A DNA stretch of 64,000 bases, from positions 15,990,501 to 16,054,500 of the forward strand of contig CP141146.1 in the NCBI GenBank assembly GCA_035235625.1, in the 5' to 3' direction. The position numbers were made by a program, and so were the translations under genes. Positions 1 through 64,000 of the stretch are shown piece by piece. The DNA comes from Saururus chinensis. Lineage: Eukaryota; Streptophyta; Magnoliopsida; Piperales; Saururaceae. Each line of letters starts with the position of its first letter. The stretch's first letter is position 1. Below the pieces are notes generated by a model. The model was not told the origin of the DNA and ran no database searches. It saw nothing but the letters and a program-made list of their open reading frames with translations.

Positions 1-1924
1 GACAATGACTAGATCCTCATTTCCCTCTTCTCGGACCCTGTCCCCTTTCGAGACCAGCAAGGGATGGACTTGCTGATGAGGGTATGTTAGACTTGTTTTT
101 GAATTAAAACATAAGGTAGCCCAACTATCTCTTGACACATATTTTGAGCTTTTAAAACTATATGGGTAATGGACCTGAGTCAAAATTGTAACATCCCCGA
201 TTTTCTATAATATTTCTGCAATATTTTGTAATTTTCTGCTCGTATTTTTGATGAAGAAATTTGACGCTTTGGCGTATCCGTATTTGTAATATTCGTGACC
301 GTAAGAATCGGGAGTGGTGTTTAGTCGTAGGTCATAGGCCTCGACTCATTACGGAAATTTTTGCCACCTTTGTCGGCCACCTACATCGGGCTTAGTGCCT
401 CAACTGGTGTTTATGGAACAACTCCACCACTAGATAATATGGCTGCTAAAGCCCTCCTCTATCTCTCTTATGTCCGTGAGTAAGCAACCAAGCCCTCTGC
501 TATGTTGTGAGGCTTCGACAATGCGGAATTGTTTCCGCTGGATGTATTCTGCAGTCTATTTTTAACGTTTTGTGGCCAACAAAGTGTTTTTAGTTGTTGG
601 CTGACCTCCAATTAGTTGGCTCCTATTTTGTGATCGCTCTTGCCATCCCTAGTGACATGACCTTGTGTCCGGATGCCCTAGTGCGCCCAGTCTTATGCTT
701 TGAGTGAAATTAGTCTAACCTTATTGAGATTAATTCCAGCATCTTTGAAAATCCTCGGGACAACAACTCTCTCAGTGCAATGCTTTCTGCTGTCGATTCC
801 GCCATTGACACCACCACCGTCGTGTGCTCGCCATCAAACTCACGTGGATTACAAGGTAGGGGACCTTGACCTCGTAATTTCATGATAGCAAGCTTTGATT
901 GTGTAGTAGCATGCTAGGAATTTGTAACTTAATAATTTGGATGACATATGCTGATTAAATGAGCATATTTTATATGTGAATTCTATGTATTCTAGCAAAG
1001 ACTAAGGGTATGATAGTAAGGAGTTGATTTATTTGTATGTGATTAGAGTATGTGATCAATCTGTGTGGATGATGGGTAAGGGCATGTGCATTGGATGGGA
1101 TGTTTGTCGAATGAATGATTCATGACTTTGATGGGGAAATTTCTGGCTACAAAAGACAAAAGATTGGCGAAGGATGGATTTGATGTGGTTAGGGGATTGG
1201 TTTGGACTAAATAGGTTGGTACATTGGAGTGACGAGCAGGAAGCATAGGGGATGTAAGGATTTAAAGACTTAAGATTCAAAGTACCTTTGGGGGATTGTG
1301 AGGTAGTAAAAGATAACAACATAATTGTACCCACATAATTTACGTAATATGAATTGTAATGAAAGAGTAATGAGTAAGGAATTAGTAAGGGTTTGATAAT
1401 GGGACTTAAGTCTAAAGGATTTCATTTGAGGGGTTCGAGTAAGATGTTTTGGTTTAAGGCAGATGGTGCAAGATGTAATGCGATAAGTATATAATGGTAA
1501 GCGTATGCTGACATGGAATTCGAGTTTGATAAGTAAGGTTATGCAGGGATTTGTAAGACTGTAAGGGTAAGAGTGAATTCTAAGTACAATTGGATGAGTT
1601 AAGTTGAAGTATGTTACCCTTGTGGACCAAGGCTTTAGATCCGATGTGGTTCTAGATTAGTCAACTAAAGAATGTAAGACAGAAGTAACTCCAAACATAA
1701 TTGTACATGCATAAGTTACCTAATATGAACTTGAATGGTAAGTAACCCTAATTTGATAACGTTGTGAGTTTGAGACTGAGGGATTCGACAAATTTAGTTT
1801 CATTTTTGAGCCAGTCAATCAGTAATCGATTGAGCTTCTTTCCTAGTCTAGCCATGGTGTTATCTTGTGGGATTTGGTCTTGGTGTTGTATTTCAGCCTA
1901 GACATTTGATGCTCTATTGAGAGC

Positions 1925-2070
1925 GCTGTAAGTTTTCGCTCTTCATGGGCACTGTATGTATTTCTGCCTATAAATGGCACTATATGTTCTGCCCAAGAGT
2001 GGCATTGTAAGATTCCTGTCCAAGAGTGGCACCGTATGTTTTCCGCCTTTAGTTGGCACTGTATGACCCC
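1925..2070 (+). repeat. Imperfect tandem repeat inside the solo LTR
   Basis: About four to five degenerate units of roughly 35 bp, each centred on a phrase like AAGAGTGGCACTGTATG. Arrays of this kind are common inside long Gypsy LTRs. Confidence 0.6.
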
Positions 2071-2289
2071 AGAGAGTGGGCATTTGCGCGCTCAGGTAAG
2101 TAGTATCATGGACCTGCTATTACCTATTTGATCAGGTGCCATATAAGCACAAGTGTGCCTTGCATTCGGAAAAGTCCATGGCTTCTAGTTTCTCCCTGAA
2201 GGTTAAGGTGATGCCCAAGTGGCATTCCCTTCCTTTCTGACGCTGGAGCTTATTAATTGTAATGAGCTTCAGTTGTTGGTAGTATGTGT

Positions 2290-2600
2290 ACGATAGTAAG
2301 AGTAAGTTATATGTATTCGATTTTAAGTGTAAGTGTAAGATCCAGAGTAAGTATAAGTGTAAGCTTTTAAGGAAGACGTAAGAGTACGTTTATGCGTAAG
2401 AGTAAGATTGTACGAGTAAGGTCGTACAAGTAAGTTCGTACGAATAAGGTCGTATGAGTATGTGTATGTTATAAGTGTAAGTATATTATTGTACAAGTAA
2501 GTTAGTAAGACTCTGATTCAGAGTGTAAGTGTAAGTGTAAGAGTATGCTACAAGAGTAAGTGTAAGTTCATCCAGTACGATTGCATGTATGTAAGATACA
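2290..2600 (+). repeat. GTAAG-rich array inside the solo LTR
   Basis: The plus strand carries about twenty copies of GTAAG, many as GTAAGT, in 300 bp with irregular spacing. GTAAGT is also the plant 5' splice-site consensus. Weaker GTAAG enrichment continues upstream (about 1,360-1,720). A functional meaning is not shown; it may be a degenerate minisatellite. Confidence 0.6.
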
Positions 2601-3977
2601 TTATTGATGCTGCATACACTTCTTGCTTCATGTGTGATTGCTTGAATGCATCTATATATGAACTTGCAAAGTTTATTAATTTATTTCCCCTACTAGGTAT
2701 TTTCCTACTGAGTATGAAAATACTAACCCTATTTTTTTAGCCCCTTCGTTCGGAGGGTTTTGCAGGTCGTTCGATAGCTTTTTGGTCTAGACTATTCTCT
2801 GTGGTCGACTATTTTTTTCTCAACCTGGAGTGCAATGAAATCTTAGTGAGGCTTTGTGGATTTTAGTGCCACGATCTCATGTATAATTTAAAGTGAGAGT
2901 TAAATGTATTATTTTCTCGACTTCTGCATATATGTATGAATTAGAACACATACTGTTGAAGAACTTGTACTCAAAAAGGCTTGGGAGGTGGCAAGTTTTT
3001 ACTTTTATGTTTTCGTTTCTGGTCACGCCTGAGAATGTTAGTTTTGTCGTATGATTAATTAATTTATGAAAATTGTTTTCGCACGTGAATTTTGTTGGTT
3101 CTATTGATTTACATCTGTATTTTAAAACAATTTTTTAGTAGAATTTTAAAGTAAATGTAAGGAAAAACCTCGAGCATGACAAAAATACCCATTAAGTTGT
3201 GATTTTAGTGCTAAATCTAGACTATTGTCTAACCTCTTAATGGAGGGTAAGGATTGTAGAGTTTTTAAAAGCAGTGATCTGGTTTAGTTATAATTACACC
3301 ATTAGTCATCCTAATATGATACCTTAAGGGAGAATTATTCTCAGTCAAGTTCTAAACTAGAAACACATTGTGAGGATTTGCAGAAGATTAGCAGAGGAAA
3401 AACTTCATCAAAGGGGATAAAGCTTTGTTCAAGCTCTAATGGCTACAAGTAAGCCTAGTCCCATTGTATTTTATTTTATTAGGGTCAAGTTCTGGGCCCG
3501 TACTAGGCAACCAAAGTAGTTAGCGCCTCATCCTCCTCAGAGCTCCATGGCCCCTGCACCCTCTCCACCCTCCTGGGTGTTGACAACAATGACTAAGACT
3601 ATCTCCATCTTCGCTTGTTCCAATCAAGTGGAGGAAGGTGACAACTAGATGATGACTAGAACGATGGGAAAAGCATAGTGAGGTGAATAAAGAAGAAGGA
3701 GACTATGTAGATGGCATAGTAGAAAGGCGGGGATGTGGGAGGCATGGTGGGTGTGTGGAAGGGAATGACTAACGAGTGTGAGAGAGCCCCTTGAGCCCTA
3801 CAAAAGAGAGAAGCACCTTTATAGGTGTTATGTTTTTCATGGAAATTTTTAACAGTAAGTTTCAATAGATTTCTTTGACTAGAAGTAGTAGAAGCAGCTG
3901 CCAAATGCTTACTACCGGTTTTCACTGCGACAACTACAAAATTGTAGAAATTTTTTACAAAAAAGCATCAACCAAAT

Positions 3978-4172
3978 GGAAGTTTATTTCATGCTCCACT
4001 TTGAGAATGAGTCTGAGTGTAAAGAAAGTATATGAAGTGTTCATTTTCACAATTGACGGAGTACTTGCAAGAACGTGTTTTAACCTGTGCACTATCAATC
4101 TAAAAAATGAGCATTTCACATGTATTCTTTAACTTTGGCTCATGGTGAGCATGGAGCATGAAAAACGCTTCC
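3978..4172. mobile_element. MITE, candidate Mutator-like family M1, copy 1
   Basis: 195-bp element with inverted ends: GGAAGTTTATTTCATGCTCC on the left and, reversed, GGAAGCGTTTTTCATGCTCC on the right. The flanks CAACCAAAT and TAACCAAAC resemble a decayed 9-bp target duplication, which fits the Mutator superfamily. It is shared with copy B (25,409-25,603), so it predates the segmental duplication. No coding capacity. Confidence 0.75.
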
Positions 4173-4437
4173 TAACCAAACACCTCATATACTTCCTCAT
4201 ATGAGAGTTGGGAAATAAAGCAGCTTTGTATTGTACTTATAGTATAATGTTAAAGCCTCTTGTTTTAGTCATTAAAGTGCATCAAAACAACACCAAAATT
4301 AAAATAGCAGCCAAATTCACCTAGCACAAGCTCAAGTATGCTTTGCCTCTTGTAGTTATAAACATGATAACAAAAATGAGTTTCTTGTTAATAAAATTTT
4401 GCTAAATTTTATTTAAGTCCATTTTATAAGGCAAAAG

Positions 4438-4608
4438 TTGAGGTAAACCAAGGCTCACGTGCTCCTCCATGAGCCCAAGTTTTGTGAACCGTCAAATTTA
4501 GATTTGACGACCTACTTTACTTAGGGCTAAAATACCCCCTAAGTAACGTGCGCCGTTATATCTAATTCTGATGGCCCGTTGTTATGCGTGAGACTAGACT
4601 CACCTCAA
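4438..4608. mobile_element. Small inverted-repeat element (MITE-like), copy A
   Basis: The left end TTGAGGTAAACCAAGGCTCA matches the reversed right end TTGAGGTGAGTCTAGTCTCA at most positions. The same element is present in copy B at 25,931-26,107. No target duplication is convincing, so the superfamily is not assigned. Confidence 0.45.
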
Positions 4609-4824
4609 TGCCCTTCATTTTATACCGGCAATTACCTACAACTTACATGAGTAAGAGAATTGCTCTTAAATTCAAATATCAATTTAATGTAAGAACTGAC
4701 TAAATCCATAAGTTAGTAGTTATAATGAGCTTTTGAGGAGGCTACGGGTGATATCATTTTTTTTATTATTTCCATTCAACTCATTAATAAGATAAGAAAT
4801 AGAAATTAAGCGTTAACCATTATA

Positions 4825-5338
4825 CTCCCTCTATCCTGAAAAGAGTGTGTTGTAGACTAATTTCTATATATGGAAAATCAATGAGAAAAGGGAGAAGAGA
4901 AGGCTTAGTGCTAAAAAGGTTAAATTAAAATAACTAATTAAATTCTTCTTATTTTTTGAATAATAAAATAGGGCAAAGTCCCTACATATTTATAGGCAAT
5001 TCGGAAGTCTAATCCTAATAGACTTTAAAATCATAACGGGCCTTTAATATTAGCCTAAGCCTAATAAGAATAAAATTTTAATCATATTAAAATATTATAA
5101 TTAATAATTAACTCTTAATTTGAATCGATTGAAGGCAGGACCCCGACCCTAGGGCGAGTCATAACAAAGTGTCTTAAAATAAATATTAAAGAAAAGTAAG
5201 GCTCACAAATAAAACATGGAAAAAGTACTAATTTTACTTCTCAAATCGTGTTTACTTAGAACAACTCATTGTATGAAGTGGGCAGATCAGAACTTTTTAT
5301 AGGGTGCAAGTTTTTCCAAATCCGGGATAGAGCGAGAA
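4825..5338. mobile_element. Stowaway-like element of about 0.5 kb, copy A
   Basis: The left end is TA followed by CTCCCTCTATCC; the right end is GGGATAGAGCGAG followed within three bases by TA. These are Stowaway (Tc1/mariner) type ends, although 514 bp is long for a MITE. The copy B counterpart (26,324-26,866) has the TA directly at the right end. It ends about 90 bp from the DUF247 stop codon, so it may supply part of that gene's 3' UTR. Confidence 0.55.
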
Positions 5339-5430
5339 TAAATAGGCATTATAACTGATTTCGATCCTCCCTTGAACGAAGACATTTTTCTGCATAAAAA
5401 TCAACACATTTAGCAAATATAAATAATGGC

Positions 5431-7439
5431 TTAGCTGCTTTTAGGTGGCGGCGGTGATGGTGGTGGGTTTGGAAAACAATAATCTAAGATGGAAATGGAA
5501 GACTGAATCACTGTGAGGCTCAGCAGAAAAAGTGCTGCCAACACAGAGAGGCCAGCCCAAGGATTGCCGAAGTACTCATGCATCAGCTTTGCCCTCCAAA
5601 CATGCAGCCTCTTCTCGCAATACGCATTTATCTGCTCGCACACCTCTGTAAGGTAGTTGTCACGGTTCCTAACGCTTGTTCCGTTGCTTGGCCAGTTGAA
5701 GAGCTCAACAGCCATCTCATCACTGCCCAAAGTGTGCTCAATGATCTTGTGGCTGCGGAGAATCTCCACATCCTCCCGTTTGTCAATGGCAAAGCACATG
5801 AATATTGAGTAGAGAGTGAAGTGATTACCAAGCTCTGGGTAGAATTGTTCCAGGGCACACAGGTTTCGGATGAACGAGTCGGTGGAGTCTTCAATATAGA
5901 AATGGGGAATTTCCAGCACCCCATCTCTGAAGACAATGTCCAGAAGGCCAATCCCCCTTCCTCTTTTGAATTTGATTCCAGCCTCCTTAAGCCTTTCCAC
6001 ACTGGGGAAGGGTCTGAGGTGTTGGGCCTTTGGAGTTCTGCTGGTGGTGGGCAAATTGTCCTCAGTGCTCTTGATTTGCAGAAAAGGGTTCATGATTTTG
6101 GTCAGGAGGCTGGCCTTGTGAGGCAATTGGACGGGGGTGCGCAAGTTTAGATAGAATAGGTGCAGTAAGCGGTACACTTCACCATTAGGCTCTGAAACCA
6201 AATTGTCTTCTAGAATTTCTTTGTTCATTCTCACACATTTTCTGAAGAAATTCATAGCCAGGTTTTGGAGAGAAGGAGAGTTGGACTTGTCAACATATAG
6301 ATCAAAAACCCTTTGGATGAGGAAGAAGGGGAGCTGGTTCTCAAGGAGGAGCAAGTCATAGGCGACACGGTCCACAAGCCAGCTGATTGTGTACACTGGA
6401 TCATCTATTTCGAATGTACCAAAGAACTGTTTGAGGAAGAGCTCAATCAAGAAGCAGCCATCAAGAACCATTATTTCAACGAGTTGGTCAGGCCGCATAC
6501 CGATATTCTCCGAGTAGCGAGCTCTTGCTGGTCCTTCCAAATCTCGGATGACATGGATGCACTTTTGCAGGCTGCGGTTCTTGTTTCGTTGCAAGAAGTC
6601 ACGCAAGTAGCGCCATTTGGTCTCCTGCATGTCCTCTAACTTGTCCTCTTTGTGTTGTTGGTGGTAGTGATGGTGATAGGGTCCAATGGATACAACCCGT
6701 GGCTGGTAGGCATCCGGGCCGGTCCTCAGCAGAATGTGTGGGACACGGTAGATGGTGCCTGGCGGCTTACGGTGGACTTTTTGCAGCCTGCTCTCCATCT
6801 GCTTCACCAGTTCAATCTTGGGTCCTTCAACTCTGATCTCTCTAGTCGCATCTTGCTTCATGAACTTGGATTGATCATCATCCCCCGCCCTTCGGCTGGC
6901 TTCTCCCTGGCACTGAATTTCTACACAATGGCTGATGCAAGGTCCAGCAAATGGGCCAGCCAAAGTTTCACCTGTAACAAAATTAGGAAGGTAGTTTCTA
7001 GCTCGTTCATGGGACATCACACCTGATAATGTTTAGAAAATTATTTGTTTCAGTAAAGAAAGATGAACTTATTTTTTTATGACCTAGTAAGCGTGCAAGC
7101 TTTATAAGCTCTCTATATGCATTCATATTGCCAAAAAAAACAAAGGACGCTTTATTTGTCGATTCAAGTTTGTGTTTCTGCTGTAGTAGAACATTACGCT
7201 TATCATGCTCGAGAATGTCTGCTATCTTCCACAAAGTAAATACCATGCTCACCTCTTTTAGCATGCTTTTTAATATTCATAGGTAACTAAGAATTTATAT
7301 CAAACTTCGTTTCAAGAGCATAAATAAATTGTTTCAAGCAAAGAACAAAGAACATGAATGAATTGGTGGAGCAACCTGCCTCTGCCGCTCTTTCCACATT
7401 TGCTCCAGGTTGCCCTGCTGTTGCCGATCCACCATCCAT
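5431..7439 (-). CDS. DUF247 (UPF0481) family protein, copy A, two exons, 534 residues
   Basis: Plant DUF247 protein; its biochemical function is unknown, and some members are linked to grass self-incompatibility. I model exon 1 at 7376-7439 (64 bp, starts MDGGSATAGQ), a 404-bp GT-AG intron (6972-7375) and exon 2 at 5431-6971. The acceptor is TTTTGTTACAG; joining keeps frame and gives AEAGETLAGP at the junction. Reading straight through upstream of exon 2 lacks a conserved frame: copy B has a 4-bp indel there, as expected for intron. Family marks are VPHILLR near residue 98, VSIGPYHH near 115, LDGCFLIELF, LLLENQLPFF, and a hydrophobic segment at 494-517 that probably anchors the C-terminus in a membrane. 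A proline-rich tail (PPPSPPPP) follows, absent from copy B. No internal stop or frameshift. Histidine-rich stretch near residues 120-127. Confidence 0.9.
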
Positions 7440-8292
7440 AAAGAACAATATAATAAGTTTGCAAGAGCTTACAGCTCTAGGCTATCTCACTCTCAGTGAC
7501 TCAACATCCAATATATTGAGTATACAGGGCCAATAAGAGAATATGTCCAAAACCGAACTTTAAAAAGCAGATACTTGTGTCAAATCATCAAGCCTCAAAC
7601 GTAGCTACATTCTGCCAAGATTTTAAAATTCCTTGCTTGGGAACACTGTTAGCTTTTGAGGCTTTCCTGTTATGAAAAAGTTCTAAAGAATATATTCATT
7701 GTGATTCTTTCCTTAGATTAGAGGATTGCTATTTTTTGCTATTTTTGCATTTGTAATTAAGGTGAGCCTACTCAACCATCTTACTCCTCATGTTACTCCT
7801 ACCCTCCTAACCATCAGACTTGGGTGCAGGGCAGGATAACCAAGTAAAAAAACAAGAGACTTTTGAGAGAATCTCCGGCTTCTCTCTAGAGTTGGTTTGG
7901 ATGTTTAGTGAGATTGAAGAGAATGCAAGTTGTCTATAGGAAAGGGGACGATTGTCGACTCATGCTCGACTTATTGTTTAAATGTTAGGTTTTTGCCAAA
8001 TTGAAGTCTTTTTCTATTAAAACTCTTTCTATATTAAGATAGCCGACATAGAACTCTATAAATAAGGTGCTATTCTATCAATTCTAAGAGTGAGACTGCG
8101 CGTAGAGAAGAAGTACTAAACCTTATAATTTAATATTTTGCTTCTATTCATCATCTCAGTCTCAAGTTGCCTGGTAAGCTTCTCTACTCATTTAGATTGT
8201 TTTAAAGTTGTTTTTTTAAACACCTTTGTTTTAATTTCAATTTAGTAGTATTTGCATTTGAATTTTAGTGCATGTAGGCGGGTAATCAAGTA
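7440..8292. other. 5' flank of DUF247 copy A, no coding sequence
   Basis: Likely promoter side of the minus-strand DUF247 gene. Read on the minus strand, it has an ATTGG (CCAAT-type) element and AT-rich TATA-like sequence within 120 bp of the start codon. On the plus strand, CTATAAATA near 8,056 and a donor-like CTGGTAAGC near 8,170 look like an LTR or a 5' exon, but no open frame follows. The same layout recurs in copy B. Confidence 0.45.
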
Positions 8293-8491
8293 CTCCCTCC
8301 GTCCTATATTAATTGCTAAATTTACAAAAATAATAATTTTTATTGAATGGTGAAACCCACATAAGAGAAGAAAAAAAAAGCTTATGATACTCTTTTTCAA
8401 GTACCCAACCACTTATATTTAATAAAATGGAGTTATTAATATGGAACACACTTTTTTTGCAAATGGAGCTATTAATTTAAGACGGAGGCAG
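8293..8491. mobile_element. Stowaway MITE, copy A
   Basis: 199 bp, flanked by TA on both sides, with ends CTCCCTCCGTCC and GACGGAGGCAG, which are the classic Stowaway termini. It is AT-rich and non-coding. Copy B carries the same insertion (30,295-30,459) with an internal deletion, so it predates the duplication. Confidence 0.85.
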
Positions 8492-8493
8492 TA

Positions 8494-10943
8494 TGTGGTT
8501 AAGCAGGTATGTGAGCTACAAACGAGCAAGACGTGTGCCAAATGAGTCCATTGGTCGACCCGACAGGCAGCCTTGGTTGCCAAGCTGAGAAGATAGTACA
8601 TGCCTTTATTTGATTTGTAATCCCACTATTTGATTTATTTAGTTGATAATTGGCCAAGGATGGGAAGGAAATCTAGATAAGTTGGAAAGCTAACCAACTT
8701 AAGGAGGCGCCAACCCCTCCTTCTCTCCTCCCCATGTCTCATTCTCTCACCCTCTGTCCCCTCTCTCTCCCATTTCATTCCCCTCTCCCCTCTTCTCTTC
8801 TCTTGCTTCTTCTTTCCCATCTCTTCTCCTTTCTCCTGTTTTGAAGATTCCACCAGTGAAAAACCCAAGGAAGCCTTAGACCCTTGATTCACCATCCTTG
8901 GAACATAAACTTAGAACTCTTTTTAACTTGAATGTCAATGTAGAGGACTGATTTATGCGTTAATTAGGATTCGTCTCAAGGTGAGGGAAAGTAATTTTTA
9001 TTCAATTTCATATGATTTTGGTTTTGATTTTTATTTGGCGCCTAAGCAGATTTTGATGCAAACTAGGGTTTTGGAAGAGAAAGTTTTTTGCATCAAGTTT
9101 GGGAATTTAGATATCTTTGAAGCAATTAGTGATCCACACCGCTTGTTATTTATACTTACATTGGTTTTGATATTGTGTTTTAATGACATTCAATTCTAGG
9201 AATTTGAATGTTTGTCAAAAGATTTGATTTTTATGCATGCTTCATGTTGATCCATGATTGCTTACCTATAGGTAAAATTTTCCTATAATAATCTTGCTGA
9301 TTCAAGGTTAAATATTTCATGTTGGATTGTGTTAGATCATGTTCTACTCTCTCTTCTTTGCTGAAAAGTTCTTTCTAGAATTGGTTAGGAATTTTCTTTT
9401 CTTCAACTTAATTTTTGTTTTCTCTGTGCACCAATTTTCATTGGATGGGTTCATACGCTTCTGGATAGAATTTTGATTTGAAAATTCTATGAACCTTACT
9501 AGACTTCCTAAATACATTATTATAAAAAAATTATGTGTTTTATACATGTATTTCTCCTTGAAAATACTTTAGTTTTCCAAAAACCAAGTTTCTTTTCATT
9601 GGTACTATATCGGGTTCTCAACATTGTTTCAGGCATTTACTATTGTTTGTTTTACCCAAGAAAATTACTGAAGATTTTTTGTTGTGTCTACTATTAGCTT
9701 GTACTTTTAAGGAATTTTACTAATCCGTTTCTATTATAAAATTTTCCATAAGCCGCATTAGTTAGAATTTACAATTCTTTAAATTTTTACTTGAACTTAC
9801 TTTCTGTATTAAACACGTGTTTTATTGCTTCCAAAATTTGTGAGTTTGATTTTATGAGTTGTCTATTCAATGTAAAAAGTCCATATCATTTTGAGTTGTT
9901 CTTTGTTGAGTTGTAATTATTGAATTCCAACTGCACATGAAATCTTACATTGTGTAGTAATTTAAAAAATTCCTAAATATTTACTTTTTCTAGTCAGCTT
10001 GATCTACCAATTTAATTCCTTGTCATGGACTCTTTCATCTTGATGCTGTCAAAATTACGTTAGCATCTGAGTCTCTAGATATTATTTTTATTTTTTTGAA
10101 TCAGCAGTAGGGTCAAATTTTGCATTACGCAATGTGGTGCTGATCAGGTTATTTGACTTGCACAATTGATTTGGTTTCAATGAATGTTTTTTCATGGTCT
10201 AAATATGTATTGTCATGGGTTTCTAAGTGGGATTCGTGTGTGTGTGAGTAATCTTATTGGGCATATGATCACAAGTGGTTGTTAATTTCTTTTGCATTGA
10301 TTTTCCACCATATGGATTTGTACATGTAGGTGCTTTGGAGTTTACACATGCTTAGCATTGGGAGCTATGAGGACATTGGTGAATAAAGACTTGTTAGTGA
10401 GGGACAAGGGTAGATGCATTAGTAGGAAATTTGAACTAATGTTATTTTCATATTACTGGAATAATTCTGTCTAAATGGTAGACTTTTGGTACTTGTAGTG
10501 ACTATAATACTAGATTTAGTTATACCTAAATTGTTATTTTTAATTGACTAATGTCCTTATGTGGGCTACACTTCGCTTGTCGCGGTCTTGGCTAGGGGTC
10601 CATTGGCCAGGGTCGTAACACTTTTGATCTAATTTTGATTATTGTAAAGCTTGCTTTTCTACGTAAATAAGAGCATAAGTGATACATTGTGCCGTTATCA
10701 CATAACTAACTTTGTCGTAAGCATAACTTTATCATACTCTTCTTCTTACTCTGAAAAATCACATTAGAAACAATATTGATCTAACACGTTCTTTTTTTTT
10801 CAAACAAATGAAATATATCACAACGCATGACATATTCATAATCAATCATTATTTGTCTCAAGTCTCAAGCAAATACATCACTAAACAATTTCTTTCTTTG
10901 CATATATCTTTGTCTTTTTCTCATAGTTTATACTACCACTCAG
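8494..10943. other. Noncoding, probably old LTR-derived sequence, copy A
   Basis: No gene seen. A CT-rich stretch (8,700-8,840) is followed by AT-rich sequence. It closes near 10,560-10,620 with a GC-richer phrase ending GGGTCGTAACA, like the end of a Gypsy LTR. I could not fix the left end or a target duplication. It is shared with copy B, where the solo LTR at 32,783 splits it. Confidence 0.35.
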
Positions 10944-11291
10944 TGGCTATTAGGATACATAATTGAGAAGATTTTGTGTTGATTCCGTCTATTTTTGTAT
11001 TTAATGGTAAGATTCAACGGAATGAAAATTTCTTCTCAAATGACGATTCAAACTTATTTATGGCCAAATTGTCAAATCTCATCACAAGGAGATTCAATTG
11101 ATTTTGTCAATTCCACAAAATGGCTCATTATTGACTTTTTCACCTCATTAGGAATTTGACACATACTCATTCCATTTCATCATTGGAATCAAACAATTTA
11201 ATTACCAAACCTAATTCTGATTCTAATCAATTCTGCTATAATTTATTTAGTTGGAATATATTCCAATTCCATTCCATTTAATAGCCAAACA
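10944..11291. mobile_element. Possible inverted-repeat element, copy A
   Basis: The left phrase TGGCTATTAGGATA and the right phrase TTTAATAGCCAAACA are partly inverted (TTGGCTATTA core). The interior is AT-rich and noncoding. Copy B has the same structure at about 36,420-36,755. The match is short, so this is tentative. Confidence 0.3.
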
Positions 11292-11314
11292 ATCTCATAT
11301 TCTTAGGTGGATGT

Positions 11315-12501
11315 TGTAAGAACATATGAGTCATATGTCAAGGTTATTGGTTGATTTCTTTGTCAAAATTATGTCTAGAAACCTTGTCTATGTATTGAGT
11401 TTTAAAATCTGATTTGAGGTTGTGGTTGAGTCAAAGTTAGAATTGACATACTTGAAAAATAGGAGCAGAATATTTTTATGGATCAAGATAGAAGACTGAT
11501 GAACGTTGAAGGTTTTTTAAGTTTATTCAGATCACATTTGCATACCAAAATTACTTATACAAGTTTCAGAAGTGATTTGAGGGGTTTTAGGGTAAAAATG
11601 GTAAAATAATAAAAATATAGGTAGAACGATCGATCAGGCACTTGATTTCACCTATGTAAAATGAAGCCAAGAGTTATTGATCGATTGCTCTCATAAATCG
11701 ATCGATCGTTTGAAGTATCATGTACAAAATAAATAGTGAATGGTCGATTGTTGTTCGGAACGATATATTGCTTTAAGGAAAAGTTACCTTAATTAAGCCA
11801 TTTTGATTTTTATTTATTTCCTTATTCAAGTCAAAAACCTAAACCAACTTAGAGAGCTATATAGGGTTAAGAAATCATGAAATTTAAGAGAAAAAAACCT
11901 AGAAGAGATTAGAGGAAAATGGTTTATACTTTTTGCACATTGTTTTCCAAAGAGGATTCACATGAACCTTTGAGTCGAAGATGAATGGTGAATTCATGAA
12001 GCTATTCCACAACTAAAAGGAGATTTCACATAGAAATTGTAATGGAGTTGCAGCATATCTTTGATGGGAGATTGAAGATTTCTAAGGAGGCCAAAGTCAA
12101 TACGACAAGAGGTGCATGTTGAAGGCTAAAAGAAGACAAAGACAAAGCAGGAAGAAGAAGAAAGTTTCAAGTACTTGTGGAAGAAGACTTGAAGGCCAAC
12201 AACAACAAAAATTTGTGGAGATGTAAACAAAAGGAGTTGTGTTAGAGTTAAAGCAAAAGTTGGTGATTTGCTTGTGTTAATGTAAACTGTCTTGTTTGCT
12301 AGTAGTACATTGATTTGGTTCCAATGTGTAACTATCATAGTTTTAGACCCGAGTTTGGGTTTTCCAAGTTAAATTGTTGTGTTCATGTGCAAATTAAATG
12401 CTTATGGTTTGAACGATTGATACAATGGGAGTGAGATTTGAGAGAATTTTCGTTTGATTCTGCTACGTATAAATTTTTTGCGTAAAAGAGGTTAGAACTC
12501 A
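11315..12501 (+). mobile_element. Copia-type LTR, copy A (fossil)
   Basis: About 1.19 kb, beginning TGTAAGAACATATGAG and ending GGTTAGAACTCA. It resembles the LTRs of the fossil at 50,935-56,867 in its start, its GATCGAT-rich upstream part (11,625-11,770), a TATA-like phrase near 11,860 and its end. It is present in both duplicates and therefore older than the duplication. No internal coding region is attached on either side. Confidence 0.6.
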
Positions 12502-12524
12502 CAGTCATTATCTTCATAGATAAT

Positions 12525-13426
12525 TGGGATTTTTAAGATTTTTTATTATATTTTATATTTTAAAAATAAAAAAATTTATTGCTCGTGAAATTGTCATTAA
12601 TATATTTATTTAAATGTTTTTATTAATTTTAAAATATAATTTATAATTAAAAAGAGAGAGTTAAGAGAGGAAGAGAGAGAGTGAAGAAAGAGAGGGAAGA
12701 GAGAGATAAAGGAGGGAGAGAAGGAGAGGAGAGAGAGAGAGGGTAGAGTGGGATAAGTGTATTTTTTAATTATATCTTATATTTTAAAAATAAAATAAAT
12801 AAATTTAATGGCGACGCCTAAGACAAAGTGTCACTCTCCCTCTCTACCCTCCTATCTCTATCTCCTCCCTCTCTCTACCCTCTCTATCTCCTCCCTCCTT
12901 CCCTCTACCCACTCTTCTATCTCTCCTCTCTCTCTACATACCCTCTCTCCTCTCTCTATCTCCTCCCTCTCTCTATATCTCTCTCCTCCCTCTTTCTTCT
13001 CTCTATCTCTTCCCTCTCTCTCTACATACCATCTCTCCTCTCTCTATCTCCTCCCTCTATCTCTACCATTTCTCTCCTCTTTCTCTCTCTCCTCTCTCTC
13101 TTTCTATCTCTTCCCCTTTTTTAGAAGCTTCCAGTGAAACCATCACAAAAAGGCCAGTGCGGGAGAAATTTTGCCCACACGAGGAAATTTTGCATGTGCC
13201 TGGAAATTCCCCGCACGGGCAAAATTCACCCTCCTTCTATATCACACCCCCCCCGACAACTTCCTCTACCTCAGCAACCAGCCCCCTCCAACCATCTGCT
13301 CCCCCCCTCTCTCCCCGGGTCCCCCTTCGAGGGGAAGGAGGGGAGGACCCAGGGAGAGAGGGGGAAGCCGGAATCCCGCCCCCTCCTCCATCCCGCTTCC
13401 ACCCTCTCTCCCTGGTCCCCTCCCCC
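12525..13426. repeat. CT-rich tract and GC-rich island left of the CACTA element
   Basis: 12,640-12,760 is GA-rich and 12,830-13,120 is nearly pure CT-rich. 13,120-13,235 repeats phrases also found at 16,330-16,385 (GAAATTTTGCCC type). 13,235-13,426 is GC-rich. At 12,808 there is a lone GGCGACGCC, like the array motif. All open frames here are low complexity and I reject them as genes. This is probably the interior of an outer CACTA-type element whose left end I cannot find. Confidence 0.5.
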
Positions 13427-13972
13427 CACTACAACAAAATGTAGTATTAGCAACGCATTTATTAGCAACGCTTAGCTAAGCATCGCTAAAAACAATTATT
13501 TGCGACGTATCCAAAGCGTCGCAAAAAAAAAAAAAACTATTAGCGACGCATTTCTGCTAGCGACCCTTTATTCTAAGTGTCGCTAATAGTGCCCCTATTT
13601 GCGACGCTTGAAACAACCGTCGCTAAAAGGCATATATTTTAAATAAAAAAAAAGAAAAATATTATGACTATTAGCGACGCTTTAGTAAGTGTCGCCAATA
13701 GCTTACGCAATAGTGACTCTTATACAGAAGCGTCGCTAATAAGGCTACTATTAGCGACGCTTCAGTGAAGCGTCGCTAATAGTTATGAATTAAAAATAAA
13801 AATTTTCAACTATTAGCAACGCTTTTATATAAGCGTCGCCAATACCATTTCTAATAGCAACATTTTTTATTAAGCGCCGTTAATAACTTTATTAATTAAT
13901 TTTATTTAATAAATAAATTTTAAATAATTCTTTTTTATTTTTTAAAAAATAATTTTAAATAATAAAAATTTT

Positions 13973-14805
13973 TAAAATTTGAAATTAGAGGAGAGAGAGA
14001 GGGGAGGGAAGAGAAAGACATAGAGAGGAGAGGGAAGAGAGAGAGAGAGGGGAGAGAAGAGAGAGAGAGAGAGAGAGGAGGGAAGAGAGAGAGGAGAGCG
14101 AAGAGAGACCAAGGATAGGGAAGAGAGAGAAGAATTTTATTTTAATTTTTTTAAAATTTTTATTAATTTTTAAAATAAAAAAATAAAATGAATATAAAAT
14201 ACTAATAGCAATGTATATATGTATACGTTGCTATTAATACATGTAGTCGCGACGTATAATAGTATATGTTGCGATTAGTATTTTTATTTAATTCTTTTTT
14301 ATTTTTAAAAATTAATTTTAAATAATAAAAAAATTAAAATTTGAAATTAGAGGAGAGAGAGGGGAGAGAAGAGAGAGAGAGGGGAGGGAAGAGAAAGAGA
14401 GAGGAGAGGGAAGAGAGAGAGAGGAGGGGAGGGAAGAGAGAGAGAGGAGGGGATAGAAGAGAGAGAGAGAGAGGAGGGAAGAGAGAGAGAGAGAGGAGAG
14501 GAAAGAGAGAGGAGAATTTTATTTTAATTTTTTAAAAATTTTTATTAATTTTTAAAATAAAAAAATAAAATGAATATAAAATACTAATAGCGACGTATAT
14601 ATGTATACGTCACTATTAGTACATGTAGTCACGATGTATAAGAGTATACATCGCGATTAGTATTTTTATTTAATTCTTTTTATTTTTAAAAATAAATTTT
14701 AAATATTAAAAAAATTAAAATTTGAAATTAGAGGAGAGAGAGGGGAGGGAAGAGAAAGAGAGAGAGAGAGTGGGGAGGGAGAGAGAGAGAGAGAGGAGAG
14801 GGGAA

Positions 14806-14853
<48 letters not shown>

Positions 14854-16055
14854 AGGGGAGGGAAGAGAGAGAAATTTTATTTTGATTTTTTTTAAAAAAT
14901 TTAATTTTTTTAATTTTTAAAATAAAAAAATAAAAAAAAATAAAATACTAATAGCGACGTATAGTGCTATACGTCGCTATTAGTACATGAATTAGTGACT
15001 TATACAAGTATACGTCGCTAATACATGTACTAATAGCAACGTATATAACTTTACGTCGCGATTAGTATTTTTATTTAATTCTTTTTTAAAAAAAATTAAT
15101 TTTAAATAATAAAAATTTTTAAAATTTGAAATTAGAGGAGAGAGAGGAGAGGGGAAGGAAGAGAGAGAGAGAGAAGAGAGGGGAGGGAAGAGAGAGAAAT
15201 TTTATTTTGATTTTTTAAAAAATATTATTAATTTTTTTTATTTTTAAAATAAAAAATTAAAATAAATTACTATTAGTGACGTATAGTGCTATACATCGCT
15301 ATTAGTACATGTATTAACGACGTATACAAGTATACGTTACTAATACATGTACAAGTATCGCTATTAGTATATTACTATACGTCGCTATTAGTATTTTTAT
15401 TTAATTCTTTTTTTATTTTTAAAAATTAATTTTAAATAAAAAAATTTTAAAATTTGAAATTAAAGGAGATAGAGAGGGAGAGGGAAGAGAGCGAGAGAGA
15501 GAGAGGAGAGAGAAAGGGTGGAGAGAGGGGAGGGGAGAGAGAGGGCCCGGGGGAGAGAGAGAGGGGAGGGAAGAGAGAGAAGAATTTTATTTTGATTTTG
15601 TTAAAAATTTTATTAATTGTTTAAAATTTTAAAATAAAAAAAATAAAATTAAAATAAAATACTAATTGCGACGTATAAAATTAAAAGAAATAACTATACA
15701 TCGTTATTAGTATTTTTATTTAATTCTTTTTTATTTCTAAAATTAATTTTAAATAATAAAAAATAAAAAAATTAAAATTAGAGGAGAGTAAGAGGGGAGG
15801 GAAGAGAGAAGAGGATAGGGAAGAGAGGGAGAGAGGAGAGGGAGGAGGGGGAAGAGAGAGAGGGAGGAGAGAGAGGAAGGAGAGAGGGAGGAAGGAGAGA
15901 GAGGAGAGGGAAGAGAGGGAGAGATGTAGGAGAGAGAGGGAGGAGAGAGAGCGAGAGATGGAGGAGAGAGAGGGGGAGGAAGGAGAGAGAGAGAGAAGAG
16001 AGAGGGAGGAAAGAGGAGAAGAGAGAGAGAGGAGGGAGGAGAGAGAGGAAAAGGT
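13973..16055 (+). repeat. Six tandem units of 320-400 bp with GA tracts and GCGACGTA palindromes
   Basis: Each unit opens with TTGAAATTAGAGGAGAGAG or a close variant (near 13,981, 14,343, 14,724, 15,128, 15,456 and 15,772). It continues with a 60-150 bp purine-only GA tract, then an AT-rich part, then a palindrome such as GCGACGTATATATGTATACG. The last unit has an enlarged GA tract. Period lengths by position are about 362, 381, 404, 328 and 316. Noncoding. Confidence 0.85.
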
Positions 16056-16329
16056 ATTAAAAAATACTATTAGCGACACTCGTAAATGAGTGTCGCTAAT
16101 AGAACCTTTAATAGCGACGGTTTTGTCTACACATCGCCAATAAGAAATTTATTAACGACGTTTACTTAGGAGTGTCGGTAATAGTTTTTTTAAAAATTAA
16201 AATATCGAAGCTAATAACGGCGCTCGTGGTAGAGCATTGCTAATATTATCCTTATTAGCGACGCGGATACATCGGCGTCGCTAATTTATAATCTTTTTGC
16301 GACACTTCAAAAAGAAGTGTTGCTACACG

Positions 16330-16965
16330 TTATACGTGGGCGGAAATTCACCAGGACGCGAAATTTCCCACTCGGGTGAATTTTCACACTGCCTTTATAA
16401 CCTGCCGCCTCGCCATCCCTTCATCTGCAACTTCCCCTTGCCCGTGCCTTTCAACTTCCGGCGGCCATCCTCTACTTGCCCACAACTTCCCTAACCGTGG
16501 CTCTCTCTTCTCCTCGCCGTCTGTCCGCCCGATTCCCTCACCCTCAAGGCGACCTCCTACGAACCGGACAGTGGAAGCGGTTGCAGGAGGCTGGGAGTTG
16601 GCGGGCGGCTGCATGCTTGCCAGTGGGCGAAAGCTCTTCTGGAGTCTGGGAGCCGGCGGGCCTCGCTGGATGGAGGAAGGTGACATTTTTCGCCTCCAGA
16701 TTCACCTTCAACCTCTCTGTCGAGAGGTTGAAGACAACCCACTTCTGCGGGTCGTCACTGACGAGACCCCTGCGCCCCGCTCCCCCTCCCTGATCTGGTG
16801 CCCCACTTCCGCTCCAGCGGCCCTCTCCCCACGCTCCGATCCGGCGGCCCTCTCCCTACTCCGGCACCCCGCTCCTGCTCCCCGTTGCCACCCACTCTAT
16901 TCTGCAGCGACCCACGACGCGGGTCAGCAGCAAGTCCAAACCGAGTCACCCGGTTTGGCTGTTTT
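16330..16965. other. GC-rich island inside the CACTA element, possible captured host sequence
   Basis: About 630 bp of strikingly GC-rich DNA sits inside an otherwise AT-rich element. A plus-strand frame stays open from 16,376 to 17,020 (214 residues), but its product is proline-, serine- and arginine-rich, matches no family I know, and the opposite strand is open as well, as expected for GC-rich DNA. CACTA elements are known to capture host gene pieces (Pack-CACTA), which would explain the composition. Confidence 0.45.
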
Positions 16966-17492
16966 ATTTTTATTTTTATTTTTTTTAGCGACGCACCTCA
17001 AGTGTGTCGCTAATGTTTAAATATTTTTAAAATTTTTTATTTAAATTTAAAAAAAAATTTAGTGATGCACTTGAAGTGCGTCGCTAATAGTGGTAAATAA
17101 TTTTTTTTATTTTTTTCTACATTAAAGACATTTTATATACTTCACTAATATTATACTATTAGCAACGTATAACTATAAACATCGCTAATAATCATTTTAT
17201 ATTTATAATATTTTTTAAAAATAAAATATATTTAAAAAAGATATTTAATTTTTTAATATTTTATTATTAGCGACATATGCCCTAAATGTCGCTAATACTA
17301 GATTATTAGCGACGCATTTTATTAATTAGAGACGTAGTCATAAATGTCTCTAATAATGACAATTAGCGACGTTTAAGGATAAACGTTGCTAAAGAGCAAT
17401 AGCGACACCGTTTTTATCGACACATGTAGCGACGCTTTTAGGACTATTAGCGACGCTTAAAAGCATCGCTAATAGTCGTTTATGCTGTAGTG

Positions 17493-18328
17493 CCCCTTCC
17501 CCTCCTCTAAAAAACAAAGGAGGGGGGACCTAGAGAGAGGGGGAGGGATGCCGGATTCCGCCCCCCTCTCCCCTGTCCCCCCCCCCCCCCCCCCCAAACA
17601 GAGGAGGGGAAGGAGGGGGGAGTGGGAGGGATGCGAGTTCCGACTCCCCGCCAGAATCTGCCCCCATCCTCCACCCCAGTCGCTCCCGCCACTGGCGGGA
17701 TTTTTTTTTAAAGATTTTAAAGTTTTGAGCGACATTTCTAAAAGCATCGCTGAAGCCATTTTTTTTACATATTAGCGTCACTTTATAAAGTGTTGCTAAT
17801 ACACAAAATTTTCTCTTTTTGAATACATTTTTTCATTACTGGCTCTTTCCATAAGCGTCGCTAAAGACTATTTTTTATTATTTTTTTAAAATTTTATTAT
17901 TAGCGATGATTACATAATTATCACTAATAATTTCTTTATTATTGTTATTATTAACGATGCATATAAAAGTGCCTCTAATAAGCTGTTTTATTTTTTAAAA
18001 TATTTTTTATATTAGCGATGCTTAATAAATCATCACTAATAACTAATTATTAGCGACACTTATAATTATACATCACTAATAATTTACTATTAGTGTTGTT
18101 TTATTATGCGTTGCAAAAGTAAAATAATTAGTGACACATCAATAAACGTCGCTAATGTCACACTATTAGCTACACTTTGTGTTAAGCGTCAGTAATGATC
18201 AATAACGATTGCAGTTTTTTTGACGCATTTAGCGATGCTTTTTAAGTGTCGCTAATAATCATTGGGGACACTTATAGTATTATTAGTGACACTTATAAGC
18301 ATCGCTAATAGTACTATTTATTGTAGTG
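17493..18328. mobile_element. Right-hand part of an outer CACTA-type element
   Basis: A GC-rich segment (17,493-17,700) is followed by more GCGACG-type palindromes and a second CACTA terminus: the sequence ends ATTGTAGTG at 18,328. The GC-rich part repeats, in altered form, the 13,320-13,400 sequence left of the inner element (GCCGGAATCCCGCCCC versus GCCGGATTCCGCCCC). This suggests an outer relative into which the inner element inserted. No matching left terminus is visible. Confidence 0.6.
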
Positions 18329-18334
18329 ACAAAG

Positions 18335-18940
18335 GATGAATAGCAAGGGGACAAGAGACATCCATGCCTTAAACCACACCCATGAATGAAGAAGCCATAG
18401 TTCACCCCATTGACGAGAATACTAAAACTTGGGGTACACATGCATTCATAGATCAAAGAAATCCAAATATTGTTGAACCCCAAATGCTTTAGAACATGAA
18501 GCAAAAAATCTCATTTCACTTTTTCGTAATCCTTCCTCAAATCAACTTTATCTCCTATGAGTGCTTTTATTATGAAAGTTTCTTACCAATTCATGCTCTA
18601 GTAAAATGTTCTTACCTACCATTCTCTCTTTAATAAAAGCCGACTAGTGTTGACTAATAACAAATAAGAGCCTATTAGCCATATAAATAAAGTTGCCAAG
18701 AGATTTAGGCAAAATTCCTCAAAATTGACTGTATTGTTTTTTGGGTACCAAGGTGAGGAAGGTATGATTTACCGCCTTTAGAAGTCGACCGTGTTGGAAA
18801 AATTCCTTAATTGTTGCAATGAGGTTAGGGCTTACCAAATCCAAGAATGCGACAAAGAATTCCCTCTTAAAACCATTAGGACCCAACACATCATTGTTGG
18901 GGCAAGACGAGATAATTTCCTTAAAATGATTTTAGCTCAC
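18335..18940 (-). mobile_element. L1-type LINE reverse transcriptase remnant
   Basis: Minus-strand translation in shifting frames gives phrases of plant L1 reverse transcriptase: EFFQHGRLLKAVNHTFLTLV, then NILLEHELVRNFH, WISLIYECMCTPSFSILVNG and GLRHGCLLSP. In the intact family these run up to just before the YADD catalytic motif. The remnant has at least two frame breaks and in-frame stops. It stops dead where the CACTA terminus begins at 18,328, so the catalytic part is missing. Upstream LINE domains are not recognisable. Confidence 0.8.
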
Positions 18941-19248
18941 CGTTGCTTTTTGTGTGTAAAATGATAAAAATATCCTTCAATGTAATTATGACAAAAAATG
19001 ATGGGTGAAATGTCTTTTCACATTGTTTTTTTAAAAAATGACTTTATTCAAATCAGGAGGAGAGTTCTCCTCAGGAGGAGAGTTCTTGAAGAAATTAAAT
19101 TTTGGTATAATTGGGTTTGAATTGACCCAAAAAGTGATTTTAAATAGGAAAAATCATTTCAAATTAAAACGTGTTTAAGCCCTCAAAGTGCTTTCTCACG
19201 TATGGAAATTGGCCCTTAAACCCTTGTATACCCTTCTCCCATTTCACT

Positions 19249-19469
19249 AGTGTTTTAAAACCTGGACCGGCTTGGTTGGTTAGACCGGGTTCAATCGAAC
19301 CCGGTTGTCAAACCAGGCTAGTTCATTACTTTTTCAGCGTTGAGTTGACCCAGCCGATTGAACCGCCAACCCGCTAACTAGGTCGGACCGGTCCTGAGAG
19401 ATGGAAAAAAAATCTGGTTGAAAGAGGATTCAAACTCATGTTATGGTGAAGCCCATTATGATAATTTTG

Positions 19470-19527
<58 letters not shown>

Positions 19528-19784
19528 TATTTAAATGTTCATCTACTTTATAACATATGATAAATTAAAGTTGTTGGCCGCGGGATTCGCAGGCCATGGT
19601 TATAACAACATACGCACTCTACCCAGTGAGTTATGATGATCTTGTATATATATTTATACTTAATATTTTATTTAATATAATATATAAGAAAATGGGACAA
19701 CCCAAGTTGACCTACGATTGAACCTAGTTAACCCAGCCCGGCAACCAATCCGGGTCAGTGGCTGGGCCGATTTTTAAAACACTG
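19249..19784. mobile_element. Mutator-like MITE, 536 bp, with 9-bp target duplication
   Basis: Inverted ends AGTGTTTTAAAA and TTTTAAAACACTG, flanked on each side by a perfect CATTTCACT (19,240-19,248 and 19,785-19,793). A nine-base duplication points to the Mutator superfamily, although related-looking ends are also found in hAT MITEs. Both arms carry GC-rich phrases around GGGTTCAATCG. The centre holds a long AT microsatellite. Noncoding. Confidence 0.82.
19470..19525. repeat. AT dinucleotide microsatellite
   Basis: About 28 uninterrupted TA repeats inside the MITE at 19,249-19,784. Confidence 0.95.
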
Positions 19785-20790
19785 CATTTCACTGGAGTCG
19801 ATCCCCCTTCCTTCACTGGTGCTTAACTTTATACTCGCCAGTCAGGATACCTCATCCTTGGCACTCAGACAAAATTTTGTAAGCAATAACAACAGTGGTG
19901 AAGAAGACATGAGGGGAAGATAGAGAAAAGTGGGTGGAAGAGACCTTGAGCTTCGAGGAGGTGGAGAAGCTGGTTAATTACAAAGAAACAAGTTCCCGAC
20001 TGGGTAGAGGGACATGCTGGATTGCGGCTTGTTGGTTTTCTTGAAACAAAGAAGAACAAAGGTGGGTTACATGAGTGGATGGGATGGAAGAGATGGAAGA
20101 GGTTGAGCTTTGATACGAATGAGTTTCTAAACTTGACACTAGTTGCTGCCATGTCAACAAGCTTGGACTCCTGGGTGAATCTCCCTTTCCTTCCTTCCAC
20201 CATGGCCTATTTCTCCACTCGTTAGTTGGGTTGATGAAAGGGGCAGAGAGTGGAGCTTGAGGAAAGAGGTAACCTATGTCTAGAAATGACAAAGGCAAAA
20301 ATCTTAAACAGATTTCTGCCAAATCTCCTATGTGGCTTGTAGGCTATAGCCCCGCTTTTTGCCAAATTGGTCGTCTTTTGGATTTATGTCAAAGTAGTCA
20401 TCCAAATAGGATTTGGAGAAAGTCATGTGATTTTCGCCAAAACTTGGCCTTAAAGTGTAACGGACCCTAAGGGGTTGTTTGGATACAAATTATTGGTTGT
20501 AGCAAATTTTGATTTACCTTAATCTAATTAGTTAAATTCATCGATGAATTGCTTTTATGTTTGGTAATATATATTTGGGGAATATGATTTATAAGAGTTT
20601 TGTATATGAATCATATTTGGTAAACCCATAAGGAAATAAGATTCATGGTTATAAATTATGCATACACCCTTTTAAAAGAAAATGTATTTCAACATAAAGT
20701 GTATGAAACCAATATGAGATTAATAAGTTATAAATTACATGGTGTAGTTTGCATCACGTAAATTGTGTTGCAATTTGCAACAAGCCTGGT

Positions 20791-21063
20791 GTTAGTATAG
20801 AGGGATCCACCTAATCAATACAGATCCACTAAATTTTAGCCTTTGATTCACGTATTGGGTTCCCATGGGACTAGTGGACATTGGGCTTCTATAAAAAAGC
20901 CTACTCGTGAGGAGCCAAGCTAGATCAGAATTCCACTTCAATCACTGAGGCTAAATTAAAGTTGAAATTTTAATTATTGAGACACTTAAAGTTCTATCCA
21001 CTTGCATTTTAATCTTCCCGTCGCTAATTCATAGCTTACCTCGCCACTCTTGTGTCTGAATTA
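20791..21063 (+). mobile_element. Possible short LTR with adjacent primer-binding-like site (fossil)
   Basis: Begins TGTTAGTATAGAGGG, has a TATA-like CTATAAAAAAG near 20,890, and ends in ATTACA. It is followed within a few bases by GGTATCAAGGTC, close to the initiator-methionine tRNA site of plant Copia and TRIM elements (TGGTATCAGAGC). No second LTR seen. Old and fragmentary. Confidence 0.4.
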
Positions 21064-23034
21064 CAACAAGGTATCAAGGTCGGTTTCATTCATGGAAGCC
21101 GCAAACGAACTATGAATTGAATACCGCAAGTATTGAAACCAAAAGGCAAAAGGTCCATGGCTCCATTCAATATTTGGATTGAGGATTAGGAAGATCTTAG
21201 AGCAGCAACAACCCATGAAATGGACAAAAAACGTGGACCAACGCCTAAGAAATGAACCCACGTACCCACCGAATGCTTCAACGTGAGTGCAGTTTGCATC
21301 ACCTTTTATTACCATGGCATGAAAGACAGGAACTTCTCCCTGCTTTCCTACCTCAACCTCCACATTAACGCCCACTTCATTGCAAGAGGAAATCCGCCAT
21401 GAAGAGAGACTTTACATGGGTCCATATCTTCCTCTTGAACATTCCCAAGGCAAGACAAAATTTTCATGGTCCATATCTTACTTTTGAACTAGCTATCCAC
21501 AAGTGAAGCATAGCATTCGTTTATAAGCAGGTAAGGCTTACGCTTTGTTCAACATTTTCCTGGTTAATGAGAAACTTTGTTTCCTTTTTACAGAAACTGA
21601 AACATCAATGACCGAGGAGGCAGTGCATGGTACAGGCGTCCAGCAATATGTGCTTGAGCGTAATTGGCAGATACTTGGAAAAAGAAAAGGGCTAGGAAGA
21701 TTACACATATGTAAAAATTCGTTTTAGCCCACTGCATTATCTACTACCTTATCGGTTTTTACTTTTGTAGCCCCTTACATCTTGCAGATGCTTGTTTTTT
21801 TAGCATGTAGGAAAAACTGGCGGATTGGCATATGCCAAACACTCTAGTAATCAATTATATGTATATATTACTAGACAAAGATACTCGTACCCAGCGACAA
21901 CATGAATAAAACATCATACAAAAGAACCAGATTATCAGGAATGAACTAAGGATCAATGTGTCATACTTTACTTACTGAAATTAGAGGAATACATGCTAAT
22001 AAAAAACGAATATATGTTTTGTTGCAATATAATTTGAGAAACTTATTGGAAAGCATCACTTTCAGAAACCGTTCCAGTTGGACTATATATAATGCAGACA
22101 CTTGATTGATATACATTAAATAAAATAAAGAAAAGAAAAGAAATCCGATCAAAAGAAATAAGTAGAAATCCAAACAATAAATTAAAACTACTGGGCCGAC
22201 TAATAAAGTAACAATCCTAAAACAGACCAGCTAAAAGCATTAAAATGTATTTAAGAAAAGAACTAGCTAACTATATTCTTCACATCAAGGCAACACCTCA
22301 TAGAACGTCACTCGGTATGCCATATAAAGACCACCCAAAATAAATGTTCATTGAAATACAATAAGCTAAAGGATGTCATACATAATATGAGCTACAAACT
22401 GTTCATTGACAAGAATATCACATTCACGCCTTATCTCAGCTATCTTTGGTTGGAAAGGAACCAATGGTGCAGTTCATGAAAAAGAAAGAATTTTTCTAGC
22501 CAGAGTCCTGCTAAAAGTAGAATAACAAAATTTAAAAAAAAAACATATATGAGAAGACACGGCTCACCAGACTCCAGCAAAAGGGATAGGCGAATATTCA
22601 AGTCGAAACCAGTCTTCTTCTCATTGGGCTACCAAATCTGAAGCCAATTCACGATTCACAACAAGTGGATGATTGACCGGGAGAAGTAGTACTGATCACC
22701 CAAAATACTTATACACACTGAAGAAGTAGGATCAATTAAAACACCAAGAAGAGGAACTTTGAGACAAAATTGGCAGTAGGGCAGAGACGACAGGAAACCT
22801 CAACTGATCGTCTCAATCAGATCGCTAATCAACCAAATCGAGATAGTGCCTCCTCGAAGCGGGCGGCCGGTAGGTGAGGGGATAGGAAATCATACCCTAG
22901 ATTACCATCTCATATACTTCTCCTAATCACCATATGAGAGGAGGGTCAAGAGCTTGTAAGGGTATATTTATAAAAAAAATAGTTACAGTAGATTACCACT
23001 ACCAATTTTTCAAGAAATCTCATCCAGAGGAGAT

Positions 23035-23420
23035 TATTTGGGAAAGTGAAAATTAACAAAAAAAACTTCATGAATCTAACAATTCATCGTGAATTTGATA
23101 TATTTAAGAATTTTATATTTAATGTAATTTAGAGAATTTATGCTTAGGGGCTATTTGGATACAGATTATTGGTTGTAACAAATCTCAATTTACCTTAATC
23201 CGATTAGTTAAATTCATCGATGAATCGCTTTTATATTTAGGAATGTAAATTATGTAAATCTAATTTACAAGAGATTTGTAAATGAATTATGTGAATCTCC
23301 TCACAAGGAGATTACTTGGGAAAATGAACTAAAATCTTGATGAATCTAACAATTCATTGTGAATTTGATATATTTATGAATTTTACATCCAAACGTAATT
23401 TAGAGGATTTATGCTTAATC
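23035..23420. repeat. Near-tandem duplication around a MITE-like sequence
   Basis: A phrase of about 85 bp (ACAATTCATCGTGAATTTG ... TTTATGCTTA) occurs at about 23,075-23,147 and again at about 23,345-23,419. The second copy lies directly after a sequence starting GGGGCTATTTGGATAC at 23,148, whose relative lies at 20,471. GGGG-TTTGG ends next to TTA/TAA are typical of PIF/Harbinger MITEs, but the right terminus is not certain. Confidence 0.4.
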
Positions 23421-25408
23421 TTAAGAGAATCATGCTGATAAATCTTAAGGAGCATTTTGGATGAAAAGCCAAACCGTTCTAAAAGCCTTTTATTTGATTC
23501 AAGTGGTTTTAGAGATCCCCAACTCATCACCATGGTGGCCGCTGTAGACATTGCCCTCCTCATCATAGCCCACTTACGCCTTCTCTCCCTCTACCTACTC
23601 CCCCCGATCCTTTGCCTCTAGTGCTGCTGTCAACGATGCCTCCACTACTGCACATTCTACTTTGCCTTTTCCCTCTCCTCTCCCTTCCACCCCAAGTACA
23701 CACACCTCCGCTCACCACCCTTTCCTCTCCCCCACAGCCTCCACGACTCCGCCATGAAAACCCTCCACCCTCTCTGTCTTCTCCCTGCCGTTCAAGCTAT
23801 GTGAGAATCAAACTGACCAGAACGAAAGAGGATCCAAATCATCCCCAAATCTCGATCAACAACCAACACCCATAAAAGAATCTTTTATTTTTTACCATCG
23901 GCTAAATGAAAAGCTAGAAAATGCCCAATCTTTCTTTCCTTAGAAGATCATTAGAGAATGGCCCAAAAAATAAATAATAAAACCAATCCACCAATGCGAA
24001 ATGATCAACAATGGAAGTCACAAATGAGGTGGAGGGGCCTACTATGACAGCCCGAAAAATACAAAAAAATTAGTAGAATCGGAGGACATAATAACGATTG
24101 ATCTTGGAATCCTATGAATGAGGAAATGGGTGGCAAGAGTTGGTGGGCAAGCTAAGAGGGACTTCTTCATGGCGGAGTCAATAGAGGTGGAGAGATAACA
24201 ATTATAGCTGGCTGGAGTCAAGTGGTGGGAGCCGCCCCGCCACCCCTCAAAAGCTCCTTCTGAAGAGGCTTCCTTGATTCTTCTACTTCTTCTTCTTTCG
24301 CTACTAGACTACTGCCCTAGCACTTGGTTTGATTCCCCCCCCCCCTGTTTTCCGATGGTGGAGCCGGCATCCTCCCCATTCGTACTCCTCATGGCTACAT
24401 GCATCCACCCCAACCTCGACAATGACCGGGTCCTCACTTCCCTCTTCTTGGACCCCGTTCCCTTTTGAGACTGGCAAGGGATGGACTTGCTGACGAGGGT
24501 CTGTTGGGCTTGTTTTTTAATTAAAACATAAAGTAGCCCAACTATCTCAATTGACACATATTTTGAGCTTTTAAAACTAAATGGGTAATGGGCCTGAGTC
24601 AAAATACCCATTAAGTTGTGATTTTAGTAGTAAATCTAGATCGTTGTCTAACCTTTGAATTTTAGTGGGTAAGGATTCTAGAGTTTTTAACAGCAATGTT
24701 CTGGTTTAGTTATAAATACTCCATTAATCATCCTAATATGATACCTTAGGGGAGAATTATTCCCAGTCAAGTTCTAAACTAGAAACACATTGTGAGGATT
24801 TACAAAAGATTAGCAGAGGAAAAGCTTCATCATAGGAGATCAAGCTTTGTTCAAGCTCTAATGGCTACAGGTAAGCCTAGTCCCATAGTGTTTTATTTTA
24901 TCAAGGTCAAGTTCCAGGCCTGAACTAGGCAACCAAAGTCGTTAGCGCCCCGTTCTCCTCCAAGCTCCATGGCCCCTTCACCCTCTCCACCCTCCCAAGT
25001 GATGACAACAATGACTAAGACTATCTCCATCTTCCCCTATTCCAATCAAGTGGAAGAAGGTGATAACTAGATGATGACCAGAACGGAGGGAAAAGCATAG
25101 TGAGGTGAACAAAGAAGAAGGAGACTATGTAGATGGCATAGTAGATAGGCGGGGATGTGGGAGGTATGGTGGGAGTAGAAGGTGTGTGGAAGGGAATGAC
25201 TAATGAGTGTGAGAGAGGCCCTTGAGCCCTACAAAAGAGAGAAGCACCTTGATAGGTGTTCTATTTTTCATGGAAATTTTTAACAGTAAGTTTCAATAAA
25301 TTTCTTCAACTATAAGTAGTAGAAGCGGCTGCCAAATGCTTACTAGGGGTTTTCACTTCAACAACTACAAAATTGTAGAAAATGTTTACAAAAAAGTATC
25401 AACCAAAT

Positions 25409-25603
25409 GGAAGTTTATTTCATGCTCCACTCTGACAATGAGTCTGAGTGTAAAAAACGTGTATGAAGTGTTCATTTTCACAATTGACGGAGTACTCGCA
25501 CTAAGGTGTATTAACATGTGCACTATCAATCTAAAAATTGAATACTTCACATGTATTCTTTAACTTTGGCTCATGGTGAGTATGGAGCATGAAAAACGCT
25601 TCC
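25409..25603. mobile_element. MITE, family M1, copy 2 (in duplication copy B)
   Basis: Counterpart of 3978-4172. Here the flanks are CAACCAAAT and CAACCAAAC, eight of nine bases alike. This is the best evidence that the family makes 9-bp target duplications and belongs to the Mutator superfamily. Ends GGAAG...CTTCC are intact. Confidence 0.8.
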
Positions 25604-25930
25604 CAACCAAACACCTCATATACTTCCTCATATGAGAGTTGGGAAATAAAGAGGCTTTGTATTGTACTTATAGTATAATGTTAAAGCCTCTTGTTTTAAT
25701 CATTAAAGCGCATCCAAACAACACCAAAATTAAAATAGCAGCCAAATTCACCTAGCACAAGCTCAAGTATGATTTCCTTCTTGTAGTTGGAATGGGTGGA
25801 CAATTTTAGATGGTTCGAGTATGCCACAACTCTTGATTAGCAATATTTTTATAAACAGGATAATGAAAATATGTTTCTATTCAATAAAAATTTGCTAAAT
25901 TTTAGTTAAGTCCATTTTATAAGGCAAAAG

Positions 25931-26107
25931 TTGAGGTAAACCAAGGCTCACGTGCTGCTGCATGAGCCCAAATTTTGTGAACCGTCAAATTTAGATTTGA
26001 CGGCCTACTTTACTCAGAGCTAAAATACCCCCTAAGTAACATGGGTCATCGGATCTAAATCCGATGGCATGAGCCCGTTGTTATGCATGAGACCAGACTT
26101 ACCTCAA
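25931..26107. mobile_element. Small inverted-repeat element (MITE-like), copy B
   Basis: Counterpart of 4438-4608. Ends are TTGAGGTAAACCAAGG and, reversed, TTGAGGTAAGTCTGGT. It contains a second internal palindrome (ATCGGATCTAAATCCGAT). Confidence 0.45.
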
Positions 26108-26323
26108 TGACCCTCATTTTATACTGGCAATTACTTACAACTTACACGAGTAAGATAATTGCTCTAAAATTCAAATATCAATTTAATGTAAGAACTGACT
26201 AAATCCATATCTCAGTAGTTATAATGAGCTTTTGAGGAGGCTACAAGTGATATCATTTTTATTATTATTTCCATTGAACTCATTAATAAGATAAGAAATA
26301 GAAATTAAGCGTTAACCATTATA

Positions 26324-26866
26324 CTCCCTCAATCCCAAAAAGAGTTAACCATTATACTCCCTCAATCCCAAAAAGAGTGTGTTGTAGACTAATTTCTATA
26401 TATAGAAAATCAATGAGAAAAGGGAGAAGAGAAGGCTTAGAACTAAAAAGGTTAAATTAAAATAACTAATTAAATTCTTCTTATTTTTTGAATAATAAAA
26501 TAGGGCAAAGTCCCTACATATTTATAGGCCATTGGGAAGTCTAATCCTAATAGACTTTAAAATCATAATTGGCCTTTTAACATTAGCCTAAACCTAATAA
26601 AAATAAAATTTTAATTATATTAAAATATTATAACTAATAATTAACTCTTAATTAGAATAGATGGAAAGCAGGATTGACCCTAGGGCGAGTCATAAGAGTG
26701 TCTTAAAATAAATATTAAAGAAAAGTAAGGTTCACAAATAAAACATGGAAAAAGTACTAATTTTACTTCTCAAATCCTGTTTATTTAGAACAAAACCATT
26801 GTATAAAGTGGGCAAATTAGAACTTTTTATAGGGTACAAGTTTTTCCAAATCCGGGATAGAGCGAG
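26324..26866. mobile_element. Stowaway-like element of about 0.5 kb, copy B
   Basis: Counterpart of 4825-5338, flanked by TA at both ends (CTCCCTCAATCC left, GGGATAGAGCGAG right). A 37-bp tandem duplication spans its left terminus, so a second CTCCCTCAATCC lies about 37 bp inside. Confidence 0.55.
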
Positions 26867-26961
26867 TATAAATAGGCATTATAACTAATTTCGATCCTCC
26901 GTTGAACAAAGGTATTTTTCTGCAATAAAAATCAACACACTTGGCAAATATAACCAATGAC

Positions 26962-28977
26962 TTAGCCGCTTCTAGGTGGTCGTGATGGAAAGCAATGCTC
27001 TAAGATAGAAATAGAAGACTGAATCACTGTGAGGCTCAGCAGAAAGAGTGCTGCCAACACGGAGAGGCCAGCCCAAGGATTGCCGAAGTAGTCATGCTTC
27101 AGCTTTGCCCTCCAAACATGCAGCCTCTTCTGGCAATACGCATTTATTTGCTCGCACACCTCTGTGAGGTAGTTGTCACGGTTCCTAACGCTTGTTCCGT
27201 TGCTTGGCCAGTTGAAGAGCTCAACAGCCATCTCGTCACTGCCCAAAGTGTGCTCAAGGATCCTGTGGCGGCGGAGAATCTCCACATCCTCCCGTGTGTC
27301 AATGGCAAAGCACATGAATATTGAGTAGAGAGTGAAGTGATTACCAAGCTCTGGGTAGAATTGTTCCAGGGCACACAGGTTTCGGATGAATGAGTTGGTG
27401 GAGTCTTCAATATAGAAATGGGGAATTTCCAGCACCCCATCTCTAAAGACAATGTCCAAAAGGCCAATCCCCCTTCCTCTTTTGAATTTGATTCCAGCCT
27501 CCTTAAGCCTTTCCACACTGGGGAAGGGTCTGAGGTGTTCGTCCGGTGGAGTTCTGCCGGTGGTGGGCAAATTGTCCCCAGTGCTCTTGATTTGCAGAAA
27601 AGAGTTCATGATTTTTGTCAGGAGGCTGGGCTTGGGAGGCAATGGGACGGGGGTGCGCAAGTTTAGATAGAATAGGTGCAGTAGGTGGTAAACTTCACCA
27701 TTAGGATCTGCAACCAAATCGTCTTTGAGAATTTCTTTGTTCATTCTCACACATTGTCTGAAGAAGTTCATAGCCAGCTTTTGGAGAGGAGGAGAGTTGG
27801 ACTTGTCAACATATAGATCAAAAACGCTTTGGATGATGAAGAAGGGGAGCTGGTTCTCGAGGAGGAGCAAGTCATAGGCGACACGGACCACAAGCCAGCT
27901 GATTGTGTACACTGGATCATCTATTTCGAATGTACTAAAGAACTGTTTGAGGAAGAGCTCAATCAAGAAGCAGCCATCAAGAACCATTATTTCAACGAGT
28001 TGGTCAGGCCGCATACCGATATTCTCCGAGTAGCGAGCTCTTGCTGGTCCTTCCAAATCTCGGATGACATGGATGCACTTTTGCAGGCTGCGGTTCTTGT
28101 TTCGTTGCAAGAAGTCACGCAAGTAGCGCCATTTGGTCTCCTGCATGTCCTCTAACTTGTCCTCTTTGTGTTGTTGGTGGTAGTGATGGTGATAGGGTCC
28201 AATGGATACAACCCGTGGCTGGTAGGCATCCGGGCCGGTCCTCAGCAGAATGTGTGGGACACGGTAGATGGTGCCTGGCGGCTTACGATGGACTTTTTGC
28301 AGCCTGCTCTCCATCTGCTTCGCCAGTTCAATCTTGGGTCCTTCAACTCTGATCTCTCTAGTCGCATCTTGCTTCATGAACTTGGATTGATCATCATCCC
28401 CCGCCCTTGGGCTGGTTTCTCCGTTGCACTGAATTTCTACACAATGGCTGATGCAAGAAGGTCCAGCAAATGGGGCAGCCAAAGCTTCACCTGTAACAAA
28501 ATTAGGAAGGTAGTTTCTCGTTCATGGGACATCACACCTGATAATGTTTAGTAAATTATCTGTTTCAGTAAAGAAAATGAACTATTTTTTTATGACCTAG
28601 TAAGCCTGCAAGCTATATAAGCTCTCTATCTGCATTCATATTGCCAAATCACAAAAAAAAAAACGCCTTATTTGTAGTTTCAACTTTTTTGTTTGTGCTG
28701 TAGTAGTAGAACATTACGCATATCATACTCGAGAATGTCTGCTATCTTCCACAAAGTAAATACCATGCTCACCTCTTTTAGCATGCTTTTTAATATTCAT
28801 AGGTCACTAACATGTAGAACGCACTAAGAATTTATATCAAACTTCGTTTCCAAGAGCATGAATAAATTGTTTCATGCAAAGAACAAAGAACATGAATGAA
28901 TTGGTGGAACAACCTGCCTCTGCCGCTCTTTCCACATTTGCTCCAGGTTGCCCTGCTGTTGCCGATCCACCATCCAT
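26962..28977 (-). CDS. DUF247 (UPF0481) family protein, copy B, two exons, 530 residues
   Basis: Paralogue of the gene at 5431-7439. Modelled exons are 28,914-28,977 (64 bp, MDGGSATAGQ) and 26,962-28,490, with a 423-bp GT-AG intron; the junction reads AEAGEALAAP. Exon 2 has no ATG near its 5' end, only a TTG, so the upstream exon is needed to give a normal start. Domain marks match copy A: VPHILLR, VSIGPYHH, LDGCFLIELF, LLLENQLPFF, C-terminal hydrophobic segment at 495-518. The last residues (CFPSRPPRSG) differ from the proline-rich tail of copy A. Frame is intact. Differences from copy A cluster in the middle (roughly residues 255-345), while 351 bp of exon 2 are identical. Function unknown; probably membrane-anchored. 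Confidence 0.9.
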
Positions 28978-29497
28978 AAAGAGCTATATAATAAGTTTGC
29001 AAGAGGTTACAGCTCTAGGCTATCTCACTCTCAGTGACTCAACATCCAATATATTGAGTATACAGGGCCAATAAGAGAATATGTCTAAAAGTGAACTTTA
29101 AAAAGCAGATACTTGTGTCAAATCATCAAGCCTCAAACGTAGCTACATTCCGCAATGATTTTAAAATTCCTTGCTTGGGAACACTGTTGGCTTTTGAGGT
29201 TTTCCTGTTAAGAAAAAAGTTCTAAAGACTATATTCTTTGTGATTCTTTCCTTAAAATAGAGGATTGCTATTTTTTGCTATTTTTGCATTTGTTAGGTGA
29301 ACCCACTCAACCATCATACTCCTCATGTTACTCCTACACTCCTAACCATCATACTTGGGTGCAGGGCAGGATAACCAAGTAAAAAACACAAGAGACTTTT
29401 GAGAGAATCTCTGGCTTCTCTCTAGAGTTAGTTTGGATGTTTAGTGAGATTGAAGAGAATGCAAGTTGTCTATAGGAAAGGGGACGATTGTCGACTC

Positions 29498-29965
29498 TAG
29501 CTGAGCTTCTCTTCTCTTTAAATTCTGTCAGGGTTATGACCTGTAATTTGGTAAATTTCATGACAATATCATCGAAGTTGCTGATATTGAATTATAAGGA
29601 TGATCAATGTCTGTTGATAAATTCAATTATATGTAAACGATATGCCATAAGTAAAAAAATCAGGTGGTTCATCGATTCATGGTTAGCTTTGAAGATATAA
29701 CTTAAAGTTTCTGTAGAAATTAAAGAAACTGCTTGCAACGAAAGACTCATGTAAGCTGGTCTTTTCATATACAGAGGCATTATAATTTGTTCGAATTTTT
29801 AGTCAAATTTGACAAAATTTTGTACGTTATTTTCTGAAATAGTCGTACATTTGATCCAACATTTGATGCGTTATTTCTTACAATATTGGTGTTCTACATG
29901 ATCATTCGACTTTTTGTTTGACCTATCTTTCAAAGTGTAAATTTTATAACTAAATGAGTCGTACA
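29498..29965. other. Extra 0.46 kb in copy B
   Basis: Copy A passes directly from GATTGTCGACTC to a phrase matching CTTATTGTTTGAATG, while copy B has about 460 additional AT-rich bases between them. Motifs such as GTCGTACATT are repeated inside it. There is no clean target duplication or inverted end, so either a gain in B or a loss in A is possible. No gene seen. Confidence 0.6.
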
Positions 29966-30294
29966 TTCAACTTATTGTTTGAATGTTAGGTTTTTGCCAA
30001 ATTGAAATCTTTTTTTATTAGAACTCTTTCCATATTAAGATAGCCAACAAAGAACTCTATAAATAAGGTGTTATTCTATCAATTTTAAGAATGAGACTGT
30101 GCGTAGAGAAGTACTAAACAGTATAATTTAATATTTTGCTTCTATTCACCATCTCAGTCTCAAGTTGCCTGGTAAGCTTCTCTACTCATTTAGATTGTTT
30201 TAAAGATGTTTCTTTTTTTTAAGACCCTTGTTTTAATTTCAATTTAGTAGTATTTGCATTTGAATTTCAGTCCATGTAGGCGGGTAATTAAGTA

Positions 30295-30459
30295 TTCCCT
30301 TCATCCCATATTAATAGCTACATTTACAAAAATAGTGGTTTTTATTGAATAATGAAACCCACATGTAAGAGAAGAAAAAATAAGCTTATGATACTCTTTT
30401 TCAAGTACCCAACTACTTATATTTAACAAAATGGAGCTATTAATTTAGGATAGAGAGAG
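30295..30459. mobile_element. Stowaway MITE, copy B
   Basis: Counterpart of 8293-8491, between TA dinucleotides. The termini are worn (TTCCCTTCATCC left, GATAGAGAGAG right) and it is about 34 bp shorter through internal loss. Confidence 0.75.
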
Positions 30460-30658
30460 TATGTGGTTAAGCAGGTATGTGAGCCATAGACGAGCAAGAT
30501 GTGTGCCAAATGAGTCCATTGGTCTTGGGTGCCAAGTTGAGAAGATAGTACATGCCTTTATTTGATTTGTAATCCCACTATTTGATTTAATTAGTTGATT
30601 ATTGGCCAAGGATGGGAAGGAAATCTAGATAAGTTCGAAAGCTACCCAACTTAAGGAG

Positions 30659-30880
30659 GGAAGCGTTTTTTATGCTTCGCGATCGTTGTGAGCTGAACGT
30701 AAGGAACGCCTAGGAGGCGTTCATTTTCAAGATCGACGGCACATACGTTAGCGCACGTTAGCATAAGTATTACCGACGCTAACATACGCTAGCGTGTATG
30801 TCGTCGATCTTATAATGAATGTCTCCCAGGCGTTCCTTACGCTCGGCTCACTCTCATTGTGGAGCATGAAAAACTCTTCC
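30659..30880. mobile_element. MITE, family M1, copy 3, only in duplication copy B
   Basis: 222 bp, almost entirely one long foldback: the left arm GGAAGCGTTTTTTATGCTTC and the reversed right arm GGAAGAGTTTTTCATGCTCC stay alignable for about 100 bp, through GTAAGGAACGCCT and AAGATCGACG. Copy A lacks it (near 8,700), so it arrived after the duplication or was lost from A. A clean 9-bp duplication is not visible. Confidence 0.8.
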
Positions 30881-33800
30881 AATTGGCACCAACCCCTCCT
30901 TATCTCCTCCCCATGTCTCACTCTCTCACTCTGTCCCCTCTCTCCCATTTCATTCCCCTCTCCCCTCTTCTCTTCTCTTGCTTCTTCTTCCCCATCTCTT
31001 CTCCTTTCTCTTGTTTTGAAGATTCCACTATTGAAAAACCTGAGGAAGCCTTAGACCCATGATTCACCATCCTTGGAACATAAACTTAGAACTCTTTTTA
31101 ACTTGGATATCAATGTGGAGGACTGATTTATGCATTAATTAGGATTCATATCAAGGTGAGGGAAAGTGATTTTTATTCAATCTCATATGATTTTGGTGTT
31201 GATTTTTATTTGGCACCTAAGCAGATTTTGATGCGAACTAGGGTTTCGCATGCAAGAGAAAGCTTTTTTGCATCAAGTTTGGGAATTTAGATATATTTGA
31301 AGCAGTAAGTGAACCATACTGCTTGATCTTTATACTTATATTGGTTTTGATCTTGTGTTTTAATGACATTCAATTCTAGGATTTTGAATGTTTGTCAAAA
31401 GATTTGATTTTTATGCATGCTTCATGTTGATCCATGATTACTTGCGTATTGGGAAAAGTTTCCTATAATAATCTTGCTGATTCAAGGTCAAATATTTCAT
31501 GTTGAATTGTGTTAGATCATGTTCAACTCTCTCTCTTCATTACTGACAACTTCTTTCTAGAATTGGTTAGGTATTTTCTTTTCTTCAACTTAATTTTTGT
31601 TTTCTTTGTGCACCAATTTTCGTTGGATGGGTTCATACGCTTCTGGATAGAATTTTGATTTGAAATTTCTATGAACCTTAGTAGACTTCCTAAATACATT
31701 GTGGTAAAAAAATTATGTGTTTTATGCATTTATTTCTCCTTGAAAATGCTTTAGTTTTCCGAAACCAAGTTTCTTTTCATTGGTACTGTATCAGGTTCTC
31801 AACATTGTTTCAGGCCTTTACTATTGTTTGTTTTACCCAATAAAATTACATGAGATTTTTTTTGTCTACTATTTGCCTGTACTTTTAAGGAATTTTATTA
31901 ATCCGTTTCTATTATTAAATTTTCCATAAGCCGCATTAGTTAGAATTTACAATTCTTTAATTTTGTACTTGAACTTTCTTTCTATATTAAACTCGTGTTT
32001 CATTGCTTCCAAAATTTGTGAGTTTGATTTTATGAGTTGTCTATTCAATGTAAAAAGTCCATATCGTTTTGAGTTGTTCTTTGCTGAGTTGTAATTATTG
32101 AATTCCAACTGCACAGGAAATCTCACATTGTGTAGTAATTTAAAAAATTCATAAATATTTACTTTTTCTAGTCAGCTTGATCTACCAATTTAATTCCTTG
32201 TCATGAACTCTTTCATCTTGATGCTTTTAAAATTACGTTAGCATCTGAGTCTCTAGATATTTTTTCTATTTTTTTGAATCAACAGTAGGGTCAAATTTTG
32301 CTTTATGCAATGTGGTACTGATCAAGTATTTTGACTTGCACAATCGATTTGTTTTCAATGAATGTTTATTCATGGTCTAAATATGTATTGTCATGGGTTT
32401 CTATGTGGGATTTGTGTGTGTGAGTAATCTTATTGGGCATATGATCACAAGTGGTTGTTAATTTCTTTTGCATTGATTGTCCACCTTATGTATTTGTACA
32501 CGCAGGTGCTTTGGAGTTTACACATGCTTAGCATTGGGAGCTATGAGGACATTGGTGAATAAAGACTTGTTAGTGAGGAGCAAAGGTAGAGATGCATTAG
32601 TAGGAAATTTGAACTTATGTTATTTTCATATTACTGGAATAATTCTGTCTAAATGGTAGACTTTTTGTACTTGTAGTGACTATAAGACTAGCTTTGGTTA
32701 TAACTAATTTGTTATTTTTAATCGACTAATGTCCTTATGTGGGCTATACTTCACTTGTCACGGCCTTGGCTAGGGGTCCACTTCTAAGATCTCTTATCTT
32801 AAACTGGTTTATTTTAATGATTATTTATCGGTGGTTGTGTGGTTAAAGCGTTTTCTGATTTATTCGATGGTTTCAAAAATAAATGGTATTTCTTATAGTT
32901 TAATTAAAAACCAACTTTACAATTATTGGTTTTAAGTGGTTTTGGGTCAAACCTAAATTTTTGGGATTTTTACTAATTTTCCGAAAATTAGGGTTTGGCG
33001 GGACCCCCTATGGACGCCACCGGCGAAATTGAGGTTTTTGGACCAAATTAACCCAGACATCAACACAAGCTTTTATAAAAAATTTCATAATTTTCCCAGG
33101 TTTAATCAGTGCTCAAATGGTCAAAATACCCATTTTTAGCCCAAATTTCTATTCATACCCTACTATCCAATTATGTACACCCTAAGCCCTACTATAAATA
33201 GAAAGAGCTTAGTCATTTCCATTTTTGGAATAGGCTGGGAGAGGGTGATTAAGGCCTAGTTCCCCAATTAGGCCCGAATTAGAAGGAGATTAAGGTATGT
33301 TTTCTTTAATCAAGCCTAAATCCTAGGTTTCCTTCTAATCCATTCTTAATCCATCATTTCCCCTTCGATTTGATTTGATTTCAAGAATAAAAATCATTGA
33401 TTTTCTTCCTTACTTCAAACCCTACATCTCAAAATTCATTTTTTATGCTTAACAAACCCTAGATCTAAGATTTCATTAAGGTTTTCAATGTTAAATTGAT
33501 TTTTAATGGAGTTTAACTTAAACTCTATGTGTTTGGAAGGTTTCCAAGAAGGGTGAAGGTCAATCAAAACCTAATCAAGTGATAAGGTAATGGGTCTTTG
33601 AAATCTCAGTTTTCCTACGGTAAAAATATCGATTTTATGGTTTATTTGGAATGGGTTTACTTGATTTAGTGCTCTAATAGTGGGATTAGTAAATCTTAAT
33701 TTCTTGTCTCAATTTCTTAGGGTTTTGTCTTAATATGATGTAGATTAGCTTTCTGGAAGGTATGATGAAATTTTAATGGCGTTTGAGTTGTTAAATGGAG

Positions 33801-34934
33801 ATTTTAAGTTGTATCAATGGAGTTTCGGTTTGAAAATTTGAAAGGAAGAAGAAGGTCGAATCTGCTTTGTTGGCGTTTGAACGGCCCTGCAAGGCGTTCG
33901 AACGGCAACACTTCAATTTCAGAATATTTTCTGTTTAGCCGATTGAACGGCCCTGGAGGGCGTTCGAATGGCTACACTGCAGAAATTGATTATTGTATAT
34001 ATGTTGTTTATTTTGATGTCCCTACTCTGAAATATCATTTTTATGTGTATGTGAAGTGTTTTGAGCCAGAGTAAGCTACTGGAATAGCATACTATTTATG
34101 TTAGAAGTTGTGGTGTATATTTAAAGTTATGTGAAATGACTTGTAGTTGTATATGTTGGTTGGAATTGTTATCTTGAAGATATGAGTGGTTGATTCCTAT
34201 GGTTTAAGCATATTTTCAGTAGGGTTACAACATACTAATGGACTGATATATCATTATAGGATGTGGTTAAATGATGTGTGAATGTTAATGTTATGCCTAG
34301 ACTCAAGTATGAGGTGAATGAGCGTACATATATTTAGCATGTGGTTATGTTTTGACTTGAGTTATGATTTTAATGGTTCTTCTCCTATGATTTCCACTGG
34401 AATCCATGATTAGATATTAATGCGCATGTGTAGTGTGATGATGAGTTAATTACAAAGTATGTTGATATACATCGAATGAGGTGTTTCTACCATGTACACA
34501 CATGTGGGGTTAATGATTATGATGAGGCTTGGTATTATGACTTATAAACGATGCATGAGGGGCTGATGAGAGCACTTATCATGAATTAGGATTCATGTAT
34601 GCCTTGCCCACGTATGTACTATGTTGCATGCATCATGAAAATGGATTTCCAATTGAGGCTTTATTGAGATTAACCGAGCTTGATCAATTGGATGCAATGT
34701 GGTGAAATTACGTGCCGAATTAATCGGTCATTGGCTTAATCGAAACTTAATTGGTCCGAAGGGACATGTTTTGATTTGAGTTCCTTGTAGAACATGTGCA
34801 CTCCCTGAGTTGAATCTAGTTAAATAGAATTATGTGGGGACGAGTTGTGTACTTGTCTTGCGGATTCAGATTATTATGATTATCTGGACCCTGAGAATCC
34901 AACTGGTTTGTCCGAGTGCACCGGCTTACCAGGT

Positions 34935-35120
34935 ATTGTTGCTTAGGGCTTTAGTCTTGACAAGCAGGGTTGCCCGGGAGTTTAGGCTTGATGGGCAGGA
35001 GTTGCTCGAAGGCGTTGGCCTTGAGGAGCAGGAGTTGCTCAAAGGCTTTAAACTTGAGGAGCATGTCTATTTGATAAGTATTTGCTCGAGGGCTTTGGCC
35101 TTGAAGAGCAAGTTTATTCT
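34935..35120 (+). repeat. Imperfect tandem repeat of about 42 bp in the solo LTR
   Basis: About four units around the phrase GAGCAGGAGTTGCTCAAAGG followed by CTTTAAACTTGAGG or similar. Any open frame across it is a by-product of the repeat. Confidence 0.65.
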
Positions 35121-35188
35121 CTATGTGTATGGACTTGCATGTTAGACTAGTGTGTGTTGAGACACTTATACATGCCTGATGAATGAGA

Positions 35189-35402
35189 ATGTTGATGCAT
35201 GATCTGAAATGTATGTTAGAGATACATCTCATGCAGGTTTATATGATGTTGATGCATAATCTAAAATGTATGTTAGAGATACATCTCATGTAGGTTTATA
35301 TGATGTTGATGCATGATCTGAAATGTATGTTAGAGATACATCTCATGCTGGTTTATATGATGTTGATGCATGATTTGAATGTGTAGTAGAGACACTTCTC
35401 AT
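35189..35402 (+). repeat. Tandem repeat of about 59 bp in the solo LTR
   Basis: Three good units and one decayed unit, each with GATGTTGATGCATGATCTGA and then ATGTTAGAGATACATCTCAT. The second phrase is itself a partial palindrome. Confidence 0.85.
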
Positions 35403-36779
35403 GCGGTATAGGTGATATTCTAAATAGTCTGAACTATGCAATTTAGACACTATTATGCAGGTTTAGGAGATATGTATGTGTGATCGAAAAATATATATAT
35501 CTTATCAATCATTGATCTGAATTGTTGTATTACTATGCCATAGTGTTTCTGATGATTATAGTTATATTAAAAACCATTATTGAGTTTATCATACTCAGCC
35601 CTCTTTCTTGTGCTTTTGCTTTGGGGCTGCGTAGCGTGACACGCAGACGGATAGGATCCTCTTTATGAGGAAAGGTCGGAGAGGACTTGGGAGTAGATGT
35701 GAAGATCTCTTATGTGGCATGTTTCTTTGGTTTTTGCTATGATGTTAGAACTCATGTGGTGTAGTTATCATTTTGGTTTTGTGCTACATTTTACCTTTAG
35801 ATTATTTGAGACATAGTTGTGGAGCCTAGTGTGGGCTATGGATTAATTAGTATGTGGGTTTGAGATTGTGGTTTATTTTAGAGTTAAAGTAACTCTTTTG
35901 TTTCTACCTATTTACTCTTGATCAAAGTGGTGTGTTTACTCCTTAAATTTTTGATCGCCCGTGATTAGGGCATAAGTCTTCCGCTAATCGTTTTTCAATC
36001 TTCTTATCGCCCCTGTGCACTTGACCGGCCCCTGGACCGGGTTTGGCTCGGGTCGGGCAATGCCAGGGCGTGACACCACTGGTCGGGGTCGTGACACTTT
36101 TGATCTAATGTTGATTATTGTAATGCTTGCTTTTCTATGCAAATAAGAGCATAAATGATACATTGTGTCATTATCACATAACTAACTTTGTTGTAAGCAT
36201 AACTTTATCATACTCTTCTTCTTACTCTGAAAAGTCACATTAGAAACAATATTGATCTAACATGTTCTTTTTATTTTCAAACAAATGAAATATATCACAA
36301 CGCATGACACAGTCATAATCAATCATTCTTTGTCTCAAGTCTCAAGCAAATACATCACTAAACAATTTCTTTCTTTGTATATATCTTTGTCTTTTTCTCA
36401 TAGTTTATGCTACCACTCGGTGGCTATTAGGATACGTAATTGAGGAGATTTTTGGTTGATTCCGTCTATTTTTGTATTTAATGGTTTGATACAACGGAAT
36501 GAAAAATTCTTCTCAAATGACAATTCAAACTTATTTAACCAAATTATCAAATCTCATCACAAGGAGATTCAGTTGAATTTGTCAATTCCACAAAAAGGCT
36601 ATCATTATTGACTTTTTCAACACATTAGGAAGTTGACATGTACTCATTCCATTTCAGTCATTGGAATCAAACAATTTCATTACCAAGCCTAACTCTGATT
36701 CTAATCAATTTTGCTAGAATTTATTTAGTTGTCCATTCCATTTAATAGCCAAACAATCTCATATTCTCTTAGGGGATGT

Positions 36780-37967
36780 TGTAAGAACATATAAGTCATA
36801 TGTCAAGGTTATTGGCTAAATTCTTTGTCAAAATTATGTCTAGAAACCTTGTCTATATATTGAGTCTTTGAATTTGATTTGAGGTTGTGGTCGAGCAAGA
36901 TTTAGAATTGGCATACTTGAAAATTAGGAGCAGAAATGTTTTTATGGATCAAGATAGAAGACTCACGAACGTTGAAGGTTTTTGAAGTTTATTCATATCA
37001 AATTTGCATACGAAAATCACTTAGACAAGTTTCAAAAGTGATTTCAAAGGTTTTAGGTTAAAAATGGTAAAATAATAAAATATAGGCAAAATGATCGATC
37101 GGGCACTTGATTTCACCTGTGTAAAATGAAGCCGAGAGTTATTGATCGATCGCTCTCATGAATCGATCGATCATTTGAAGTATGGTGTACAAAATAAATA
37201 GTGAACGGTCGATTGTTGTTTGGAATGATAGATCGCTTCAAGGACAAGTTACTTTAATTAAGCCATTTCGATTTCTATTTCTTTCCTTATTCAAGTCAAA
37301 GACCTAAACCAACTTAAAGAACTATATAAGGGTTAAGAAATTACGAAATTTGAGAGAAAAAAAACCTATAGGAGATTAGAGGAAAATGGTTTATACCTTT
37401 TGCACATTATTTTCCAAAGAGGATTCACATGATCCTTTTGAGTCGAAGATGAATGGTGAATTCATCAAGCTATCCACAATTAAAAGGAGATTCACATAGA
37501 GATTCTCATGGAGTTGCATAATATCTTCGATGGGAGATTAAGGATTTTTAAGGAAGACAAAGTCAATATAACAAGAGGTGCATGTTGAAGACTAAAAAAA
37601 GACAAAGACAAAGCAAGAGGAAGAAGAAAGTTTCAAAGTACTTGAGGAGAAGACTTGAAGGCCAATAACAACAAAAATTTGTGGAGATGTAAACAAGAGA
37701 AGTTGTGTTAGAGTTAAAGTAAAAGTTGGTAATATGATTGTGTCAATGTAAATTGTCTTGTTTGCTAGTAGTACATTGATTTTGTTCCAATGTGGAACTG
37801 TCATGGTATTAGATCCGAGTTTGGATTTTCCAAGTTAAATTATTATGTTCATGTGCAAATTAAATGCTTATGGTTTGAACGATTGATACAATGGGAGTGA
37901 GGTTTGAGAGAATTTTTATTTGATTCTGCTACGTATAAAAATTTTGCGCAAAAGAGGTTAGAACTCA
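36780..37967 (+). mobile_element. Copia-type LTR, copy B (fossil)
   Basis: Counterpart of 11,315-12,501, with the same start (TGTAAGAACATATAAG) and end (GGTTAGAACTCA). GATCGATC-rich region at about 37,095-37,235. The segmental duplication ends 23 bases beyond it. Confidence 0.6.
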
Positions 37968-37990
37968 CAGTCTTTATCTTCATAGATAAT

Positions 37991-39413
37991 CAGACTAGGG
38001 GACTTTAGTGATCCGCTATACTTTTCTAGACTGATATTAAACTCACAGATGCAAGACAAGGATCCCCTTCTGATAATTCCGATATGGTGTCTAGTTGCAT
38101 GCATACATTATGACTTCTAATAAGAAGAGGGAGCGAGAAAGAGAGAGAAGAGAGAGAGAGAGAGAGATTGCAATGGACTTTAACAAACTAGTCACATAAT
38201 ATTGTTCAATGTTCAATATTAAGATAAAACTTTATAAATTCTATGGCCTTTAACAAACTAGTCACATAATATTGTTTAAATTTGTACATTGCATTAGGTG
38301 ACATGTCTTATGAATTTGAATAACAATAGCTCTTTTACCCTTAATATAAAACAACTCACATTAATTTGCCTAAAATGTAACGTCTCTAGGTCACATTATA
38401 ATAGTGTGTAGTCATTCTGACTACTTCTTGATCTCTTTTCAATTATGTTCAGTATCTTTGCTACTCCCATCAGTTCCATTTTCATCATTACTTTTTATGA
38501 AGGACAAGCCTAAACTCTACCTGATAATTGACTTCACTTAATACTATGTTTCATGCACATATGTACTTTTTAAATTAGGTGAACAATGACTTAGATATTA
38601 TAACATTAATATCAATTTTATGATAAGCATTACTATATAATCAGCATAACATATGAAGTAAAACTAGTGAATGTCAGCTCATAAAACAACTATATACTAA
38701 ATTGACTTGCAATTTTGAACAATTGGGCATGCATCAAACTCTCATTTTTTTAGAAGAAATGCCAAACAAAAATGAAATGATCCCAAATGTTATATACTGA
38801 TGATAGAGAGTCTATCATTTAAATAAATATGAAAGTAGTTTTCTAAATATAAATAATCTCTACGAATTTTTAAAATAGAGCAGTCAGTCCTTGACCTAGT
38901 TTTAAAATCAATGTTAGCAATCCAATCAAAACTTAACCAAATGTTTTGCTAATTCAACCATACACTATTAACACTACATATATCATCCAAATAACTTTAA
39001 AGGCAAAAATATTTCATTTAGTTATCAAAATCATGTAATAACCCAAAGTTACATAAATTAAAATCTCTGTATAACTTGGTTTTTAATAAACATAGTAATT
39101 TAATTTAATTTTGGAAAATTATAGAAAATTAATGGGATGAATTATACATTCTGGGTAATGCATGAAAATTAATTCAAGGCTATATATAAACTGAAATAGG
39201 ATCAAACAAAGACAAGAAATGACATAATAAATGTTAGAAATGACCTACTAAAAAATAAATTGTTGGTTATGTTCATTAAAGTAGTCCAATACTTATGACA
39301 TTTTAACATTTGAAAGATGACATATTATATTATACTCCTATATCATAAAATTTTCAAAGAAAAATTTGATTCTAACTATATGAACTCAATAATAGATTTT
39401 GGAAAACATCTAG
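37991..39413. other. AT-rich noncoding stretch right of copy B
   Basis: No gene seen. There is a GA microsatellite at about 38,128-38,167 and a direct repeat of 28 bp (TTTAACAAACTAGTCACATA core) at 38,179 and 38,249, 70 bp apart. TGTAATAACCC at 39,033 looks like an LTR start, but no partner end was found. Confidence 0.6.
38179..38276 (+). repeat. Direct repeat, 28 bp, 70 bp apart
   Basis: Two identical copies of a phrase with the core TTTAACAAACTAGTCACATA (38,179-38,206 and 38,249-38,276). Confidence 0.8.
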
Positions 39414-42315
39414 GGGGTTAGTCATTATGTATTTTAGGCTGCTGCATTTTGAAATCACAATTTCATACCCACACTAGAATTATGCATTTGATAACTCATA
39501 TTTTAAGAATGCATTCTAAAATATTGAGTTTCCAAATTATGGTTTCAAAATGTGCGGGTTTAGAAGCAGGAGGACAAGGTTAGAGGATTGGAGGGGAGGA
39601 GGATAAGGGGACTTCGATAGTCATTAGACAATAATTGGGTGGATTCTTATAGTTAACTAGAGGACTCCAATGACAATTGGGGGAATTCAACAATGGTTTG
39701 ACGAGCTCCAATGCCAATTGACCGAACATAGGTTGTGTGGTAGATTATACCGACGGTCCCCTAGAATGGGGCTATGGATTAATGCGGTTTGGTAGATTCC
39801 GAACAAGGTCAGTGATCGATACACTAGTAGTGATATGGTGGACTCAGGCTGTAAGGTCTAAAAACTTTAATTTTTGGCATTTTTTTAATTAATTATTTGG
39901 GGTAACTAAGAATTTTTGTGGAATAATTTAAATTTTTTTTTAGGGAGACCTGACTTATGGAAGGTTATACCAAGACATGGCAGACCCGGTTTCCCTAGTC
40001 ATGAGGTTAGAATCTTCATAGAGTACATTAGTGCTTGGCATGAACCATGAGGTTGTGACAAACCTCGGTGCAATTTTTGCTAATTTCTTTGTTTTGAGGA
40101 TGTGGGCCCCACCCTAGGTCCCACTACCTGTCACGTTGTCATGTCAACTTCTTGAGCATCGTTCCTTTGTTTACAGAGTGGGCTTGGGCTTAATCATGCC
40201 TATTTCAGCAAAATTTTGAGAAAGAATTCTTTTCTATTTCTTACATATAGGCACATAAAGGCCCAATTACCCAAATTAGTATAAATAGCCACCTTTGGTC
40301 TTCTTTTTCATAATTAGGGCTGCTGAGAATTTGAGGAATTTTTTTTTGGCTTCTCTCAAGGTAATTCAACTTGATTTTTCTTCATAATTTCTCATATTTT
40401 GATTAGAATCAAATGTCTTTCTTGCATAATCTTGATCTCCGTGCCTTCTTCTATTGAAATCCTTGAATTTCTTTTGTTTCTATTCAATTTGTGAAACCCT
40501 AGATCATTGTTCTGATGCTATATCTTGTTATTCATGCTCATAATTTATTAGACACAATGAAGTGCTTGAAATCACTTTGCTCATCATGGTTTAGACTCTC
40601 AAGTTGGTAGAAATCTATACTTAGGCCTAATGAGTAACCTAATTTTGTGGATTAGGGATTCTTTAATCTACGAGGATTTAAAATGTTTCTCTCTTTGGAG
40701 GTAAGGGGTTTTTGTTTTGATAGTGATTTATTACATTAACACCATGTTAGATGTCATTAATCATGTTTCTTGATGATTAATGGTTATATGCCTAGATTCT
40801 TCTCTTTGACCAATTTTGATGTTGTTTTGCATATATGCATGGGTTTGATAGGGTTTTTCATAACTAGGGGTTTATTATCGATTATATAAAGAATTATGAT
40901 GATATGATGATAGATCACAATTATTTTAAGTTAAAATCACAACTTTTCCTTAACAATGTTCGCCCAATCGATCACCCCCACAGCGCGATCGATCACCAAA
41001 ATTGACTGTAATCGGCACCAATCGATTGCCCTAATAGACCAATCGATGCTCTACACTAAAGCTTTTATTTTTTTTTCCTTTTTTTTTGACCTCCTATTGA
41101 TTGGTCTAGGGATTTGATCAATTGGCACTATTATGTATGGCTTATGTAACATATTTTAAAGTTTGATCTTAATGCTTTTGACGTTCTTTTACACGTTGTT
41201 AGCCAACTATTGTTCTTATATTAGGGTTACTTATGCATACATGTATATAATGTTACTCTTAGGAATTAGTGCTACATGTATCATGTTTTAGATAATGTAA
41301 TTTTAATTGTCAAATCATGTTACCAATGATTAACTGTGAATCAATTTTCACCATAATTAATCGTGGCTTTCCGTAGTTTTTCGAATTAGCCGTATTGGTT
41401 TTTCAATAAATCGGTTTTATGTTCGAAAGGGCGGTAACATTTGAAAGGGTAAGTTTCCTCCCCAGGTGAGATGACTTAAATGGTTTATATACTATTGAGA
41501 CAATTGAGATATGCTTCAGGATTTAGTCATATTTGTGTGCACCAGATTGACCAGGGACTTCTGGTACTTTCAGTATTTGGAATGCCAAGTTACAGGTAAC
41601 GAGCAATAGGCATCACGTGACAGGTAATAGGTAATAATTTCTTTTGTTACTCTGGTTTTATTCTCTTGTGATGCACCCTTGTTGAATTCTTTAAATTATT
41701 TATTCTGGATTGCTATGTAAGGTTTTTTAGAATGCAATTTCTAAGTTATGATTGCATTGTTTTGTGTAAGGATTTGAAATTCTTTTTGAAGAGGTGTTTC
41801 ATGGTGTTAATGTAAGCTTGTTATATTTTAAAACATTATTGTGCTATGCTCACCCTTATTTTGTTTTGAGAATCCTATGAGATACCCCTATGTAATTGTG
41901 TCACATAGGTGCTCAGGATGACTTGTTCAGCGAGCAAGTGAGCAAGGCGAAAACTTAGAGTGATGTTGAGGGGGGATAAAATTCTCCTAAGGGATAGTTA
42001 GGAATAAATAAATTGAATAAACTTTGAAAGACTTCTTAGTTACATTGATAGTAGTTTTTTTCATCTAGGGTATATTTCTCTTGTAGATTAAAGGCATGGG
42101 TTGAGCCTTTTTTAGTTGTAATCTCGCATTTTGAACTCAATAATTTATAAACTAGTGGCACATTGACTAAGAAGTAATAGTGTACTATGAAATGCATTTA
42201 CAAAATCCATAATTACTAACACTATAATATGAAATTCATGCTCAAAATCCCAAATGGCTAACACTGATCATTGGAATATGTGGATAATATTTGAGAATCC
42301 CAAACTACTAACCCC
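39414..42315. mobile_element. Possible 2.9-kb element with inverted GGGGTTAGT ends
   Basis: Left end GGGGTTAGTCATTATG and reversed right end GGGGTTAGTAGTTTGG (12 of 16 bases alike). The right subterminal region repeats the theme at about 42,205 and 42,245 (ATCCATAATTACTAAC, ATCCCAAATGGCTAAC). The interior has no gene; around 40,090-40,290 it looks like a Gypsy LTR (GTGGGCCCCACC, then TATAAATAGCC), so a fossil may be nested. No target duplication found. Confidence 0.4.
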
Positions 42316-42828
42316 TTGTTAGAGATTATACTAGTTTCAAATTTTATAAAATAAGCAAAAATGAATTGGCTACCTATCCTGACACCTAGAAATTTTGTAG
42401 AGGCCCCCAAGTTGCAATGACCCTCATTTGTCATGTTCATCTTTTGTTGGGGAACCCATTTGAAAGAAAAAAACACTGCATTGAAATTGCACCAATTTGG
42501 TGTACTTTATTTTAGCCAAAGACACTTCTCTTCTTATTTGTTGATAGTATGGGGCACCCTTCTACATGTGTGTCACGTTGTTGGGTGATGCATTCTTCAC
42601 ATTAATGATTACTACTTGAACACACTAAAAATTTTGATTGGTTGACACCATTGATGAGAAAAAAATATCAATTCCAATGGACATCAAGGCTAGAAGTACT
42701 GGTGCTTGTTAACCCCAAGGGTTAGCAGTGACAAAAGCCCAAAACAATCGGACTTTGGGACGGTAGATCAAGGTTGCACATTGGAAAAGGGTTTGACTGA
42801 TGCAGTAGGTTGAAAAGTAAGAATAAGT

Positions 42829-44100
42829 TGTTAGGACATATGTGACATATGTATTATATTGCCTTTATTTCATTGAATAAAACTATGCCATTCAATGTGC
42901 GTTTTTAAGTCTTATGGAGTCTAAGTTTATTAGTGATGAGTTAAGTCATATTTGGAATTAAAAAACTTGGAAAATTGGAGTAGATTTCAAGGTGGAAGGC
43001 TTAAGGAAGTGAATGAAGTTCTTATTAAAGAAACAAGTATGGAATTATGCACACACGTCACACACACTTAGGAAAGTCATGAACTAATCATATGAGAGTG
43101 TGAGAAAAAAATGGATGAAATATAGACAAAAATCCCAAAAAGTTCATAAGTAGTCAATCAGCAATGAACTAGTGATCAATTAGTATTGAATAAATTTTGG
43201 GATTTTTTCTAATATGTCAAATGATCACTTGAGAAGGGCTTATATCAATACGATTGAGTTTTATCATATTCTAGTACATGGAATGATCAATCATCTATTG
43301 AAAAGTTAATTCAACTTGGGGCAAGTTTTGAAATAAAAGAAGATGATTGATCACTATGTAGAATGATTAATTGATTGATGCACGAATTGTCAAATTTAGG
43401 CCTTTTGGGAAGCATTTGTTTCCTATTGAACACAAATGCCAAAACTGACCTAAAGCCCTATAAAAAGCCTTAGACATGACGAAATTGATAGAATTTCTTG
43501 AGAGAATTGAAGCAGAAGTATATACTTATTTATGTGGAAAACTTGAGTAGTTGCTCTACATAATTCCTTCATGGCCTTTGAGATTATTGAGAGATATTAA
43601 AAGAAAGGTGAAAGATCTTGATTTATTATAAATTAAGTTGTGTGAATTGTGAGTCACTACACATATCACAAAGTGATCATCACACACAAGGGTTGAAGAC
43701 GAAACAAATCAAGGACTTTAATTGAAGCTTTAGTAAGAGATTGTGCAAAGGAAGAAGAAGACAAAAATAACATTCAGAAGTGCTAAAAAGGATGTCGATA
43801 GCCAAGGGACATCTAGAGATGGGTTTCTAGAGTATTATGATAACAGTTAAGTCTTTGTAAGTTCTTAATCTTCTCAGTGCATTGGTTAATCGGCCAATTG
43901 TTGGTCACATGGTTTTTCTCAATGAGAGTTTCCATGCTAAAGTTTTATATGTTCCTTGCTTTGTGTGATTGATTATTTTCAATAGGATACAATAGTTGTT
44001 TCATAATATTTGACTTTTGTTTCAGAGTGTTATGGGAGGTAATTAAAGAGTGAACTAGTTGAATATGTACACTTATTGTGATCTTTTCAAAGACTCTTGA
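42829..44100 (+). mobile_element. Copia-type LTR-like segment (fossil), right end uncertain
   Basis: Starts TGTTAGGACATATGTGACAT, like the LTRs at 11,315 and 36,780. It has the same order of parts: ATTGATCA-rich stretch (43,150-43,380), TATA-like CTATAAAAAGCC near 43,463, then a GTTTCAGAGTG-type end region. It is more diverged than those two. No coding region. Confidence 0.4.
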
Positions 44101-44448
44101 ATATGCTTTTCACTATTTTTTAAAACCTTTGTTTGATTCTCTGAGTTGGGTTGATTTCCTAACTTGGGTCTGGTCTGGCTCTTAAACTTGATTTCAATTG
44201 CGTCATGTGGGCTCTTACATATTTGGTTCTTATCATGTGTCATGTGGGTTTCGCCAAGAATTCAGCCCGCCCTACCCAAGTCCTATCTTTGATCTTGCAT
44301 TGCCAAGTGAGCTTTTACACAAGGAGTTTTAGGGAGTGTCTCAATCTAAGGCAAACTAAAAACGCCTCTGAATATTCTGTCACAATCTGTCAAATTGTTA
44401 AGGTGCAAAGGAGGTGCCTGCCCCATTCATGAGTCGTGGGCCAAGGTG

Positions 44449-44673
44449 GGAAGAAATTTTCATACTTTCATTTGACAATGAGCCTAGCATAAGGAATGCA
44501 TATGAGTCCTTGACATTTGAAATCGATAGTTACACACACTGGCACTGGTACACGTTAGATCCAATACCACTGGTGTTAATATGCACTAGCATGTGCGCCT
44601 TTAATCTGATAGATAAAAGACTCCTATACGTTCCTTGGGCTTATTGTCAGAGTAAAGTATTAAAAATATTTCC
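44449..44673. mobile_element. MITE, family M1, copy 4
   Basis: 225 bp; the left arm GGAAGAAATTTTCATACTTT aligns with the reversed right arm through GACAATGAGCC / GACAATAAGCC and AAGGAATGC / AAGGAACG. The flanks GCCAAGGTG and CATAAGGTG share AAGGTG, possibly a worn 9-bp duplication. Confidence 0.65.
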
Positions 44674-45085
44674 CATAAGGTGAGGCATTTGTTTATTACC
44701 TAGTAACCTTTCTTCCTTCCCCCTCCTTTTCTCATTATAGCAGTTAAGAGTGTGGTGTGTTGAAGTTCATGGCTGGCTGCATCACCCATTTGTTTCTCTC
44801 TTTTCTAATGTTCCCCTATTTCTCACTTGCCCGCTCACTCACTCTTACCCCTTCTATTCTCCATCCACCATCTTTACCTCTCCCTCATTTCCCATTTCTC
44901 CCTCTCTCCCCACTTACTTTCGTATTAGTCTACAATTTAAATATTTTTATTAAAAAATTTAAGTGATATATTTTATTTTACATGAAAATAAATTATGCAT
45001 GAATTATGTTAATAGCATTTTAATTAATAATAATTGTTATCAAGAAGCACATATACACTTGGCAGGCTTGTATCCGTATTTAATA
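44674..45085. other. CT-rich noncoding stretch
   Basis: No gene seen. 44,780-44,930 is rich in CT with short low-complexity open frames. Confidence 0.6.
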
Positions 45086-45274
45086 CTCTCTTTATCTTAT
45101 ATTAATAACTATATTTAAATTTTTTTTTATTAAATAGTGAAACCCACGTCTAATTAAAAGAAAAATAAATAACATTTTTTTAAAATATTTAACTATTTAA
45201 ATTGAAAAAAATAAAACTATTAATATGAAATAAACTTTTTTATTAAATAAAATATTAATTTAAGAAGGAGGGAA
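45086..45274. mobile_element. Stowaway MITE
   Basis: 189 bp between TA dinucleotides, with ends CTCTCTTTATC and GAAGGAGGGAA (worn Stowaway termini) and a very AT-rich interior that shares GTGAAACCCAC with the Stowaway copies at 8293 and 30,295. Confidence 0.75.
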
Positions 45275-45288
45275 TACATATCATATAT

Positions 45289-45494
45289 GGGTAAACGTTT
45301 TTTATGCTCCCTTATTATTAAGCCTAGTGTAAGGAACACATGTTGGAACATTTATTTTTGAGATTGATAACGTACATTCTAATGCATGTTAATGTAAGTG
45401 ATATTTATGCTATACTAGTGCTTGTCATGGATCCCAAAAATAAATATTTTACATGTATTTTTTACAAGTGAGCGGAGTACAAAAAACGCTTTCC
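45289..45494. mobile_element. MITE, family M1, copy 5, next to the bS6m gene
   Basis: 206 bp; left GGGTAAACGTTTTTTATGCTC and reversed right GGAAAGCGTTTTTTGTACTC. The internal GTGTAAGGAACAC matches the GTAAGGAACGC of the copy at 30,659. It ends just before the probable 5' UTR of the bS6m gene. Confidence 0.7.
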
Positions 45495-47953
45495 TACATC
45501 GATTTTGCCCAGATACGCTGCCCTCGTATCCATGCCGTTTCAAAAAAAATACACACGTATCCAATACGCTTCCGCCTAAGCCCTAACCTGTCTTCCTTTC
45601 TGCGATCGATTTCCATCTCTGCTTCTCATCCCCTCTCCGGCGACTGGTCATCCCTCGCCATCTAGAGGTCCGCCGGCCTCCGCCCTTCGCCATCCAGAGA
45701 GTCCCTCCGCCCAGAGGGACAAAAGTTCTGCTAATTGGAAAATGAGGTTACCTCCATCTTCCTCGTCCTCTTTTTCTCTTCCTCTCTTTATCTTCTGCAA
45801 GTACTCATCCCGCCTCCAGTCTCTGCTCGTGTCTTTTCTTTCTTTTGGGATTTTTGTATTCTTGTTCTGTTTCGTGATTCTTAGACTGGTTGCATCTGTT
45901 TTCCGTCTTCTAGCCTCCGCCGCTTATGATTTGCTGTTTTTACTTCGAATTGGTTCCGTATACGAAATGTGTTACCTGGGTTTATCATCAATCAAATGTC
46001 TTAATTGTCTGTACTAATGATCGTTAGGTTCTGCTACACCTTCACTGCAAACCAAAAATTACCTTTTAAGATAATTCTTTAAGAAAGTTCTTCATTCTTA
46101 AAGCGAGTGATGTTTTCTTTATTTTTCTACATAATCCTCTTGTTCGTCTATATGTCACGATCTGATTCCCTCCACCTTATCTGCTATTCGGCAAAAACAG
46201 GATTGCAATAAGCATCGACAGGTTTTATATCTTAGTATTCCATTAAACTAGATAGACATTTTGGGGCTATTTAGATGAATTTGGATAATTTATTTAACCG
46301 ACTAACAATTTCCTGTTGGCCGAGCGCCTAGTTGGCTTAGTAATTTCTCATTTTCTGTGTCACTTCAATTGTTCAATAATGCATAAATAAGAGATTTGAA
46401 TCATATGCCTGGGTCACTGGGTGTTTTTGTCTCTGAATAATTTGTTACTTTGTTGATTTGATTTGCAGATTAATTTTTTTCCCTTGCTCTGAATGGTTAC
46501 TTCGAGTTTAATTTAAGTGTCTTTGAATGTATTTTTCTGTTAGTTTTTTATTCTATTTTTTGCCTACCTCATATAGCTTCGTAGATGTTTTCTTATTTTT
46601 TTCACTTAAAACTATTAAAATGCACCTATATATATTAATAGCAGTATCCTATCTTTTTAGAAATTGCTGTATCCTCTCGTGTTGTATCCCCGTATCCATA
46701 TCCGTGCTTCCTAGATTGTTGAAAGGTATGATTTATAAATATAAAATGACAAACATGAGCCTGATGGTTACCCTTGAGTCTTATTCCATTCCATTTTGAA
46801 GGTTAGACACCTTTAAGGCTTGCCTCACGCTTTCTTGGACTTCCACTGTTGTTGACTTTACCCTTCCAACTCTCTGTTGAGAGGTCCATTTGTGGTCATC
46901 ATTTTTGCTGCATTTCTGTCTCTTTCTTCATCTCTGTCGAGTTCAATAACTGGCTTTGTCATCATCAAAGCAGGCTACTTCAATCACTGGCCTTGAGTCA
47001 AAACTTTGGATTGCTGCTCTTTTTCCCGACACCTAATTTCTGTCACCATAAATAACTGGGAGCGTGTATTCAAAAGTAATTTTCTCTCTCTTTTCTAATT
47101 CTCTAATTTTCTCTCTCTTTTCTAATTCTGAAACTCTTTTATTAGCGGTGTAAATGTTGGGAATAGATTTATCATTGACCCTTGCAATTTTTTACTCAGG
47201 CTTAAGAAACACCTTTACCATTAGTTGTGCTCATTTGACCAATTTTAATTTTAATGTCGGTGATCTGTTAATTAGCTTTTTTGAGGGTGGAATGCAAATG
47301 GTGGGGTTGTGGAAGTAGTCACTTGGCCATATGTAATAAATGTCTGTAGCTGTCCTGGCAAAGTTTGACAGAAGAATAAACAATAATACTTGTTACATGT
47401 TTGCCAAGTGGATCACAGTCACCGTCCTATGTGAGATTTTTTGCAATGTCACGACTGTTCATCCCAACTTAACTTTCAATTTATAGTGGTAGTAATAATT
47501 TTTCAATTTTAATATTCATCGTGTTTTTTTTAATATATAATTCCAGATATCAAAAGTAACAGAAATTAGTAGAATGATCAGGACAATCAGGCCAGAAAAA
47601 CTATGGCTTCATGAATTACAGTGTTTTGTCCAAGAAATGGGTTGGTTGCGCAGAATTTGCACTGTTTAATTTGCACTGTCTAATATAATTTACATATATT
47701 TAAGTTTTGTATGTTTGTTACAGATTGTCTGTTTTGTTGGTTACTTGTCAATATTATTTACTATGTTGTTTGGTACCATTATTTTGACCATAAATGAGTT
47801 GCATGCGGCAGGGACTTGTAGTTCTTACTTCCGCTGGCATATTTCCTTATGTATGATATAGTTGGTGCTTCTATTTATTTGACTGGTTCACATGCTTGAC
47901 TATAGAGCTTGTCTCATTTTATAATATCATTCAAAGGAGAAAGAAGGGGAAGA
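45495..47953 (+). promoter_or_regulatory. Probable 5' UTR exon and long 5' intron of the bS6m gene
   Basis: 45,500-45,800 is GC- and CT-rich, unlike its surroundings, and resembles a plant 5' UTR. Its frame from 45,742 is serine/leucine-rich and I do not believe it is coding. A donor near 45,799 (CTGCAAGTAC) is possible. The acceptor is probably ATTCAAAG near 47,936, just upstream of the ATG. No TATA box identified with confidence. The intron holds a short duplication of TTTTCTCTCTCTTTTCTAAT at about 47,080-47,128. Confidence 0.5.
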
Positions 47954-50412
47954 ATGCCACTGTATGATTGCATGCTTCTGTTAAAGCCTCATGTAGTGAA
48001 GGAAAGCCAGCTTGAGTTGATCAAGCGCATTGGACAACATGTATTTAAACGAAATGGGGTACTTACGGATATCAAATCCTTTGGGGGTGTTTACCTCGGA
48101 TATGGCATCAAGAAACTCGACGGAAGATATTACCAGGTGGATATCACTACATTTGGCATTGTAGATTGTATACTTTTTATTCTATCTTCTTCGTTGGTTA
48201 TGCTTCTTCACACATTTGAATTACGAATCTAATTGTGTGTTACTAATAACTATCTTCTATTTCATGGTGTTGTATATCTTGCTTTACACCCACTTGTAAT
48301 AAATATGAATAGTGGAAATAATGTGGTATATTTTCTGTACGAATTTATTTGTAATGTACTTCTTGTGGCTGCTTCTGTCTCAGGTGGTTACTGGTTTGAG
48401 ATTGCAGGCAGTAAATTTTAGTGTGTAGTGGAAATTTTTTCATGTAATCTTTAAGATGCTTTGTTCTTAGACAGGACTGTTCGAACTTTATCTCAAGTCA
48501 TGATTGACTAGATACTATTATTGTTAAGACATAGTTAGGATTTTATTGTAATTGTAGAAGAGTTTTGTGATGTTGTATTTAGAAACTGACGCCTTTTCCA
48601 TAATGGTAATATATATGATTTGGGTTTTTACTGTGCATGAAGAACTTGTGAGAAAAATGTTTATTGGAGATTGATGTTTGGACACTTTGTAAGCTTCTAT
48701 AAACTTGTATATTAGAAAAATTAGAATCTAGATTGAAAAAATCTGGTATTTTTATACGAATTTCATTGATTATTCAAATAAGTTAAAATGCAATATGCAT
48801 ATGTATGTATATATGGAAAATCTCGTCTTATTATTTAGCTATTTTCCTTTCTTAAAGTCTGTTAAGAAAGAAGAAGAAAAAACAAAGTAATTGGAGCTAT
48901 TAGTTGAAATTTTTTAAAGTTATGAAGATTGGAAGTACCTAGAGAGAGTGATTGTGAGCATCATGGCAGATTACCTTTTGACAGATTACGTTGGGGAGGA
49001 TGGTTTAAATGTTGTGTAATGGCTTCTGATGCCCACTTAGTAAGTTCTTAATTTGATTACCCTAGATAGGTGCTTGTTTTTGCATATGATGTACTTTTAT
49101 GATGTTGTTCTAGTTGATGAGACTAAAGTAGGGTTAAATGCAAAGCTAAAAATGTGGACAAAGATCCTATAGTTAAAAGGCTCTAGAATAAGGTCTAAGA
49201 TAGACAACGCGGGATTCAACTTTAGAAGAGGTAGAACTATAGGTGGACCCTAGTCATAATAAATGGGAAGGAGCAGTTCTAAGATGCGAGCAATTTTGCT
49301 ATTTAGACTCCATTATCCACAATGGGGGAGGTATAGATGATATTGTAGTATCTAGGATAAATGCGGGGTGGGCAAAGTAGAGAGTAGTGTCAGGATGATT
49401 GTGGGATAGGCACATCCCAAATTGGTTTAATGGCAAATTGTATAGGGGGTCAGTTAGACTTGTGATATCCTATGTAGCAGTGTTAGGCCCCAGAGAAATA
49501 CTGATATAAATAAATGAATTTAGCCTAAAAGGCTGCTAAGGTGGATGTGTCGAATAACTAGGAGAGACAAGATAAGGACTTATTTTCAAGAAGCATAGGG
49601 GGTTTACGTTGTGTTGATATGAGCAAACAAAAAGAAGACAGATGGATGCCCTGGTAAGGTGGTAAGGTCATAGGGGATGGATGTTGAAGAAGCCAAAGGA
49701 GGGAGTGGAAACCTAAGAGATCTTAGATAGAGTTGTAAGAAAGGATATAGTTATACTATCTCTTATAAAAGGTTGGCACAAAACTGGTTATAGTGGATGT
49801 GTAAGTTCTATGTCGCCAACTTCAAATTGTTTGGAAGAGCCGTTTCTTGATTATGGTTATGGCTGATTTTACTTTGTCACATGTATGAAGTATAAATGTA
49901 GCAATGCATCGATTGGAGGTACAGTTTATGTCAAATGCACATAACTTTCCACAATTCCATTCTATGAAAACCTTAAAATTGGCCTAGTACTTATTCGTGG
50001 ATGAGTTTATTTTGACTGGTCTATCATTTTCTTGTTGAGTTCATTTGCATTTTCTCTACTTTTTTATACTTGTATAATATAGTTGTATTTTCTAAACTTT
50101 TGAGATTTTTAGGCCTTATCTTGATGTTGGTGGTGAATTATAATACAGGGTAAGCTCCTGCAAATGACCATGATGGTCACTCCCAATTTTAACAAGGAGC
50201 TTCACTACTTGAATCAAGAAGATCGGCTTTTGCGGTGGCTTCTTGTCAAACATAGAAAAACAAAATTCGGTGTGGACTTTGGACCTAATAGTGACAATAG
50301 GGGTGATCTTCTCGATTTTCGGAAGGTCAACTTCCCATATCAGGAGCGAGATGAAATTGATGATGAGGATGAGGATGATGATGAGGAATATGAGGTCGAT
50401 GAGAATAAATAG
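47954..50412 (+). CDS. bS6m: Mitochondrial small-subunit ribosomal protein bS6m, two coding exons, 148 residues
   Basis: Ribosomal protein S6 family, which binds the central domain of the small-subunit rRNA as the partner of bS18. I model exon 1 at 47,954-48,136 (61 codons) and exon 2 at 50,149-50,412, joined in phase 0 across a 2,012-bp GT-AG intron (donor CAG-GTGG, acceptor AATACAG-GG). The protein starts MPLYDCMLLLKP, like plant members of the family, so I put the start there and not at the in-frame ATG 45 bases upstream, which lies in the presumed 5' intron. Core S6 features: VVKESQLELIKRIGQHVFKR, GYGIKKLDGRYYQ then GKLLQMTMMVTPNF, LNQEDRLLRWLLVK. The acidic tail (DEIDDEDEDDDEE, about 20 residues) is typical of plant forms. 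No cleavable presequence is obvious. A LINE remnant lies in the intron on the same strand. Confidence 0.92.
49085..49770 (+). mobile_element. L1-type LINE remnant in the bS6m intron
   Basis: Plus-strand translation in shifting frames gives DETKVGLNAKLKMW-like, then YLDSIIHNGGGIDD, VVSRINAGWAK, WDRHIPNWFNGKLYRGSVR and, further on, a degraded TRRDKIR-like part and a HRGWMLKKPKEGVE phrase. This is the order of the C-terminal half of plant LINE reverse transcriptases. There are several stops and frame changes. It has the same orientation as the host gene. Confidence 0.75.
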
Positions 50413-50934
50413 TTAGTCACTTATTCAGCTTGTTTCTAGATGTTATAGATGAGACCTAATGGTTTTATTAGAGATAAAGATGACTTCTTGTTGGTATACT
50501 GTGAAATTTTCTTGAGCTACGAAGTTTCGATAATCTCTGACATTTGCAGTTCTACCTTGTATATTGTTGGATTAAGTTTGATTAGATATTAGCTACGTTT
50601 CGGTGAGCCTTCATTTTAGTATTTTTTTGTGTCTTACACTTGTGTAAGAGATAATATAGTGATATAATTTCTTATTAACTTCCCCTAAATTCTCTTTAGG
50701 ACTCTATATTGCTTTTTTTGGCATAATTTACGTGGATCTTTTGTCATTGGGGTAGCCATTGGTCATCTTTTTACATTCTTAAACTAACATAATTTACATT
50801 TCTTAAGTTTTTTTTCCTAAAGGTTTTATCCTTAAGTTTTTATGTATATAGTAATTTTTAGTTTTACTTTAGTTATCTTACATATTTACCTTAATATCTT
50901 TATTTTAGTTATATTTAATTTATTTATATAATTT
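50413..50934 (+). other. 3' flank of the bS6m gene
   Basis: Likely 3' UTR followed by very AT-rich DNA. No other gene seen. I could not pick a polyadenylation signal with confidence. Confidence 0.6.
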
Positions 50935-53900
50935 TGAGAGTTTAATATTATTTTATACATAGAGGGTCACTACAATGCCAATAGTTTAAATACTTAAATA
51001 AATTAAAATATTTCAAGATGTGTCCTCATGTAAGAATTTAAAGTAGAATAAACTACTTAAGCAAATTAATCAAGCATGTAAAACACATAAATACACAAGC
51101 GATTTTATGTGGAAAAATTATTTCAACTAAATTATCGTCACCATGTCCCTGTCCCTCCAGTTGGATGAATGTATTATAAAATTGAGAACTATAAAATTGA
51201 GAACTTACAAGATGCAGACAACCAACCTTTAAATGTACTTTGTTTATCATTAAGTCACTTAATATTTTTCGTTTCTAGTTTGATCTTTGTCTTTTTTAAC
51301 AATATAATTATTAATTAAAATTATTTTTTATTGTGATGATGAATATCCTTCGAGGTTTCTTTATGAATAAGCTTTTAGCAAATTGTTGTATGTTTGTGAA
51401 TAAATGTTTACCAACTATTTATGAATTAAATAATTGTAGGATTTTTTTTACCAAGTATTTTTCTTCTTCAAAGTATATAGCCAATACAAAGCTACATCAC
51501 AAAGTTTAATAAATTAGACTTACCGGTCTCTCTCTACCTTCAATGACTTTCTTTACCTTTACCCATGTCAAAAATGCTACTTATATAGACAACTAAGTCG
51601 GTTAAGGTGTTAAACTTTAAATAAGAATATAATTTTAATCAAAATAGCCTAATTTAGGAAATTGTGCAATAGATTGACTGATTGTTCCTTGTAATGTTTG
51701 AACATATATATGCAATTTATCAATCCTTTGAACAAACAATTTATTGATACTAGAGTTTGTTTGATCTATGTGTGATTGAAGAACATTTCAACCTATGATT
51801 GATCATTCAGGTTATTAGACTCCTTTTGATTAACATCTAATCAATCTCACCACATGGCGATTGATCTTTCAACTTATTGTAAATTAATCCTCATGTGTTA
51901 GCGATCAGTCGTTTAAGAGTGTGATTGATCATTCTATGTTCCGGAGCACCTTGTGAAAACTTTTAAGGCTGATCTATCATATGATTATTGGTAATCGATC
52001 GTTGATGAATAAAAATATAGTTTTCATCCAAAAGTTGCCAACACTTTTTCTCACACTCTAATACGATTATTTTATTATCTCCAGTGTATGAATGTAATAT
52101 GTGCATATTTTTACCTCCCAAAATACTTTTTAAATACTTCTTAGTCTTCTAATGTGTTTTATCTTTACAATGTGATCTTGAATAGTAATCAATCTATCTT
52201 ATAACTTAAACTACACATTATTTTGATTACTAAAATGAGTCAATATAATACATATGACCATATATATTCTAACAACCTCCCCCTTTTTGCTATTTTGTAA
52301 CAAAACACTATATCCCATCATCTAAAAAAAATTACAACCCTATAGTACATCACTCAAATTCTAACAGTTATTAAACTTTGACAATGACTTTCCCCTTAAG
52401 CTATGATAATCATATCTAATGTGATGTGGTCTTCAAATTGTAATCAACCTATATATCACAAACAGGAACATATCTACATAGTAATGTTCCAAGAATCAAG
52501 TAAATACATAATTTAAATATTCAAGCCCTTGTGACATATGACATTGAAGTTTATTTGAGATTTCTCCATAGTTATAAAATATTTTCATATAATCTCCCCC
52601 TTTTTGTCAGATATAAACAAAGGCGAAAATAGAAATATATTAAGATAACATAGTTAAATAAACTACATCATAAATTCATATTAAGAAGAATCATGTTAGT
52701 ATTACTCTATAGACAAAAAAAAATATAAACAATCAACTCTATGTCTAAATAGAAAATTCAGTTTTAAGATATATCAGAATAAACAATGAGTACATATATC
52801 AAATTTAATAAAAAAAACTAGAAACTCTACTTCAATAAACTCATCTGTGCAATGATCTCTATATCAGTCATTCAAGATATTCTAAGATTAATCAGTAATC
52901 TATAAACAAATATAATCATGTAGAAACATCTTAGAATTTGCTAACAACTTACTACCCTTAAGATTGTGAAATCACTAAAGTATTATTAGATAGCAACAAT
53001 CTTATATTTGTCTCAAATTTTTAAATATTTTTTGAAATTATGTTTTAAAAAATAACATTATAAGAATCAGTCAAAATCTACATCACCCATCAAAATTCTT
53101 TTTATTTACCAAGTTTTGCTTAAAGTAACTAAACTTTAAATCTTCAAAAAATTGAATCTAACCATTAAAAATTCATAAAACCAAAAGACAATGTAAATCT
53201 AGGCTAATCTAGCCACCTAATGCAAACATAAATAAAGAAAACAACCTAAAATTGAAATACAATGTAATAAAAAACATGTTGAACTAATAGTCTTATACTT
53301 ATAAATATAATAACTTAAGTATTAGACAACCAAAGATTTGTACTTTGCTCCCTTACTTTGATTTATTCGTTCATTGGTTTGTAAATGTTAAGTTTATTAT
53401 CTTTATATTAATATTTTAAGCTCTTTTGGTGAAGTTTTGAAATGCATCTATTAACTCTTATCTCTCTCAAAATGAAAACTCTCATGATCAACCTAATCAA
53501 CTTAGACAATGTGATCTAGACTCTAGCATAGACAAAATCCTCTTTTCCAACTTGTTTGACTCCATTACATATCAAGCATAATTTAATAAATCAAAAAATT
53601 GTTCATCATATTTATTCTTTTGACTTTTTTAATTTTGATATTTTTATTTTTGAAACTTTCTAGGGCTTGGCTTTTTCTAAATCCTTTCTACTTGCATTTT
53701 TTTTTTCATTTGTGTAAATTTTTTCTTTTGGATGTCAAGTGGATGGTTCACACTAGTTTAACATGGCCCAAGTAGGTAGCCTTTTTTTATCATCTTCACA
53801 AGGACAATCTTTCTTTTCTTTCTTTCTTGCAAAATAAAACATCAATGTTCTTTAAAGTGTCAAAGAAAAGATATATCGATTTCTTTGTAGAGTTTTAACA

Positions 53901-56867
53901 AGCTCCTCTAATTCAAATTTCCTAATACTTACTAAACTCAAAAATTTCAAGTCTTTTAAGTTTCTTAAATTTCACATTCAAGTTTTTCTTATGAGATTGA
54001 CTTGAGTCTCATGATGCGTGTAATGTTTTAGAAAGACAAAGATTTATAACATCAATATAAACAAAATTAACATAATTTACTCACCTTGGTGCATTCTTCT
54101 CTTAGTTAAAGAATAAAAACACTTATTATAATATTTTTTGGCCTTAATCATAATTTTTTAAGTATTAAACAAATTGAATTGAACATCTAACATAAAAATA
54201 AACCAAACACTAATACATATACTTCAAAGTGTATAAAATTATTTTTTATGTTTTTTTCATGTCACTATGAAAAACATTAATAAAAAATAAAATAGAATAA
54301 AAATAAAAAAACTTGAAATTTTGTCCCAAATGATTGAAAAAAATAAAATCATGGACAATTTTGAAGATCTTTTTATTTTGAAAAGGAGATACCCTTTTAT
54401 TTACTTACAAATTCAATTCTTAAACAATTTAAGGGTTTCAAGGATGGTGAGTGATTCTTTTTTTTTTTTTCATCCAAACCAATGTGGTTTTCTTCTTATT
54501 AACTTGAGGAGCCTTCTTAAGTGTGTACGTTCTAATCCACATGGCTTTGAGTTGAGGTTGGTTTATTTCATTTTCTTAGGAATTTATTAAAGTTTGAATC
54601 CCCATAACTTTTCTTAGTTTCTAATTTTCACATAACATATTGACTAAGGTGAGTTAGGTTTGCATAGCTTGAATTTGTCTAATTAAGGAAAACTTCTAAT
54701 TTTCTCTCTTGTGATGTCTCGTCCTTTGGGTAGACTAGAGACTTTGATTCTTACGAGGTTTACTCTTTTTTTATACATGATCAACTTGAGGAACAACCTT
54801 CCTAATGTGCTTAAGTTCTTTAGCTTTGCCAAACTTAGTGTGTCATTTTCAGACTTCGAAGAATTTGTTTTAGTATCTCCTAGTCCTCTTTTATCATTAC
54901 TATCTTATCTCATGTTTAACATCTTTTCTATTTTTTCTTGCCCTAAAATAAAGTATTCATTTTTTCCTGTAAAGCCTTTAAGTCATAACCTAGATCTTCA
55001 ATCTTTTGCAAGTATGACCTATTTGTCTCTAGTTTTTATATAAACTTCATTATTTAAGAATCTTATCTTTTCTACAAAATTAGTTTTCTTATATTTGAAT
55101 TCATTAACGTCTTCATTAGATGACTTAAGTTCACTATCTAAAGATCTAGATCTTTTCCTTTCTTTTTCAAGTTCACCCTTCAATGTCTTTAATGATTTGT
55201 TGTGTTTAGCCAAATGGAATTTTGACTTAAAAATTGAGTCAATGGTCTTCTCATTCGATTTGAAAGCTTTCTCAAGTATTTTAAATTTTTTTACCCTATC
55301 CAATGACTTTTTTTAATAAAAGTTTCAATTTCTAAATCCTTAACATCACTAGAGTAAGTAATAGGCATGATGAAACAATCAAGAGAAAATTGAGAAGATT
55401 TCAAGGTGATCTCAAGCAAACACAATCAATTAAAAAAATCACTTTTGCGAGATGAAAACACTAGTAAGTCAAAACAAACAGGATATCAATAAGAAATCCT
55501 CAGATACTATTTGAGAGTTTAATACCCTTCTATATATAAAGGGTCACCATAGTGCATCTAGCCCAACTACCTATCTAGGGTAAAGGACTACAAGATATGG
55601 CCTCATTTGCATAGGAAATTACAGTAGAATAAACTAATAATGCAAATCAATCAAGCATGCAAAACACATAAACATACCAACAATTTTACGTGAAAACCCA
55701 AATAAATAAAATACCATGGTTAACCTATCTCTTCAGTTGGATGAATGCACTATGAAGTTAAGAACTTACAAGACTCAAGCAACCAACCTCTAAACTGTTT
55801 GTTGGCACTATGATACCTCCTTGATACTTTTCCCTTAAGAGTTTGATCTCCAACTTCTTCAACAGTACAACCACCAATTAAAACCTTATTTGATTGTGGT
55901 GATAAAGCTCCTTCAAGGTCCCTTTATAAATAAGCCTCCAAAAAACTGTTGTGTATTGTGTTTTTACGAATAAATCTTCACTAACTATTCATGAATTGAA
56001 CAATTGTAGGTTTTCTTCGGCAAAGTAGTATTCTTCTATAAAGCATATAGCCAATAAAAGCTCTAATCGGTCAAAACATAAAAGAGTAGACTCATTAATC
56101 TCTCTCTACCTTAACAATGACTTTCTTCACATTTTTCCACATTCAAAACAACACTTATATAGACATCTAAGCCAGTTAAGGTATTAGACTTTAAATAAGA
56201 ATTTAATTGCACTCAAAATAGCCTATTTAAAGAAACTGTGCAATGGATCAATTAATGGTTCCACAGGAAAATTGATTGTTCCATGTACTATTTAAATGCA
56301 GATACGCAATCAATCGATCCTTGGAACAAATGATCCATCAATGGGTTACTGGAGTTTGTCCAATCTATGTGCAATCAATTGTTTCAACCAGTGATTGATC
56401 ATTCAGGTTAGTGGACTCCTTATCAACATCCAATTCATCTCACAACCTTGTGATCAATCTTTTAACTTATTGTAAAGTGATCCTCATGTGTTCATGATTG
56501 ATCGTTTAAAAGTGCAATCGATCATTCTATGCTTCAAAGCTCTTTATGAAAACTTTCAAGGCCGATAAATTGGGTAATCGATCATTGAGGAACAAAAATA
56601 CAATTTTTGTCCAAAAGTCTCCAACACTTTTTATAACACTCTATTATGAAAATCCTAGTATCCCAAGTATGTGAATGTGATGTGTGTCCTGTTTTTACCT
56701 ACCAAAACACTTCTAAAACACTGCTGAGTCTTCTGATGTGCTTCATCTTTACAATGTGATCTTAATAAGCGACCAATCTATCCTATGACTCAAATTATAC
56801 ATCAATTGGACATTGTTTTGATCACCAAAATAACTTAATACAATCCATATGACCACATGTTTTAACA
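50935..56867 (-). mobile_element. Copia-type LTR retrotransposon, minus orientation (fossil)
   Basis: Two LTRs in the same direction, 50,935-52,274 and 55,512-56,867, each starting TGAGAGTTTAATA and ending TAACA on the plus strand. Next to the left LTR is a polypurine tract (minus strand GCAAAAAGGGGGAGGTTGTT), usual before the 3' LTR of plant Copia elements. Next to the right LTR, a minus-strand TAGTATCTGAGG resembles the initiator-methionine tRNA primer site. The interior is only 3.2 kb, shorter than an autonomous element, with a coiled-coil, lysine-rich gag-like piece at 55,019-55,303 (minus). The LTRs differ visibly, by roughly a fifth in the parts compared, so it is old. It is broken in many places. 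No clear target duplication. A SIRE-like lineage is my best guess. Confidence 0.82.
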
Positions 56868-59454
56868 AACCTTTTTTGGGTGTCCAACATTATGCTCTAT
56901 AGAGTATTGTGGGTCCAGTATTTGTCCTATAAAACTTACCTTTAAGCCTATTTGGGATGCGCCAATCACACAATATGCTCGATGCTACCCTTCATTTTAC
57001 CCACCCCATAGTTATCCTATGTACCACATCACTATTGATATCTCCTTCTTTGTGGATGATGGAATCCGAGTATTGAAATTTCATTTAACCTTGCTATATT
57101 TTGTCATTTTGAAATTAGCTATGCTTCTTATACTGGTTAGAAATGTTTTATGGCTGGTATCTAATCGGTACATTTGATATGCGAGATTTGGAACATGCAT
57201 TGTTATTTATTTAGAATTCATTTTAAATAAAAAGAAATTAACATGTGTTGTTTACTCATTGTGCTAGAGGGTTATCCCCTTGCTTAGATATTGTGAGACA
57301 AACAAATAGGACGAGTGCTTTGCAAGAGGATTCAGCAAGAAAAAGGGACTCCAATGAGCTGGGAGATCCTCTTCTCCCTCTTGACCTAAGAAGAAGCTCA
57401 TCAGTTCTCCAACTACCTGGATGGGGCCATGGATGCTTCTTCCTCCGAACTCAACTAGTGAAACCTCTTCTCCATCTCTTCTTCATGTCTCATCCCCTCT
57501 TTTCTTGAAGTTCTCTCCCATTTATATGTTTGTATTCCAAGGAGCATTCTTGAATGAGAGGCTTTGAGATGGAAAGATACAATATTTTCACTTTATTTTA
57601 GGATACAAATCATACTTTGTCTAGCTCCATTCAATGTTGTAGAAACTCTGAAAGACATATGCTCCCATAGAAATGCAATACTTTTTCATGATTCTATCCC
57701 ATTGGACAATTGATTTCAAGTTAGTAAGAGAGATCATCTCGATTCTGAGATGGGCAATGTAATAAACAAAATGAAACTAAAGCATAGTGCTAAAACTCAA
57801 ACATAGTGATTAATGTTTTATTTATAGTCTTTGATCTTATTGAGTATATATAGATATACTCGGCCATCCTAGTGGTGTAAATTTTGAAGAAGGTTAGAGA
57901 CAAACTATTGGCAGTTTGTGATACTTGAAGAATGAGGGTGACTCAGCCTAGTAGGTATTACATTATACTATTTTAGATGTTGTAGTAAGGCACATGTTGT
58001 GCTAGTTTTTATTGTATTATGTTGTATGAGATGATTATGTAGCTTGCACTTAGACAATTCCTTACCCAATTTTAATTGTCTTGATCAAAATTTACTACAC
58101 GTATGTTGTATGTTTATTTTAGCTAAAGGTTTGACTTTGATTATAAGAAAGCAAAATTATTTTTATGCTTTTTCATATTCTGATATATTAAAAAATGTGT
58201 TTTAAAATTCTAGGTTATGATAGTCTCAAGCTATAATACATGGATCATCAAAACTCATTTAAACATACTTTATATATGTTTATCATAAATTTCAAAATAA
58301 TCATTGATCGTAATCATATTCAACAAATTGTAAAATCAGGAGTTTTAGTATAATTTTTTTGTTGTAGCACATCACAAAACACTCTATAATCAAATTATCA
58401 GAGTGCTTAATCAAACTAAATGTGGAGTGTTGCCCACAAGATTTTACAAAATTGGGCCTCATACTTAAGAAATGCACATATGGGGGATTGCTAAAATAGA
58501 AACAAAACTAGTTCCACGTGCAGGGTTTTACAAAAATAGAAACATCGTTGGTCATGGTACACTGGATCATATAGGTAAAGTAATATCCATGACACCAATT
58601 ATCCAACGCGCAAAGGACATTGATAGAGGACCACAAATTGGACACAAAAGAAACAAAAATAGAAAAAGCACTGAAAATGTCACATATTTAGATCAAATTC
58701 ACCCATAGAAGGGTCGTACATTTGTTCATGATTACAAAAGTTGTCATTTAAAGGGTAGTAGGATTGCCCAAAAAGGGGCTAGAAAGGTTTCCCATAATAG
58801 TCAAATTCATAGTTAATGGGTGGACTCATGTTCAAGAAAACTTCTTTTTGAAACTTTTTTCTACATAACATACTTGCGCACCAAACATCACTTCAAGCTT
58901 ATTTAACCACTTAAAATCATTTTCATTAAATTAAGAACACCTAAAGAACCAATTTAAGGAATTAGTGCTTTATAACAATTAATATTCTAATATCAAACAT
59001 CCATAAAACCCTAAACTCATAATTGTGGTACTTCAATCAAATAGGCAATCAAACACAATCACATCAAAACACATGTTTTGTAATGGAAAACCCTAACTAT
59101 GGTAAAAAACCACAGGAGCTATGTTGGCTACTCAAAGTATGAACTATAGAATAGAGCTTTTGAGTACAATAATCACCTTCCCAAGTATAATCATGATCCT
59201 GCAATCTTACTTAATGATCTAGACTCTAACTTCACACGAAACCAATCTCCATGGCACGTCCTTCGTCTTCTATTTTTCCACTAGAGCTTAATCACCTTAG
59301 GATATCCACCAAAGACGATGAACAAATCACATTCCAGTGATTCAACTAAATATATGAAGAAAATGTTCAACTTTGACATAGGGTTTTAGATAACACTCAT
59401 CTCACAAACTTCAAAACATCAATAATGACTTACACGAAGTTTATAGAGTCAAGG
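56868..59454. other. Noncoding stretch
   Basis: No recognisable gene. Short open frames near 57,245-57,508 and 58,472-58,708 encode nothing I can relate to a family. Composition is AT-rich, without clear terminal repeats. Confidence 0.5.
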
Positions 59455-61573
59455 TAGGGGTGGTAATGAGCCCAACTGAGTCGAGTTTTTGGTTAGCTCG
59501 GCTCAAACTCATAGTTTTGGGTATTGGCTCGAGCTCGACTCAAACTCGGTCGAGTTACCAATCATCCAACTCGGGCTCAGCTCAAGAAGGAAATCAGAAA
59601 CTCGACTCATGCTCGAGCTCAAACTCAGTATACAGTGACCACATAATTTAGCTTAAATTTGGCTTAGTTGTAAATTCAACTATGTGCAAGCTTGGCTCAA
59701 ACCTAATCCGGCTAAGTAAGCCAATGGAAATTCAAAAATATTTCAGAGTCGGGATTTTAAATTGTGACGTTATCAAAAAGAACAAACTCCTTGACGAGTT
59801 TGCCTACAACACCTTCTGTGTTAAGCATTTCATCAAATAAATATAAGGTTCTCATCATTTAAATATATTCTTTTATCAAATATGGTTTTATCACTCCATC
59901 ATTAAAGTTGTACACTTGGCCCATGTTATTTTAAATAATATTTGTACTTCTTTATATTGAACATATATTTTAATGCATGAAAATGAGTGCAAAAACTTAA
60001 TTAATATTTCTACCTCATTATACCAATATATACTAATTTCTTGGTAAAAAACAATATTACCAAATACTCCCTCCGTCTTAAATTAATAGCCCCATTTGGT
60101 TTTTTAAAGTGAATTAATTTTAATTTACTTTTTAAAACTAAATGGAGCTATTAATGTAGGACAAATGGAGTATTTATAGATACAGTTTTGTACAAAATTG
60201 CCATCATTTACTAAAAGCTCATAAATTAATAAATAGACTACTAAAGTATAAATAATATTATTTACTTATTTATTAGCGTTCTTTTCTAATATTTTCATTT
60301 GTTGTTATGCTATATCTTGTGTTTGTATGTTTAACCATATATACATATTTTACTAGTCTTCTATAAATATGTCATTATTATTAGCACATGTTATCCCTTC
60401 ATACCATTAAAGTGTTCAAATGTTTGTATTTAGTTTTGTATGAACATGTCATTATTAATAGCACATATATACTATATGTATATATGGCACCACAACCTCT
60501 TCTGCATATTCCAACCTTCTTTTGGTTGTATGAAATATATTTATTATTTGATAACCTAAATTTTCTAAATCTTTGTATTCACTTCCAGCTTCAAGTGCCT
60601 TTGTGGTTAACTACATTTGTGTTTATGATATATCATATATGAATGTATATCATTTATTTCTATTATACATAAATATAAATTTTAGTAAATATCACATATA
60701 TAACATATGTATATTATGTCTCTTCAAAATATTTACTTTCAAAAAACATATATCATGTGTAATGTGTAGGGGTGCTAAGGAGCGGAGTCGAGTTTTAGTA
60801 TGGTGGGAACATGAAACTTGATGTCTTATCGTCTTGGACCAATCCCAAATAAATATAACTTACCTTAATCTTACGAAGAAAAAAGAGACTCCATGAGTCA
60901 ATTGTAAAAATTATTTAGAAAATTACTGTAAAATTCAAATTTCTAAGGATTCCAATAGTAGTCTCCATAGAAAATTTGAAAAGATATATTATAATTTGTT
61001 TGACATGAGATAGTAAATAATATTACCATAACATATTTTCTAATGATTGTTTGATATGTAGTACAATATATCACATTTTTTTACTTGGTTGTACTATATA
61101 TGTATATACTTTATTAAATCCTATTTCTATGATATATCTAAATTTCAATACATATCACATGTGGACATATGTGTATAATGTGTCTTTAGATGATTACTTC
61201 TCAAAAATATATATCATGTGTGCTATAAGCCAATACTCAATACATAGAAATCATACATTCATTAATAATATATAAATTTGTTATATATATGTATATGTTA
61301 TAAATGTAAATTGGGATTGATAATTGTGCATATGTATACATAAGTGTCAATATGTATTTATGTATATTATAAAATATATTTACGAATTTCATTTGAGTTC
61401 GAGCTCACTTCGAGTTCTAATCGAGTCGAGTCGAGCTAAGGTATGCTTGAACTCAACTCGAAAATATTCGAGTTCGAGTCAAGTTCGAGCCAAGCCACTT
61501 CGATTTGAACCATATTCTAGTCGAGTCAAGTTACCTTTACTTGATGAGCTGACTCAGCTCATTAGCACCCCTA
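59455..61573. mobile_element. Non-autonomous hAT element, 2.1 kb, dimeric
   Basis: Ends TAGGGGTGGTAATGAGC and GCTCATTAGCACCCCTA, flanked by AGTCAAGG and ACTCAAGG (7 of 8 bases), an 8-bp duplication as in hAT elements. Both subterminal regions are dense in CGAG/CTCG words (GTCGAGTT, GCTCGAGCTC). A second left-type terminus, TAGGGGTGCTAAGGAGC, lies inside at 60,767, and interior phrases repeat (60,686-60,760 and 61,150-61,230). It therefore looks like a partial dimer. No transposase frame. A Stowaway MITE sits inside at 60,067-60,170. Confidence 0.85.
60067..60170. mobile_element. Stowaway MITE nested in the hAT element
   Basis: 104 bp between TA dinucleotides; left CTCCCTCCGTCTTAA, right GGACAAATGGAG. 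The hairpin arms share AAATGGAGCTATTAAT-type sequence with the left arm reversed. Confidence 0.8.
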
Positions 61574-62149
61574 ACTCAAGGTATGGATCAATTAATGAAA
61601 AAAAAAGGTCTTAGAGTATTGAGTATATCATCAAGAGAGAAGCAAAACCAGAGAACTCACTAGGTTGAAGGGTAGGGTTCCTTTGGCAATGAAAAAGTAT
61701 TCTTCTCTTAGGTTATCATGGAACACTCATTTGATACACAGAGGTTCAAAAAAGAGTTTGGCCCAATTATGATTCAATTCAGACCGACTTGGAAAATGTT
61801 TCCCGGAGGGCAATCGATCAGGCTTAGTAGTTTGATCCCAAGAACAAGAGCTTGATTGGCCAATCCATCAACTTGCATAATATTATCTTATATTTCAATC
61901 TCAATTTTGACTCTTTCTTACTTCAAATAACAACTTAAAGAGGGAATGACAAGATTAGAATAAAATAATAAAAACTATCCAAGAGTGTATATACATGTAA
62001 TTTTGTGCACATTAGGTGAAACTTTCACAATGGGCTTCACTTGACTTTAATCTCTCTAAACCTTTAACCTTCAAACTATATTGCTTATCTTGATCACTTA
62101 GATAACTAAGGCTAATCGGCATCAAAACCAGAGTTCTAATCTGTAGCCT
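61574..62149. other. Noncoding stretch
   Basis: AT-rich sequence with no gene, terminal repeat or RNA gene that I recognise. Confidence 0.5.
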
Positions 62150-62955
62150 CAGAAACAACAGCCTAGGCAGCCTCCTCCTCAGATGTAGAAATTGGATATG
62201 GCTTTGTGCCCAATGTCTATAGCTCTATACGTAGAAGTCTCCAATGCAGATGTCTCTGTGACCTTTGTATCTGTCTCAACGTTTGAGACATATCATCAAC
62301 TCTAGAATTGAAGGTGGCCAACTGCTGCATGAGTGAGGCAAGGGTAACTCTAGAAGATGAAGCTCCAGTGGAAAGACGTGGTGGAGCAGGTGTATCATTT
62401 CCTGATGCTTCAAAATCCTCCTCCAGAGTCCCATCTCACTACCTCTTCGAGGGAGAGGGTCTATAACTCACAATCCTACAAAGATAAGCAATCGTGATGG
62501 GGCTAGGTCTCTTGGTGGTCTCCTCAATGTGAGATATATGAATCCCAACATCTAGAACTAGGTGGATCACTACCAAGGGATATGCCAACAACTGGGTCAG
62601 AACCATAAAGCAAGAATCTCGCATAAAGATCAGCTAGAGGAGCATCAACAAGTTTATAGCTCGAACATTTGCTATCAATCACATGGAGCAAGCCATAGTC
62701 TCGTCAACTGAAACAACTCTGCCCAAATAGATAATTCTCTCAATAATCAAGTGTAAGCCGTATTATGCCTTCTTTAAAAGATTAGGGGCAAAAGACCCCT
62801 TAAAATAACTGGAGTCCCGCACAAGTACTCCTTAATGACATCCATGCCAAAAATATTGCCATCGGTCAAGGGAAAACTAGCTACACTACCCCTGGGTCAT
62901 GCATTACCCAAAACCCATGCAATGTAGCAGGTGTAAACACAATAGAAGTGCCAAG
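62150..62955 (-). mobile_element. Decayed retroelement-type coding remnant (fossil)
   Basis: The base composition is more even than that of its neighbours. The minus strand gives plant-retroelement-like phrases (LAYPLVVIHLVLDVGIHISH, TKRPSPITIAYLCRIV), followed by a region rich in proline, serine and glutamate. This resembles the putative plant transposon / gag-proximal proteins found in Gypsy-type elements. It is broken in several places, and no LTR ends are visible. Confidence 0.45.
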
Positions 62956-64000
62956 CAGGGGCGGATGTACGTTATAGGGTAGGGGGTCAAATGACCCCCT
63001 TGACTTTTGACTTGTTTAAGACCCCCCCCCCCCCCTCTCAAATTTGCATATACTTTAAGTTAGGTATGTAGTATTTAACCCATGTTGACCCCGACCCATC
63101 TTGACCCCAGTTTGTTTATTTGACTCCTTGCTATCTCAAATCCCACGCTAACCTGGTAAACCCAATTCAATCATATAAATTAATTATTGGGCGAAACTTA
63201 TTTCTTTCATGCGCTGTGCTTCCCAGTTCCCGGTTTTCGTTTCTTCCACTGTGCTTCCCAGTTTTCGTTTCTTCTACAGTCCTACTCTGTTTTTAATTTC
63301 CACAGGAGCACACAGGAGCACGCTTCATTAAGGTATGATTTAACTTTGTCTTTTTCTTTATAATAATATTTTTTTATTAAATCCCTATTCCTTAAAGTGA
63401 AATATCAATCTACACTTTTGAATAATTTTTGTCATAAACTTGATTGGGCTTTTGTCTTTTACGTGACAAGGCTTTGACTAAAATTGAATTAATTCAATTG
63501 AAGCAGCGTATGATGCCATCCAACACTATTGTATATTAAAAAATAATTATTGTTTTCTATATTAGGGCTTTTGTCTTTACTTGATAGGGCTTTGATAGTT
63601 TGATTAAAATTGAATGAATTCAAGCAGCGAATATGATGCCATCCGTATTATTGTATGTTAAAAAATAATTATTATTTTTTGTCTTTGCTTGATAGATTTA
63701 TAATGATTAAGATAGAATATGTGTAGTTTTTGTTTTAATTTTATTTAATTACGTTTTTTGAAATAATATAGTTTACCAAGCCAATGTTTAGAAAATTTGT
63801 GACGGTTAAACTATAATTATATGTGAAGATCAACGCTTTAACAAATTTTGATAGTTTTAGCAATGATAATAAATTTTTGGGTTAAGAGAGATAAATATGT
63901 GCTTTTACTTAATAGGTTTTTAATAAATAAGATGCAATATGTGTAGGTCTTTGTTATATTCCTATTTGATTTTTTATTGCCTAAATCACTATTTTACTCT
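62956..64000 (+). mobile_element. Left end of a hAT-like transposon, continues past the window
   Basis: Begins CAGGGGCGGATGTACG, a terminus typical of plant hAT elements, followed by GGGGTCAAATGACCCC (a near-perfect palindrome) and a C tract. 63,200-63,340 resembles a 5' leader with a donor-like AAGGTATG. No transposase frame in the part seen. The right end is outside the window, so completeness and target duplication cannot be judged. Confidence 0.65.
63449..63705 (+). repeat. Tandem repeat of about 118 bp in the hAT-like element
   Basis: Two units, and the start of a third, each opening GGGCTTTTGTCTTTA and containing GCAGCG...ATGATGCCATCC. Confidence 0.8.

Follow-up and report, generated by a model that had tools for sequence, protein, structure and literature searches.

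The window analysed here is a 64,000-nucleotide stretch of the Saururus chinensis genome (contig CP141146.1, positions 15,990,501 to 16,054,500), and it carries two DUF247 genes in direct orientation, about 21.5 kb apart, inside a larger duplication. Both genes match Pfam PF03140 over its full length (profile positions 1-400 of 401), and both frames are uninterrupted by stops between the start codon that they share (6861 in copy A, 28377 in copy B) and their ends. The open frame of copy A extends beyond this codon to another ATG at 7017. The genes and the duplicated units are as follows:

5431-6861, minus strand: DUF247 coding sequence, copy A, taken from the start codon shared with copy B (PF03140, E = 5e-107)
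26962-28377, minus strand: DUF247 coding sequence, copy B, 471 amino acids (PF03140, E = 6.4e-109)
1-12524, unstranded: duplicated unit A, the part inside the window; matches begin about 3585 bases to the left of the window
18329-37990, unstranded: duplicated unit B, in direct orientation, matching unit A in several pieces

Each unit contains sequence that the other lacks: 187-3181 in unit A has no counterpart in copy B and for the most part matches a dispersed repeat, and 32781-36075 in unit B is absent from copy A and likewise matches a dispersed repeat, within which a 57-bp tandem repeat is present in 3.8 copies (35189-35404). Another dispersed repeat of about 200 bp lies inside the duplicated unit at 8291-8494, with many copies elsewhere in the genome at 84-90% identity, and between the units, at 12834-16049, there are tandem repeats rich in GA/CT, one of which (13987-14989) has 2.7 copies of a 382-bp unit. 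Farther along the window we observed a second pair of direct repeats with about 71% identity (50933-52275 and 55510-56868) and an open frame matching Pfam ribosomal protein S6 (47906-48229, E = 1.4e-7), perhaps one exon of a gene.

The two units have diverged appreciably. Between 3182 and 8706 they differ at 351/5441 ungapped columns (6.45%), and over five aligned blocks between 3182 and 12524 at 639/9233 sites (6.92%), a count confined to the duplication from 3182 rightwards. Against this background a preliminary description had reported that part of the two genes is identical base for base with differences at both ends, and this is exactly what we find: a match of 351 bp bounded by a C/T mismatch at 6420/27936 and a G/A mismatch at 6772/28288. 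The tract lies within a single open coding frame, with no sign of an intron inside it, and a DNA search of the genome with the tract itself gave 2 candidates, the two copies in the window. When differences are tolerated, a scan extends the low-divergence zone on both sides, to an interval of 521 bp with 3 differences (at 6420, 6772 and 6806), all of them transitions. These could have arisen by mutation after a tract of about 520 bp was formed, or they may mark the edges of a shorter one. The intervals are:

6421-6771, minus strand: identical tract, copy A (DUF247), codons 31-147 from the shared start codon; exact match to 27937-28287
27937-28287, minus strand: identical tract, copy B (DUF247), codons 31-147; exact match to 6421-6771
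6372-6892, unstranded: best-scoring low-divergence interval, copy A
27888-28408, unstranded: its counterpart in copy B, from the same scan

About 20 differences had been expected in a stretch of this length, and the rates of the exon, the block and the unit give about 20-24. The next-longest identical run in the aligned duplication is 94 bp. When the differences of the five blocks were placed at random, 0/20,000 placements reached 351 bp and the longest run was 223 bp; permutation over the duplication reached it in 0/10,000 trials (longest 206 bp), and permutation within the exon alone, with 57 differences over 1416 sites, in 0/100,000 (longest 315 bp). The scan likelihood ratio for 6372-6892 was 27.7, compared with a null maximum of 17.5 in 5000 permutations. 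Identity between the paralogues is thus far above that of the flanks, as is expected of a conversion tract, and the tract's divergence likewise falls far below that of the exon and flanks, in agreement with the gene conversion originally proposed. The second-lowest divergence among the aligned blocks, 7 differences over 340 bp, occurs at 7208-7547, upstream of the DUF247 gene. It is borderline (P = 0.046) and may reflect an older conversion or the conservation of a promoter or leader.

The tract is unchanged at silent and replacement sites alike, with 0/75 synonymous and 0/276 nonsynonymous sites changed, compared with 19/214 and 36/758, respectively, in the part of the exon 3′ of the tract. 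Within the exon, the longest run of codons without a synonymous change has P = 0.017, the longest without a nonsynonymous change P = 0.0005, and the longest without any change was matched in 0/20,000 permutations; the probability of no change in 75 synonymous sites ranges from 0.001 to 0.013 with the assumed rate, uncorrected. Divergence at silent sites is therefore low, as in a conversion tract, and gives moderate support when taken alone. Because silent sites alone are not decisive, the question turns on whether protein constraint could have emptied this region of amino-acid changes. We also considered GC-biased conversion, as GC3 is 0.624 in the tract and about 0.58 in the rest of the gene, and dropped it since the excess is present in 11/11 sequences scored and so is no independent mark of conversion.

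We addressed constraint with other members of the family in the same genome. A protein search gave 106 matches; apart from the pair itself, the closest listed are two loci on C10, with 44% and 42% identity. Of the 30 loci listed, 11 were used, namely the two genes of the window, the C10 pair, one locus on C1 and six from a C3 cluster. These gave 16 control pairs of roughly similar youth (1.5-8.5% different), one being the C10 pair and the other 15 all combinations of the six C3 genes; the 15 are not independent of one another. Two control paralogues, L005 on C10 and L012 on C3, have one in-frame stop each in the matched stretch and may be pseudogenes; in-frame stops also occur in several other matches of the search. 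In the control pairs, the region homologous to the tract diverges at 0.59-1.83 times the rate of the rest of the gene, with a median of about 1.2, and it is nominally slower in 1/16 (L007/L009, ratio 0.59, P = 0.039). The window pair shows 0/351 differences in the tract and 57/966 in the rest (P = 1.3e-8); even the lowest control ratio predicts 12.3 differences in the tract, and the probability of seeing none is then 4.5e-6. At silent sites, the tract region of the window genes differs from that of nine other family members at a proportion of 0.66-0.80. The region is thus free to change in the DUF247 family, and its identity is specific to the window pair. The test for an over-long identical run covered 17 pairs in all, and the window pair alone stood at 0/2000 permutations. 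In the C10 pair a run of 170 bp lies in the C-terminal part, whose pN is only 0.012 (P = 0.0115 for the longest run, 0.0085 in the scan), and the other 15 pairs gave P of at least 0.10.

These comparisons bear on two earlier statements. It had been suggested that orthologues be checked for a generally low rate in this block, and the 16 paralogue pairs, used in place of orthologues, show no such general low rate. The statement that protein constraint alone does not suffice is supported: the absence of synonymous change and the 15/16 control pairs that are not significantly slower are in its favour, with the caution that the silent-site signal on which it had leaned is moderate by itself. With all sites used and family-wide constraint excluded, the signal is decisive.

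Next to the tract lies a block in which the two proteins differ frequently, as had been noted from the sequence. Its coordinates, obtained by arithmetic from the codon alignment, are:

6022-6420, minus strand: fast-changing block, copy A (copy B residues 148-280)
27538-27936, minus strand: fast-changing block, copy B

Of the nonsynonymous differences after the tract, 22/37 fall in copy B residues 148-280; in another alignment, which sets an indel near the 3′ end at a different position, the total is 36. In the window pair, pN is 0.071 and pS 0.068 in residues 148-280, compared with 0.035 and 0.110 in residues 281-471, a modest excess of amino-acid change in the block (P = 0.026). The same contrast appears in the C10 pair (pN 0.061 vs 0.012), and 12 of the 15 C3 pairs have a higher pN in 148-280 than in the later part, against 2 with a lower and 1 with an equal value, the margin being small in many cases. 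We read the fast block as mainly a property of the family; being at least partly so, it need not be linked to conversion. A more elaborate possibility is that conversion recurs but is limited by domain, such that the N-terminal third is homogenised while selection for distinct recognition removes conversions in residues 148-280. We consider this unlikely; if true, the DUF247 pair would represent a shared scaffold with two specificities.

Taken together, the evidence points to a recent, non-reciprocal interlocus gene conversion, in which about 350-520 bp passed between direct repeats separated by 21.5 kb. We assign it a probability of about 0.9; the probable conversion of the preliminary description is borne out by an identity that is both specific to this pair and statistically exceptional inside a diverged tandem duplicate. 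Among the alternatives, an assembly artefact in which one copy was pasted or polished into the other appears highly unlikely. It would need to have changed about 20 bases in one sharp-edged block while leaving about 7% divergence on both sides; there is no N in the window or its 30-kb flank, and the indels and separate insertions elsewhere indicate that the copies were resolved. We rate still lower the idea that the region stays unchanged in both copies, with no exchange, through purifying selection that acts on the protein or an overlapping nucleotide element. The moderate depletion of silent sites is compatible with it, as are the nominally slower region in L007/L009 and a comparison of four old lineages (six comparisons), in which the tract protein is slightly more conserved, with a mean identity of 0.405 vs 0.352 and 0.383. 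Against it stand the 15/16 control pairs in which the region is not significantly slower, the median ratio above one, and the extensive silent divergence from the nine other family members. An overlapping nucleotide element is further disfavoured in that no Rfam family reached its gathering score anywhere in the window. An RNA element was rejected on this result and on the absence of any tRNA in the window.

A double crossover between misaligned copies would leave the same end product as repair-type conversion, and direct repeats at a distance of 21.5 kb can misalign. As is generally understood, however, one non-crossover event is far likelier than a pair of crossovers within about 520 bp, which makes this route very improbable. 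Chance, whether as a stretch that escaped mutation or as a locally low mutation rate, we regard as negligible. Some variation in rate does exist, as the borderline interval at 7208-7547 illustrates, but the longest permuted runs, over the duplication and over the exon, all fall short of the tract, and the control pairs show no general low local rate.

On this reading, the history of the locus begins with a direct tandem duplication that gave rise to the two DUF247 genes about 21.5 kb apart, after which the copies came to differ by about 7%. One copy may then, much later, have suffered a DNA break and been repaired with the other as template. Such a repair, with no crossover, would have replaced about 350-520 bp, reaching from the vicinity of the start codon to codon 147. 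Non-crossover repair between paralogues typically leaves a tract of this kind, a few hundred bases long and lying within direct repeats. The pair-specific tract of identity is directly observed, and it is from this that we infer repair, in a single event. The timing is likewise indirect: with 0/351 differences, the 95% upper bound on tract divergence is 0.85%, compared with 6.9% for the unit, so that, assuming equal rates, the event would date from roughly the final eighth of the period after duplication.

Outgroup comparison divides the changes outside the tract about evenly between the copies. Among 35 amino-acid differences, 20 are ambiguous, while 8 appear derived in B and 7 in A; among 45 nucleotide differences at which the two C10 genes agree, B appears derived at 17 and A at 14, and the remaining 14 look derived in neither copy. 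As polarisation is about even outside the tract, and inside it there is nothing to polarise, no direction of conversion follows. Searches for a third close copy found, beyond the pair, only a short dispersed repeat among the best 40 of 4589 candidates for the DNA of 5431-8706, and only dispersed-repeat matches among the best 40 of 4003 candidates for 8706-12524.

Gene conversion as a process is well known, and this case is ordinary in kind. A literature search combining ‘DUF247’ and ‘gene conversion’ gave no paper with both among those searched, and this instance in a DUF247 pair is probably unreported in that literature. The case is of value for its clean tract, the relative age of which is bounded, in a plant gene family that includes the grass self-incompatibility genes; where conversion is ignored, such genes can be misdated or read as having a conserved domain.

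The comparisons that follow refer to the portions of the cited papers available to us. Interlocus (ectopic) conversion between plant paralogues is documented for the Arabidopsis RPP8 NLR genes (PMC6771003), and like our case it is a non-crossover transfer between paralogues in a plant genome, with some RPP8 copies in tandem. RPP8 differs in that population samples revealed frequent exchange, whereas we describe one isolated tract in one genome and in another gene family. For duplicates under both conversion and selection, selection can maintain differences between copies despite conversion (PMC3924837). The adjoining of a homogenised block and a block where the copies’ proteins differ resembles that theory, although the rapid change in the latter block is common to most control pairs. 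Two hypervariable segments are described in the DUF247 proteins of grass self-incompatibility (PMC9623065), and the window pair shares with SDUF247/ZDUF247 (PMC9623065, PMC13033167) the DUF247 family, an uninterrupted coding frame and the arrangement of two neighbouring DUF247 genes, a likeness from which we claim no membership in that system. Finally, the tandem DUF247 blocks of valley oak (PMC9018854), in the examined text of which the term ‘gene conversion’ is absent, differ from the single pair described here and resemble it in being tandemly duplicated DUF247 genes in a plant genome.
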